Assembly: GCA_029851415.1 (NCBI GenBank)
Contig: CM056742.1
Span: forward strand, 97,446,976 to 97,510,975
Length of the DNA stretch: 64,000 nt
Direction: 5' to 3'
Origin: Eretmocerus hayati
Lineage: Eukaryota > Arthropoda > Insecta > Hymenoptera > Aphelinidae
A model generated the notes under the pieces. That model ran no database searches. It was not told the DNA's origin and saw nothing but the letters and a program-made list of their open reading frames with translations. Both the position numbers and the translations under genes were made by a program. Positions 1-64,000 of the stretch are shown here, one piece after another (within the stretch, counting starts at the first letter, position 1; every line of letters begins with the position of its first letter).

Positions 1-1312
1 TCGCGCAAAAATCTTCCTACTTCTAATGAAAATGCACGAACGAAATTCTTCGATAATCTGAGGGATTTTGAAGGTTTTTCATATTGTCTGGATTGTGCGT
101 GTTATATAACTACCGGTATATCTATGGATTTATATCGAGAAATAATAAGTAGAAGAGCTATGACTTACCCGCTTGCGCTGCAGATTCCTTGCTTTTGGTT
201 GTGACTGCGCGCGTACAACTGGGCACCACGACACTTTGTTCCCACTATGAGGTTATTTCGGCTTCCAGCGCGCCCGTGCGCTCGCAAAGAGCGCTGATGA
301 GACACAGCAGACTATCCAGCGTGCGCGCATTCCATTGCGCGGATTCCCCCCCCCCCTTCTCTCTCATGGGCTCGACGTTATATGCATTCTCCTCTCGTCT
401 CGTAGTTGCGCGTTTAGGAGGAGGAGTCGAAGACTGGTTGATCAGCGCGGGGTAATAGACTCCCCTCTTACCTCGTCTGTAATGGTCTTCTCAATTTTCT
501 GTCATCGGAGAGGCGGAACGGAAATAGAGTTGTCTATACATATTCTCATGTATAGCCGGATGCAATTTACAACTCATTTTTTCAGCGTCGCATTGGTGCT
601 TCAACATATATATCAATAGTGCTGGTTATCGGCGGTGCGCGGTATAACTAACTTCCGTAAGATGTGTATGTGTTTCATGTTCTTGTGTTCAAGTTCATCT
701 ATTCCGATTCAGGCCATGAATACATTTGGTCCCGGACAGTTTCAGGCGTTCTTTTCTGTGTAGATGAATGAATGTCTGCATGAATAATTTCAATGTTGTT
801 ATGACCCTTCTATGTTTTGCGAATACCTACCCCTGCAGCTCTGGTGAGTTATTTTGTGATTGTCTTCGTGTTCTGAGCTAGGCTCATACAATTCCCACTA
901 GACACTTGTGAGTACGGTGAATTATTCCTATGATGAATTATACCGACTGGCGCCTACCCATCAGAATTATTCATTGCTCCGTTTAACTATGGGTTCAAAT
1001 GCAGATAATTATAGCATCCGATGATCTTGTTCGTCCAGATGTCGAACAATCCTTTTGACGGTATTATACGTTCACGAAGCCAGGAAAAAAGTACCACAGT
1101 AGTCGATTAGACATTTCAACTGGATTATATCTGTTAAGACCGACGATGGTGAAAGGTCGAAAAATTGATATCCCTCACGTGCTTTTTTGTTCAGCCAGAT
1201 CGACTTTGTATAGGAGTTATGCAAATATCCCCTTTGGAGCCGAAAATCGAGATCAGTATCTTGAAATTGATAACATCTCTATAATTTTGCGAAATGGGAC
1301 TCCATGGGTGAC
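1..1312. other. Gene-free stretch
   Basis: No open frame here has a recognisable domain, and no RNA gene or clear repeat was seen. The open frames are short and overlap on both strands, as expected of noncoding DNA. A C-run lies near 349-357. Confidence 0.5.
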
Positions 1313-2161
1313 TAGCGTAATGCCTCGCGTTGCTTGGCTTGTAAATGCTCCAGAGAGGCGTATCGGACTCTGGAAATTTTCTTATAAATCGAAAAAAAGA
1401 CTTGATTTCCATTGGAATTCCATGGTTGATCATATATGATTCCAAATTGTTTTTGGTTCGCACAATGTGATTGTTCAAATCTAACAACCCGTCTTTTCAG
1501 TTCTATTGAAAAAGAAATGTCACACTTTGATGAGATTTCCGTTCAGTTATTATTCGTGTAACATTATTCGAAGATTTTTCACTCTAAATTCGGGGGATCT
1601 GGACCATATTCCTCATCTCTATAATGGATTCAGATTCGTTGGTAACGAGAAATTCTTCAATGTTATTTTGGAGTTTGAATATTAAACCTTACAATGAGTA
1701 ACTGCGTATTGTTTGAAATTCATTGGAGGAACAAATAGCCCATAGAATTCATCTAATTTCGATTACATGATATTTCGACGAGTTGATAAGTTTGAGACGA
1801 TGGAAAAATCGAGAACACAGATGAATTGATGAATTGAGATGACGTACAATCAATTACACTGTGGATCAACGTTTTGGGGTCAGAACGCCTGTGTCTATGT
1901 ACAATCTTCGAATAATGTCACATAGATAGTCAAACTTGGATCTCATCGAAATTGGACATTCCATCTCAATAGAGCTCGGCAGACTATTTATTAGATTCGA
2001 AGGATCACATTGTGCAGATGAAGAAAGTTTCAAGAACATCCATGATCAACAACTGAATTCGAATGAATATTTAGTCTTTTTTCGATTTACCGAAACATTT
2101 TCAGAGTCCAATACGCCTCTCGGGAGCATTTACAAGCCGAGCAACGCGAGGCATTACGCTA
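1313..2161. mobile_element. MITE with ~85-bp terminal inverted repeats and TA target duplication
   Basis: Two inverted copies of about 85 bp face each other: 1315-1400 begins GCGTAATGCCTCGCGTTGC and 2072-2159 ends in its reverse complement. Each end is flanked by TA (1313-1314 and 2160-2161), the target duplication typical of Tc1/mariner-type elements. The 845-bp interior holds no recognisable transposase, so this looks non-autonomous. The short open frames at 1146-1439 and 1936-2205 cross the inverted repeats and are probably not genes. Confidence 0.75.
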
Positions 2162-2174
2162 GTATTTCATTAAG

Positions 2175-2395
2175 AAATACAGGACTTTTTAGTTTTAATG
2201 AATAATTACGGTGCATATGAATAAATCATCTTCAGAATGTTCTGGAATCCTGAGGACCGAGTATAAATAGAGCCCTGACCGGGTACTCGAGGATTCTGCC
2301 TTTCAGTCGAAAATCAGCTCACAAAGCGAATAAATTGAAGTCCTCAGGGTTCCATGTATAATCTCACGATTGTAATGGAATCTTGAATAAAATCG

Positions 2396-2397
<2 letters not shown>
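2175..2397 (+). repeat. Promoter-like repeat, copy 1 (LTR-like)
   Basis: About 220 bp are repeated in direct orientation at 12119-12335. Both copies carry TATAAAT, then an initiator-like TTTCAGTCG about 40 bp downstream, and a later AATAAA or close variant. That arrangement fits an LTR U3/R region. Here it lies upstream of an LTR end and primer binding site at 2955-2980, so it may be part of that 5' LTR, but the two LTRs could not be aligned by eye. Confidence 0.5.

Positions 2398-2428
<31 letters not shown>
2398..2428. repeat. (AT)n microsatellite
   Basis: An uninterrupted run of about fifteen AT dinucleotides lies directly after the promoter-like repeat. Confidence 0.95.
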
Positions 2429-2430
<2 letters not shown>

Positions 2431-2550
2431 TCTTTGTGTGTTTATTGCTGTGGATAATCCTGAATGCCCCAAGTGCATGATGGACCCCACAGTGTGGATA
2501 TATAGTTGGCATATTCAAATGATTGGATCTTGCTGGTGATATATTGCAGG

Positions 2551-2778
2551 GCCCTGATCCCCTGTGTTTGTTATCAGCAAGACCCACCGAAATAAAAGTT
2601 ACGTGTAAAGCGGGTCAAGAAGGTGCCCTGATCCACTGAATGGCTGTGCTTTACCGTAATAACCAACCTATAGGATTTTCTTGGAATTAATGGATGCCCT
2701 GATCCATTCATTAGTCTGAGAAAATAGTATAAAAATACAGAGATCGTACTATTTATTTCCAAGGAGGTGTCCTGATCG
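2551..2778 (+). repeat. Four spaced copies of a GCCCTGATCC word
   Basis: GCCCTGATCC or a near copy recurs at 2551, 2625, 2696 and 2769, spacing 71-74 bp. A related GCCCTGACC lies at about 2268. The intervening sequence is poorly conserved, so this is either an old tandem repeat or regulatory words in the putative LTR. Confidence 0.5.
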
Positions 2779-2954
2779 ACTAAATTAGTTTGAGAATTGA
2801 TTCGATCACATCACCCTTAGACTTTTATCCTCTCCTTTGTAGCATTTGATTACTTCCGATCAAGTCATGAACTTTGATATCCGGCTCTTTCGCTAGATCC
2901 AGAGCCGGATAGACTACGCATACCTCCGCCCAAATTATCCGAGGTATCACGTCG

Positions 2955-2980
2955 GTCACATATGGCGCCCAGACAGGGAC
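2955..2980 (+). mobile_element. 3' end of a 5' LTR and primer binding site
   Basis: GTCACA ends at 2960. Two bases later, TGGCGCCCAGACAGGGAC (2963-2980) closely resembles the tRNA-Lys-type primer binding site of retroviruses and gypsy-like elements. GTCACA is the inverted partner of TGTGAC at 7529, where a polypurine tract is followed by an LTR-like start. The 5' limit of this LTR is uncertain, possibly near 2175. Confidence 0.65.
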
Positions 2981-2990
2981 TTGACGAGTA

Positions 2991-5058
2991 CAAGAATCCC
3001 TCCGTATTCGCGGAGATACGTATCAGCAAAGTACCGCGAATATGAAAACCGCGAATAAAAAGACATGACTCTTATGAGGGTTTCCATGGAACTTTTAACT
3101 ATTGACCCTCCGGAATAGAAAGAAAAATTTTCCATCGCACACGTTTGAAATGGTTTTTATGTGATACTAAGACCTCAAAAACATGTGAAAAGAGTGGTGC
3201 CACTCTCTTCCAAGCCAAGGTATCTGGTTCAGAACAACAAGTATAGAATTCCACTCTTGAAACATTTGTGAATCGACTCCAATTGAGTAGATTCGATTCA
3301 AAACATTGTCTAGACGATCAATAGGGATTATATTTCGCCTGACTTGACTCTAAGATGAATTTCATCATTAGTTATTCCAAAATTAGATATAAATTCCCAA
3401 AATTGAGTCACGATTTATGAGTCTCATTTCAATTTCTAGAGTATACTGTGGTGTTATTTTGTTCATATTTCAGCCGCATACTATGTAGAAATCAAGAAAT
3501 TCGCGATACCATCACATTTAAAGGCTCATTCAGCTTACCATCGAGATTCAAATATTTCTCCTTAGTTTCTCACAGGAATACCGGTAGACAATTGCAACTC
3601 AAAACAGTCCGATTATATTCTTTTTGTGATGAAGAAGTAGGAGCATAACATTCCAATCCTGTGCTATACGTTTCCTGAGTTTGCCATCAAAAAATGACCA
3701 TTTTCAGAACCAGTGGCGCTATAACTTTATGAGCTTTGGAGCCATATAAAATTTGTCCGGATCAACGCACACTCACAAACCAAACGGAATTCGATTCGTC
3801 TTCTTTTTAACTTTAAAAACTCATTGCTAAATTCTCCGTTTCGCACAAGGTATTTCATCATTTTCGTAAACAATAGCCAGAGGAAGTTTTCCCACAAAAC
3901 TCGGTTACATCGATAGTAGAGAGCTAATATCATAGCCGAATCAGCGCACACCTCTGAATCAAAGATTTTCTCAAAATCTGAGATTAGTAGATGGATGTAT
4001 CATTCCACCGAAGTAGTTGAGGCATAGGTATTTTAGTTACAGCCTTATCAATTCAAAAAATCGCATTGGTTCGTTTGTAAACTACACAAAAATCATCTTT
4101 TGCGGTCTTCCGTTGGCAAATCAGGATGTGTTTCAACAAGAAAGAATGTAGGCCATTTTGAATGATGCCAAATACTATACAATGCCACTCCTGCGCACTC
4201 CCCATAGTTCAGAGTACTCTGGGAACATTGCAGTAACACAGAAGTCAAAATTTCCGTGGAAACCCTCTTATGGGAAATTAGGGGCTACGTCACAAGCTCA
4301 CAGGAGGAGCTCAACTTCCCGGACCATATTCAGAACTTATTCCTCTTCATATACAAGTTAGAATACAAATCGATTATAAGAGATGTAACCATTGCTTCTC
4401 TTGAAGGAAATCAGTTAATTTTGATTGTCTAGCACGCCTACAAGTATCTTTATACAAATCTCTGTGAGGGGCTAGTAGTGCTTCGAATCTGTGTTTGATA
4501 CTCACGAATTGACCAAATCGTTGACTCATTGACTCTGGAATTTTGAGCAACATTACCCAATTTTTCTCCTTTTCCCAGTATCTCCAAAATTTTGAGTTTT
4601 CCACCGATATTCGTCACTTCTTTCTTCCTTTCACAACTTTTCTCTGAAGGTTTCCTCTGATTTGAGCCAATCGTTTTGTAAAACTTGTCGGAATATCTCT
4701 TGTGAAATAGTATAAAATACACCAGAGTATCAAAGTTAACAATGTAAATAAAAATATACAAAGATTAATATCTATTAATTGATATCGGGTCAACTTCACA
4801 TTAATATGTGAAGTTGACCCGAGTTGCGATTCTAATTGCCATTGCTAACTATATTGATTCACAAATTAGTGAGCACGAATTTGAGCAGTGAATTGGAGAC
4901 TTAGCGTGATTAGCAAATCGATACTATCGTTCCGTCCGGGATTTCATTCGCGAATAACCAAGACCAAAGACCGCGAATACGGAGGGAGTGCCGCAATTGG
5001 CCAATCGCGAATAATCAAAATCGCGGATAAAAAGTCCGTGAATATGGAGGGAATCCTG
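2991..5058 (-). mobile_element. Tigger/pogo-like DNA transposon
   Basis: Terminal inverted repeats of about 23 bp (start CAAGAATCCCTCCGTATTC; 19 of 23 positions agree with the reversed right end) are flanked by TA at 2989-2990 and 5059-5060. Subterminal copies of a CGCGAATA...AAAAA word repeat near both ends. The sequence style matches Tigger-type termini of the Tc1/mariner superfamily. A transposase N-terminus is recognisable on the minus strand (4450-4761); the catalytic part is too decayed to see. The element sits between the primer binding site (2963-2980) and gag start (5128) of a retroelement, so it inserted later. Confidence 0.8.
4450..4761 (-). pseudogene. Tigger-like transposase, N-terminal CENP-B-type helix-turn-helix
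   Basis: In the second half of this frame the pattern KLKILEILGKGEKLGNVAQ, followed by SRVNESTIWSIRE, is characteristic of the CENP-B N-terminal / Tigger helix-turn-helix that binds transposon ends. A second minus-strand frame (4374-4604) overlaps and reads on a little, suggesting a frameshift. The full family protein is roughly 450-600 residues with CENP-B DNA-binding and DDE domains; here neither the DDE catalytic region nor a credible start is visible. It is a dead remnant inside the TA-flanked element 2991-5058. Confidence 0.7.
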
Positions 5059-5127
5059 TATGCAAGTGCATACAGAGATAGGGAATATTTTGTTCCACGT
5101 TTCCACAATAGCGCGTTTTGATACGCT

Positions 5128-7518
5128 GTGGTCATGATCCCCAAATATCAAGGGGTATCATTTGGAGGCAACATATCCGTGCCAGTTCAACAATTACGAG
5201 ACGAAGTCAAGAGTATCGGTGAAGCTCAAGATGAGCAGTGGAATGCTGTTGAAAACCTCAACTCTCGTGTAGAAGCAATTGAAGGTCAATCCATTGTCAA
5301 AAGCCGTGACGAAAAAATTTTACAAATAGAGCTCCGGGCTTTGTTGGATCGTATGCATGACCTTGAACAGAGATGCAGCAATTTAGAATATGAGCCCAAG
5401 TGTGTACGTGAGCAGCAACGTATCGATCGATAGAGGTTGTCAGCCGAAACTCAATCATTACATAAATTTAATCATCGAACAGATTCTCGTTTACAATATA
5501 TGGAAAAGAGTTATTATTGCTCAAAGATAAAGTCTTGTTTTTGTCGAGTAGGCTATCACCGTATAGGTGATAGCCTACTCGACTCCCACGCAAGACCATG
5601 GGGTTCGAATCCCCTTCACTCGAAATTTTTGATTGCCCAATATAATTTTTTCGGGCGCGTCATCTCAAAGTAATGCAAGATCATTTCATCGCTACTCATA
5701 AAAACGAGTATGTGATAGAATAATTACGAAAATAAAAACCGTATGTAATCCGATGAAGCTCATCCTCATAAACCCCTTCTGGACGGCAACCACTTCTACG
5801 CAGTTGTAGTTCGGGGCTAGTTTCAAAAATGTCATTGAGTCGTAAATCGATTGCTCTCAAGCATTCAACAAAAGTATAGAGAGAGAATGAATCTCTACGT
5901 ACTCAATATAAATCCTTACAAAGTGAAATCAGGAAATTATCCGAGAAGATCAGTCTCGTTGCCAAGGTACAAGATACATTTTCTAATGCCCTTTCGGAGC
6001 TGCGGAATAAACTTTGCGGAGAGATCGAAGAGGATATTGGCCAATGCCAGGAAATGATGAAAGAGGTACGAAGTATTCAAGGCTTGATCCGAAAACAACT
6101 CAACAATCTTGCGTGTACCCCGCTCGGGTCATCCGAACCCATTGCGAAGAAGTTGAAACTCAAGCCACCTGTTTTCAAAGGAGAAGCCACTGAGCGTCCT
6201 ATGAAATTCTAGAGAGAGCTCCGTCGGTACGTTGAATCTATAGAGTTAGATAACCAAAAACTTTTTCTTGTGTTATAAAAATCGTTGGAGGGAACAGCTC
6301 TTAGCTGGTTTAACCTCCATGAAACGGAAATTGAGTCTGTACTAGACTTCGAATGTTTCTTTGTAGAACACTTCCGGAATGAGAGTACTCGAAGAAAATT
6401 CAAGATGAAATAAGAATTGGGAAAATTCAGATCCGATGGCAAACTGACCAGAGTTCAGTGCGCCATGAAACTATTTAATATCACTCTCGATGTTGATAAG
6501 GGGCGAGATGATGCTGATATCATCAGTCAACTCAGTCATCATTTTGAACGAGAAGTGAAAGCGGCCCTCCGTTGTCAATCTGAAAAAACAAAATCTGCGT
6601 TTTTCAATATCCTGGCTGACTTCGACTACGATGATGCATCGAACAAGAGCCGCCGACAAAATCTGAACTCTTCTTGGTCTTGGAACAACTTGAATGTTGA
6701 GTTCAAGGAATATCAAAAATCGGAGATAGTCTGTAAAAATAGATCTTCGGGTCCGGGAAACGCGCAGTAGTCGCATCTTGTTTCTCGGGCCCACAGAAAA
6801 ATTGTCGATTCGACAAAAGGCAAGGGCAAGGTGCAACTGGAAATATTAACTCCAACTTCAATGCCTGTCTTCCTGAAAAACCACCCGGCGGTAGATACAA
6901 CACCAGATCTCCAACCCATCTAACTATTACGTCCCAGACTGAAGGGATCAAAGAATTCAATCAAAATCAAAATCCGTATCAAACTCAGAAATCAAGTGAT
7001 ACAACCTGCACAGAATGTGCAACCGAGGAGAACTCGCCCTCAGATACAAAAGCAGTCCCCTCTCAACCAAGCAACCTACTAAATGGAAGTTCTGCTCTTG
7101 GAAAATCCTCCTCAAACAATCCCGAGGATCGGGAGGTAGAAACACAAAAAATTCATAGTAGAAGTGAACCCAAAATCTCGAAAATCATTCCGGAGGCAGG
7201 CCAAAATGAATTATCTTCAGGAGAAGACACCCAAATTCCATTTGCACCACTGAAAACTTCGAACAGCATGAGGATGGTGGGAGCCATGTTCTCGAAGAGA
7301 CGGAGATCAACCATATCTGCAAGCATACCCGGTTTAGAAGGGCAGTGGGGGGCACAAACTTGGATGAAACATTCAGGGGTTCAAAATCGATCTCATTCAC
7401 AGGACGAGAGACTTGAATGAGATCAGCATCCATGTGCTCAGTCAAAATTTTGTGTTCCTGATTATTCACTTCTTGATTAAAATTTTCATCCTTCCTGGAA
7501 AAAGATTCAAATCTTAAT
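5128..7518 (+). pseudogene. Decayed gag of an LTR retroelement
   Basis: The first frame (5128-5433) is heptad-rich and probably coiled-coil. A second coiled-coil-like stretch lies at about 5880-6110. It is followed by a gypsy-type capsid pattern at about 6150-6680: a PPVFKGEATE-like start, then SLEGTALSWF. In-frame stops lie at 6210, 6276 and 6411, and a frameshift separates the 5' part from the capsid part, across an inserted tRNA-like hairpin at 5551-5631. No protease, reverse transcriptase or integrase of this element follows: after the capsid region come about 750 bp of broken frames, then a polypurine tract at 7519. It is gag-only or internally deleted. Confidence 0.75.
5551..5631 (+). 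other. tRNA-like sequence with a 16-bp perfect hairpin
   Basis: A perfect 16-bp inverted repeat with a 5-bp loop (5551-5587) occupies the place of the D arm. It is followed by CTCCCACGC, which resembles a tRNA-Gly(CCC) anticodon region, and by an intact T arm, GGGGTTCGAATCCCC. CGAGT at the start can pair with ACTCG at the end, like an acceptor stem. A functional tRNA is unlikely because the D arm is replaced. It interrupts the gag pseudogene, so it is probably a tRNA-derived insertion. Confidence 0.5.
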
Positions 7519-7534
7519 GGGGGGGGCATGTGAC
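7519..7534 (+). mobile_element. Polypurine tract and 3' LTR start
   Basis: AATGGGGGGGGCA is followed by TGTGAC at 7529. An LTR starting TGTGAC pairs with the GTCACA that ends the 5' LTR at 2960. No downstream LTR end could be recognised. Confidence 0.5.
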
Positions 7535-9660
7535 AACGACAGTCCCAAAATTCCGATAGTTATTTTCAAAAAGTTTGAAAAGTAATTTCGTACCAGTTTC
7601 TATGAAGTAATATTGAATATGCGCGCCTAAAAGCCGATAATATCTCTCACTATTTTCCCCAGTCCAGCTGAGCCTAGCGAGCTCATTTGACTTATATATA
7701 GAAGATATATATAGGAAGACATGTATATATGAGAGGTTCTACAGAACTTTTGACATTTGGGTTACTGCAGAATGAAATTTTTTTTTCATGGCACGCGTCT
7801 GGAATCAATTTGAGTGGTAACTAGAACCTCAAAAAGGAGTGGAAAAGTGTGTGCCCGCTCATTTGGGGGAATGTTATTTCTGTACCAACCAAAAACGTTC
7901 ACAGACGTCCAAAGGACTTTTAGATACTCTCAGTCGAATGTAAACCCATCGGATCATTCGCGCACTGCTAGATGTGGTTATCGGTCAGATTTTTGAGTAA
8001 TTCTGACTGAAAAGCAACGATTTTTCTGCCTCGCCAGCTCGTTATTACACCACGAGGGGTATTCAAGGAAAATGGCTCTGGAAACTAGAATCATTTCAAC
8101 GCGTCTTTGTATGATTCGGGATCGTGGTAATGTATATATATTTGAATACTAAGGTCCCAGAGTGTTTTTCGATCGACAGTATATGGGTGGTGCTGATGGC
8201 GAGAGTAGTGATAATCACGAGGTAGAGCTCCATATTTTAAGAAGATATGGCAAATGCTATTTTTTTTCTTTTTTCTTCTCCAATTGCTCCTCTTGCTCCT
8301 CTCGTTTAAGTCTCGATTTTTCCCTCTTGACTCGAGCATTGTTTTCACTATTTTCCATGAATCAATAATATTGAATATCCTGTCACAATCGACGATCTAG
8401 CACCACGTAAGCTATTTCCCATGTATCTAATTTTAAAATCCTTTCAAAATGGTTATAATAGTCGATTTGCACAGAGTTGTCGTCAAATGCCCGAAACCGA
8501 TATTGATAGTAGAGCTCAGAATCAGGAAACAACTAGTTGCGCGAATAACTACAAGCCCCCCCCCCCCTGCCGTACACAGTCGTCCAAAATTCTCTACAAT
8601 GTTCACCAGTGAGCACAAACTCACACATCTACAGCGTAATGCTGTGTCTATGTTTGATAAGCCTGTACGACAAGCCCGGAGCTCTGAAATTCCTTCTGCT
8701 CAAGATCTGGCGCCTCGTCCGTAATTCTTCAATTGACCGTAAAATTTTTGAATAAAGTCTATGGTGGCATTTGAAGGTAGAATGGGTTCTCTGGTGTGAT
8801 TAATCTGTTTCCAGGATGATATGAGCGATTGCAACTTCATAGAAGTGCTGAGACGGGCTCGATCACATCGACCCCTTCGATACAATTCTTGTAATGCTTC
8901 TCACTCAAATAACATTCTATATCAGGACATGAGAACTATGGGATATTGTTCAAAAATAGGTGGAGAAAAATGGGCAAAACATTCCAGGAGCGTGCCCCCC
9001 TTCTCCCCGTCGTGCCGTGGAAATTTGACCATTTTGAGTCGAGTGGGCACATGAACTGACCCATCTTCTTGATGCTATCATTTAAACGCAATTGGTCGCA
9101 CGCACCCAAACCAAACGGGATATTATTGGTGTTGTTTCAAGCTATTGAAATCCGTTTCGATCATGTAACTATCGCAAATGTTATTTTTTTTATAAGCTCA
9201 GTACGGGAGATCTCAACTTTTCGTGAAAACACGGTTACGCGACTTCGACGTTTGTTTATGAACGCCACGTTGAAGGCACGCGTCTGAAACCAATCTTTTC
9301 TCAATATATAGGGTGCCTAAAATGTCACTGGATTTTGGCAGAATTTTTCGAGCAATGTTATTTTTGCAGCAGACTGTAGAAATCAAAAAACGGCGCGAGT
9401 ACGCTAAGAGATACCCAAAGAATGAGGGTTGCGGGCCGTGCTGTGGATAAACAGATTCTTCTGATAGAACAGCGAATAGAGTACATATTCCGAGGCCCTC
9501 GAACCTATTCAAATCAACTCCGACACTTTGGTAATCTTTTGAAGGTTCAGAGATAGCGTGCAGTACGCCTAATGTCAAAAGTTCTGTAGAACCTCTCATA
9601 TGTATAGGTTCATACATAGAAAATTCTATGAAATTCTATTCAAAATTTTGTGAGATTTAT
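7535..9660. other. Gene-free DNA with an inverted repeat
   Basis: No gene recognised. A stretch of about 55 bp (GAGAGGTTCTACAGAACTTT core) at 7719-7775 recurs inverted at 9562-9615, and GGCACGCGTCTG occurs at 7780 and 9275. These could be the ends of a degraded DNA transposon about 1.9 kb long. A C-run lies at 8559-8568. Confidence 0.4.
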
Positions 9661-9664
9661 TTTT

Positions 9665-9880
9665 GTTATTCTGTGCGCAAAGATGGCCATTTAGACGCAA
9701 GTGTGCGTGTGCAAATAGCGAATTTGCACATTATTTCGACACAACTGTGTGCAAATATTTTTTCACGCAGTGCGCAAATGAGGCATCAGTGCGCAAATAC
9801 TCGTTTGCGCACTGCGTAAACGAAGAACAGTGTGCAAATGAGGCATTTGCGCACTGTGCAAATTTCGTTTGCGCACTGGA
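9665..9880. repeat. Cluster of TGCGCAAA / TTTGCGCA words, left
   Basis: About a dozen copies of TGCGCAAA-like words occur in both orientations within 215 bp, often preceded by CAGTG. Neighbouring words form short palindromes. A second cluster with the same words lies at 10437-10612, so the two may be the ends of one element whose long ends are built from a short repeated word. Confidence 0.65.
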
Positions 9881-10436
9881 CTTGAGTTGTTTTCTGATCA
9901 CTCTATACCATCATCTATCTATATATCATCATCATACATAATTGTGAAGAATATCTAACTTCGATCTTTCGAGCACCAGCGACAGTTTTGAGCAACGTGG
10001 TAACATACTATATGGGCGATAGAGTCTTTTCTGATACATTTCTCAGAATTTTTCTTCAGTCGGGGGGCTCCGCCCCTGGACCCCCTCCTCCGCCCTCCTG
10101 TGACCCCGTCGTGCCATGTTCCTCTGAATGCTTGAGATGCATTGATCATTCGATGTAGGTGATGCTTCGGTCACTCCTCGCTACTGTCAAAATTTTTCAG
10201 AAAGTTGTCATGGATCCCAAGTAGTTCAAATGAAAATGGTTCATAATTTGTTTGAGGAGGAAAAAGGACTCGGAAAGTTCGTACACACCAATGCGAAAAA
10301 GGAACAAAGTCCGTCAACTCTCGAGACGACGCCCAAGTCTCACAGCATCCCCTAATTTTTTGATGTGTTTTAGGAGGCGGGTTAGATTTTTGCTCACAGA
10401 AATAACAAAAAATATCGTAAGCAACTCGGGTGCCGA
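9881..10436. other. Gene-free stretch between two word clusters
   Basis: No gene recognised. A GC-rich patch at 10060-10110 with runs of C stands out against AT-rich surroundings. This could be the interior of an element whose ends are the flanking TGCGCAAA clusters. Confidence 0.35.
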
Positions 10437-10612
10437 CATTTGCGCACTCGTCCCCGCAACTCGTGTGCAAACGTTCCATTTGCGCACAGTTTCGTCGTTC
10501 ACGCAGTGCGCAAATGAGCCATTTGCACACTGCGTAAACGATGAAACTGTGCGTAAATGAGGCGTTTGCACACTCGTTGCGGTGACTCGTGCGCAAATAT
10601 CTGTTGGCGCCC
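10437..10612. repeat. Cluster of TGCGCAAA / TTTGCGCA words, right
   Basis: The same words as at 9665-9880 recur in both orientations, with shared phrases such as CACGCAGTGCGCAAATGAG. It looks like the inverted partner of the left cluster, but the two do not align base for base over their whole length. Confidence 0.6.
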
Positions 10613-12118
10613 TTGTTGCTTAATATACTATTAATCAACTCTGAAAAATCTTTTTGTCATCTAGTTCTGGGATTCATTATTTTCATAGTACTTATGGAAA
10701 AACTTCTAAATTCAATGAATTATTTGCAATATTCAATTTTACAAAGTTCAAACTTTTGTAAAATTGCATGTGAAATAGGTTTCTTCGAACTAACTAATAG
10801 ATATAATACAAATCAAATTAGAATGTAGTTATTCCGACTCATATTTTATCAACGATTTTGATAGTATTTTCAAAAAATTATTCTATTGTGAATACTGTGA
10901 AAAAACCTAATATATCGTCAATTCAAGGTGAAATGGGCGTTTCTCTGGAATTTTTACACTGGCTGGAATACAGCTATGAATGATGATATAAGAGAACAAT
11001 CAAATCTATCGGCCCCAATCGAAGTGGAAATACCATCATCCTAGCCTCAATATGAGATATCTTTGGTCTCTGTATGATCAGAAGAAGTTGATTTATTCTA
11101 GCTCTTTCGAAGAGAGAAAATGTGGGGGAGATCCTGTGGAAATACATGGTACTCTCGTGCAATCTTACGGATATTCTGGTGATGCCGCGTAACTTTTTGA
11201 GTTGATTCAAGCTGCATTTGATGGGTGATATATTGAAGAAGAATGGCTAAGAAGCGCAACGTTGTGCTACCAATTCAGCCAATACTGTATGACTTCGAAA
11301 ATTGGGAATAAAAAATCAATCATGTCTCGTTCAACTCAAAGATTATTACGCCAAGCTCCTGCAGTGACTCTGAACGCAATATTTGGAATGCGTATCTAAC
11401 ATAGATGCAATTGCAAATATTTTGCGACGAGTTTCATGTTGGTGCGATATTTCTGTCTAGAATACGACCGTTTTGAAATGAGATAGAAAAAACGTGACTC
11501 ACGGAAAAAATGCAGTTTTTCTCATCCCACATTGGCGGATCGGGCTCCATGTTGATAAAACCAATTCTGATCGGATACCTTGACCTTACGAAGCTGCAAA
11601 AAGCCCAAGGCATTCGTTGAAATTGTCAATTTTGCCAAATAATTGCTTAGGAAATTCTGGAAAATCGGCGAAAAACTACTTTTTGTTCGACTCATTAACG
11701 TGATTTTGGCGATGCCACTTACTGTATATGAGTCTCAGAAGTGAATTTGTAACTTTCAATACTACATAAATATGTGAGCAAAAGGTCCCAGGTGTGCATT
11801 GAGCGGTTTCCATTTTTCGTTTTTCAACGATTTTCAGCAAGGTGCGGAAGTTCCAGAGAAACGCTCATATATCGACCATATATGTCACAATTGAGGAATA
11901 TTACAATAAACTACAAAGATCTGTGTCTTTTCAAAGTGAATTCACCAGTGCATCAATAAAACACGTGTCTTCGATCAGTTTCTGGAGAGTTCTACATAAT
12001 TATCCATGAATTATCTTTTATTTATTACACTCAACTGAGATTTTTATTTGGAAAAGTATTTGTTGGAATAGATGCAGTTCTGATAGCTCGTCAATATGTA
12101 TATAGTGTGATTAACACG
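10613..12118. other. Gene-free AT-rich stretch
   Basis: No gene recognised. GGGCGTTTCTCTGGAA (about 10934) recurs inverted near 11850, which may mark another decayed element. Confidence 0.4.
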
Positions 12119-12335
12119 ACTTTCAGTTTTGATGAATAACTACGGTGCATATGAATTAATCATCTTCAGAATGTTCTGGAACTCTGAGGACCAGGTATAA
12201 ATGGAGCCCTGATCGGGTACTCTAGGGTTCTGCCTTTCAGTCGAAAATCAGATCATGAAGCGAGTAAATCAAAGTCCTCGGGGTTCCATATTTAATCTCA
12301 CGATTGTCATGGAATCTTGATGAGAATCGATTATC
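12119..12335 (+). repeat. Promoter-like repeat, copy 2
   Basis: Direct copy of 2175-2397, including GGTATAAATGGAGCCCTGATC, the initiator-like TTTCAGTCG and the downstream GCGAGTAAATC. It ends abruptly where satellite array A begins, with an AATCGATTAT junction shared with copy 1. Confidence 0.65.
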
Positions 12336-15300
12336 TTACAATCAGTATTGAAACTCCTAGATTTCATATATTTGGATCGAATTCAATACTGCTGAGCAGG
12401 TTTGGTAAGGTCTGAGGATGAGTTCTGCCCTCGGTCTGAATCATGCTAGGCAGCATTGCGATTCCAATGATGACCCAATCACTCATTGCGTGATGACCAA
12501 TCAAAAAGAATACGACAGAATCGAATTGGAATCCTGGATGCATGGTTTTCCTATCCCTCTCAATACTCACAATCAGTATTGAACTCATCTAGAATTCATA
12601 TATTTCAATCGAATTTGAAACTGTGGAGCATGATTGAAACGGCTTGAGAATGAGTTTTGCTATTGGTCTGAATCATCAGGCAGCACTGAATTGACTGCGT
12701 CAATCGATTTCAATGATGACCCAATTACTCATTGCGTGATGACGAATCGAGATGAATACTATGGGATTGAATTGGAATCCTGAGTGCATGGTTATTCTAT
12801 TCCTCTCAATACTCAAAATCAGTATTGAACTCCTCTTGATTTCATATATTCGAATAGAATTCAACACTGCTGAGCAAGATCGATACGGCCTGGGGATGAG
12901 TTCCGCTATAGGTCTGAATCCTGCCAGGTAGCATTGAATTAACTGCGGTTATCGATTCCGAAGATGACCCAATCATTCGTTGCGTGACCGACCAATCGAG
13001 ATGAATACTACGGGATCGAATTGAAATCCTGGTCGCATGGTGATCCTGTCCTCTTCTACTAACTATAAATATTGAACTCCTCTAGATTTTATATATTTGA
13101 ATCGAACTTCTGACTAGAGAGGAGGTTCAGTACGTCCAGGGAATGAGTTTTGCTATCGGTCCGAATCCTGCCAGGCAGCATTGACTTGACAGCATTGACA
13201 GGCAGCAATCCACTTCGTCGATCGATTTCAATGATGACCCAATCACTCATCGCGTGATTGACCCATCGAGATGAATACTACAGGATCAAATTGGAATCCT
13301 GCGATGCATGGCCATTCTATCTCCCTCGATACTCACAATCAGTATTGAGCTCGACTAGATTTCATAAATTTGAATCGAATCCAATACTGCTCAGCAGGAT
13401 TCAAACGGCCTGAAGATGAGTTCTGCTAGAGATCTGAATCATGCCGGGCAGCATTGGATTGACTGCGTAAATGGATTCCAATGATAACCCAATCACTCAT
13501 TGCGTGATTGACCAATCGAGATTAATACTATGAAATGGAATTGAGATTGTGGGAGCTTGGTTATCCTATCCTCCTCAATACTTACAATCAGTATTGAAAT
13601 CTCCTAGATTCCATAAATCCGGATCGAACTCAATACTGCTGAGCAGGTTTGGTGAGAAGTGAAGATGAGTTTTGCCATCATCTGAATCATGTCAGGCAGC
13701 ATTGGATTGGCTGCTTCAATCGAATTCAATGACGACCCAATCACTCATTGCGTGATAACCAATCGGAAAGAATACGACAGAATCGAATTGGAATCCTGGA
13801 TGCATGGTTATCCTATCCCTCTTGATATCCACAATCAGTATCGAACTCATCTAGAATTTATATATTTGGATGGAGTTCGATACTGTAGAGCAGGATTGAA
13901 ACGGCCTGAGAATGAATTTCGCTAGAGGTCTGAATCATACCAGGCAGCATTGGATTGACTGTGTCAATGGATTCCAATGATAACCCAATCACTCATTGCG
14001 TGATTGACCAATCGAGATTAATCCTATAAAATGAAATCAAAACCGTGGGAGCATGGTTATCCTATCCTCCTCAATACTTACGATCAGTATCGAAATATCC
14101 TAGAATTCATATATTTGGATCAAATTCAATACTGCTGAGCAGGTTTGGTAAAGTCTGAGGATGAGTTCTGCCCTCGGTCTGAATCATGCTAGGCAGCATT
14201 GCGATTCCAATGATGACCCAATCACTCATTGCGTGATGACCAATCGAGAAGAATACGATAGAATCGAATTCGAATCCTGGATGCATGGTTTCCCTATCCC
14301 TCTCAATACTCACAATCAGTATTGAACTCCTCTTGATTTCATATATCCGAATCGAATTCAACACTGCTGAGCAAGATCGATACGGCATGGGGATGAGTTC
14401 CGCTATAGGTCTGAATCCTGCCAGGTAGCATTGAATTGACTGCGGTTATCGATTCCGAAGATGACCCAATCATTCGTTGCGTGACTGACCAATCGAGATG
14501 AATACTACGGGATCGAATTGAAATCCTGGTCGCATGGTGATCCTGTCCTCTTCTACCCACTATAAATATTGGACTCCTCTAGATTTTATATACTTGAATC
14601 GAACTTCTGACTAGAGAGGAGGTTCAGTACGTCCAGGGAATGAGTTTTGCTATCGGTCCGAATCCTGCCAGGCAGCATTGACTTGACAGCATTGACAGGC
14701 AGCAATCCACTTCGTCGATCGATTTCAATGATGACCCAATCACTCATCGCGTGATTGACCCATCGAGATGAATACTACAGGATCAAATTGGAATCCTGCG
14801 ATGCATGGCCATTCTATCTCCCTCGATACTCACAATCAGTATTGAGCTCGACTAGATTTCATAAATTTGAATCGAATCCAATACTGCTCAGCAGGATTCA
14901 AACGGCCTGAAGATGAGTTCTGCTAGAGATCTGAATCATGCCGGGCAGCATTGGATTGACTGCGTAAATGGATTCCAATGATAACCCAATCACTCATTGC
15001 GTGATTGACCAATCGAGATTAATACTATGAAATGGAATTGAGATTGTGGGAGCTTGGTTATCCTATCCTCCTCAATACTTACAATCAGTATTGAAATCTC
15101 CTAGATTCCATAAATCCGGATCGAACTCAATACTGCTGAGCAGGTTTGGTGAGAAGTGAAGATGAGTTTTGCCATCATCTGAATCATGTCAGGCAGCATT
15201 GGATTGGCTGCTTCAATCGAATTCAATGACGACCCAATCACTCATTGCGTGATAACCAATCGGAAAGAATACGACAGAATCGAATTGGAATCCTGGATGC

Positions 15301-17035
15301 ATGGTTATCCTATCCCTCTTGATATCCACAATCAGTATCGAACTCATCTAGAATTTATATATTTGGATGGAGTTCGATACTGTAGAGCAGGATTGAAACG
15401 GCCTGAGAATGAATTTCGCTAGAGGTCTGAATCATACCAGGCAGCATTGGATTGACTGTGTCAATGGATTCCAATGATAACCCAATCACTCATTGCGTGA
15501 TTGACCAATCGAGATTAATCCTATAAAATGAAATTAAAACCGTGGGAGCATGGTTATCCTATCCTCCTCAATACTTACGATCAGTATTGAAATCTCCTAG
15601 ATTTCATATATTTGGATTAAATTCAATACTGCTGAGCAGGTTTGGTAAAGTCTGAGGATGAGTTCTGCCCTCGGTCAGAATCATGCTAGGCAGCATTGCG
15701 ATTCCAATGATGACCCAATCACTCATTGCGTGATGACCAATCGAGAAGAATACGAAAGAATCGAATTCGAATCCTGGATGCATGGTTTTCCTATCCCTCT
15801 CAATACTCACAATCAGTATTGAACTCCTCTAGAATTCATATATTCCAATGGAATTTGAAACTGTGAAGCAGGATTGAAACGACTTGAGAATGAGTTTTGC
15901 GAATGGTCTGAATTATCAGGCAGCATTGAATTGACTCCGTCAATCGATTTCAATGATGACCCAATCACTCATTGCGTGATGACGAATCGAGATGAATACA
16001 ATGGGGTTGAATTGGAATCCTGGGTGCATGGTTATTCTATTCCTCTCAATACTCAAAACCAGTATGGAACTCCTCTTGATTTTATATATTCGAATCAAAT
16101 TTAACACTGCCGAGCAAGATCGATACGGCTTGGGGATGAGTTCCGCTATGGGTCTGAATCCTGCCAGGTAGCATTGAATTAAGTGCGTTAATCGATTCCA
16201 ATGATGACCCAATCATTCATTGCGTGATTGACCAATCGGGATTAACACTATGAAATGCAATTGAGATTGCGGGAGCTTGGTTATCCTATCCTCCTCAATA
16301 CTTACAATCAGTATCGAAATCTCCTACATTCCATATATCCGGATCGGACTCAATACTGCTGAGCAGGTTTGGTGAGAAGTGAAGATGAGTTTTGCCATCA
16401 TCTGAATCATGCCAGGCAGCATTAGATTGACTACGTCAATTGATTTCAATGATGACCCAATCACTTATTGCGTGATAAACAAACGAGATGAATACTATGG
16501 GATCGAATTGGAATCCTGTGTGAATGGTCATTCTATTCCTCTCAATACTCAAAATCAGTACTAAACTCCTCTTGATTTCATATATTCGAATCGATACCAA
16601 TACTGCCGAGCAAGATCGGTACGGCCTGGGGATGAGTTCCGCTGTAAGTCTGGGTCCTGCCAGGTAGCATTGGATCGACTGCGTCGATCGATTACCATGA
16701 TGACCCAATCTCCCGTTGCGTGATTGACTAAGCAACATGAATACTACTGAACCGAATTGTAGTCGTGGGTGCGGGATCATCCGATCCCTCTCAATACTCA
16801 CAATCAGCAATGAACTCCTCTAGATTCCATTTATTCAAATCGGATTCAATACTGCTGAGCAGGATTAAAACCGCCTGAAGATGAGTTTTGGGATCGGTCG
16901 GAATTATGCCTGGCAGCATTGGATTGACTGCGTCAATCAATTCCAATCATGACCCAATCACGCATTGCCTGATAACCAATCGAGATGGATACTACTGAAT
17001 CTAATTGGAATCCTGGATGCATGGTCATTCTATCA
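12336..17035. repeat. Satellite array A: ~245-bp monomers in higher-order units
   Basis: A monomer of about 235-270 bp repeats some 19 times. The landmark ATGACCCAATCACTCATTGC recurs near 12471, 12718, 12963, 13235, 13482, 13731, 13977, 14211, 14460, 14731, 14979, 15228, 15474, 15708 and 15952. Monomers 1 and 3-7 of the first unit recur 1497 bp further on with near identity, giving a higher-order unit. Monomer 2 is missing from the second unit and returns at 15952; the monomer near 16205 looks like a join of types 3 and 5. Open frames such as 13689-13925 and 15186-15422 are identical only because the unit repeats. They are not considered genes. Confidence 0.92.
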
Positions 17036-19725
17036 ATGGTGCAATTTAGTTTTGAGATCGATTGAAGTGGATTGAGATTTCGAAGTTTGCAATACTGGGG
17101 AGGAATACCTCAAATCGATTGAGGCAGTGAGGACTGATACTCAGCATTCAATTCGAATCAGGTAAATATCATATGAGGTCTGCAATGCTAAAAATCAGTA
17201 TTGACAGGGATAGAAGCGGATTGAGATCTCGATGTTCGCAATACTGAAGAAGCGTACTGGAATCGATTGAGGCAGATAGGATTCGAAGTCCTCAATACTG
17301 ATATTCAGCATTCCATTCGATTCAGGTGAATATGATATGAGGTTTGAAGGGCTGAAAAGCAGTATATAGACTGATTGAAGCGGATTCAGATCTCGATGTT
17401 TCCAATACTGGGGAGTAGTACTCAAATCAATTCGGGCAGATAGGAATCCAGGTCCTCAATACTGATATCCAGCGTTCAATTGGATTCGGGTAAATAGGAT
17501 ATAAGGATTCCGATGCTCAAAATCGGTATTGAGATCGATTGGAGCAGACTGAGATCTCGATGTTCCCAATACTGAAGAGCAGTACTGGAATCGATTGGGG
17601 CAGATAGGATTCCAAGTTCTCCAATACTGATATTCAGCATTGAATTTGATTCAGGTGAGTAGGATATGAGGTCTGCAATGGTGAAATTCAGTATTGGGAT
17701 CGATTGAATTGGATTGAGATCTCGATGTCCGCAATACTGGGGAATAGTACTGAAATCGAATCGGGCAGATAGGAGTTCAGGTCCTCAATAATGATATCCA
17801 ACATTCAATTCGATTCCAGTAAATATCTTATAAGGTCTGCAATGCTGAAAATCGGTATTGAAATCCATTGAAGCTGATTAAGATCCCGGTGTTTCCAATA
17901 CTGCAAAATAGCACTGGAATCGATTGGGGCAGATGGGATTGCAAGTCCTCAATACTGAGGTTCAGCATTCGATTCGCTTCAGGTAAATAGGATTAAGGTT
18001 CCCGATGCTGAAAATCAGTATTGAGATCGATTGAAGCAAACTGAGATCCCGGTGTTCCCAATACTGAGGGACAGTACTGAAATCGATTCGGGTACATAGG
18101 ATTCCAAGTCCCCAAAATTGATATCCAGCATTCAATCCGATCCAGGTGAATATGATATGAGGTCTGCAATGCTGAAAACTAGTATTGAGATCGATTGAAG
18201 CTGATTGAGATCTTGATGTTTCAAATACTGGGAAACAGTCCTGGAATCGATTGGGGCAGATAGGATTGCAAGTCCTCAATACTAATATTCATCATTCAAT
18301 CCGATTCAGGTCAATATGATATGAGGTCTGCAATGCTGGAAATGAGTATTGAGATCGATTGAAGCGGATTGAGATCTCGATGTTCGCAATATTGAGGAAC
18401 AGTACCGAGATCGATTGGGGCGGATAGGATTCCGAGTCCTCAATAGTGATATTCAGCATTCAATTCGATTCAGGTAAATATCATGTAAGGTCTGCGATGC
18501 TGAAAATCAGTATTGATATCGATTGAAGCGGATTCAGATCTCGATGTTCGCAATATTGAGGAACAGTACTGATATCGATTCAGGTTATTAGGAAATAATG
18601 GCTCCAATACTCACAGTCAGTAGTGAGATCGATCAAAGTGGGTTGAGATCTCGATGTTCCCAATACTGGAAAACAGTACTGGAATCGATTGGGGCAGATA
18701 GGATTTCAAGTCCTGAATACTGATATTCAGTATTCCAATCGATTTCGGACGATGAATAAACTCGTCAGTGCTCATAGTCAGTATTGGGATCTACCGACGA
18801 CGTAGTCTGACATATTGAAATCCCCATTCCTGAACGTTAGTATTGGAATCGATTGAGGCCGATAGAATTCGAGTGGCCGACGCTAGGCGGCGTTTCGATG
18901 ACCATCTCATTTCGCATCCAAATATCATGGGATTGCTTTCTCGCAAGCGATGAACCATCTCTCCTGTTCCTATATAAGACTGATGAGTGGCAGAACCTCC
19001 GAATAGAGTTTAGTTATGTAATGCAATGATATGTAAATGCGATCATGATTAAAATCAGTATTCGATTGTATTGAAATCTCAGCTGTAATGTGAGTGATAT
19101 ATATGTTGAACGTTGATTTGTAATAATGACTGAAAGTTAGTATTGAGGTCGATTGAGGCGGATTGAGTTCTCGATGTTCCCAATACTGAAAAACAGTACT
19201 GGAATCAATTGGGACAAATAGGATTCCAATTCTCCAATACTGATTTCCAGCATTCAGTTCGATTCAAGTAGGTAGGATATAAGGTTTTTAATGCTTACTT
19301 TCAGTATTGAGATCGATTGAAGTGGATTGAGATGTCCCCAATACTGAATAATAGTTCTGGAATCGATTGGGGCAGATAGGATTGCAAGTCCTCAATACTG
19401 ATATTCAGCATTCAAATCGATTCAGATAAATAGGATATAAGAACTCCAATGCTTCTATTTAGTATTGAGGTCGACCGAGTCGGATTGAGATCTCGATGTT
19501 TCCAATACTGGAGAACAGTATTGGAATCGATTGAGGCAGATAGGATTTCGAAATTCCAATTCTGATATCCAGCATTCAAATCAATTCAGATGAATAGGGA
19601 ATGAGTACTCCAATGCTTCTAGTCAGTATTCAGATCGATTGAGGCGGATTGAGATTTCGATGTTTCCATTACTGTGAAACAGTTTCATTGGAATCAATTG
19701 AAGTAGGTAGAACCCTATTATAGCA
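17036..19725. repeat. Satellite array B: ~165-bp monomers
   Basis: GATTGAGATCTCGATGTT or a near copy recurs at about 17222, 17391, 17555, 17720, 17885, 18047, 18211, 18375 and 18539, spacing about 162-169 bp. Each monomer carries CAGTATTGAGATCGATTGA and CAATACTG words that can pair with each other. The array is less homogeneous than array A, is broken near 18760-19140 by non-repeat sequence, and resumes to about 19725. It shares the CAGTATTG word with array A, so the two may have a common origin. Confidence 0.88.
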
Positions 19726-19962
19726 TGTCAATGCTTTTTTATGGCATTGACATAGATTGGGATCGCGATATTCTATCAAGGGAATCTGCATTCACACAGA
19801 TAGAACATCGGCTCCCGAATACTGGTGGTAAGTATTGAGATTGATTGGCAATCTCACTCCCAATGCGAAAAGTCTGCATTGGTGAAGATTGGTCTATACT
19901 GTTCGAATCATGATCAACATCATTGATCATGATTGAAATCCAATCTTCCTCAATCCTGAAAG

Positions 19963-20220
19963 TCATGTTTGAAATTCATCATAAGATTCTAGATTCAGAA
20001 CGATTGGGTGTATTTCAATCGAATCCAATCGAACTTTTACAGCAGGGTGGGAGGCTAGAAACGATAAGCTACTTTCACGTGTCGACGTTGGTTCTGCGAT
20101 TGTGAATTGTTGGAAATATGCGCCATCTGGTATTTGCTGTAGCGCCCGAAATAATTTGAGACCGCTTTCGCCGCCACTCCTGCAGAGTAAACATACTCGC
20201 GCACCATCATTATCTTCCAT
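19963..20220 (-). CDS. Possible isolated first exon, CXXC-containing N-terminus
   Basis: On the minus strand an open frame starts MEDNDGARVCLLCRSGG. An acidic start followed by CLLC is reminiscent of ZAD-type N-termini of insect zinc-finger proteins, but only the first cysteine pair can be seen. A possible splice donor (CACGTGAAAGT) follows about 55 codons in, near 20058, after which the frame looks noncoding. No second exon could be identified. This is the only candidate host coding sequence in the window and it may be spurious. Confidence 0.25.
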   Translation of the reverse strand: MEDNDGARVCLLCRSGGESGLKLFRALQQIPDGAYFQQFTIAEPTSTRESSLSFLASHPAVKVRLDSIEIHPIVLNLESYDEFQT

Positions 20221-22171
20221 CTGCTATAACGTCACTCCATCTGTGTTTCTCTACCCACAGAATCACACTTCTGCGATCATTACACATTATAACACATCTG
20301 AGAGTTTATGTTAATAGGCTTGTACATACACAAGTGAACTGCATCTTGTGTGATTTCCGTCTAATCGTTCGTAATATCTGAGATGTACTTAGCAAGCAAA
20401 CGACGAGCGAGTCACTGTGTTTCGAGTTGAATACAACCTCGAGACACGGCACTTTTCACTATACTCACGTTCTGCTATTTTTTTTGTCTAGGGATCCCGG
20501 CTTCCCAGCCTCTTCTAGCGTTCCGAGTCCAGAACCTGTCAGGGTAGGTTCATTGAAGTAGAATCGAGGATTGCTTGAAGCACAGGATCGGAATTTATTC
20601 AACAGCTCTGGATTACAGAAACCAAGGTGGCCCACTTGACCACTCGCTAGCAAGTTATGTCTGTCCTCCTCTAATTCGCTTTGGTAGGTCACCGGCAGGG
20701 TGTGCACGCGCCCGCGCTCGTTTGAAATACGAATAATCAAGGAATGAATCTGGGCCAAATATCCTCATTAATGAGGAGATCTCCTCAAATATGATCATTC
20801 GTAAATATTATTTTCCAATTTCGAATTGTTACACGAGCCCTTGTTTCTCAGCTTCTGTGATCCAGACGCGAGACGGGATCGACTCGGATCGGGGTCGGAG
20901 CAGAACACAATGCGCGGGTCCGTCAACAAAGGCACAACAAATAACCTCTCTCGTTGCACGGCTACTGAGCAATATTGCAATTTTGTGTAATGTGCCCAGC
21001 AATTTTGACTGGTTTCGAGTTGCCATTGATTTTGTGATGTTTTGTAGACTCAGATTCTCCAGATGCAGTTGATGACTTGGATTTGTGCCCAGGACATACT
21101 ATTCCACTCAGAATGAAGGACAACAAAACTGGCACTGAATAGAGATCTAACCATGAAGATGAGAGTTCATCTTCAATTCCCATCAGCGAATCTGGATTAA
21201 CTTCATTGAGTGCACAGTATTCTCATGTAGCTATTACTCATGGTGATGGAACTCGTGAAAGCTTGATTTCTTAGTGAGGTCGTTGTTTCACTGTAGTTGT
21301 GATTGAGCATCTTTGACCACGAGTGTCAGTGTCGGATTCTTCCATTAATGGAATGCTGCCAAAAATTGGATGAAATCCTCCAAGATTTCTGCTGATTAGA
21401 GTTATGGAGTCCATTAACACCAGATACACAGTGGATTGCTATTTCATCAATGTATAATGTTGAGCGTGGATTCCTATGCGATTAATAGTTCTTCAACTGT
21501 GCCTTCCAATGATTGACTAGTTAGTGTGAGAACTTATTTCCAACTCTTGTAATATCCAGCGCAACTGTGTAGATGAAGGATTCCATGAGACACTGGATAT
21601 CAATTCCCTCTGGCTTGTTCTCTTGCAGCAGTTTCAGAAAAACATGTCACACCATTCAATTCCCTATTGAAAAAAATCATGTAATGCGCACGACATAAAA
21701 TCGTGTTAACACGTTTTCTAAAAAAGAGTAATAAACTTGTCAATTCGTGACATGAATCGGGAGGAGTAACATGACATCATGAAACCTTGCCATGAACATT
21801 TGTCATGAAGTTTTGTCATGAACCCTCGTCACGATTTCCCGGATTTTCCGCGGCCTGGGTGATGTCATGGGCAGTTGCCATGGGACTTCGTCATGAACTT
21901 TTGTCATAAATTTACACATTTTTTACATGCTTTAAGCCATGTCATGGGACCTCATCACGAACCTTTGTCACGAATTAACCAGTTTTTTACATATTTTGAG
22001 GCATGTCATGTGACCTTGTCATGATCCTCTGTCGTGAATTCACAAATTTCTCAAAACTTGTGTCTAGATCGCAATTAAAAAAGCCAGTTGTATGGGAAAA
22101 AAGTTTATTAATAAGGGTCGATCGAAGAAGAAGAAATCATTCCTGACAACTATATTTATTTTAGGAAATTT

Positions 22172-22252
22172 CAGCCGAGACCGGGGCGCGAACCTACGTA
22201 CCGCCAAGCGCCTCAGATTCAAAGTCCGACACCTTACCTTGGGGCCAGCAAG
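22172..22252 (-). other. tRNA-Ser-like sequence, left arm copy
   Basis: This is the inverted and slightly more diverged partner of the sequence at 22508-22590. It lacks a clean anticodon stem, so transcription into a working tRNA is doubtful. Confidence 0.5.
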
Positions 22253-22507
22253 GAAGATTGGGAGAGGAGTAGTTGAAGGCATACTTAGAGTGCGGGTCGC
22301 TATAGGTATACTTAGAGAGTGGCGGGTCCCTATAATAAGTATATTATAGATAGTAAGCGCCGTTTGGAGTGGCAATCATCATCGCTATCATATATGTTGT
22401 ATGTATGAGTGTATGTATGAGCAACGAAGCGCTCACTGTATATTATATAGGGTTATAGCGACCCGCACTACAAGTATGCCTTTAACTACTCCTCTCTCAA
22501 TCTTCCT

Positions 22508-22590
22508 CGCTGGCCCCGAGGTAAGGTGTCGGACTTCGAATCTGAGGGGCTTGGCGGTGCGTAGGTTCGCGCCCCGGTCTCGGCCGAAAT
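22508..22590 (+). other. tRNA-Ser-like sequence, right arm copy
   Basis: GGTAAGGTGTCGGACTTCG continues into a 5-bp stem with a 7-base loop (TCGGA/TCTGA around CTTCGAA), a long variable region, and GTAGGTTCGCGCCCC as a T arm. The layout resembles a class II (Ser/Leu) tRNA. In strict register the anticodon reads TCG, not a serine anticodon, and the B box is altered (TTCGCGC). It is better called tRNA-derived than a tRNA gene. Confidence 0.5.
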
Positions 22591-23270
22591 TTCCTAAAAC
22601 AAATATAATTGTCAAAAATGATTTTTTTTTGGTCGACCCTTATTGATAAACTTTCTTTCCATACAACTGGCTTTCTTTAGTTGCGATCTAGACACAAATT
22701 TTGAGAAATTTGTGAATTCATGACAAAGGATCATGACAGGGTCACGTGACATGCCTCAGAGTATGTGAAAAACTGGTTAATTCATGACAAAAGTTCGTGA
22801 CAAGGTCCCATGACATGGCTCAAAGCATGTAAAAAATGTGTAAATTTATGACAAAAGTTCATGACGAAGTCCCATGACAACTGCCCATGACATCACCCAG
22901 GCCGCGGAAAATCCGGAAAATCGTGACGAGGATTCATGACAAAACTTCATGACAAATGTTCATGACAAGGTTTCATGATGTCATGTTACTCCTTCCGACT
23001 CATGTCACGAATTGACAAATTTATTACTCATGATCTTTAGAAAACGTGACATCACGACTTTTTGTCATGCACATTACATGATTTTTTTTCAATAGGGTTA
23101 CTCAAAACTACCTGCATAAACATCCTCGTACTTTGAGATGCAACTCCTCTGACTAAATGCAACTGGAAGCAATGATAGGGTTTTGTGATATTGGAGAGAA
23201 GCATTGGGTAGACAGTTTCAAAGTGTAACACAGGGACCACGAGAATATCGTTTGGATTCATGATAGTCTA

Positions 23271-24640
23271 CTTTATTGAGCAATCGACGGGGCAATCTTC
23301 CTTGAATTCTAAATCTCGAATTGAAGTGTGAAACAGAAAGATGAATCGGCATTTTCTTCAAGATTTCACTTTCAAAACTTGCAGGAATTTTCCTTTGTGG
23401 TAAAAAGAAATAAAGTCAAGTTGAATGGCTCTGTTAAGCTGTCTGCTCATATGAGTCACACGAGTAGAATTACTCCAGATAGAATATCCTTATTGCTAGA
23501 GTCAAGACTAAAATTTGAAGGATCCAGAGAGAAACTTGTAGCAGTGCCATCTTGCGGATTCGGCAAACTTTCATTCCATACATGAGTGTTTTGCATTTTC
23601 GTTATTTATCTAGCAAGCGAAATCAATTTGATTGAACTTCCTTGTTCTGAGAATTTCAACTTCTGGTTATACGTGCCTGCATCTTCCTTAGATATGGGAG
23701 CTAAAATAGTCTGACATGGTGACCATGCGGTTTTGTTCTTTTTTGAACAATAGTTGGCCTTTTGAAATGAAACAACCCCTGAGAAGCTTCTTGCCATTTG
23801 TTACAAAAATTCTGAATACAGAATCATGAGGGTGCAATGGTTTCATAGAGAATCCCAGCAAAAATTCAATTTATCAGAGTAATGTTCTTGAAAAGTGATT
23901 CATCCTTCGCTGGAACAGCTGTCACCGTGAATTTCATCCATCGCGTTCAGTTCTCAGCTTAGTGGGCAGGTTCGGTAACTTTTGAATGTTGCAAAGATGA
24001 ATAATTTTTTCGAATAATCCTAGCCAGTATTGTTACATAGCCTCTGGCTCATGTAATATTACGATTGATCTGTGGAGTATGAAAGAGTGAATAAAAATAA
24101 TCGTCTCTGTGCAAATGTACCAGTGAGTATGTACAAGGGACGCATGAATATTTTGTTTAAATGATGACGATTGACGTCATTGCTTAAACCTTCAAACCGT
24201 AAATCGAAAGAGACAAGAGAGTTGCCATACATATTGCAACGCTATTTCCTCCGTTTTGTCATATTGGAATATGAACAATTAAGCACCATTGGATGATCCA
24301 GGATTCCTCCCGCGTTTTTTAGAAACCAAATATCGTTCGTGCAACTTTTGACTACTTTCTCCTCGGCCACGGTGAAATTGATGCCAAAAGGTCGGCCCGA
24401 CCAATTTCAATGTGCTTTAGCTCATTTTTTTCATTTTTGTTCCAAATTCAAAATTGCTTTCGCGGGCTTGTAAAATTTGATTTCTAACCGATCTTACGAG
24501 CATATTAATGAAAGGAGGATTTACAGAAGAGACTGCAGTGTGTGCGTAATTCGCATCCATAGCATTTTTCTGGAACGGTTCTTCACCTCATGAGGATTCA
24601 TCTCTGTATTTTGAAATACGCTGCTGAATGATATTAGCAG
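23271..24640. other. Gene-free stretch
   Basis: Only short unrecognised open frames were seen, for example 23328-23585 plus. No repeat partner was noticed elsewhere in the window. Confidence 0.4.
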
Positions 24641-24649
24641 AATGCTTTC

Positions 24650-24757
24650 TCACGTCGAAATAAAAATCAGAACATCGATCCCTCCTTCTTTGGCAACAGC
24701 GTGTAGGAGATCGTCTGCGCCCCCGCTCTTCCTGAGGTTGGCTTGGATGAAGCTAGC
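24650..24757 (-). pseudogene. Start of R1-like ORF2 (endonuclease N-terminus)
   Basis: The reading MASFIQANLRKSGGADDLL, with a following VAKEGGIDVLIFIS, matches the typical opening of R1-clade ORF2 proteins, where an N-rich 'QANLxKS' begins the AP-endonuclease domain. The frame stops after 36 codons at the fragment edge, before any catalytic residue. Confidence 0.65.
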
Positions 24758-24859
24758 CATTTCTTCCCTTCCTGCGTCTATATGTGGTTCTTGCCCTCTG
24801 GTACGCAGTGCAGTTGCTGGCCCCAGATCTGTGGTCAGATTTGGACCCGATCGCCGCAC

Positions 24860-25586
24860 AGCTTAGGCATTTTGGTTTTTCCTTGCAAATCGCAGCAAGG
24901 TGCCCTGGTTCGCCGCATTGGAAGCAGAGTTCAGGTTTCCGTTCCTCTGCCTTCTCTTATTTGCACCCCGAGGCCTTGTGGCCGTACTCTAAGCAGTTAT
25001 AGCACCGTGGGATGCCATACTTCTCGCGGATCCTGACTCTGCCCCATCCAACCTTTGGCTCCTTCCAGTCGAGGAGATGGTGGGCCAGTCTCGTTGCGAT
25101 CGAGACAACAGCGGTTTGGGTGCCACGGTAGCCACTGCGGATGGACTTGACTGCAACGGCACCCTCCTCGTTTTCTGGTAAGGCCTTCGCGAGGTTATCC
25201 CGCACCTTGATTATGTCGACATCGTAATCGACTCCGAGCACCTCGAGGGTCGTGCTGTTCGCTAGATAAAGGACAGCTCCTTCTTGCCCGACGACCGGTG
25301 CCAAGGCTGCCTTGACGGCGGCGACATCGGTGCCCTTCTTGAGTTCAAGGAGGACTTGGCCTCCTAGGGTCTTGCGGATGCCCGTGACCTTAGAGCCCAC
25401 TTCTTCATCGAGGTCATCCGTTTTTATCCTGCGCAGCATGTCTGCGTAGGTTAGCCCACCTTTTTTGGCCGTAACGAGGACGGCTTCGGGCTTCACCCTT
25501 CTCGGCTTCATGTTCGCTTTCTTTCCGGCGGCATCGTCCGATCTACCGCTCTTCTTTGCCCTTCTCGCTTGTTTCTTTGACACCAC
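24860..25586 (-). pseudogene. R1-like ORF1 C-terminal half with zinc knuckles
   Basis: The 209-residue frame ending at 24957 finishes with the first CCHC knuckle, CYNCLEYGHKASGC, then a stop. Further knuckle-like cysteines (KCLSCAAIGSKSDH) follow in other frames down to about 24860, so the stop is a mutation. The upstream region has the length and composition of the RNA-binding (RRM-like) part of R1/I-group ORF1 proteins. These bind the element's own RNA into a ribonucleoprotein in the cytoplasm. Confidence 0.75.
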
Positions 25587-26573
25587 TTCCTTCCAAGGCC
25601 CATTTTGCTCGGACCAATTGGGCGTTGATGTCGAGCGCGGTGTTCCGAGACCTCCCGGTGGAGGTCCGTATCGCGTCGCCTTCGAACCGCGTTGTTGCCC
25701 CGGTCGCGATTCCGGTTTCCCTGCCCCCCTTCCCTGGAAACCGCAAGGGGGGTTGGGGCATGGCGCCTCATCCCTGGGGTGTGACGACCCTCCGGCCCTA
25801 GTTACCGCCCGCCGGAGCGAGGAGACCGCACATCTCCATCCGGCACCACGGGAGTGGGTGAGTCTAGGGACTCAAATTGGGATCGCCCTCGGGCGATAAC
25901 AATGCGAGCCCGTAAGACTCATCCATCATCCCGAGGGACTCTTTCGGCTCTCAGGAAGCCTGAAAGAGTCCCAAAACGCCCCACCGAGGGGTGGGCATCG
26001 GCCTTGTGCTGGGGGCCGTGCCCGAAAGTCGGTAGCCGGAGCGGAGGACTGAGCCATCACCGAGCCTGGCTCGGTGTTGGTCATCCTCCAACCCGACGCG
26101 CTGGCAGGGCGTATCCCTGACCCGCGCCCATGGGAGCAACCGGGGTTGAGCCGAAAGGCAGGGACCCGGTATACAAAAGCCAATATTCCTCCTCTTCCCC
26201 CCTTCCCGGGAAGCCACTACCCGACGCAGCCGGTTTTTTGTGACCGGAGGCTGCACATTCCCCCTCGCTTTCAGGGTTTTTTCCGTTTCGAGGAGCGTTG
26301 TCTCGAAAGCAGCCCGCTTCTCCTTGTCTGTCGCGAGTAGGCCTTCGAGCGCGTGGCCTATCTTCTTGAGCTCTTCGATGTCACCCTCGGTCCCTTCTGG
26401 ATTGCTAGAAACGGACTCGGCTATTCCTATAACCAAGTTGAAGTGCTCGGAGAGGAGATATGTCTTCTCCTCCGTCTCTCCCCGGCACGTTTCCAGGTCT
26501 TCCCATTCCCCCACGAGATCGCCTGCCTCGTTTCCACTCCTCTGTCGTGCCGCATCTCTGGTTGAGGGGATGT

Positions 26574-26627
<54 letters not shown>

Positions 26628-26631
26628 GCAT
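25587..26631 (-). pseudogene. R1-like ORF1 N-terminal half
   Basis: The minus-strand frame at 25951-26631 is charged and heptad-rich (ETEEKTYLLSEHFNLVIG, LLATDKEKRAAFETTLLE), consistent with the coiled-coil N-terminus of an ORF1 protein. Its first ~20 residues are Arg-Glu repeats encoded by the adjacent microsatellite and are not part of the protein. Reading frame is lost between about 25950 and 25587, by one or more frameshifts. Confidence 0.6.
26575..26624. repeat. (CT)n microsatellite
   Basis: About 25 CT units, directly beside the 5' side of the R1-like fragment. Confidence 0.95.
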
Positions 26632-26640
26632 GGAGGCCAG

Positions 26641-27565
26641 AACTGCTTAGAGCGATTTCTTTGATGCTGCTCCTCAATAATTATTATGCATCTTGCGAGG
26701 CAAGATGCTCGGTAAGGTGTGCTGGAACAATGAGTGACTTAGCGCAGAAAACCAGCCGAGATCTTGCATATATCCTGAAAACCTCTGCATTAATTTCAAA
26801 CAGGTCTCAAATATTTTGCGAGATAATAATGCCATGGGCGTTTGAATCAATCTCAGAGAATCTCAACTTTCATTAAGAGAGTCCACCTGTTTTTATCAAC
26901 CTGCTTATGAAGGGCTCTGCGCGTATCAGACGAGTCCGTTTCTTACATTTCTGGAAAATTCAGCTTGATTTTTTTTGCAGTAAAAATTCAAGTTAGCCAC
27001 CCAAAGTAAATATCCCGTTTTACCATGAGATGAGTTTAATTTCACGTCATTCGTTATGTCGGGCGTGATGATTTCCGGTAAGCTATACTTTTTACAGCTC
27101 ATTTTGCAATAAAAAATGAACTCAAGCTTCTCTGATCCAGAAAATGTTTCGGCTCCTTTTCCGGATTGGAACGGTATGAGACCGCCATTTCTAAAAATAC
27201 GCTGCTGAAAGAGACTAGCGCGTTGATGTGAGAACTCAACCACCTTCCTATCAATTTTCAAAACAGTAAATCATCAAACTAGAATCAATTATTGTGGTGG
27301 AAATATGTCTAAATACTTTCTCAAATTTTTCTACGAGATTATAGCGATGTGAGCATTCAACTACATATCTATGGATACATTTTCCAGACATCTCATCATA
27401 TTATTCCTTGTGAGTGAATTGGAGAGGAGAGTTATGCAAAGACCATTTCCCTCTGTAGGATGCGAAATATTTGGATCGGGTCAATTAATCTCTCTGTAAA
27501 ATTGACCGAAGTACGCTAACGAGTGTAATCATTATGCCAATGAGTTTTGGGAATCTTATGGCAAG
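26641..27565. other. Gene-free stretch
   Basis: AT-rich with no recognisable gene. The open frame at 26926-27261 (minus) has no recognisable domain. Confidence 0.4.
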
Positions 27566-28525
27566 TAAGGTCAGTGTACCCAACTTGCCCCCATCAAGCT
27601 ATTTTCTTAATAACTTTGGCCCATCTCTATATTTTCCAACGTACCTTAGCTTATTTTGAAGCTTGTCTTAAGACCTTTGAGATGAGTTAAGGTATATTCA
27701 ATTCGAACCAACTGGAACCGAACTGTTTTAGTTCCCCCAAAAGGTGATTTTTGAGAGTTCACAAAAGTGTGTACCCAACTTGCCCTCATTGAGCCTTTTT
27801 CTTAATAACTTTGGTTTACTCCAACGATTTTCAACGTGCTTTAGTCCATCTCGAAGCTTGTTTAAAGACTTTCAAAATGCATTAAACTACGTCCAATTTG
27901 GATTAATTGGAGCCGAACTGTCTCAATTCTTCCGAAACAAATGATGGAAATTGGCGATGAGGTGTTTTTATCGCTGTGCACGCACATTTGGAGCTTTTCG
28001 GTGGTTTGAAACACTATTTCTGACCTATTTTAGCGTGATGAACACGTTCCGAGTGGTGAAAAAAGTCGTTCTGCACGCCCTTTCGAGATGAACATATGGA
28101 GGCATGTTAGGTACACTCCGATGTTGGCATCTTTGTTTACAAATCGTCTCCGTGTTTTGCACATAAAAAGGGCCCATATTCAAATTTTGCGGTTCTGAAG
28201 AATGGATTCTGAAGGTCTTGAAACAAGGAATCGAATGCGTTGAGGTGCGTTAAGATTGGTTGAACTCAACGAATTTGGCACCGATTTTACTGAACGCAAT
28301 TCCCTCGGTGCTTTCTTAGCTAAGCAATCACGAAAAATAGAAAAATCACTTTGGATTTTCTGGAGAACGCAAAAATGATTCGGGGTCGACGCAAACTACT
28401 TACTTTCTCATATTTCAACATAACAAACGTAAAAAAAATTGCCGGGAGGCCAAGGAGTGCCTATCCCCGAGATCGGCATATGGGGGCAAGTTGGGTACAG
28501 AGGCAAGTTGGGTACACTTACCTTA
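27566..28525. mobile_element. MITE family 'AGGTAAGTGTACCC', full copy
   Basis: The left end AGGTCAGTGTACCCAACTTG (27568) and the right end, the inverse of AGGTAAGTGTACCCAACTTG (ends 28523), are flanked by TA on both sides. Inside, the phrase GTGTACCCAACTTGCCC recurs near 27770. The element is 956 bp with no transposase. Related copies lie at 34545-35325 (same strand) and 32074-33165 (opposite strand). Confidence 0.8.
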
Positions 28526-29154
28526 TCTTTTGAGCTGGGACTCTGTTTCAAAGGACTTACGAAATTTCAAGAGGGAAAAATTCTCATACACGGTTTGTAC
28601 TTCCTCCGATTCGCCGTTTGTACTTCTTTTGGTTCGCTTTAAAAATGTAAGAGGATCCGATAAGAGTATCTTTTGAGGTACTGAATTGATTGGTTGATAC
28701 GCAATTTTTGCTTAGTCCGGTCCGCCCAAGATTTTGAACCTCCATAAAATATACGTAGATACAAGTTAGTGATTTGGAAAGGGGAGATCAAGCAGATACC
28801 AAATTCAAAAAGTTTGACCAAATATTTTGGCGAATTCGTTCTTTATTAGAGGTAAAAGGTCAAAAAACATGTTTCTGTCGATTATCTTTTGAACTGTTCA
28901 CTCTACAAGAAAAGAGTCCAGATAGAAGTTGTAGAGGATGAGAAGGCAAACAGATTGAGCCCAAGCAGGTTGAGCTAAGATGATCTGGAGGCCCGGAAAT
29001 CAAGGTCAAACTAATCGAGCGCAATGAGCAGGAAAGGAGAAGCACAGAGTGGAGCCACGCAGTTACGTGAAGTTGGCCTGCCACTTTGAGATAAATAAAC
29101 CAAAAAATCAAGCAAAAAATCCTGAGTCCAATGGTAAACTTTTAATTAACTCCA
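28526..29154. other. Gene-free stretch
   Basis: No gene or repeat partner was recognised. Confidence 0.4.
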
Positions 29155-29537
29155 CACTGAAAAGTTTTTGGTCTTGACGGATGAAATGTGCGAGCGCACG
29201 CATGTGAACTTCGGAGCGGACACGAGGATCTCTTGCTGAGCAAGGCTCAACTCGAGACTGAGGTGCCGGAGTCTCCAGTCTGAGAAGTGTGCACGCTCTC
29301 GCCGAGTGAGCCGCGCGCAAACGCGTGAGTAAACAACACAGTTTCATCGTGAATTCAGCCTCCTCATCTTCCTCTGAACGAACAAGCGAAGCACTACTTT
29401 GTGTTTCTGATTTGATCCCTTCACCTAATCATGCAATTGAAGAATGTCGTTGATAACCCAACCCTGATATTTTAATTTCAAACTCCCTTATGCGGATACA
29501 TAAAACATGTAAGAGTTATATACTAATCAAAGGTACG

Positions 29538-29606
29538 GTTGGCGTAGCTCAGTGGTGAAGCTTCCGTTTGATAATCCAAAGGTCCCGTGTTCGCGCCCGA
29601 TATAGG
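29538..29606 (+). other. tRNA-like sequence, left arm
   Basis: GGCGTAGCTCAGTGGTGAAGC is a near-ideal pol III A box and D arm. CCCGTGTTCGCGCCC gives a T-arm-like stem with an altered B box. The middle part CCGTTTGATAATCCAAAGG can pair but leaves a non-standard anticodon loop; GAT (Ile) is the closest reading. It is probably a tRNA-derived sequence or decayed tRNA, followed by a T-run that could stop pol III. Confidence 0.5.
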
Positions 29607-30205
29607 TGATTTTTTTTCTTTTATCTCGTTGATCCATCGTTATTCTTCTTCTTTCTCTTCAGATCCGCGAAAAAACATAATACGATCTGGTAATTTTTTC
29701 GATATCCAAAGCTGTGCAATAGTATAAACTATACCGTTTCGTTGTATTTTTTCACTTTCTTATAGTTTTGTAGACCCTATAGGAGATATTCTGTTCAATG
29801 CTATTTATGGACTATATATTTCTTCAATTTGGATTCAGGAACGACGCGTTCCGGACATCTAACTATGTCCTCAATAAGCTTCTATGAAACTTTGAAATTC
29901 TATTCCTAGATTAGATAATAAATCACCTGAAGAAGGACATACATAGTCACACGTCCGTAGCGCGTCAATTCTCAATTCAAATTGAAGAAATATATAGTCC
30001 ATAAATAGCATTAGATTCGAACAGAATATCTTTAATAGGGTCTCAAAAATTATAAGAAAGTGAAAAAAATGCAACAAAACGGTATAGTTCATACTATTGC
30101 ACAGCTCTGGATATCGAAAAAATTACCAAATCGTATTATGTTTTTTTTGCAGATCTGAAGAAAAAGAAGAAGAATAACGACGGATCAACGAGATAAAAAA
30201 AATTA

Positions 30206-30275
30206 CCTACATCGGGCGCGAACACGGGACCTTTGGATTATCAAACGGAAGCTTTACCACTGAGCTACGCCAACC
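30206..30275 (-). other. tRNA-like sequence, right arm
   Basis: Inverted copy of 29538-29606 with only a couple of changes over the tRNA-like core, although the rest of the arm is more diverged. That difference could mean selection, gene conversion or chance. Confidence 0.5.
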
Positions 30276-30784
30276 GTACCTTTGATTAGTATATAACTCG
30301 CACATGTTTTATGTATCCGCATAAGGGAGTTTGAAATTGAAATTTCAGGGTTGGATTATCAACAGCATTTTTCAACTGCATAATTAGGTAAAGGGATCAA
30401 GTCAGAAACAATTAAGTAGTGCATCGCTTGTTCGTTCAGAGAAAAATCAGCAGGCTGAATTCACGATGAAACTGTGTTATTTACTCACTCAAGCGCGCGG
30501 CTTGCTCAGCGAGAGCGAGCACCTTTCTCAGACTAAGGACGCCGCGTCCTCAGTTTGAGATTGTGCCGAGCCCAGTTCCGAGCTTGAGTTGTGCGCATGC
30601 GTGTGAGGACAGGTGTGCGCGTTCCTTTTGAGGAGTTATCATCCCCAAAAACTTTTCAGTGCAGTGATATAATTCTTTAATGAACAATTTGATCATTTGC
30701 AGGAGTTGTTACCTGGGGTTTTTTACAAACAAAAACTGAAAGCTCAATATTAATCAATCAATCCGGAATACCTCTCATTGAGCT

Positions 30785-31270
30785 CGCGAATGCTGGAATA
30801 AATCCCATGTGAAACATACGATTCCATGGTCATATATGATCACACGTAAGACTGCTACAAACATTTTCTTTTATTCCAGAAAGTTGTGATATATCGATCC
30901 AAATCTACCCCAACACCAATAAGTCACGATACTGATCATATACTACTGAAAAAATATCTTTTCAGGAGCCGATCTCAAGTTCCCAAGAACTGACTTTTTC
31001 GACAAAGAATGATATTTAATGTCTATTTTTTCTCTTCAGTGCTTTGGATGTTCATAATCTTAGAATGTCTCCGGGAAAGATTCTTCTGAGTCTTGTTCGA
31101 TCACCATCGCAAAGTATTAATGTTACACCAGCTGTAGTTAGTATATCACGTTTGTCCGAAATGAAAATGACAAACTTTCGAACAAATTTTATATACGATC
31201 ATATACGACCATGGAATCCACGGATTCCATGATCATACATGTTCATGAAATCTTATGCTCTACATGGGAT
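30785..31270. repeat. Inverted repeat pair, possible small transposon
   Basis: ACGATTCCATGGTCATATATGATC near 30821 has an inverted partner near 31192-31215, and CCCATGT near 30807 pairs with ACATGGG near 31262. The interior has no gene. Confidence 0.5.
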
Positions 31271-31315
31271 AACTCTCGCAAAAGAAGAATAGTATATTAG
31301 TTTTCCATCGCTTTT

Positions 31316-31584
31316 TCTAGTAGGATTCTTTTTTCTTAAGGTGGTTAGAGGGCAAAATCTGCCTCAAGATCCTTCGGATCCGTCCCCGGACACCGGACTG
31401 GTTCAGCTTACGCGGACTACGCATAGCCCACGCAGGCCATACCAGGCGGGACCGGCCGTGTAATTTCCCTCTCCCCTTGATGTCCGATATCTAAGGCATC
31501 GGGCAATCAAGAAGGAGATCCACCTGCATCTACCATCTCAGCCCGGAACCGCGTGAGCATTACTTCAGGATCTAGTAGGATTCT
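31316..31584 (-). mobile_element. 241-bp retroposed insertion (SINE or truncated LINE tail) with 14-bp target duplication
   Basis: TCTAGTAGGATTCT occurs at 31316-31329 and again at 31571-31584, exactly flanking a GC-rich 241-bp sequence in AT-rich DNA. The insert starts on the plus strand with TTTTTTCTTAAGG, so on the minus strand it ends in a short A tail. Those three signs together indicate retroposition by a LINE machinery. No tRNA or 7SL promoter was evident at its 5' end, so it may be the 3' end of a 5'-truncated LINE. Confidence 0.8.
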
Positions 31585-32073
31585 CTGTGAGCTTGCGAAT
31601 TCCAGGCATTTCGCCACATTGAATTCATCTCCGGGAATCAGCTCGATGATATACTGGATCACGGATTTGGGCTCATATTGAGATTTGAAAGTATATAGTT
31701 TGCTTCCGTTTAGAAATCTCAGCTCATTATTTCGTTATTCCCGGGCTTATAGAGCTTCCTGGGTTTTAATTTTCTCTCGTCATAGTTCGGGTTTCACGGA
31801 ATTTGGAATAGGTTTCCTGTACCCTAAGAGAATAATTCTCAGATAGACTTTGCACACACAAAATCTATGGTTCTGAAATTGACTGATGGATTCCATGGAT
31901 TCTTGAAATAGAAAAAAGGTTTCTCGCGATATGAGATTCTTCTTCAGGTGAAAAGTATATGATTTATCTTGTTTAGAACGACGAGAAAACGGTCAGGATC
32001 AAAAAAGCCACAAGAACAACAAAGAACCATGTTTAACAACAGTATTCGATTTCTTTTCTTGAAAAATGGATGG
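31585..32073. other. Gene-free stretch
   Basis: No gene or clear repeat recognised. Confidence 0.4.
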
Positions 32074-33165
32074 AGGTAAGTTTACGCAACCTGCCCTCAT
32101 ATGCCGATTTCAAGAATCGGCACTCCTTGACCCCCCCGCAATTTTTTCTCGTAATTTCTATGTTTGTTGAAATACGGTGAAATGAATCATTTCGACCTAC
32201 CCCGAATTTATTTCTGCGTTTCCCAGGAAATTTAAAGTGATTTTTGCATTTTTCGTGCTTACACATCAGCTAAGAAATCGCAGACGAAATTGTGTTCAGT
32301 AAAATCGGTGCCAAAAATGTTTGTTCGGACAATCTTAACGTATCTTAGCGCATTTGCTTGTTTCAAAACCATCAAAATCCGCTTCATAGAGTAGCAAGAC
32401 TCCAATTTGGATTAATTTCATGGTTGAAATACACGAAGATCGGTTGTGAAACACATGGAGCAGGCCAACATTCGAGTGTACCCAACATCCCTGCATATGG
32501 TTGTCTCGGACGGGCGTGTGGCTTATGACTTTTTATTTGACTTTTTCTACCACTCGGAATGTGTTTGTCATGTCGAATCGGAGATGATAGTGATTTGGAC
32601 CGATGAGAATCTTCAAATTCAATTGCACGGCGATAAAAATGGATAAATAGTACATTTCGATACAAGGGTGTAAAAGTCGACAAACTGTACGGAAAGTGCA
32701 CTTTTACGCACAGTGTATCGAAAAGTATTTCATGCACTTTATCGCCAATTCACTGACTTGAATGAAGGGGGCAATCTAATCCTTGTGGATATCTAAATTC
32801 CTTCGACTGACTTTAGGGTCAAATCCAGCCGGAGGAAACTAACATCCTATGGTAGAGGCTCGAAAATACGCTGCTTAAAGAAATTAGCAGAATAATTTTT
32901 CTGATTATTGTATGAAAGTTATTGTATAAAAATTGCATAATTACATTGATCACATAGTAATACCAAGAATTATTTCCAAAGACTACACTTTTTGGGAAAC
33001 TGAAGACAGCTCGGATCCAGCCCGTCAAAATTGAACTCACCTCGGCCCATTCTGAAGTCCTTTTGAAACAAGCGTCAAAATGAGCCTTGATGAATGTTGA
33101 GGTAGTCCAAAGTTATTGAGAAAACATAGTTCAATTGGAGCAAGTTGGGTGCACTTTCTTCATGT
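32074..33165 (-). mobile_element. MITE family 'AGGTAAGTGTACCC', reversed and diverged copy
   Basis: Read on the minus strand it follows the order of the copy at 27568-28523: CCGATTTTACTGAAC near 32300, and a GCAAGTTGGGTGCACTT end near 33150. The terminus at 32074 (AGGTAAGTTTACGCAACCTG) is diverged. An extra stretch around 32480-33100 does not match the full copy and may be inserted DNA. Confidence 0.6.
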
Positions 33166-33839
33166 TAGGTAGGGGTACACTTGTTTTCCAAGGTTCGATC
33201 TTCCATGATTCACCAATTTTGGATCTGACCTTCACGTGGTGCGAGTGTAAAAGAGGGAAAAAACTCTTGCAGAAAGGTTGAGAGATGCCCAGATAGGTGC
33301 CACGCAATCACAAGTGTTCACATTAGAGAACCTACATACTGAATAATTTTCCCGGACTGCCTTCAAAGTACCTATGATCGCGGGTCATTTTAATGATGCC
33401 CTTGTAATTTTTATAAGAAATATCTTGAGAATATTCAGAAATCAACCCTTTCGACGTAAAATTTTACGAAGAATTACAATGAAAAAGTCAGACCGTCCGA
33501 CCTGGGCCAAAGTATCTGCTCTGTGGTGGTTATCCTCTATGAGAATTCGAGTGCACTCAAAGTCTCGAAACGACTTGTTTTTCATTCGAAGCTCGATTTA
33601 AAACGTCGCAACCCGGCTTCGAGTGATTTGTTGCTTGACAACCGAGTGGAAATTTTATTCGAAGCGAGTTGTTTTTCACTCGATTGTCGAGTTACTGACA
33701 AATCTACATTATGGAATGAGTTGATAATTCATGAAATGTTGGACAATGTCACAACTAACCTGCTCAATGAGAGCAATAAGTATACTCCGAAAAAAGCACA
33801 TTCAATCAATTCTTTGATTTTTCTTTCACAATCAGTCGT

Positions 33840-33922
33840 CGCTGGGATTTGAACCCAATCTACCTGGAACCACTCCGCTCTCCGATCCTTAATACATCGA
33901 CCACTGAACCAAGTGAGCCATG
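33840..33922 (-). other. tRNA-like sequence with A and B boxes
   Basis: On the minus strand CACTTGGTTCAGTGGTCGAT resembles an A box and GGGTTCAAATCCC is a perfect T arm and B box. The middle does not fold into a standard anticodon arm. The surroundings (33540-34440) are rich in CGAG/CTCG words in both orientations. This may be a tRNA-derived SINE head or a decayed tRNA. Confidence 0.45.
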
Positions 33923-34544
33923 AAATACTGATAAATTAATGGAATAATAATGTGCCAACCAATCGTTAGTTTTCCGAAAAACTTGGTTCAATGTCGTTCT
34001 TAGTCGGGCTATTTTTTACTTTTTCTTGTAGTATAACTATGAACATAACTGAGTGCTCGTGCAATATGGTTAAAAAATCCAATCGAAATCTGCAAACATC
34101 GTCGTTACAATAAAGTAATTGCACATAAATAGTTACGCTGTTTACGTATTGAACATTCACGTTGTCGATAAACAACAATGGAAAATTGATGGCTGAATTA
34201 TATTTACATCGAAAATCATACCAAAATTCCGTTAAAAGACGAGGTAAAAGGCTTCAATAATATAATGATGTCGATTTTAGGTTCCGCCTCGGCTAATCTC
34301 ACTCGATCCTCGAGTCATTCCGATTACTCGATCAATACAGTAACCGAAAATCACTGGAGGACGAGTCTTAACTCAATTTTCACCCGAAAGCGATTGGTTC
34401 ACCCAATTACTCGATCTCGAATGATGATAACCATTCGACTTTCTTACATTTTTTTGAAAAATGAGTAGAACGATTCCTGCACAGACGATGGAAACATATT
34501 TTTCAAAGAGCCCGATGGATGAACAAAATATTCTGAAGAAAAAG

Positions 34545-35325
34545 TAAGGTAAGTGTACCCAACTTGACCCCATTAAGCTATCATTTCAACAACTCAGGTT
34601 TACCCTAATGAATTTCAACATTCTTCAGCTTATTTTGAAACTTGTTTTGAGACCTTCAAAATGAACTAAGATACATCTAAATTTGACTGACTGGAACCAA
34701 GGTGTCGCAATTTTGCGAAAAAGTGATGTTTTAGGGTTCACAAAAGGGTGTACCCAACTTGCCCTTATTAAGCCATTTTCTCAACAACTCTGGTCAACCT
34801 CAATGCAACGTATCTCAGCTCATTTTGAAGCTTGTTTTAAGACTTTTGAAATGATGTCAACTACGTCTAGCTAATTTCGATTAATTATAGCCGAGCTGTC
34901 TCAATTTTCCAAGGAAAAAACGATGTCAATCGGTGATGGAGTGCAAAAAACCATTCTTATCGCCGATCAAGCTCATTAGAAGCTATTATTCACCGGTTAC
35001 AAACACGATTTCCGACCGATTTTGACGCGATAAACACGTTCCGAGTAAAAAAAAATCATGTCTACACGCCCTCTAGAGATAAACGTGGGGACATGTTGGG
35101 TACACTCTGATGTTGGCATTCTTGTTTCACAAATCATCTCCGTGTTTTGAACATCAAGTAGCTGCAGATCGGAGATTTGCAATTTTAAGAAACGGAATGT
35201 GAAGATCTTGGAACAAGGGATGAAATGCGCTAATGTACGTTGAGATTAGTCGAACTAAAAAATCTGGCACTGGTGTCACTGAACGTAATTTCTTCGGTGA
35301 TTTCTTAGCTGTGCTATCATGAATC
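34545..35325 (+). mobile_element. MITE family 'AGGTAAGTGTACCC', right-truncated copy
   Basis: TA then AGGTAAGTGTACCCAACTTG starts at 34547 and the sequence follows the copy at 27568 for about 780 bp. It stops at the border of the dispersed repeat copy 2 (35326) without a right terminus. Confidence 0.75.
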
Positions 35326-36356
35326 CAAACGATATTCTCGTGGTCCCTGTGTTATACTTTGAAACTGTCTACCCAATGCTCCTCTCCAATATCACAGAAC
35401 CCTATCATTGCTTCCAGATGCATTTAGTCAGACGAGTTGCATCTCAAAGTACAAGGATGTTTATGCAGGTAGTTTTGAGTAATTGAATGATGTGACATGT
35501 TCTTTCGGAACCGCTGAAAGAGAATAAGCCAGAGAGTATTGATATCCAGTGTCCTACGGAATTCTTCATCTTCACAGTTGCGCTGGATTTTACAAAAGCT
35601 GCAAATGAGTTCTTACACTAACTACTCATAGAAGACACAGTTGCAGAACTATTATTTGGATAGGAATCCACGCTCAACATTTTACATTGATGACATAGCA
35701 ATCCACTGTGTATCTGGTGTTAATGAACTCCATAACTCTCATCAACAGAGATCTTGGAGGATTTCATTCATTTTTGGCAGCATTCCATTATAGGGAGAGT
35801 CCGACACTGACACTCGTGGTCAAAGATGGTCAATCACAACTACAGTGGAACAACGGCCTTACTATGGAATCAAGCTTTCACGAGTTTCATCACTATGAGT
35901 AATAGCTACATGAGAATTCTGTGCACTCAATGGAGTTAATCCAGATTCGTTGATTGAAATTGAAGATGAATTCTCATCTTCGTAATTGGATCTCTATCCA
36001 GTGACAGTTTTGTTGTTCTTAATTCTGAGTGAAATAGTATGTCCTGGGCGCAAATTCAAGTCATCAACTGCATCTGGAGAATCTGAGTCTACAAAACATC
36101 ACAAAATTCAATGGAAACTCGAAACCAGTCAAAACTACTGGGCACATTACACAGAATCGCAATATTGCTCAGTAATCGTGCAACGAGAGAGGTTATTCGT
36201 TGTGCCTTCGTTGATGGACCCGCAAACTGTGTTCTGCTCCGACCCCGACCCGAGTCGATCTCGTCTTGCGTCTGGATCACGAAAACTAAGAAACAAGGAC
36301 TCGTGTAACAATTCAAAATTGGAAAATAATATTTACGAATGATCATATTTGTAGAG
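35326..36356 (+). repeat. Dispersed repeat, copy 2, left part
   Basis: Matches the minus strand of 23270-23098 and then 21661-20775, with the foldback element absent. The rest of this copy lies beyond the Polinton at 48072-48250. Frames are short and broken; a fragment reading INRDLGGFHSFLAAF near 35730 looks protein-like, but I cannot assign it to a family. Confidence 0.8.
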
Positions 36357-36845
36357 AGTAGGTAGGACAAATCCGCTACCAACCCGATTTCCACTAGCTT
36401 CTACCCCCACTACAGAGAGCTTGCAAGCTCTCCCAGAAGAAGACCATCCTAGACATCATCTTCGGCTACCTGGCTTCAACCTTGAGAAATGTCCAAGGTT
36501 GTACAAAGCCACTAGAGAGCTTGCAAGGCTTCCCAAAAGATGATCATCTTCACCTTTAACCTTAATAATTCCTGGTCACATCTCTACATTTTTTATCAAA
36601 TCCATAACTATCGCACAATATTGAGTGAAAGTCGGTAAATGTCGTAGCAATGATGTTCACATCTCACCGACACGCGAGCTCGTTGGCTCTGGTGCTCCTG
36701 TGTGAGTTATATCAGTGCTCGCAAAGAACCGGATTTTCTTTGGCCGGCGTACTTTAGTGTGTGTTAATTGCAGATTACGCGTGCGATCAGCGTGCGGTCT
36801 CTACACCTGCGATTAGCATACGGTGAATGCACTGTGCGAACGATC
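36357..36845 (+). repeat. Polinton left terminal inverted repeat
   Basis: About 489 bp, inverted relative to 47584-48071. The two arms differ by scattered substitutions and small indels, so the insertion is not recent. Near the inner edge are GATCRGCGYG words and CACTGTGCGAACGATC. Confidence 0.92.
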
Positions 36846-36911
36846 CATATTGATAACAAAACAGTCGGAATGAATAGGTGTATTGGAATTCGAAGGAGAG
36901 CGATATACATA

Positions 36912-37355
36912 TTAAAATTTAGTTAATATTCTATCTATTTCATCAATCAAGAAATCATGATCAACATTCAACAATTTTAAATATTCAACTATCCCTAATT
37001 TATCATTTTTCTCAATGTGTTCACTTTTCAATCCAATTTCTAAAAATTTTGTAGTTTTTTTCAATTTTTGTTGTTTTTGAGAACTCGTGGAATTTGGAAA
37101 GCGTTTGTAAACAAAACCTCCCAAAAATAGTAGTTTAAGAATAGTTGAGGAGGAAGCTTTCACAGTTATCGAATTTTTTATCAGTGTCAAAATCGGAAAT
37201 ACTCCCTTTTTCCTATATTCGTAGAATATAGAATTAATCTCACCGGATCCTTCTTGTTTTGTCACAGCCAATCCTTTGATTTTGTCTAAGAGGCTACTCC
37301 AGATCCCATAGTTGATTGAGAAACCTCTGTCCCCAGATCCGATAGATACTTAAAA
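36912..37355 (-). CDS. Unrecognised ORF next to the left TIR
   Basis: The frame is open on the minus strand from about 37355 to 36912 (about 147 codons; the first ATG leaves 119). The product is Lys-, Ile- and Leu-rich with a short hydrophobic stretch (ILKLLFLGGFVY) and a charged C-terminus. It contains SGEINSIFYEYRKKG. I do not recognise a domain. Its position inside the Polinton suggests an accessory element gene or the remains of one. Confidence 0.4.
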
Positions 37356-37467
37356 TTTTTCCCTGTCAGATATTGTACGAATTTCTAACTCGTTCTGGAG
37401 ACAATGTATATCATCCTGCGCCCCATTCATCTCATCCAGGCTGTAATAAGAATCAAAAGCATGAGAA

Positions 37468-37722
37468 TAGTATATTACGCAACAAGTGCGAGAAGGTCAA
37501 TTTCCGCACAAGTTGCCAAACGAGTGCGAGAAGTTAATATTCACGCACACTTTGGAACTTCTCGCACAGCCAAATGAACACATTTACGCATGCTCGCGAA
37601 GCGAGCGTGCGTGAATGTGTACTTCTGGATGTGCGAGAAGTTTCGAAGTGTGCGTGAATGTTACTTCTCGCGCGAGTTGGCAACGTGTGCGGAAACTTCT
37701 CGCACGTGTTGCGTATACTATT
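37468..37722. repeat. Palindrome built of TGCGAGAAGT words
   Basis: The arms 37468-37590 and 37593-37722 are near-complete inverted copies, meeting at GCTCGCGAAGCGAGC. TGCGAGAAGT or its inverse recurs six or more times, alternating with CACGCACAC words. Confidence 0.85.
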
Positions 37723-38008
37723 TTTTGCAACTGTGCGCGAAGTTGTAATTAAATGCACCACTGTCCGAGCAAGATTATCTTGGAAACGAAGTTTTCAAGA
37801 AAGGCCAAATTCAGAGGGATGACGTGACATCATATTTTGGAACTGTGCGTGAATGAAAATGCATTAGAGCGAGAATTAGATTTACGCACACTTCACCAGT
37901 GCGTAAATGTAAAACTGTGCGAGAAGTCATTCACGCATTACTTCTCGCACTGTAAATAATGAAGAGAAGTCTCATTTTTTTACAACTTCGCGCACACAGT
38001 TGCAAAAA
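37722..38008. repeat. Second, adjoining palindrome with the same words
   Basis: TTTTTTGCAACTGTGCGCGA at 37721 pairs with its inverse at 37980-38008, and TGCGAGAAGT words recur inside. It shares words with the palindrome immediately to its left. Confidence 0.75.
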
Positions 38009-38090
38009 ATGTTTATTAACATCGAATTGTAAACAGTGATTCTTACCATGGTCTCACCACTCGGATTGTGATCTCGCAGTCCTCTACATC

Positions 38091-38167
38091 TTAATCATCC
38101 AAGAAAACATCAAGTTTCCTCTCGACTTGTCCTGTTTCCTTCTTCTGAATTTCACAGAGTACGCTAA

Positions 38168-38214
<47 letters not shown>

Positions 38215-38375
38215 CCCTCTGTCAGAGCCAAGTGCTTCGCTCTAATTGCCTGACTAGCCTTGTGAATTTGAATCTTTAATTCTTCTTCAACAGTTTTTCT
38301 CTCTCTTTTTGACCCCCTTCCCCCCTTCTGCACCACCTCTTTCTTCACTCTCTTGCTTGCCATTGCTCTTGCCAT
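38091..38375 (-). CDS. Acidic/basic small ORF with a poly-Asp run
   Basis: A 94-residue minus-strand frame starts MARAMASKRVKKEVVQ and carries a 15-Asp run encoded by a (GAT)n microsatellite (38168-38214). It overlaps the decayed 3' end of the packaging ATPase gene. The N-terminal third is strongly basic and the rest acidic. No known domain is recognised and the microsatellite weakens the case for a real gene. Confidence 0.3.
38168..38214. repeat. (ATC)n microsatellite
   Basis: About 15 uninterrupted ATC units, read as poly-Asp on the minus strand. Confidence 0.95.
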
Positions 38376-38409
38376 GATGACGATTCAGACACGACTGACC
38401 TGATCTCAG

Positions 38410-39098
38410 TATGATGAATTCATTTAGATTACATCTGTAACGACCCAGATCCATTGGATCATATTGTAAGATGGTTCGAAAACCGTATTTGTTATCTTTC
38501 CAACAGGCTGAACATAGCTGTTTAAACTTACAAACGTCATGTCTGCGCAAACGTGATTATTGTAAACGTGCCTCAAGTTTCTCTCATCCTGATTGAATAG
38601 AATGATTGAATTCGCCTGGTCTCTAATCAAATGTTTCGGAATATGCGTGTACGATTGGCATAAATAAAATGAATCCACTCGGTGGTGTCTACCCATACTA
38701 TAATATTCCTCAATCGTTTTCAACTTATCTAAGATGACATCATCAAATAGGAAAATACTATTCTTCAAAGCTTCATTGGGCTTCACTATATCACTATTTT
38801 TTCTGTACATGGAATACTTCATACCCACAGCAGCAAGAGGTTTCATAACACTCTCAAGGAACTTGTATTTGGGCTGTTCAAGAGACTTTGAGTATACGTG
38901 AATGTTGTTGCAATTAGGACCATTGGGACTGACCAGAAGGGAAATCAGGAGCTGGGTTTTTCCGTTGTTGGATGGCCCACATATTATAGCTCTAATGGTA
39001 TTGGGTAAGAGCTTTCCATGACGTCTAGTACTCTGTGTGGGAGCGTCAACATCCACATCAATTATGTGGATGTTGTTGGGTTGTTTGATGAATTCCAT
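38410..39098 (-). pseudogene. Polinton packaging ATPase (A32-like, FtsK/HerA family), frameshifted
   Basis: This protein would drive genome packaging into the capsid using ATP. The Walker A motif GPSNNGKT is at about residue 41 and the Walker B motif SIFLFDDV at about residue 115. A later LCQSYTHIPKHLIRDQANS resembles the sensor/arginine region of the family. The start is the ATG at 39098, 117 bp from the divergent PLA2 gene at 39215. The frame is lost near 38530: the expected C-terminus (CSACWKDNKYG and GRYRCNLNEF) continues in another frame of the same strand down to about 38410. A hairpin-forming inverted repeat (39050-39076) lies in the first codons. About 220-230 residues is normal for the group. 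Confidence 0.88.
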
Positions 39099-39214
39099 GT
39101 TTGCATGAGTCTTTCCACACTACTCCTGACTCAATCAATTCTCGGATCGGGTATAAATACCCACACCAACACCGTGATGCTTCAGTTGCATTCCATGTTT
39201 GACATGGAGAACAT
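39099..39214. promoter_or_regulatory. Divergent promoter region with palindromic TATA
   Basis: Between the diverging ATPase and PLA2 genes lies GGGTATAAATACCC (39149-39162). It is nearly self-complementary, so it could act as a TATA box in both directions. Its role is inferred from position. Confidence 0.5.
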
Positions 39215-39544
39215 GTGTCATCAATGCATTCATTACGAGGAGCAGGTCTTGTCAATTCCACCATCAACAGCCTCCCTTTCGAACTAAATCTTCCAGGCTA
39301 TCAATTTTGTGGTCCAGGAACTAAATTATATAAGAGGCTTGCTCGAGGTGATAGGGGTAGGAATGAGCTCGACAACTACTGTATGAAGCATGATATAGCT
39401 TATGCAAAAAGTAAAGACATCAAGAATCGACACGTTGCTGATCTTGCCCTGCAGCTTGGGGCTGAAAAACGTGTAAAGGAAGGAGGTTTCTTGGAGAGGT
39501 TAGCTGCGAAAGCAGTTGCAGCAACCATGCGTGCCAAGCGATGA
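39215..39544 (+). CDS. Parvovirus-type phospholipase A2 domain protein of the Polinton
   Basis: The 109-residue product has LPGYQFCGPGTKL, the calcium-binding loop of parvoviral VP1-type PLA2, followed by LDNYCMKHDIAYAK, which holds the His-Asp catalytic pair. The C-terminus is basic and helical. In parvoviruses this domain lets incoming particles breach endosomal membranes, and PLA2 domains are known from some Polinton-like and adintovirus genomes. The frame is intact with an ATG start; whether it is still expressed is unknown. It is the first gene of a plus-strand cluster (PLA2, pX-like, protease, penton-like) with short gaps, opposite the ATPase. Confidence 0.9.
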   Translation: MSSMHSLRGAGLVNSTINSLPFELNLPGYQFCGPGTKLYKRLARGDRGRNELDNYCMKHDIAYAKSKDIKNRHVADLALQLGAEKRVKEGGFLERLAAKAVAATMRAKR

Positions 39545-39550
39545 TTTGGA

Positions 39551-39890
39551 ATGGGTTCGAAGAAGCGTAAGACTGTGTTGAAGAGGGTGAAAAGGAGGGG
39601 GGCTCTCGCTGGGGTGGATATGCGTACGCTTGCTCTGGCAAAACGAGGAGGTTTTTTTACCAGCAATCCTACCCATCCTAGCAGTACTTGGAGCATTGGG
39701 TTCATTAGCAGGGGGCGCTGCAAACGTTGCAAAATCCATTAGTACTATGCGCATGAATAAGAAGCAATTGGCTGAATTGAGCAGACATAATCTTGCATTA
39801 GATGCCAAAGGTCGGGGATTGCGGTTGAGTCCATCGTCTTGCAGCAACCAGTGTGGAGGGGGTTTGAGGAAAAAAAATCTCAAAAATTGA
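39551..39890 (+). pseudogene. pX-like small capsid-associated protein, frameshifted
   Basis: A basic start (MGSKKRKTVLKRVKRR) leads to a frame break near 39650 in a T-run. In the next frame FLPAILPILAVLGALGSLAGG gives a hydrophobic Gly/Ala/Leu segment, followed by a Lys-rich helix and GLRLSP. The pattern basic, then hydrophobic, then amphipathic, then a Gly-rich tail is known from small Polinton and adintovirus virion proteins compared with adenovirus pX/pVI. It starts 7 bp after the PLA2 stop and probably shared its transcript. Confidence 0.65.
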
Positions 39891-39911
39891 AAGGGAGGGG
39901 GAAGAAAAAAA

Positions 39912-40256
39912 GTGAAAGGTACGTCGGGGAGTCAACTGTTGAGGTTAGCTCACAACATACCTCACTTTAGAGGTGTATTTTCACTAACTGAACTCCTCCC
40001 TTCACCTGCGTGGGAAACCGAAGCGGCAATAGTGAATCTAGGTGATGCACACTGGGTTCCCTACATGAAAAGAGATCGTTTTATTCATTTCTTCAATAGT
40101 TTTGGAGATTTGAGACCATCACGTGATTTGGTGAATTATTGGGAGAAGAGCTCTCCAGATTGTCAAATTGTCTACAACAGAAGTCAGCGTCAAACCTTTC
40201 GTCAGAGAAATTGCGGTCCTCTGAGTGTGAAATTCTTGCGGGAACATCTGCTATAA
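39912..40256 (+). CDS. Adenain-type cysteine protease of the Polinton
   Basis: Such proteases cut virion precursors during maturation. The catalytic His lies in GDAHWVPYM, an acidic/Asn partner region follows in FFNSFGD, and the catalytic Cys lies in QRNCGPLSVKFL, preceded by the family's Gln for the oxyanion hole. IPHFRGVF near the start is typical of Polinton members. The frame is open for 115 codons with no clear ATG upstream of the conserved part; the frame opens at 39912, so the original start may be lost or a little upstream. The C-terminal end is at the normal position just after the Cys region. Confidence 0.85.
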   Translation: MKGTSGSQLLRLAHNIPHFRGVFSLTELLPSPAWETEAAIVNLGDAHWVPYMKRDRFIHFFNSFGDLRPSRDLVNYWEKSSPDCQIVYNRSQRQTFRQRNCGPLSVKFLREHLL

Positions 40257-40312
40257 GAGGTGTTGCGTGATTGACTTTGACCCAGTTGCTTATTACAAAT
40301 CACTTGTGAAAG

Positions 40313-40845
40313 ATGTCTGAACAGTTTATGGTCTCAAGTACCTCATCGCACATTGATCAGATCATTAGGCTTAGAGAGCAGTTGTGTCTCAATAAGCTCC
40401 ATGAGCTTGGTCTGGTTGATTTAACAACTTTTCACGCGATCCCCAATGTTGATAGGAGTAATAATACCTTCTACTGGGGTGATAAGGAACTACAGATCCC
40501 AACAGGACCTTATAAAATAGAAGATTTGGAACGTTATTTGCAGGGAGACATAGCTCTGAGAGTTCCATCTAGTGCACACACTGAGGAAGAGGAGGATAAA
40601 TCTATACCACCAGAATTGAGTGGAAAACGAATTTTCCTGCGTGTGAATAAGAACACCTTACACTGTGAGATCTACTCATATCACGACATCGATTTCTACA
40701 ATTCAAACAATATAGGTTAACTTTTGGGCTTTGGTAGGTGGTTGTCTCTACCAGCTCACAGATGGCACAAGTCTGACCACATTGTGAAAATTAGTCGAGT
40801 TAATATTGTGCGGGTGAAGTGTAATCTGATTAAAGGTACCTTAAT
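40313..40845 (+). pseudogene. Penton-like minor capsid protein, interrupted and truncated
   Basis: NNTFYWGDKELQIPTGPYKI and the later RVNKNTLHCEI are typical of the conserved Polinton/adintovirus penton-like single-jelly-roll protein, which forms the capsid vertices. An in-frame TAA at 40718-40720 interrupts it. The same frame then continues with LLGFGRWLSLPAHRW and ISRVNIVRVKCN, again family-like. At about 40845 the similarity ends at a palindrome followed by a TCA microsatellite, so the C-terminal part is missing. Normal members are around 250 residues. Confidence 0.75.
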
Positions 40846-40853
40846 CAGATTAC
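40811..40853. repeat. Palindrome around GGTACC at the penton break
   Basis: GTGTAATCTGATTAA and its inverse flank a GGTACC centre. The penton-like similarity ends here and a (TCA)n run follows directly, so the palindrome marks a rearrangement point. Confidence 0.85.
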
Positions 40854-40855
40854 AC

Positions 40856-40889
<34 letters not shown>
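40854..40889. repeat. (TCA)n microsatellite
   Basis: About twelve TCA units. Confidence 0.95.
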
Positions 40890-41478
40890 TGATTATTTCA
40901 ATCAAAGAAGCTTCAGTATTTGGGGTACTCTGATCTCATTCAGTTTTTGGTAGGCTCGTATTCATAGATGCACATGTGGTTGAAGGTTATCGGGCTTCAG
41001 TAGTTGGTGTATTTGATTCAGTTTTTGGTGGGTTCAGATGGCTGGAAATTGATTTCTCAGAGCACTTAGGACCTTTTATTTCAACAAGATGATTTGATTC
41101 AGAAGCGGCTCGATGATATCTTATCTCTCTTGAGCCGACAGATCGTAGCCGGTTTTTCTGGGTCTCTCACGCCAGCAGTGAAATACTGATATAGTCAGAT
41201 CTGATTTAGCTTTTGAAGGGCTTAGATTTATAGATGCACTAGTATTTGTGGGTTCTGGGGCTTCAGTATTTGCTTGATCTGATTCACATTTTGGTGCAGA
41301 GTGGTTGGTAGCGAAATGTAATGAAGTTCTGAAACGGATTAAGAGGCGGTGCCAACTTTTTTGAAATTCCTAGCATTTTTGTTGATACTAGAAAACTTGG
41401 AAAAAAAATCACTGCTCATCCAATTCGGTTCGAGTACTTGTTTTTGGTGAACTCATTCTATCCATCAGCATTGACATG
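40890..41478. other. Gene-free stretch with loose repeats
   Basis: The phrase GATTCAGTTTTTGGT and a TTCAGTA(T/G)TTG word recur at roughly 70-80-bp and wider spacing between 40910 and 41300. No gene is recognised where a major capsid gene might be expected. Confidence 0.45.
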
Positions 41479-41925
41479 CTATGAACGTCCATTGGGAGAT
41501 GGCTCGGTAGTTGCTCTGCTGGTAGATGTTGTAGAATCTGCCTGGTTTTCTCCTCCTGCTGTTCCTGAACTTCCAATGTCATCGTCTTGCTCGTCCTCAT
41601 CTTCACTCTCGGATTCCTCGTCAAGCGGAGAGTAGAACTTTAGGCGATGGTATTTCCCGGTTTCCACAGCGCGGCAATACAATTTATTTTTTTGATTGAA
41701 TTTCTTCAACCAAAATTCTCATTTCCTGAGGATGAGCTCCAATGTCGGCTTCGGCACGTAGACGAGAATATTTTTGTTTCTCTCGTTAATGAGAATTAAT
41801 GAAAACGCTTGTCCGTATTCTGTATTCCTAATCGACGCGCTTTTGATTTGATACCGACGCGATGACAACAAATTGCAAACTCGAACTAACGGAGGATATA
41901 AGGTGTCCAAGCTCGTGACACGCAA
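41479..41925 (-). pseudogene. Unknown Polinton protein with acidic tail, one nonsense codon
   Basis: Two minus-strand frames (41925-41719 and 41709-41479) lie in the same reading phase, separated by a TGA at 41719-41721. The first half contains RRYQIKSASIRNTEYGQAF and ILVYVPK, a beta-rich pattern I have the impression of seeing in uncharacterised insect element proteins. The second half has a Cys and basic residues, then a run of Asp/Glu/Ser (ESESEDEDEQDDD). A compact domain plus an acidic tail would suit a nucleic-acid-binding protein, but that is a guess. Confidence 0.45.
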
Positions 41926-43648
41926 ATCTGTATTCCCATATGATTATTTGGATTCGTTTAACAAACCCAAGTCTCCAGTCAATCCTAGCAAGAATGATTT
42001 TTATAACATACTGAATGACTCACATATTTCTGATGCTGCTTATGAACATGGGGCTAGAGTATGGAACACATTTGGGTGTAGCAATTTAGGTGATTGTAGT
42101 AATCTGTACCTAAAGATAGATGTATTGCTCCTGTGTGATGTTTTCACAAATTTTAGGAAGACTTTCCATCAGAGTTTTGGTCTTGATCCTGCTCACTATC
42201 TCTCACTTCCTGGTTATTCTATGAGTGCTATGCTGCATCTAACGAGAGTAGAATTGGAATTATCAACTGACATTGATGTTTTAATATTGTTCGAGAGAAT
42301 GTTACGAGGAGGAATTTCCCAAAGCTGCCTTCGTTATGAGTAGGCTAACAATATTTATCTACCAAATTATGATCCTAACAAAGAAACAAGTCACATTGCG
42401 TACCTGGACTGCAACAGCCTCTATGGAACAGCAATGCAATGGCCTCTCCCTTATGCAAATTTTAAATGTCTAGAAAATCCATCTGATTTCGATGTCACTG
42501 CTATAAGTGATGATTCGAACATTGGATATGTGATTGAGTGCGGCCTTGAATATCCAGAAGAACTACACGCTTTGCATGGAGACTTCCCATTCTGTGGAGG
42601 AAATATGATCCCTCCGAATGGTTATTCCGATAATGAAAAACTTTTGTTGACTTTATTAGCCAAAGAAAACTATGTAATCTACTATCGTAATTTGAAGCAA
42701 GTCATTGAACATGGACTCATTGTGTCAGAAACCACTCGCGTACTTCAATTTGATCAGAAGCCGTTTTTGAGACCTTTTATTGAAAAAAAACATTTTTTAC
42801 TGTCAGAACGCTAAAAGTCCATTCGAAAAAGCCCTCTATGAATTAAATATCAATAGTTCGTTTGGTAAAATGATAGAGTCTGTTAAAAAGAGGAGGACGG
42901 TCTTGCTCAAAAACAAGAGGGAAGGGCGATACGCAGTTCAACCTTTTATTAGTCACCCTCGCTTTCAGAGACTAGTTATATTCGACAAGAGCTTTGTTGC
43001 TCTAGAAATGGAGGCCTTGAACGTATTGTGCAATGTTCCCACATTTGTCGGAGTGTGCATTCTAGAAATTTCGAAGCATATAACGTATTCTTTCCATTAT
43101 GATTTTATGATGAAATTGTTTACAAAAAATCCACAAGATTGTTTATTGTGCTACGGGGACACCGACTCTTTTGTATATTATTCAAAAAACATTCATTTAT
43201 ACGAAGATTTGTTGAAACCTTATTGTGAATTTATTTTGACACGTCAGATTATGCACCCAACAACCCGTACAACATGCCATTGCTCAACAAAAAAGTTCTA
43301 GGAAAGTTCTCGGATGAGATGCATGGAGTACCGATAAAAGCTGCTGTATTCATAAAATCCAAGCTATATTGTATCGATGTTTTGGACTCTGAAAAATGTG
43401 TTGGAAAAGGAATCACTAAATCTTCATTGAGAAATAAGCTCAAGTTTTCAGATTCCAAAAATTGTTTATTCAATCAAGACTCAATGTACATGAATCAATT
43501 CACTTTGAGATCAGAGAAGCATACTCTGTATTCCATCCGCCAGCGCAAGCTAGCTCTCTCACCAAGCAATGATAAGAGAACTATTCAGAGCGATCATATA
43601 CACACATCTGCGTATGGAGATTATCGTTTGGAAATAAACGAGCTCTGA
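41885..43648 (+). pseudogene. Protein-primed family B DNA polymerase, N-truncated and broken
   Basis: This enzyme copies Polinton DNA from a protein primer. Visible in order are the end of the exonuclease domain (NLYLKIDVLLLCDVF near 42098), motif A YLDCNSLYGTAM near 42400, motif B NINSSFGKMIES near 42850 and motif C YGDTDSF near 43155. The gene is broken by a stop at 42341-42343, a frameshift in an A8 run near 42785 and another between about 43230 and 43275. It ends at 43648. Full Polinton polymerases exceed 1000 residues; the N-terminal half, including most of the exonuclease, is absent. The start overlaps the previous minus-strand gene by about 40 bp, so a deletion joined them. Confidence 0.9.
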
Positions 43649-44362
43649 CCAAGTATATCAGAGCTCTCGCACCGAGAAGTGTTTTTCATACCATACCACT
43701 CTACCAGCACCTGATTTCGTTTTCGCTTCAGAATTCTTTCGACAAGAAACACGTTTGGATCTCGCACGTGAGTAAGCTCTGCTTTGTAGAAAAATCCAGA
43801 AATCTTTTCTCTCTCATAATCTTCAAGCAGATACGTGGGTGAGTTGGTTTGCTGCACTCGATATATAGTAAACGTTTCTGCACGCCAGTTTGGCAGATAT
43901 CCCTTGTCAAAGAGAGACTTGTATTTGCTCACTCTCACAACATCACCGACTTTGAACTTATATTTTCTCGGCATGCTCCTCGGCGCATAAGCTGAGGATA
44001 AGAGGTCTGCTTCAATTCGACCTTGGTTCTTAGTTTTTTGCCAAACCTGGACTGGTTTCATCTGAATCGTGCGATGGACTGATCCATTGTAGGATTTCAG
44101 AACATCTTGTAAGATATCGATCCAAACGTATTTTCCTCTCAACGAGAATGATTGATAAATTTTTGATCTCAGAGTCCTAATTACTCGTTCACATATACTA
44201 GCTTTTAAATTACTGTAGGTGGAATAAATATCGATATTATTGTCGTCTCTCACCAATTCCAAGAAGTCTGTGTTATGAAATTCTCGACCTTCGTCGACTT
44301 GTAAATTTTTTGGAACGATTTTTCCTCTGTCTGATATTTTTGTGAACGCAGCCGTGACTTGT
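43621..44362 (-). pseudogene. Polinton integrase (DDE, retrovirus-like) with chromodomain, N-truncated
   Basis: The enzyme would insert the element and generate the 6-bp duplication. From about 44362 down: LQVDEGREFHNTDF holds the second catalytic Asp, STYSNLKASICERVIRT holds the catalytic Glu, then an SH3-like/C-terminal region (KFKVGDVVRVSKYK), and finally VERILKRKRNQVLVEWYG, a chromodomain-type end. The first catalytic Asp and the N-terminal zinc finger are missing: a TGA lies at the upstream limit and 44363-44600 shows nothing clear. The 3' ends of this gene and the polymerase overlap by 28 bp, tail to tail. Confidence 0.88.
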
Positions 44363-44602
44363 CAGTCAAATCAGTATTTTTGAAAAGATATTTCAAACAA
44401 CCAACAATCTGCAAACTTGGAATAGTTCATCTCAGTCTAGGTGATCTGGAATAGTTGGAAATCAACGCATCGGAATCTTGTTGGCCTTGTTGTGAAGTCA
44501 GTCATATCAGCTTCATAATGGTTTTCGGAATTGGATACGAAGGTAAGAGGTTCATGGGTTGAAACTTCTCCATTTAAGTTAATATCATGTTGGCTCTTTT
44601 AG
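44363..44602. other. Gap between integrase remnant and module array
   Basis: No gene recognised. The missing integrase N-terminus should lie here but only broken frames were seen. Confidence 0.4.
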
Positions 44603-44953
44603 AGCATTGAGAAATATTGGAAGCAATACGTTTCAAAAAGCAGAAAGACTACCTCGCAGCTTTTAATCTTTTTCTGATGATAGAATCCAATTTAGACACT
44701 AGCTTTGACTTTTGTTGAGTTTTTACTACCACTAGTTTCTATTACGAAACAACAAAATATTTCAAGAAGTTACAAGATAGTACATGGGAATTGGACTATG
44801 AAAGAACTAAATTCCATCCGGATCTAAATACTCTATTTTATTCAAAGGGAGACATTGTTGAAATCGTAAATTTCATCCATGAATTTAAATATATGATCAA
44901 ATAAATGTACCTAGTAGAAGTCAAAATGGAAAAAACTGATTAATTATTTCTAG
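44603..44953 (+). pseudogene. Tandem module 1 (decayed)
   Basis: Module starts are defined by an AG (splice-acceptor-like TTTTAG at 44602). The coding similarity is clearest at about 44750-44905, where LQDSTWELDYERTKFHPDL and FYSKGDIVEIVNFI match the conserved end of modules 3 to 7. A stop lies close to the module start. It is the first of seven modules in the right third of the Polinton; no known domain is recognised. Confidence 0.55.
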
Positions 44954-45309
44954 TTCAGTTCTCTGCATTGGAAGGATGCCTTTCTAATGTGAAACTATAT
45001 ACTGACGAGAGAATGAGCTATTCCGAAGCCTTCTACGATTATCTAACAAATCATTCAGAATTTGATGACTCGTGAACCTTTCATTTGAACTATCAAACAA
45101 ATGTATTTTCTTCTTCATTCTATTTTGATAGAGTACTATGAGCTTCAAGCAATTATGAAATTGATTGTTCAAGGTGATATGTTGCTAGCATAGTGGGTCC
45201 TTATTATTTCGAAAGAAAATATTCATGAAATTTTTGATTTTATATCATTTTATGGTTTTTGCTTTGAGCGCGCGTAATTGGTAGACCTAAAAGTAAAATA
45301 TTCTTCTAG
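44954..45309 (+). pseudogene. Tandem module 2 (decayed)
   Basis: Begins after TTTCTAG at 44953. Only the conserved tail can still be read (KENIHEIFDFISFYG and then VDLKVKY near 45215-45295), with stops between. Spacing to the next module start is 356 bp. Confidence 0.45.
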
Positions 45310-45314
45310 ACCAA

Positions 45315-45635
45315 TTGAACATCCTTGTGAGATTGCTGAACGCTCTAATGGATTCCAACGATGAGAAACATGGCTCTCTTGAACCAGTCTTCGATAAATT
45401 TAAACGTTTTGAGTTGTACTTAGATGACAGAGTAATATTTTCCCTAGTTTTTGGGACAAATTATTATTGGACTTCGGAAAATTATGATTTCCAAATGTTC
45501 AAAAACAGTGGTTGGATAGTAGATGAAGATTACTTATTTCGTCCGAAATTCACATCCACATTCTATTATCGAGGATCTTTGAAAGAAATTGTGAAAATTT
45601 TGCGAGGGAATTTCCACTGCATGACATTTATTTGA
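45315..45635 (+). CDS. Tandem module 3
   Basis: A 106-residue frame after TTCTTCTAG (45309). The first ~25 residues (ILVRLLNALMDSNDEKHGSL) are helical. The middle contains ELYLDDRVIFSLVFG. The end has WIVDEDYLFRPKFTSTFYYR followed by GSLKEIVKILRGN, the module's conserved tail. A stop at 45633-45635 cuts off the usual VVKLK end, which continues in frame just after it. No signal peptide or transmembrane segment is evident. Function unknown. Confidence 0.55.
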   Translation: MNILVRLLNALMDSNDEKHGSLEPVFDKFKRFELYLDDRVIFSLVFGTNYYWTSENYDFQMFKNSGWIVDEDYLFRPKFTSTFYYRGSLKEIVKILRGNFHCMTFI

Positions 45636-45665
45636 GTTGTGAAACTAAAACCTAACCATTTACAG

Positions 45666-46024
45666 AGCAAATGAAAATCGTGTGTCGTATTGCAGAATAC
45701 ATTGAGTCGTACTTCTCTAACAGCAAATTTCAACTAGAAGACACATTCACAGAGTGAGAGCAGAACTAATCATGTTTCGACTCAAGCAAAATAATAACAA
45801 TGATATACAATAAACATCCATGGGCTCACCATAATAACCCTCTGCAAGAACTCAGAAATATTTTTTGGGAAGTTGATCCGAATGACTCAAACTTTAACCC
45901 GGATTCATATTCAATCTACTAATGCTAGAGGAAATATTCATGAAATTATAGCTATTCTTGATCAGGATATGCCTTGTATCTTAAATGTGCAATTTGTGGA
46001 ACTGAGAGCGAAAAATTTTGACAG
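45666..46024 (+). pseudogene. Tandem module 4 (broken)
   Basis: Begins after TTTACAG (45665) with a phase-1 start reading QMKIVCRIAEYIESYF. Stops and frameshifts follow. The tail is recognisable as FWEVDPNDSNFNPDS, then GNIHEIIAILDQD and VQFVELRAKN near 45860-46015. Confidence 0.5.
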
Positions 46025-46353
46025 GTGAAAGAGAGATAATGAGGGCACAGCTACAAGATGGGGATTTTGATAGTATTTCAGAGTTGATCAGAGATGGAGA
46101 AATAAATTTCACATATATTCATTCAATAATTTTTAATGTTAAAAGGACTCGAAAAACTAGTAAAAAATTTCGTAAACTCAGAAAAAGTAAATGGAAAGTC
46201 GATCGGAATGCATGTGAATACAATAGTTTAATTTCAAAAGATCATTACAGAAGAGGTGACATATATCAAATATTATCATTTTTAGGAGAATATAGAGATC
46301 GTATGACGAATGTGCAATTAGTCCACTTGCGTCCTAGAATAAGAATAGTATAA
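46018..46353 (+). CDS. Tandem module 5
   Basis: An intact 111-residue frame, starting just before or at TTGACAG (46024). Order: a helical start (EREIMRAQLQDGDFDSISEL), a central IIFNVKRTRKTSKKF rich in Lys/Arg, then WKVDRNACEYNSLISKDHY, RRGDIYQILSFLGEY and NVQLVHLRPR. This is the best-preserved module and defines the family pattern: W-x-V/L-D, C-x-F/Y-N-P/S, Y-x-R-G-D-I, F-L, V-Q-x-V-x-L. I do not recognise it as any named domain. Confidence 0.6.
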   Translation: MTGEREIMRAQLQDGDFDSISELIRDGEINFTYIHSIIFNVKRTRKTSKKFRKLRKSKWKVDRNACEYNSLISKDHYRRGDIYQILSFLGEYRDRMTNVQLVHLRPRIRIV

Positions 46354-46383
46354 GCTAATGACACATGATAAATAGGTAAGAGC

Positions 46384-46737
46384 ATGCTGATTTTTTTAAC
46401 GGGTCAAAAAGAAATGTTGAAGGAGATGTTCAATTATCGTGAATTCTATTACACTTACTGTCTTATGTCATGGGAGATTGATCATATTTTCGTACATCCA
46501 TTTGTTTTCAATGTCGAGCGTAACTGTAAGAATATTAGTTTTGGAAAATTGAAAGATAGGATTTGTACAGATTATACGTCAAAATGTAGTTTCAATCCTT
46601 TATTCTCATGCGATTATTTCATAAGAGGAGATATAAGACATGTCTTGAACGGGTTATTTGACAACTTTCATATCATCAAGAACCCTCAAATCGTACAAGT
46701 GAAATTATATATACCAGAAATTAGATGTAATGCATAA
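46384..46737 (+). CDS. Tandem module 6
   Basis: A 117-residue frame aligned with module 5 from GQKEMLKEMFNYREFYY onward. It has the central FVFNVERNCKN, then CSFNPLFSCDYFIRGDI and PQIVQVKLYI. At the module start the acceptor-like AG has become CG (AACGGGTCAAAAAG, about 46400). The first residues before that point are probably not part of the module. Confidence 0.55.
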   Translation: MLIFLTGQKEMLKEMFNYREFYYTYCLMSWEIDHIFVHPFVFNVERNCKNISFGKLKDRICTDYTSKCSFNPLFSCDYFIRGDIRHVLNGLFDNFHIIKNPQIVQVKLYIPEIRCNA

Positions 46738-46760
46738 AATTTGTAAATCTTTCATTCCAG

Positions 46761-47083
46761 AACAATTACAAGCAATTGAATCAGTCCTGGTCGAGTCGAA
46801 CGAAGAGCACCTCAAAGCTCTGTGAAAATTTCAAGAAATTGAAAGGAAAATGCATAGAACTGTCATTTCTCCCATCATTTTTGAGAGTAACTGCGTATTT
46901 CCTATGTTCCTTGATTTCTTAACCAGTGAATTGATTGTAGATAGAGATAAATGTGAATTCAACCCATCTCGTTCAATTTCTCATTACTATCAAGGTAATG
47001 TTGAAAAAACCATAAATTTTCTACATATATATCGCTCTTATATCCAGGATGTACAAATTGTTGTATTAAAGAATAGAAAATGA
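46761..47083 (+). pseudogene. Tandem module 7
   Basis: Begins after CATTCCAG (46760) with QLQAIESVLVESNEEHLKAL, then a stop. The same frame continues as 46850-47083 with PIIFESNCVFPMFLDF, DRDKCEFNPSRSISHYY, QGNVEKTINFLHIY and VQIVVLKNRK. It is the last module; the Polinton right terminal repeat starts 500 bp further on. Confidence 0.5.
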
Positions 47084-47583
47084 ATGAAATAACTTTTCGG
47101 AGGAGTCAGAGAATGAATGATACGTATGGGAAATGGAAACAGGTTGGGCTCCACGGGATGCAGCGAGGGAGGGGCTGCTCCATCTAAAAACCAAAAAATG
47201 TATCTAGCTTTGATTATATGTACTTTTGCTTTGAAATTCAATGAACTTATATATCTATATATCCACACTTCAGTTGTTTGTTATTGATCAATCCTTCCCA
47301 TACAGCTAGATTTCCAGAATTGAAAAAAAAAAAATATTTGCTGGAACTCGGGATCGAATTCATGATTAACAAACTGAGCTATTCTCAAGCTGCTCAAATT
47401 TCATTAGCTCAATCGCTGCACGAAGTAAGGAAAAGATCGCGCGCAGCAATAAGTCATGTGTTAATCTCCAGCATGAAGTAAGACCGCGCGCTGATCGCGC
47501 GCGTGTATCGTAACAAATCTCCATTTACATCTGGAGAAAAATCAAACGAAAACATTTTCATGTTGAGTGCATACGGAGGTGAA
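47084..47583. other. Gene-free stretch before the right TIR
   Basis: No gene recognised. GATCGCGCGC words recur at 47437, 47489 and again inside the right terminal repeat near 47638, suggesting a short subterminal repeat. Confidence 0.45.
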
Positions 47584-48071
47584 GATCGTTCGCACAGTGT
47601 ATTCACCGTATGCTAATCGCATGTGTGAAAACCACGCGCTGATCGCGCGCGTAATCTGCAATTAACACACACTGAAGTACGCCGGCCAAAGAAAATCCGG
47701 TTCTTTGCGCGCACTGATATAACTCACACAGAAGCACCCGAGTCAACCAGCTTGCGTGTCGGTGAGATGTAAACATCATTGCTACGACATTTACCGAATT
47801 CCACTCAATACTGTGCAATAGTAATGGATTTGATAAAAAATGTAGAGATGTGACCAAGAGTTATGAAGGTTAAAGCTGAAGATGATCATCTTTTGGAAGC
47901 CTTGCAAGCTCTCTAGTGGCTTTGTACAACCTTCGACATTTCTGAAGGTTAAAGCCAGGTAGCCGAAAATGATGTCTAGGATGGTCTTCTTCTGGGAGAG
48001 ATTGCAAGCTCTCTGTAGTGGGGGTAGAAGCTGGTGCAAGTCGGGTTGGTAGCGGCTTTGTTCTACCTACT
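47584..48071 (-). repeat. Polinton right terminal inverted repeat
   Basis: About 488 bp, the inverse of 36357-36845, ending CCTACT and followed at once by the target duplication GTAGAG (48072-48077). Confidence 0.92.
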
Positions 48072-48250
48072 GTAGAGATCTCCTAATAAACAAGGATATT
48101 TGGCCCAGATTCATTTCTCAATTGTTCGTATTTCAAACGAGCGCGGGACACGTGCGCACCCGGCCGGAGACCCACCAAAGCGAATTAGAGGAGGACAGAC
48201 ATAACTCGCTAGCGAGCGGTCAGGTGGTCTACCTCGGTTTCGGTACTGGA
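48072..48250 (+). repeat. Dispersed repeat, copy 2, right part
   Basis: Continues the repeat interrupted at 36356. It matches the minus strand of about 20780-20640, including ATATTTGGCCCAGATTC and CGAATTAGAGGAGGACAGAC. Confidence 0.8.
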
Positions 48251-48564
48251 TACAATTCGTAGTCTGGAATGTTGTCTGTAGCGTGGTTGGGGCTGGAATG
48301 GTCGAATCGAGGGGCACGGGAGCAGCCCACGAAGCAGTAAAGTTCAGATACTCTATACGAGGTGAATGTCTGGATGTAGAGTTTCCGATATTTCGTCTCC
48401 ATAAAATCCCCCGACAATTGGTTCGTCTTAATATTCTTTCAGATAATACATGACTGGATGATTTCACTAATTTTAATGACAGTATACATTTCTGATAACC
48501 AATTGGGTTAATATCCTTCTTCAAACACCCCTTTGACCCAGCTAACACGAACTTGATCACCTAC

Positions 48565-49410
48565 AGTACCCACGAAAATGAATGGAACACGGGTTCCTTT
48601 ACCAAAACAGCGATCACTCGGATGTCGTTGGGTGTACGGCAATTTTACAGAAAGAATTTGAAAGATGAGAAAAACATTCATCAGTGCATGTCTTCCAGAA
48701 TTTTTTCCATTCCAAAACTCACATTTTTTATTGGCTCCGAAAAGGGAAAAATTACATTTCAATCAATCATCGATCATTTATCGGGAAATTAAGATAGCGT
48801 GAAAATACCCCCGGGGTCTTGTAGCTCTCCCTAAGACCTTCAAAATCGTACTTTCATACATCAATCTACGGTTTTTTGCACCCGAGATACGAGCGATCAA
48901 TTGAGAGCAAGTTCATAGGCATTGATGGTAGCGGGGATAAAATGAAGTATGGATCAGTTATGTCTTAGAACGCACTCGAAACGACCTCAGACAGCTTGAA
49001 GAAGACAAAGCTCATACCTCTAGTTCACTTGTACCCTTGACCCCCACCAACTTCTCTTTGCCAGATCACTCGTAACTCTAGTGAAAAAACCCGAAGAGTA
49101 ATGTATAAAAGAAAATTTTGAAGGTCTTGAGAGGAGCAACAAGATCCCGCAAGGTTTTTTGCGCTATCGTGATTACTCGATAAATAATCGATGATTGATT
49201 CAAATGAAAAATTCATCACTTTGCGGAGCCCATTGGAACTATGAACTTTGCGGCAAAAAATATCTCAAAGGACATGAATTGATAGATTTTTCTTCTCATC
49301 TTTCGAATGTTTTCTCGAAAATTGTCGTAGATCCGAGGACGTCCAAGTAATCGCTGTTTCAGTGGAGGAATCCGTGTCCCATCCATTTTGGCGAGTACTG
49401 TGTCTTGAAT
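48565..49410. repeat. Imperfect long inverted repeat, arms ~340 bp
   Basis: 48565-48905 and 49070-49410 are inverted copies with a spacer of about 165 bp. Paired phrases include GGAACACGGGTTCCTTTACC (48581) and its inverse near 49365, and TCAATCATCGATCATTTATC (48762) with a partner near 49185. No coding function is recognised. It may be a foldback-type element or an old inverted duplication. Confidence 0.65.
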
Positions 49411-49560
49411 TTTGATTTCTTCCGAACATACTGCCGATCAATAGTTAAAATTTATTCCTGAATCTGCTTCTCATTTCCTTGTATCACATTTACTGGCTCA
49501 TTACCAATGTTACGATGTTTCCTCGAATTATTTATCCAAGAGCTCAGGGAGAATCTTTAG

Positions 49561-50154
49561 CTATTTGTCACTCCCTTGTGAGCTCAACTTTCCCCACATT
49601 AGATCCTCAATACTCCTATTGGATCTCTGATAGATGGCGCAGTGAATAGTCGATTCGGTAGAGTATAGATTGATTTCGTACCTCTTCATGAGATTTTGGG
49701 AATGAGAGTTGTGAATTTCTTTGCCTTCATCTTCTTGAAGATTTTCTGGTACACGCCGTTTTCGCAAAATTGATTGCATCGCTGCAGTCACATCTTGCCC
49801 CGTTTTACTCATAATGGGAACGGCCCATGTAAACTTTGGATAATTATAAATCACAGTCAACATGTACATTCGGGAACAAGATGAACTGCAATGAGATGAC
49901 GGTTAGTGACCGTTTGAGATCTGTCGCCTCCCTCGCACTCATGGGATAGCCTATTAGATGCGAGTGAGATGGGAGATCTCGAATGGCCGCTGACCGTCAT
50001 CCCATCGCAGTTCACCTTGTTTCCGAGTGTACTTGCGATTTTTATGCTGTTTTGTAAGAGGTATCATCTCGACCAAATCAGCTTGCCAAGTTCCATCTAA
50101 ACCACGTATGATGATCTTTTGATGAGGATAATTACGCCTCGCCGGCTTGTGCAT
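49561..50154 (-). pseudogene. Second Polinton integrase fragment, split by a MITE
   Basis: On the minus strand HKPARRNYPHQKIIIRGL and GTWQADLVEM (first catalytic Asp) open the core at about 50154-50085. After a 160-bp insertion the frame resumes with MLTVIYNYPKFTWAVPIMSK, then NLQEDEGKEIHN (second catalytic Asp). The region that should hold the catalytic Glu reads IYQRSNRSIED, so the Glu appears lost. This copy covers a part of the integrase missing from 43621-44362, but lies outside the Polinton's terminal repeats. It derives from a different element. Confidence 0.85.
49868..50027. mobile_element. 160-bp MITE inside the integrase fragment
   Basis: Ends ATTCGGGAACAAGATGAACTGC and the inverse of CTCGGAAACAAGGTGAACTGC give ~40-bp terminal inverted repeats. 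TGTAC flanks both sides (49863-49867 and 50028-50032) as a 5-bp duplication. It interrupts the integrase frame between ...KY and MLTVI. Confidence 0.8.
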
Positions 50155-50719
50155 TTAATTTACAACATTTTTTCTATTGCTGAATCAATAATGCAAACAG
50201 GAATGAGTCATTTGTTGGTGGTGACTCCATAATTATTGAAATGATTCTCCATTCAATTCATGTTATATTTTATGGGAAAAATCACACGATGAGACATGCT
50301 TAAGCCCGTTTTCAGTGTCACCACGATCCATGTCGACTCGATCATTTACAATTTCCATATTGTTATTAATTCCATTCATCCTACTCTCTAAACTCGTAAT
50401 ATTCTTCAGATGTTGAAGCAACGTTTTGAGATTGACTGGGTCCAGGGATCTCTCTGTTCATTCACAACATAATATTGGCATCTTCTATTAACCTGATACC
50501 GATTACGGGAGGACCACGAGCATCCTCACTCTCATCGAGTGTACGTCTGAGTACGTCGATGCTCGTCATGAGACTGATGGCTGCACTGCTTTTCACTCTA
50601 TATACACCGTGTCTGTGATATATGGGGAAATCCCAGAAACTTTTGACTTTTGCTGTCACTCCTCGATCATTTGAGCTGTACGACGTCTCATGAGGCCTAA
50701 CCAGTCAAATTTTCTTCGT

Positions 50720-51040
50720 TCAGATGTCCTGAAAGTGGACACCAAATTTGGGATCGATTGGTGGACGCGGATGGATAATAGAGAAGGTCATGTGCGAGAA
50801 AACACCCGAAAATCGAGGAATTGACGTGTCACTTGGACCGACTCTGAAAATTCGTTGAGCTCTCACGGTTCTAGCGTACCACAGTGGGGTCTGTAACTTC
50901 GCAGGGACGTTTCTAATGATCCAAAGTTGTGATTTTTCTTTTAGTGGGGGATGTACATCAATGGACTGAGCCGTGACAGGCATTGGGTGGTCTGTCACTC
51001 CGTTTCGATGAGGAATTATTATTCCTGTTCTTACGCTCCT
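50720..51040 (-). CDS. Unrecognised open frame
   Basis: About 107 codons are open on the minus strand (first ATG at 50998), containing NGVTDHPMPVTAQSIDVHPP and WIIRNVPAKLQTPLWYAR. A second frame, 50462-50659, continues in the same direction. Composition looks protein-like and it lies beside the integrase fragment, so it may be another Polinton remnant. No family was recognised. Confidence 0.3.
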   Translation of the reverse strand, partial: RSVRTGIIIPHRNGVTDHPMPVTAQSIDVHPPLKEKSQLWIIRNVPAKLQTPLWYARTVRAQRIFRVGPSDTSIPRFSGVFSHMTFSIIHPRPPIDPKFGVHFQDI

Positions 51041-51950
51041 ACACTTTTTAACTCATTCTAGAGGGACTCTACGATGAACCTATTGTCTCACCCTCGCGAA
51101 AACAAAGGAATCGACCTATTGCACTTCTATGTACATCAAAGGGGGAATCAAGGAGCTGCGTTCAACCGGAATGAAATTAGTGTTACTCGTGGTATATCTA
51201 CGTCGTTTTCGGCGGTGTACACTTGCTGTAATCAACGGACGAACCCGTAAATACCGAGAAATAGTAGATAATAGCATCAGAAAACCATATGCACTTCACT
51301 ACGATCAGACTCTGGCGCGTTTGAGAGTGCCATCTGTTTGAATAGGGACAATTGACAGATTTATATAGACGAAATCGTCTCGGAATATTCTATAAAATCT
51401 TTCGAAGGGTTCAGGGACATTCCAAATTGGTATAAGGATGACTAGGATCGTATTTGATGTTTGTATTTGTCACTCTCCACGAAGAAAAATTTTTCCCGAG
51501 ACACTTCCATATTTAGTGTATTTTTGCCACCTTCGGTAGATCACAAGCCTCCATCATTACTATTGTGCAATTCTTATCACGCATTCTGAAAGTTAAGACT
51601 CTTTCATGTCCATTCAAGTATTCTAAGAGACCCCCCAATGCTTACTCAAACAATGAAAATTCAGAAACGAATTTTCCAAAAGTACTCGCTCAAGACTTTG
51701 TTCTGTAAGTCAATTACCGATTTCTTTCAGATGATCCACATGGAAGATCATGTTTTCGGAGCCTTCAAAGAAGGGGTATGAAAAATTTCAGACATGTACA
51801 CAGCTTTTTTCTATAATTTCACTTTTGGAGGCCAAAAGGCGAAAGTTTCTGGGATTTCCACATATATGTGCACTGCCTCTCGCAATTCTTCGATTATAGA
51901 CTGCATTTCATCGTGATGACTGGTATAGCCTGCTGCTTGTTCTGCGACGA
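51041..51950. other. Gene-free stretch
   Basis: No gene or repeat partner recognised. Confidence 0.4.
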
Positions 51951-52755
51951 GTGCGAGGTTGGGGTATGTATGGATATATGTATATATCTATCCGAGCAAA
52001 CGAGTGGCGTAAAATATCATTCGGCACTGGATCTCAGCTTGGCTGCTTCCTCTCGGACGTCCGAATATACTCACGTTTTTGCTGCTTGGATCGATTGAAA
52101 TCCTCGTACTTTCAATCGATCGATCGGGGACTGGAACTTTGGGAATACGGCACTCTAGCTGTTCAATGCTAAAAGAGCATACTACGGCCGCAAGTTACTC
52201 ATATCAAAAACTATAAGCAACTAAAAATGCCCATTTTACGAGTAAATCATATGTATGTTAGCTCGTTTTGTTCGTAATTGATTCTATTACTCGATTGAAC
52301 CGTGAAACATGATAACGCCATCGCCTGACACGAGTATTTGATCGATGTATAGCTAAATTTTTAATATCGATATCAAAAATTATATCACGCAGAAATTCGT
52401 TCTACTGGCTTCAAATAACTTTGTTATAGCATGAATTTTAGTGATTCTTGTGCATGATGATCGTATATAAGTGGCTTTATGTATATAAGGATTTATTACC
52501 AAAGGAGGGCCTGAAAATATTAAAAATAATTCTGGGAAATAATTTATCGGGTATTTTCTCATGAAAAGAGTTTGGTTCGTGTGACCCTGATTTTATTCCT
52601 ATAACTTTACAATGATTCGAAATTCACTTTGAAATTTGATTTTACACAATTCAAAACCACGATCTCGATCGTGTAAATAGAATTGTAAATTTATGATGAT
52701 TTCTGGTCTCTTAGTATAATCGACGATGTGACTCTCATCCTCGATCTGACTTGTG
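51951..52755 (+). repeat. Dispersed repeat R2, copy 1
   Basis: A direct copy lies at 61316-62229, near-identical over long stretches (for example from CCGAGCAAACGAGTGGCG to the end). It contains ATCGATCGATCGGGGAC. The downstream sequence here (52756 onward) is what the LTR element displaced in copy 2. No gene is recognised. Confidence 0.9.
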
Positions 52756-55019
52756 TCTATGGAAAAATTATACGTCTATCTGTAACACATTTGAATCAGT
52801 ACGCATTAGTACAGATATTTATAAATCTGAGCCCTATTCGCGTGTGTCTGATACTTTTGAGACACAAATGATTTTAATATCGTGCATGTTTGTAGTGGGC
52901 CGAGACGAAAAGATATTACGTGTGCGATGTATGGATTTCTACGCGTATAACCGGGTGATTTTACTTTGAAAACCCGAACCGGCATCAGACCACTGCGTAA
53001 TGTCGGCCTCTCGTGAGTCTTAACCCCATCCTGGGTACAGAGACGATCGGTCCGGCTTGCCCAATTGGGTCTGATGCATTCACTTTTGCCCACGTTTACG
53101 TAAAAATATTAATTTCTGTCCCGCCCTGGATCATAAATAGTCGCCAAGTTGACTATTTATCCCGATCCAAAGAGGGTCGTGATATTTTAATCCGCGTGCT
53201 CGGCGAAGCGGTCCACTTGGATATTCGAAATTTCAACTTACATTTGGTCTTGGGGAGACCTGGGTACGCTCTCGATACAGGCGTATAGGTTTCAGCTTGT
53301 TGTAGTCTGCTGTCGTTCCAGCGCAAGTGACCGCGCACTCGTCCGTCGGCTAACTATATGCCTGAGCTCGCCAGATCCCCACTTCAAGACCAATTTCGGC
53401 GGCTCGACTGGACGATTTCATAGACACGCGTATTCATGCATACTAAGAGAAATTTTACCGCAAATTTGAATTGATTGGTGCGCTATTAGTATTGATATAT
53501 CGGTGATCGTTCGTCGTGGAAAGGGTGTAAAATATAGCTGACCTGACACATATATATCGAGTTTCCCAATGGTCGTGTAAAAGCAGTTTCTAAGTATTAG
53601 TACATTGATTAATTCACAATAATTCACCATACAATTGTTAGTATTAGTATTACCACACCGTACATGCATGAATCTACTAACACGACTGGTCTGATGGTCA
53701 TCTGCGCAAGTGGCTGATTGGAAATTCTTATTTCTAAAACTTTAACATCATCTGGAAATTGCAGACGTTGCATAGTTCCCTTAATTTATTGGAGTCGAAT
53801 CTCATTCATGAAGATTGATGGAGATAAATTAAAAAAGACAACGAAACAATTTTCAGATCAGACCATCGGATCGTGTAACAAAAATTCTCGTGATTTTACT
53901 ATAAAATGTTAACATTTCACTATACTTTGGGTCTTAAAATGATATGATGCACAATAATTCAAGAAATAAAAGTACATCCATTTGGTGATTTCTGGATGAA
54001 CGATTCAGCTACCCTAATTCTGGATCGGTAATGTGAAGCAAAGTGCTTCGAATGTATGAGAATGATGAATAAATCATTACTGAAAATAACTATAAGCGAT
54101 CTTGGGTCATCAATCGACCCACCTCTCATACGTTTCTGATGAGTAAAATGACGTTATATTTGTATACGAGATAAAAAAATCTATTGTTATATGGGGTCGT
54201 TAATTGGTTTTGGTTTGGAGGACTAGGACGGGAAATGATTTTCTATAATCATAAGCAGTTTCCTTGGAAGGATTCCATAATTCCCAGTATTTAGGGTATT
54301 TATGATTCCAAATCAAGATTTTTACTTATGATAACAACAATAATCTCTAAAATTCATTACCAATAAGAAAAAATAAGTAGGCATGATTTAATCATATAGA
54401 ATATTTCCGATGTTCAAGAATGTAATTCCAAGTGTCTCTATTCCAAGAAAATTTGATTCTGGTCGAATCCAAGTACTTGCCATTACTTTTTATTGACGGG
54501 CGGGAATGAATTCATAAAATTGAGATGAGAAAAAATTGGAACTCCAGTTCCCCCAGCCCGTAGTGTGGCTGATAAGACAATTTACGACAATTATCAATGG
54601 ATATTTATTGAAATGATATACCAAGTTCGGTGTCAAAAACTGAAATCTCGAGCAAATTCTACAACTTCACGTATAAGCACCAACTCATCAGCTAACTAAC
54701 CATGCTTCTGGATACATATCCACAGCTAAAAGGTCGACTGACGAGCTTTTTTTTGGGTTGTGCCATTTTGGCGAAATTTTCTGGTTTCGAGATCCTCTCC
54801 GGAATCAGCATCGTAAGAGTTCTCTAAAGAAATGTGTTGTGGTCTTACCGAGAATAAATTTATTCTACTTGCCAATGATTAGACGAGTTCTCATTATGAA
54901 TATCTGATCGCAGGGATGCGGTTAACCACCTAGAACTACTTCCTCTCGGTTCACTGGGTTTGACGTTCTCAGCTACTGATTGATGACCTGTGTCTCTCTT
55001 GCATATAGGACTTATTTCA
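52756..55019. other. Gene-free stretch
   Basis: No gene recognised. A small palindrome, GGATCATAAATAGTC with its loose inverse, lies at 53130-53165. Confidence 0.4.
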
Positions 55020-55310
55020 CCATTCACCGACAATTCGTTTTCAACGCAGCCCGAATGATCTGGATTGTAATTCACCGACAATTCGTTTTCAACGCAGCCC
55101 GAATGAACTGAATCACAATTCACCGACAATTCGTTTCCAACGCAGCCTGAATAAACTGAATCGCAATTCACCGACAATTCGTTTTCAACGCAGCCTGAAT
55201 GAACTGAATCGCAATTCACCGACAATTTGTTTTCAACGTAGCCCGAATGAACTGAATCACAATTCACCGACAATTCGTTTTCAACGCAGTCTGAATGAAC
55301 TGAATCTGAA
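55020..55310. repeat. 48-bp minisatellite, ~6 units
   Basis: TTCACCGACAATTCGTTTTC recurs at 55023, 55071, 55119, 55167, 55215 and 55263, exactly 48 bp apart. The minus-strand reading is a 16-residue repeat (VENELSVNCDSVHSGC), which artificially lengthens the LINE reading frame by read-through into flanking DNA. Confidence 0.95.
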
Positions 55311-55396
55311 ATAGCCTCACATGCGAGAACGTCATGAGTAACAATCTGTAACTGATTACTAGTCACTCCGAGTACCCGGGTTTTATTTACAAAGGC

Positions 55397-58062
55397 CCTT
55401 TTCCCCCATTGAATCCTGAGTTTTTTGACCTTTGTCTCATCATGAACTATGGCTCTTGGAGTGCAAAAATCTAATTTTAGGACCCATCTGTAGTAGTCCA
55501 TCTGAATCTTTTCTAGCTCTTGCTGCTCCACCCATCCCCAAATTTCCACACCATATTCCATGACACTCCTGACTAAATACTCGAAAAGCTTCTTTCTCCT
55601 CCTAAAATCATTCTTACAAAATCTCTCCCCAATTCCCCAAGTCTTCCTTGCCGCTACAATGCCTTTTCTTTGTCTGTCAGCTATGTGATGTTTGAAGTTT
55701 CCTGCACTGTTGAAGATAAATCCCAGATATTTGAAAGTTTTCACCTCTTCGAGTTGCTCTTTGTCCCATTTCCACTTCTCCAATCTACTATTTCTCCCCC
55801 TATTGAACACCAAGATCTTGGTTTTCTCAACACTCAGTACTAACGATCTTTCTTTCAAAAATTTTCTTAGCGTATCCAACATATCCAACATGGCCTCCCT
55901 ATTCTCTGCCAGTAAAACTAAATCATCTGCATAGGCCAGGGACCAAATTCTCTTGTTTTCTATCTTCACCCCTCCTATATTCCTCTCCTCAAATTCTTTC
56001 TCCAGTCCTGCTATGTAGATGCAGAAAAGTAGAGGACTTAACACACACCCCTGCCTCAACCCCTTGCCTTTCCAAAACTCCTCTGTCAGCTCCTCTCCTA
56101 CCCTCACCTTTACCTTTGTCTCTTGATATAATTCCTTGATTCTTTCTATCAAATATCTACTGATTCCTGCCTTTTCCATAATACTCCACAATTTTTTCCT
56201 ATCCACTGAATCAAACGCCGCTTTCAGGTCGACAAAAGCCGCGTACAATTTTTTCTTTTTCAATTTTGCTCTCTGCACCAGATGATTCAGGATGTAGATA
56301 TTATCTATTGTTGACCTGCCTTTTCTGAATCCAGCTTGCCCTTCTGGTAATAAGCCAAGCATCTCCACTTCCTCCTCTAGCTTTCCTCTGATAATTTCGC
56401 AATACATTTTTAGCACGGCCGTAAGCAGCGAGATTCCTCTGTAATTATTAGTTACTTCCTCGTCACCCTTCTTGAAGAGGGGAACTATGATGGCAGTCAT
56501 CCAATCCTCAGGAATTCCTTCTCCTTGCCACACGTCTTCCAAAATTCTGATTAACTCCCTTTTCAACCCTTGCCCTGCGTAGATCCACACTTCACTAGGA
56601 ATCTCATCTATACCAGTTGCTTTCTTCTTTCTGAGTGATCTCCAAGCTTTTTTGATATCTACTGATTCCAGCTGCTCCTTTTCTTCTTCCCCTTCTACAG
56701 TTCTTCTCGCCTCTCCAGTAACTTTGGTGTCCGAGCCCTCAAGTAAATTCCTGAAGTGTGTTCTCCATTGCTCATTTCCAATATGATTCTCCACTCTCCT
56801 TCTCTTCACTCTGTACTTGTTCAGGAATTTCCACACGTCGCTTTCATTTTTTATCTGTTTCAGTTCTTCTTCTTCCCTCTCTTTGAATTCTTGTTCCTTC
56901 CTTTTGCATAGATTTCTCCATTCGTTCCTCTTCTTCAGATAAACCTCCTTCTGTCCATATCCCTCTTTCCATTTTCTGTAAGCTATTCTGCTGATCCTTT
57001 TCGATTTTCCACACTCTTTGTCCCACCATCTTTTCATTCCCAGTCTCCACTTCTTCCTTGTTCTTGGTTCCCTTGTATTAGCGGTTTCCCTTATCAGCTG
57101 TTTCATCATTTCCCACCTCTCTCGAACACTTCCCTCCAGTTCATTCATCTCACTCGTTGCCTCAGAAAAGTTCTGAATGTCTTCAATGGTCCATGTGAAT
57201 ATCTTCTTTCTAGGTCTGTGCATACCCTTTATCCCTGAGTCCTCATCCTTCCAAACCATCTCCGTTTGTCCAGACTCTATGAATACACTGATTGGCGCAT
57301 GGTCTGATTCTATTCGCTCCTCCACTTCGAATCTTCCTACTGACTCCAGCGTTTCACTGTTGACAATGACATAATCAATGACTGTGCTCCCTCTAGCACC
57401 GATAAATGTGTATTCACCCTCCTCATCCCCCTCATGAGATCCATTCAGAATTTTCCAACCTTTCCTACTCATAAAATTTACCATATTCTTACCTTCGTTA
57501 CTGCATGTCTTATCCTTACTTTTCCTCCTTGCCTCTTCACCATCATTCACAACATGACCTTCCTCTCCGATTCTTATGTTGAAGTCTCCTCCAATAATGA
57601 GCCTTCCCTCTTGGAGGAAATCCAAATCCTCCCAGACCTTCCAAAACTTTTCTGCTTCGCCTGCGTTGTACACTGACCACACATTCCATTTACCTTCCTC
57701 TGAACTGATAGCTGTTCTTATCAAACCTCTTTCTACTTGTTCCACTGCTTCAAATCCGCTGCTGCACCACTCCTTTTTCACTCCTATTAGGAAACCTCCC
57801 TTTGCTCTTCCTTTCCTATGTTCCCTTGTTGCTGGGATGATGTGCCAATGGAAGCCGCCGGGCAGTTTACTCTCTAGACCTTGTACATCCTTGCTTTCCA
57901 CCCACGTCTCCGACAAGCTGACAAAATCTGATCCTTCTATGAATTTCCACACATCCAGATCCTTGCTCATGAGACCAGCAATATTCCAGAACGTAAATTT
58001 CCTTACCTGATCTACATACTTAGACCCATATACTTCCCTTTGGGTTGCATCTCTCCATTCCT
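55397..58062 (-). pseudogene. LINE ORF2: AP endonuclease and reverse transcriptase (inverted segment)
   Basis: About 858 residues from the ATG at 57970 belong to the element; the remaining 178 residues of the open frame are flanking DNA. The frame is also open upstream to about 58062 with FTFWNIAGLMSKD, the usual endonuclease opening, so 57970 is probably an internal Met. Endonuclease motifs: SLSETWVE near residue 20, GGDFNIRIG near 126, SDHAPIS near 222. Reverse transcriptase: GYRGISLL-like NNYRGISLL, YAAFVDLKAAFDSVD, GLRQGCVLSPLLF and the catalytic SLAYADDLVLL near 675. No RNase H is visible. ORF2 lacks its C-terminus because of the 5' inversion, so it cannot make a full protein. This general type is common in insects; the clade was not settled. 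Confidence 0.92.
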
Positions 58063-58065
58063 GGT

Positions 58066-58275
58066 CTAAACAAAATTTGTACCATCATTATCCCCTTGCC
58101 TTTGCTCTAGCGTCCTCTTCATATCGATTTCCATTTTCAGCTTTTCTTCCCACCTTCTCCACCCACCTTTGTACCACACCTTGCCTTGACCTATCTTCAG
58201 ATTCCATCCCTCGCTTTTCTTTTCCTTTACCCATTTGTTGATTTCTTCTTGCACTTTTCTTTCTTCGTATGACAA
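58066..58275 (-). pseudogene. LINE sequence upstream of ORF2 (inverted segment)
   Basis: A 69-codon, highly charged frame (VQEEINKWVKEKKSEGWNLK) lies upstream of ORF2 and ends in another reading phase just before it. It is the 3' part of ORF1 or the N-terminal part of ORF2 after a frameshift. Its 5' end is cut at the inversion joint near 58280, so more upstream sequence is missing. Confidence 0.6.
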
Positions 58276-58280
58276 ATCAT

Positions 58281-58660
58281 TTTAACTGAGGGAGGCGAAA
58301 TACAACCCTAACTTCAAAGAAATCAGGACAGAAGAAATGCCGAAGTACCTAAAAGAACCTAAGAATGGGGTGCAAATAGATGTAATAGCAAGACTGCGAT
58401 GTGGTAATTTTGAGGAGAATAATAAATATTGGTTAGAAGAAAGACTCAGAGTGTGCAAATTATGTAAAAGTAGGGGAGGGTCTTTGCAACATTTGATTCA
58501 GGACTGTGGCAAAGCAAGAGAATGGACGAGAGATTTGCCTGGGGGAGACAGTGAAGAAAAGATGAGGTTCCTACTAAGTGAGATAGGGGATAGCAAAGTA
58601 AGCAAGATAGGAAAAAGAATTGAAATGGAAATTAATAAGATAGAAAGGTTAGAAAAATAA
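58281..58660 (+). pseudogene. LINE ORF2 C-terminal zinc-finger segment (direct segment)
   Basis: The frame opens at the joint (LREAKYNPNFKEIRTEEMPK) without a start of its own, ATG at 58337 being internal. RLRCGNFEENNKYW precedes CKLCKSRGGSLQHLIQDC, a C-x2-C-x8-H-x4-C finger usual at the C-terminus of this kind of LINE ORF2. It ends at a natural stop, followed by about 1.07 kb of 3' UTR. Confidence 0.85.
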
Positions 58661-59730
58661 GGTACAGTGCGCGTGCAGCAGAGGTAGAGCCGTCAGAGGA
58701 TGGATGTATGAAGGATGGGTGAGTGTGTATATATGTACAGATAAGGAATGATATGTATTGGAGTGCTGGTGAACACATTCATGTATACTCTAGTTCTAAT
58801 TAGTGTAAGGTTAGTTGCAAGCTCTCAAGATGTAAATACGTAAAGGAGTAGTAGGGGAAAGGGGAGGGCTGAAAGAAGGAGAAACGCTAAAATCGAGTTA
58901 CGTTCTCATGCTTAGAGTACATACACTTTTTTCTGTTTTTTTTTTGTTTTTTGTTTTTTTTTTTTTTTTTTTTTTCTTTTCTTTTCTCTCTCTCTTTTTG
59001 CTTGGGCTTGTATTTTTTAGGGCCTTGGATTGTATATGTCAGGCTCTTGGCAGTCGTGGAGGCTGAAAACTAGGCAAGATAAGTGATACTGTTCCAGTCA
59101 GGCTGGGCTCAGACCTGCCGGCAGGTCCTGCCACAGGTTTGGTCTTTTGGGGTAAAATCCCATCATCTTGTCAGAGTGAGTGACACTCTGTGTAAAAAGC
59201 TTGAATTTGCCCGTTCGGTAAATTACAATAAGTCAACAAGAGCGATGCCTGATCACAGTCCTCGCTCGGTGAAGATCAGCATGGTAAGGCTAAGAAAGAG
59301 CAAAACATCCGTACGCCACGCGAGAGTAGTACGCGCAGGGCCGAAAGGGAGAGAGCCACATTAAGCTTCAAAGCGTGTACGATCAAGGACAGCAAAATCC
59401 TGGAGGAAGCAATCCACAAGTGCCAAGGCGTTTCTCCCTCTAGTATCTAGGATCTTGATTGATCAATTTCTTGTTAAATTAAGTTCTGTAGGTGCTATAT
59501 TTAGGGGAGGTTTCTACGTCACATGAAGGGAAATACCTTCACAAAGATCCGGAATGGCTGAAGCAATCGTCTTATAGACATTAGAATCATAACGGTGAAG
59601 ACTTTAGTTTTTTATATTTAGATAATAAGCTGGTTTGGAAAGTATGTGTGCGGGTTAAGGTCTACATGTGTACACCAAGTCCATTTCTGGGCCTTAAAGG
59701 CTGAAATAAATAAATATCTATCTATCTATC
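58661..59730 (+). other. LINE 3' UTR and tail
   Basis: Noncoding. It includes a long T-rich run at 58928-58983. It ends in GGCTGAAATAAATAAATA(TCTA)n at the target duplication, a microsatellite-type tail instead of plain poly(A). AATAAA-like signals lie at 59705-59714. Confidence 0.75.
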
Positions 59731-59743
59731 TATTTACAAAGGC

Positions 59744-61315
59744 GGGCCTATCGATCTGCCCCTCGAGACATACACATGATGGCTCGAATTCATCTGAAGC
59801 TGTTTCAATTTAACTCTCGGTGACACGAGATTTTCGATTCATTTCAAACTTCAGCAAATTAAAATGTGGTGGCGGCGTGACGGACATTTGATGAGTTTTG
59901 ACTGTATTACCCCTCGAATAACGACAGTGAGCTGATTTCACAACATCTCGAAAAGATTTTCGAATGTACTCCTTACTGGCAGTGAGCTTCTGCTACTACG
60001 TTCATGAGTCACGGAAGGTCCCTGACGGAATAAACGCCTGGTCACTAGGCCGCGTGGAAATGGTCGTTCTGTCCATCAAACAGAGTGACAAAAATGTCTA
60101 GACTAGATCAGCTGTCGGTCTGTGGCCTTCATAATTTTAATTTACTTTGTTCATATTTGTTGTAATGTGTACCTAACAAGATTCTGCCGGGTACCGATAA
60201 CGGGGTTAGATTTATAGTCTCCATGACTCGTGCTAACGTTCTATTGAATGAATTGTTTGAAGATCCGGGTAAACTATATTTCCTTGAATTTTTTGATGGA
60301 GAATTCGCAAAAATAATGGCATATTCATCTCAAAAATACTCAAATTACGTCAAATTTCATAAACGTGACGATATTTTTACACAAATACTACTATTATTTG
60401 CAAAACTGAACAAATTTCTATCGAATTGCACCAAAATTGTTACAAGTAATTATACATTTTAGTTCCCCCGGACTATACTCCGAGAGTACTGAAATGCGTA
60501 CTAATCGCACAAAACGAAAGAAAAAAAACTTGATCAATATTTCCCCGGCCTAAGCATGGGGTGTGACAATTTGCGAAAGATTGTTATATATAAAAAATAG
60601 CCTTTCATTTTTCTGACTGTCAGACATTGCCTATTGAGACTTCTGATACTGCAAGTTCAATCACTTGCTTGAGTCTGAATGCGTAACATTCATTTGAATA
60701 AGTGTGAGAAAGACAGAAGTATATTATCTGTAATGTGAGTAATAAGGTTTAGGCATTGTGTGTGTATTGTGTGAACTATATGTGCAGCAACGAATAATAA
60801 GAGAAACCAACGAACTGACCAATAACTCACTATAGTCTATATGTGCTATATATATGCCTTCAAAATCAATTACATTGATTTTGATGCATGAATTAATCGC
60901 AATATTTTTGTTTGCAGCTTATCCAGATGAGCTCGTTGTCGAGATACACGCGTGACTTTCCTCGTTTTATATATTCCGTAGGTACACTGTTTCCACGACA
61001 GAGCTTATGCACAGCTTTCCGAGAAGTCAACAAACACGATGTATCTCGGCAATGTCTCTGTGTACTGACAGAATTGATTCTATTGCTCGGACTTTCGAAA
61101 TACAGAGTCAATGTACCTCGTCTGTTCGAGCTTTGAAAGTATAATTTTGAGTCGACTATGTTACAGATAGACGGTTTGTGATTTTGACATCACACTTATT
61201 TAATGAATACATTTATACATCATAAGAAGAAACTTTTCATGAGAAATCCCCTTTTTCGAATGATTTTTCAACCGAAATAAAAGTGAATTTTATGTAGGTT
61301 TGGTCCTGGCCAGGG
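59744..61315. other. Gene-free stretch
   Basis: No gene recognised. The open frame at 60223-60462 (plus) is AT-rich and has no recognisable domain. Confidence 0.4.
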
Positions 61316-61342
61316 GTACCATTTGCGAGGTTGGGGTATGTA

Positions 61343-61382
<40 letters not shown>

Positions 61383-62229
61383 AGCAAACGAGTGGCGTAG
61401 AATATTATTCGGCACTGGATCTCAGCTTGGCTGCTTCCTCTCGGACGTCCGAATATACTCACGTTTTTGCTGCTTGGATCGATTGAAATCCTCGTACTTT
61501 CAATCGATCGATCGGGGACTGGAACTTTGGGAATACGGCACTCTAGCTGTTCAATGCTAAAAGAGCATTCTACGGCCGCAAGTTACTCATATCAAAAACT
61601 ATAAGCAACTAAAAATGCACAATAATTAAAGAATAAATGAATAAAGCATGAAATCGGTCGATTTCATCGGTTATGCGATTCCATCGATCAAATCACTTAT
61701 TCTCAGGCATTTTACGAGTAAATCATATGTATGTTAGCTCGTTTTGTTCGTAATTGATTCTATTACTCGATTGAACCGTGAAACATGATAACGCCATCGC
61801 CTGAAACGAGTATTTGATCGATGTATAGCTAAATTTTTAATATCGATATCAAAAATTATATCACGCAGAAATTCGTTCTACTGGCTCCAAATAATTTTGT
61901 TATAGCATGAATTTTAGTGATTCTTGTGCATGATGATCGTATATAAGTGGCTTCATGTATATAAGAATTTATTACCAAAGGAAGGCCTGAAAATATTAAA
62001 AATAATTCTGGGAAATAATTTATCGGGTATTTTCTCATGAAAAGAGTTTGGTTCGTGTGACCCTGATTTTATTCCTATAACTTTACAATGATTCGAAATT
62101 CACTTTGAAATCTGATTTTACACAATTCAAAACCACGATCTCGATCGTGTACATAGAATTGTAAATTTATGATGATTTCTGGTCTCTTAGTATAATCGAC
62201 GTCGTGACTCTCATCCTCGATCTGACTTG
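61316..62229 (+). repeat. Dispersed repeat R2, copy 2
   Basis: Direct copy of 51951-52755. It differs by a longer AT run (61345-61379) and an extra ~90 bp at about 61619-61709. It is cut at 62229 by the LTR of a retroelement. Confidence 0.9.
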
Positions 62230-63297
62230 TGTGGCGTCCCAGACGACGCAACAGTTGAAATAATATTTCTCAACGTTGAGAAATATTATTTCGACTTGAT
62301 CAGCAGGGAATGAATAAGCAGGTCAGTAAATCAGCAGAATCAAAGCATTAGCCAGTAACTGGATGTTACACATGTTACATGTAACATGTGTAACAGACCA
62401 TGAGAAATTCAACAAAGAGCTCTGCCATCATTGTAACACATGTGTTACATGTGTTACAATCGAAAGTAGAACACTTTCAAAATCATTTTTTCAGTCGAAT
62501 CATCAAAATTAACTTGTGTCCGCACGTATAAATTGGAACAACAACATTCATTCTTCGATTTAGTCTGTGACAAAGCTCTGCCCGGTAGTGGGCTACGTAC
62601 GTCTCAAAATTCACTTAACCACTCACCTAAGTGCGCGTAGAGAACGCACGAAAAAGTCAAGTTAAAAGTGCGGACACGTAAGCTTGATCTGATCCCGTCG
62701 AGAAGTAGGCCGACGTTATCCGCCTCAGCTGTAAAGGGCCAGCTCCGAATCTGCTCTCACCTGCTTATCAGTTCCTGCCTCGAAGAATATCATCTCTCCA
62801 GTAGTTCTGTAAGTTCGTCTAATTTCAAGTCACGCAAATTGTATTTAGATATTAAGGTTCTATATTTTGTTCAAGACATTATAATTTGGTTTAAATAAAT
62901 CCAAAACTCATTTGCTAATTATACGCTATTATTTTCTGGAGATTTTACAATCGAATATTTCATCCATATTGAAACTATTAAAGTCAAATTTATCATTTCT
63001 AAAGATCCAAATTCAATCAATTATTACTTCTGAAATCTACATTCCAAATTCCTGAAATCACTTCAATCATTTCTTTAAAACTACAATTCATTTGATCCAA
63101 TTTTGATGAACAAATATCTCTCAATCTGGAATATTCATACGCAACCAGAGACCAGCAATATATATATACATCCAGTCGGAAGCCTCAACGCGATAACAGA
63201 GAATAGGTAAGTGCAACTGGGCAGTCCGCCCGTAAGCTGTTCACACGAACTCAAATAATTTATTTGTTACCCCGAGCCCTCCGCTCGGGTCATAACA
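62230..63297 (+). mobile_element. 5' LTR of a gypsy-like retroelement
   Basis: The LTR starts TGTGGCG where R2 copy 2 ends, and finishes ...CATAACA, just before a primer binding site. TATAAA lies at 62527-62532 and AATAAA at 62894-62899. Three perfect palindromes occupy the upstream part: 62257-62292 (36 bp), 62364-62395 (32 bp) and 62432-62449 (18 bp); the last two share TGTAACA/CACATG words. Length 1068 bp. Confidence 0.8.
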
Positions 63298-63300
63298 TTT

Positions 63301-63318
63301 TGGCATCCCTTGTGGGGA
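63301..63318 (+). other. Primer binding site
   Basis: TGGCATCCCTTGTGGGGA begins 3 bp after the LTR end. A TGG start is expected for pairing with a tRNA CCA end. The particular tRNA could not be decided. Confidence 0.6.
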
Positions 63319-63458
63319 ACAGTTTTAGTTGCACATAACTCTTCTCACTCCCAAGTTCAACACACTGGAACTATCGACCTCATTTACCGACTCAAACATA
63401 TCTCCTGATTGTGACACACCTGACAGACACGCCGGTCAACTACACCGACTGTTAATAA

Positions 63459-64000
63459 CGATGTGCTGATCCCGCACTTTCTCACATCCAATTCGCCACT
63501 GCCAGTCATGGCTCTGAACGAATTTTTTCTAAAGATGCGATGATACCACATCTCACAAGATGGAATTCCCAATTTTTTGATCTAGACCTGCCAATATTTG
63601 AAGGCTATAATATTGACCCACATTTTTTCATACAAAAAATCACAGAAGCAAAATCTATCACTACTTGCGAAGAAAATTTATTAGTAGACTTTATTCTTAG
63701 CCATCTTTTTGGACCAGCATATCATGCATTCAAAAACTTCCGAATCTCCACAGTAAACGACATTGTGGAACACATAGTAAAGTGTTTCTTATACACCCCA
63801 TTTTTCGAGAAATATTGCCAAAAATTACTAGATTGTGGTCTAAAGCTCAGTTATGATCGTGATGCAAACTACGAAAGGCTATTCTCAATCCTTGAAGATG
63901 CTTACTACATTCTTACAAGTACTCACTTTTCATTTGACCCAGTATACTACCAACTTTATAAAAATCTCGATGAAATTGGCAAAAGTTTTTACTTTAGCAA
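63459..64000 (+). CDS. gag of the LTR retroelement, running off the window
   Basis: The frame is open from 63459 to the window end (first in-frame ATG at 63540). DLPIFEGYNIDPHFFIQKI and the later LLVDFILSHLFGPAYHAF match the opening of gypsy/errantivirus-type capsid domains, which form the particle shell. No stop or frameshift is seen in the visible ~155 codons after the ATG, unlike the older gag at 5128-7518. The gap of about 220 bp from the primer binding site is a normal leader length. The start is uncertain because the frame opens before the ATG. Confidence 0.75.

What the first reader, a model, noticed from the sequence alone, without database searches (positions are those of the whole stretch)
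44603..47083. Seven tandem ~357-bp modules of an unrecognised protein family inside a Polinton
Acceptor-like AGs recur at 44602, 44953, 45309, 45665, 46024, (CG near 46402) and 46760, spacing 351-378 bp. Each is followed by a related ~110-residue reading that starts in the same phase and ends with a Y-x-R-G-D-I ... V-Q-x-V-x-L pattern. Stops end each module, so they are either separate small genes or alternative terminal exons. I recognise no known Polinton gene in this pattern. A lineage-specific expanded accessory family (host-interaction or anti-defence) is possible, but that is inference.
Basis: partly seen in the sequence, partly recalled or inferred. Interest (0 to 1): 0.9.

Follow-up and report, generated by a model that had tools for sequence, protein, structure and literature searches.

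The report
Mobile element's seven-way splice switch
A virus-like mobile element in an animal genome appears to use one tiny starting piece of a gene, joined by RNA splicing to any one of seven related end pieces, to make seven different small proteins of an undescribed family; the copy in this window is broken, but intact copies lie elsewhere in the same genome.

Summary
In detail: window 44603-47083 holds seven tandem copies (~357 bp) of one protein family, each behind a phase-1 AG (247 of 286 module positions in 41 arrays). The genome has 66 matching places. Of 41 arrays read, 34 show the mini-exon, and 12 have mini-exon, seven acceptors and seven open frames. Mini-exons of three element groups differ only at third codon positions; module dN/dS between groups A and B is 0.10-0.23. 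The array belongs to a Polinton: 40 of 52 close integrase matches have one within 30 kb, always in the same geometry. Another Polinton family carries single-module versions (mini-exon, phase-1 intron, one terminal exon), so the array most likely arose by multiplying the last exon. It works like adenovirus E4: one donor, many acceptors. The family had no significant match in Pfam, PDB or 5.8 billion proteins. The window copy is dead (promoter lost in an ~8-kb deletion, most modules broken). Splicing is inferred from sequence, not shown by RNA; a host-interaction role is plausible but unproven.

The parts
41852..43648 (+). Protein-primed-type DNA polymerase B gene of the same element, in broken pieces
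   Evidence: Open pieces; weak, sub-threshold Pfam DNA_pol_B_2 matches E 0.013 and 0.0059 for two of the pieces, none for two others; 83-88% identical to the polymerase beside the integrase in L056
43621..44361 (-). Integrase gene, C-terminal part only (its N-terminal part is missing)
   Evidence: Itself no significant Pfam match, but 50% identical over 226 aa to the integrase of L057, which matches Pfam rve at 2.8e-12
44361..44363 (.). Deletion junction: about 8 kb of the standard element, with the array's promoter, is missing here
   Evidence: Integrase-side homology to L056 ends at 44360, array-side homology to L013 and L014 starts at 44364; integrase-array distance 2.4 kb here, 9.5-10.9 kb in 26 of 40 linked pairs
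44518..44542 (+). Coding mini-exon: ATG, eight residues MVFGIGYE in all, plus one base (phase 1); donor GTAAGA follows
   Evidence: Sequence; present in 34 of 41 arrays; group representatives differ only at third codon positions
44543..44602 (+). Intron from the mini-exon to module 1, 60 nt
44603..44940 (+). Module 1, acceptor kept, reading broken early
44954..45299 (+). Module 2, acceptor kept, reading broken
45310..45635 (+). Module 3, acceptor kept, open but ends about 13 codons short of relatives
45666..46021 (+). Module 4, acceptor kept, reading broken
46025..46353 (+). Module 5, acceptor kept, reading intact
46403..46737 (+). Module 6, reading open, acceptor dinucleotide lost
   Evidence: the AG the script took is a chance one three codons on
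46761..47083 (+). Module 7, acceptor kept, one early stop, open afterwards

Best explanation
It is one transcription unit of a Polinton. A promoter (TATA box with a TCAGT start about 29 nt on) makes an RNA whose first coding exon is 25 nt long, gives the start codon and eight residues (MVFGIGYE) and ends in phase 1. The spliceosome joins this single strong donor to any one of seven acceptors. Each opens a terminal exon of roughly 107-140 codons with its own stop, so seven small proteins with a common N-terminus come from one promoter, probably with a shared polyadenylation site after module 7. The unit grew by tandem duplication of the last exon of a two-exon gene. Shown by sequence: mini-exon, phases, acceptors, selection on the modules, linkage to integrase. 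Inferred: that splicing occurs, promoter use, shared polyadenylation, and that the seven proteins handle different host factors (the last step about 45% likely).
For: Mini-exon in 34 of 41 arrays, 23 of them exactly MVFGIGYE; between representatives of groups A, B and C differences at third codon positions only, 4, 3 and 5 of 8, none of 8 at first and none of 8 at second. In-phase AG in 247 of 286 module positions. In L009 the distance from a module's stop to the next module's first full codon is 11, -50, 9, 5, -13 and -10 nt: acceptors lie at or inside the end of the module before. Three GTRAG in the whole array of L035 (same locus), the mini-exon's the only GTAAGT. First Met at residue 25 in 27 of 29 open m1 and at residue 30 in 22 of 25 open m7, so an internal start would drop the first helices. 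TATA plus TCAGT upstream in 24 of 34 arrays, 0.7% in mononucleotide shuffles. dN/dS between A and B 0.10-0.23. Each module position is one group in a protein tree. Independent two-exon genes with the same plan in L009 (opposite strand), L057 and L058.
Against: No RNA evidence. The mini-exon search demanded GTRAG, so the donor count is not independent; 7 of 41 arrays gave none. Only 12 of 41 arrays are complete, all in group B, and several of these are close copies or one palindrome (L030/L031). The promoter pattern is absent in both group C arrays with a mini-exon and in 4 of 8 of group A, the window among them. An early Met exists in m4 (residue 2 in 31 of 32), m3 (residue 2 in 22 of 32) and m6 (residue 4 in 27 of 31), so for these an internal start cannot be excluded. 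Function rests on no direct test.
Confidence: 0.82

Rival explanations
1. Seven separate small genes, each with its own promoter or internal start codon.
For: Each module has its own stop; m3, m4 and m6 mostly have a Met within four residues of the acceptor.
Against: Almost no space between modules, some overlap; first Met at residue 25 or 30 in m1 and m7; the conserved in-phase acceptors and the conserved mini-exon would be unexplained.
Confidence: 0.07
2. One multi-domain protein, the modules being serial exons of one message.
For: Same phase at every module start.
Against: Each module ends in a stop; no strong donor inside the array (2 other GTRAG in L035, neither GTAAGT); the gaps are too short for introns.
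Confidence: 0.02
3. Decayed repeat without function.
For: True of the window copy: promoter absent, most modules broken; within group A dN/dS is 0.37-1.0.
Against: 161 of 182 modules of group B are open (156 when the acceptor must lie within one codon); dN/dS between A and B 0.10-0.23 and within B 0.26-0.38.
Confidence: 0.03
4. Architecture as proposed, but the proteins serve the element itself (replication, packaging, regulation of its own genes) and not the handling of host factors.
For: All seven kept in order in groups A and B with purifying selection, as for essential parts; nothing ties them to defence.
Against: Strong divergence between modules (15-32% identity to m6 of L035 outside the m6 group), no relatives found outside this genome, and single-module or seven-module dosage in different families are more typical of accessory genes (general knowledge).
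Confidence: 0.35

Closest known systems
Adenovirus E4 region (passages read in PMC9499273)
   Same: [quoted passage not shown] small proteins, some acting on host defences; a relative of Polintons (recalled)
   Different: Here the common exon is coding and carries the start codon, and the seven alternatives are paralogues of one family; E4 ORFs carry their own start codons and are mostly unlike each other (recalled)
Single-module genes of another Polinton family (L057, L058) and the opposite-strand gene after the array (L009:7061-7521)
   Same: 22-28 nt coding mini-exon, phase-1 intron of 77-90 nt, one terminal exon; terminal exon of one L058 gene matches the module profile at 1.7e-10
   Different: One terminal exon only; the opposite-strand gene is joined to the modules only through the second L057/L058 gene
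Ichnovirus rep family (passages read in PMC1539012)
   Same: A multiplied gene family of unknown function in a virus-derived element, with a repeated element found singly or in multiples
   Different: Rep genes lack introns and have a 540-bp element; the unit here is ~357 bp and depends on an intron. No rep sequence was compared here

Membership tests
Polinton/Maverick element (carrier) | Retroviral-type integrase | tested here: met
   Linked L057 integrase matches Pfam rve 2.8e-12 with a weak chromo domain; window piece 50% identical to it, though the window piece alone has no significant Pfam match
Polinton/Maverick element (carrier) | Protein-primed family B DNA polymerase | tested here: inconclusive
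   Only sub-threshold DNA_pol_B_2 matches to two broken pieces, none for others; the two genome searches with it did not complete
Polinton/Maverick element (carrier) | A32-like packaging ATPase | tested here: met
   Pox_A32 1.9e-9 in L009, 7.5e-8 in the window's other Polinton
Polinton/Maverick element (carrier) | Jelly-roll capsid genes and terminal inverted repeats | not tested
   Not searched for; element ends not mapped
Adenovirus E4-type unit | One common donor and several alternative acceptors, each leading to another ORF | tested here: met
   By sequence only; no RNA
Adenovirus E4-type unit | Sequence homology to E4 proteins | tested here: inconclusive
   No Pfam match above cut-off and no PDB match; no E4 protein compared directly
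Ichnovirus rep family | Intronless genes with a 540-bp repeated element | tested here: not met
   Unit ~357 bp and intron-dependent against the description in PMC1539012
Known protein family or fold | Profile or structural match | tested here: inconclusive
   [not shown]

The most novel reading that the evidence does not exclude
Polintons of this genome use a portable gene plan, a coding mini-exon that puts a common N-terminal tag on exchangeable terminal exons. In one lineage it became a seven-way splice switch: a repertoire of paralogous proteins, selected by acceptor use, that handle different host defence factors. It would be an E4-like strategy built from paralogous exons, in the part of the virus world from which adenoviruses are thought to derive.
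Probability: 0.35. Interest if true: 0.88.

Novelty: new variant of a known kind. Interest (0 to 1): 0.78.

Why it matters
Polintons are usually described by their virion and replication genes; how they express accessory genes is little known. This is a concrete, testable case of one promoter serving seven paralogous proteins by splice choice, kept by selection in old element groups, in relatives of adenoviruses. It adds a protein family with a confident predicted fold and no clear match, and a clue (22-28 nt ATG exon, phase-1 acceptor mostly followed by Q) that could uncover small Polinton genes that gene finders miss because their main exon has no start codon. Searches of the paper library on Polintons or adintoviruses with splicing, introns, accessory genes, mini-exons and ribonucleotide reductase listed no paper that describes it (listings, most longer than what was shown).

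Full report
What is there. The window lies in a 692-Mb genome (17 contigs) at G000:C2:97446976-97510975. The readings share a C-terminal pattern, roughly F-x-K-L-x-x-S-x-W-x-V-D ... F-N-P ... Y-x-R-G-D-I-x-x-I-x-x-F-L ... V-Q-x-V-x-L. Here only module 5 is intact with its acceptor. Module 6 is open but its acceptor reads GG; module 3 ends about 13 codons early; modules 1, 2, 4 and 7 are broken.

The missing piece. In the intact copy L009, ATG-GTT-TTT-GGA-ATC-GGT-TAC-GAG-G is followed by GTAAGT just before the first acceptor. The window has the same exon at 44518-44542, followed by GTAAGA. All seven acceptors are in phase 1, so the exon's last base completes the first codon of each module, in most modules followed by Q. 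A 25-nt exon thus gives start codon, eight residues in all and the right phase for every module.

Copies. A search with module 5 scored 150 of 403 candidates; I count 66 rows with E 1.5e-14 or better, window included, as module 5 itself. I sorted them, by the similarity order and sequence features, into groups A (11, with the window), B (26), C (3) and one unplaced (L025). The mini-exon was found in 34 of 41 (up to four mismatches allowed, GTRAG required), exactly MVFGIGYE in 23; three of the 34 do not start with ATG. Representatives of the groups differ at 4, 3 and 5 of 8 third codon positions and at none of 8 first and 8 second positions, while the adjoining intron is much more diverged. An in-phase AG lies at the expected codon or the next in 32, 35, 36, 37, 39, 35 and 33 of 41 arrays (40 for m2) for m1 to m7. 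Eighteen of 41 have mini-exon and all seven acceptors. Twelve of 41 also have seven open frames by my length limits, 11 of them with ATG, all in group B; L030 and L031 are arms of one palindromic locus and L042, L043 and L050 are close copies, so these are not all independent.

Selection and age. Of 287 module places 208 are open by my limits: 161 of 182 in B, 42 of 77 in A, 4 of 21 in C, 1 of 7 in L025. Between A and B dN/dS averages 0.10-0.23 per module (mean dS 0.9-2.3, saturated pairs dropped), within B 0.26-0.38, within A 0.37-1.0 as expected of decaying copies. In a tree of 21 module proteins every module position forms one group (support 97-100), although the order among positions is unresolved and the program warns of long branches. 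For all seven positions the group holds copies from A and B, and for m2, m3, m4 and m6 also C. So seven distinct exons existed before A and B parted and have kept their order.

Why alternative terminal exons. In L009 the distance from one module's stop to the next module's first full codon is 11, -50, 9, 5, -13 and -10 nt, so acceptors lie at or inside the end of the module before and there is no space for promoters or first exons. In L035 (same locus) the coding strand of the array has three GTRAG in all, and only the mini-exon's is GTAAGT. The first Met is at residue 25 in 27 of 29 open m1 and at residue 30 in 22 of 25 open m7. Against this, m4 has Met at residue 2 in 31 of 32, m3 in 22 of 32, and m6 at residue 4 in 27 of 31, so for these an internal start is possible. 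TATAWA with TCAGT about 29 nt on, which I recall as an arthropod-type core promoter, lies upstream in 24 of 34 arrays (20 of 24 in B, 4 of 8 in A, 0 of 2 in C), against 0.7% of mononucleotide shuffles. AATAAA lies at or just after the m7 stop in the three arrays looked at for it with an assigned m7 (L035, L016, L020), though L035 also has it at two places inside modules.

The carrier. Of 150 integrase matches I used the first 100. Of 52 with at least 60% identity, 40 have an array within 30 kb, all 40 with the integrase upstream on the opposite strand, 26 of them 9.5-10.9 kb away; 12 have none. Of 48 with lower identity 1 has. Of the 66 array rows 40 have a listed integrase within 30 kb. Going towards the array, L009 shows a PLA2-domain gene, an A32-type ATPase, a 400-aa gene, a coiled-coil gene with its own intron, then the array. 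The integrase name rests on the L057 relative, which matches Pfam rve at 2.8e-12 and is 50% identical to the window's piece; the polymerase pieces match Pfam only below threshold. Capsid genes and terminal repeats were not looked for. In the window the integrase-side homology ends at 44360 and the array-side homology starts at 44364, so about 8 kb is missing with the promoter. The ATPase and PLA2 genes further left (38.4-39.6 kb) are about 40% and 50% identical to those of L009 and belong to another Polinton family.

The ancestral gene. An opposite-strand gene after the array (L009:7521-7061) has its own mini-exon (MMEIITHS, 24+1 nt, phase 1), a 77-nt intron and a 119-codon terminal exon. Of the 41 arrays, as far as the fetched ends reach, 19 show its acceptor region (18 with AG) and 16 its mini-exon (14 with ATG and GT). 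A search with it gave 94 matches, some at 29-38% identity elsewhere; I read two of these (L057, L058). They are Polintons too, with the integrase directly after the gene. They carry a ribonucleotide reductase small-subunit gene (PF00268, E 8.5e-114 in L058) and two single-module genes: mini-exon MFSIGRD, 80-nt intron, phase 1, terminal exon matching the module profile (1.7e-10 in L058, 2.8e-10 in L057); and mini-exon MYQQNEHQL, 90-nt intron, phase 1, terminal exon matching the opposite-strand profile (6.8e-14, 2.8e-15) and, weakly, the module profile (0.0005, 0.001) (intron lengths are of L058). So the plan 'coding mini-exon, phase-1 intron, one terminal exon' is older than the array, which is most simply a multiplication of the terminal exon.

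Reading. The unit is most simply an E4-like splice switch. [quoted passage not shown] What differs is that the common exon is coding and the alternatives are paralogues. That the proteins meet host factors is inference from number, divergence and apparent lineage restriction; a role inside the element is nearly as likely. Paper searches listed nothing that describes this (listings; PMC11071296 and PMC11071308: passages).

Noticed in passing
L058:3110-4156 and L057:3592-4637: A Polinton family of this genome carries a ribonucleotide reductase small-subunit gene (PF00268, E 8.5e-114 in L058), open in L058 and in pieces in L057.
   Followed up: partly
L012:2401-8101: Two seven-module arrays stand head to head in a near-perfect palindrome with its centre near 5250, inside the opposite-strand gene; perhaps a joined-ends or replication product, or a recent inverted duplication.
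   Followed up: partly
window 38293-40900: Genes of a second, different Polinton family (A32-type ATPase, PLA2-domain gene, a protease-like reading recognised by eye) directly left of the polymerase and integrase of the array's element.
   Followed up: partly
window 48391-48588 and 49537-49791: Two further integrase fragments, 30% and 36% identical to the window's integrase, on the minus strand: remains of more elements beyond the array.
   Followed up: no
window 12338-19701: Large satellite-like tandem arrays with periods near 160-165, 249 and 491-496 bp sharing CAATACTG-like words.
   Followed up: no
window 54860-58084: A 1074-codon minus-strand reading that looks like a non-LTR retrotransposon protein (endonuclease and reverse transcriptase by eye, not searched) with six 48-bp repeats in its end part, 55022-55306.
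   Followed up: no
L009:2700-4017: The coiled-coil gene before the array has its own intron (GTATGT after ...GTAGTCG, acceptor ...TGTATAG), by eye also phase 1; Pfam gives only a sub-threshold baculovirus envelope-protein match, E 0.0089.
   Followed up: no
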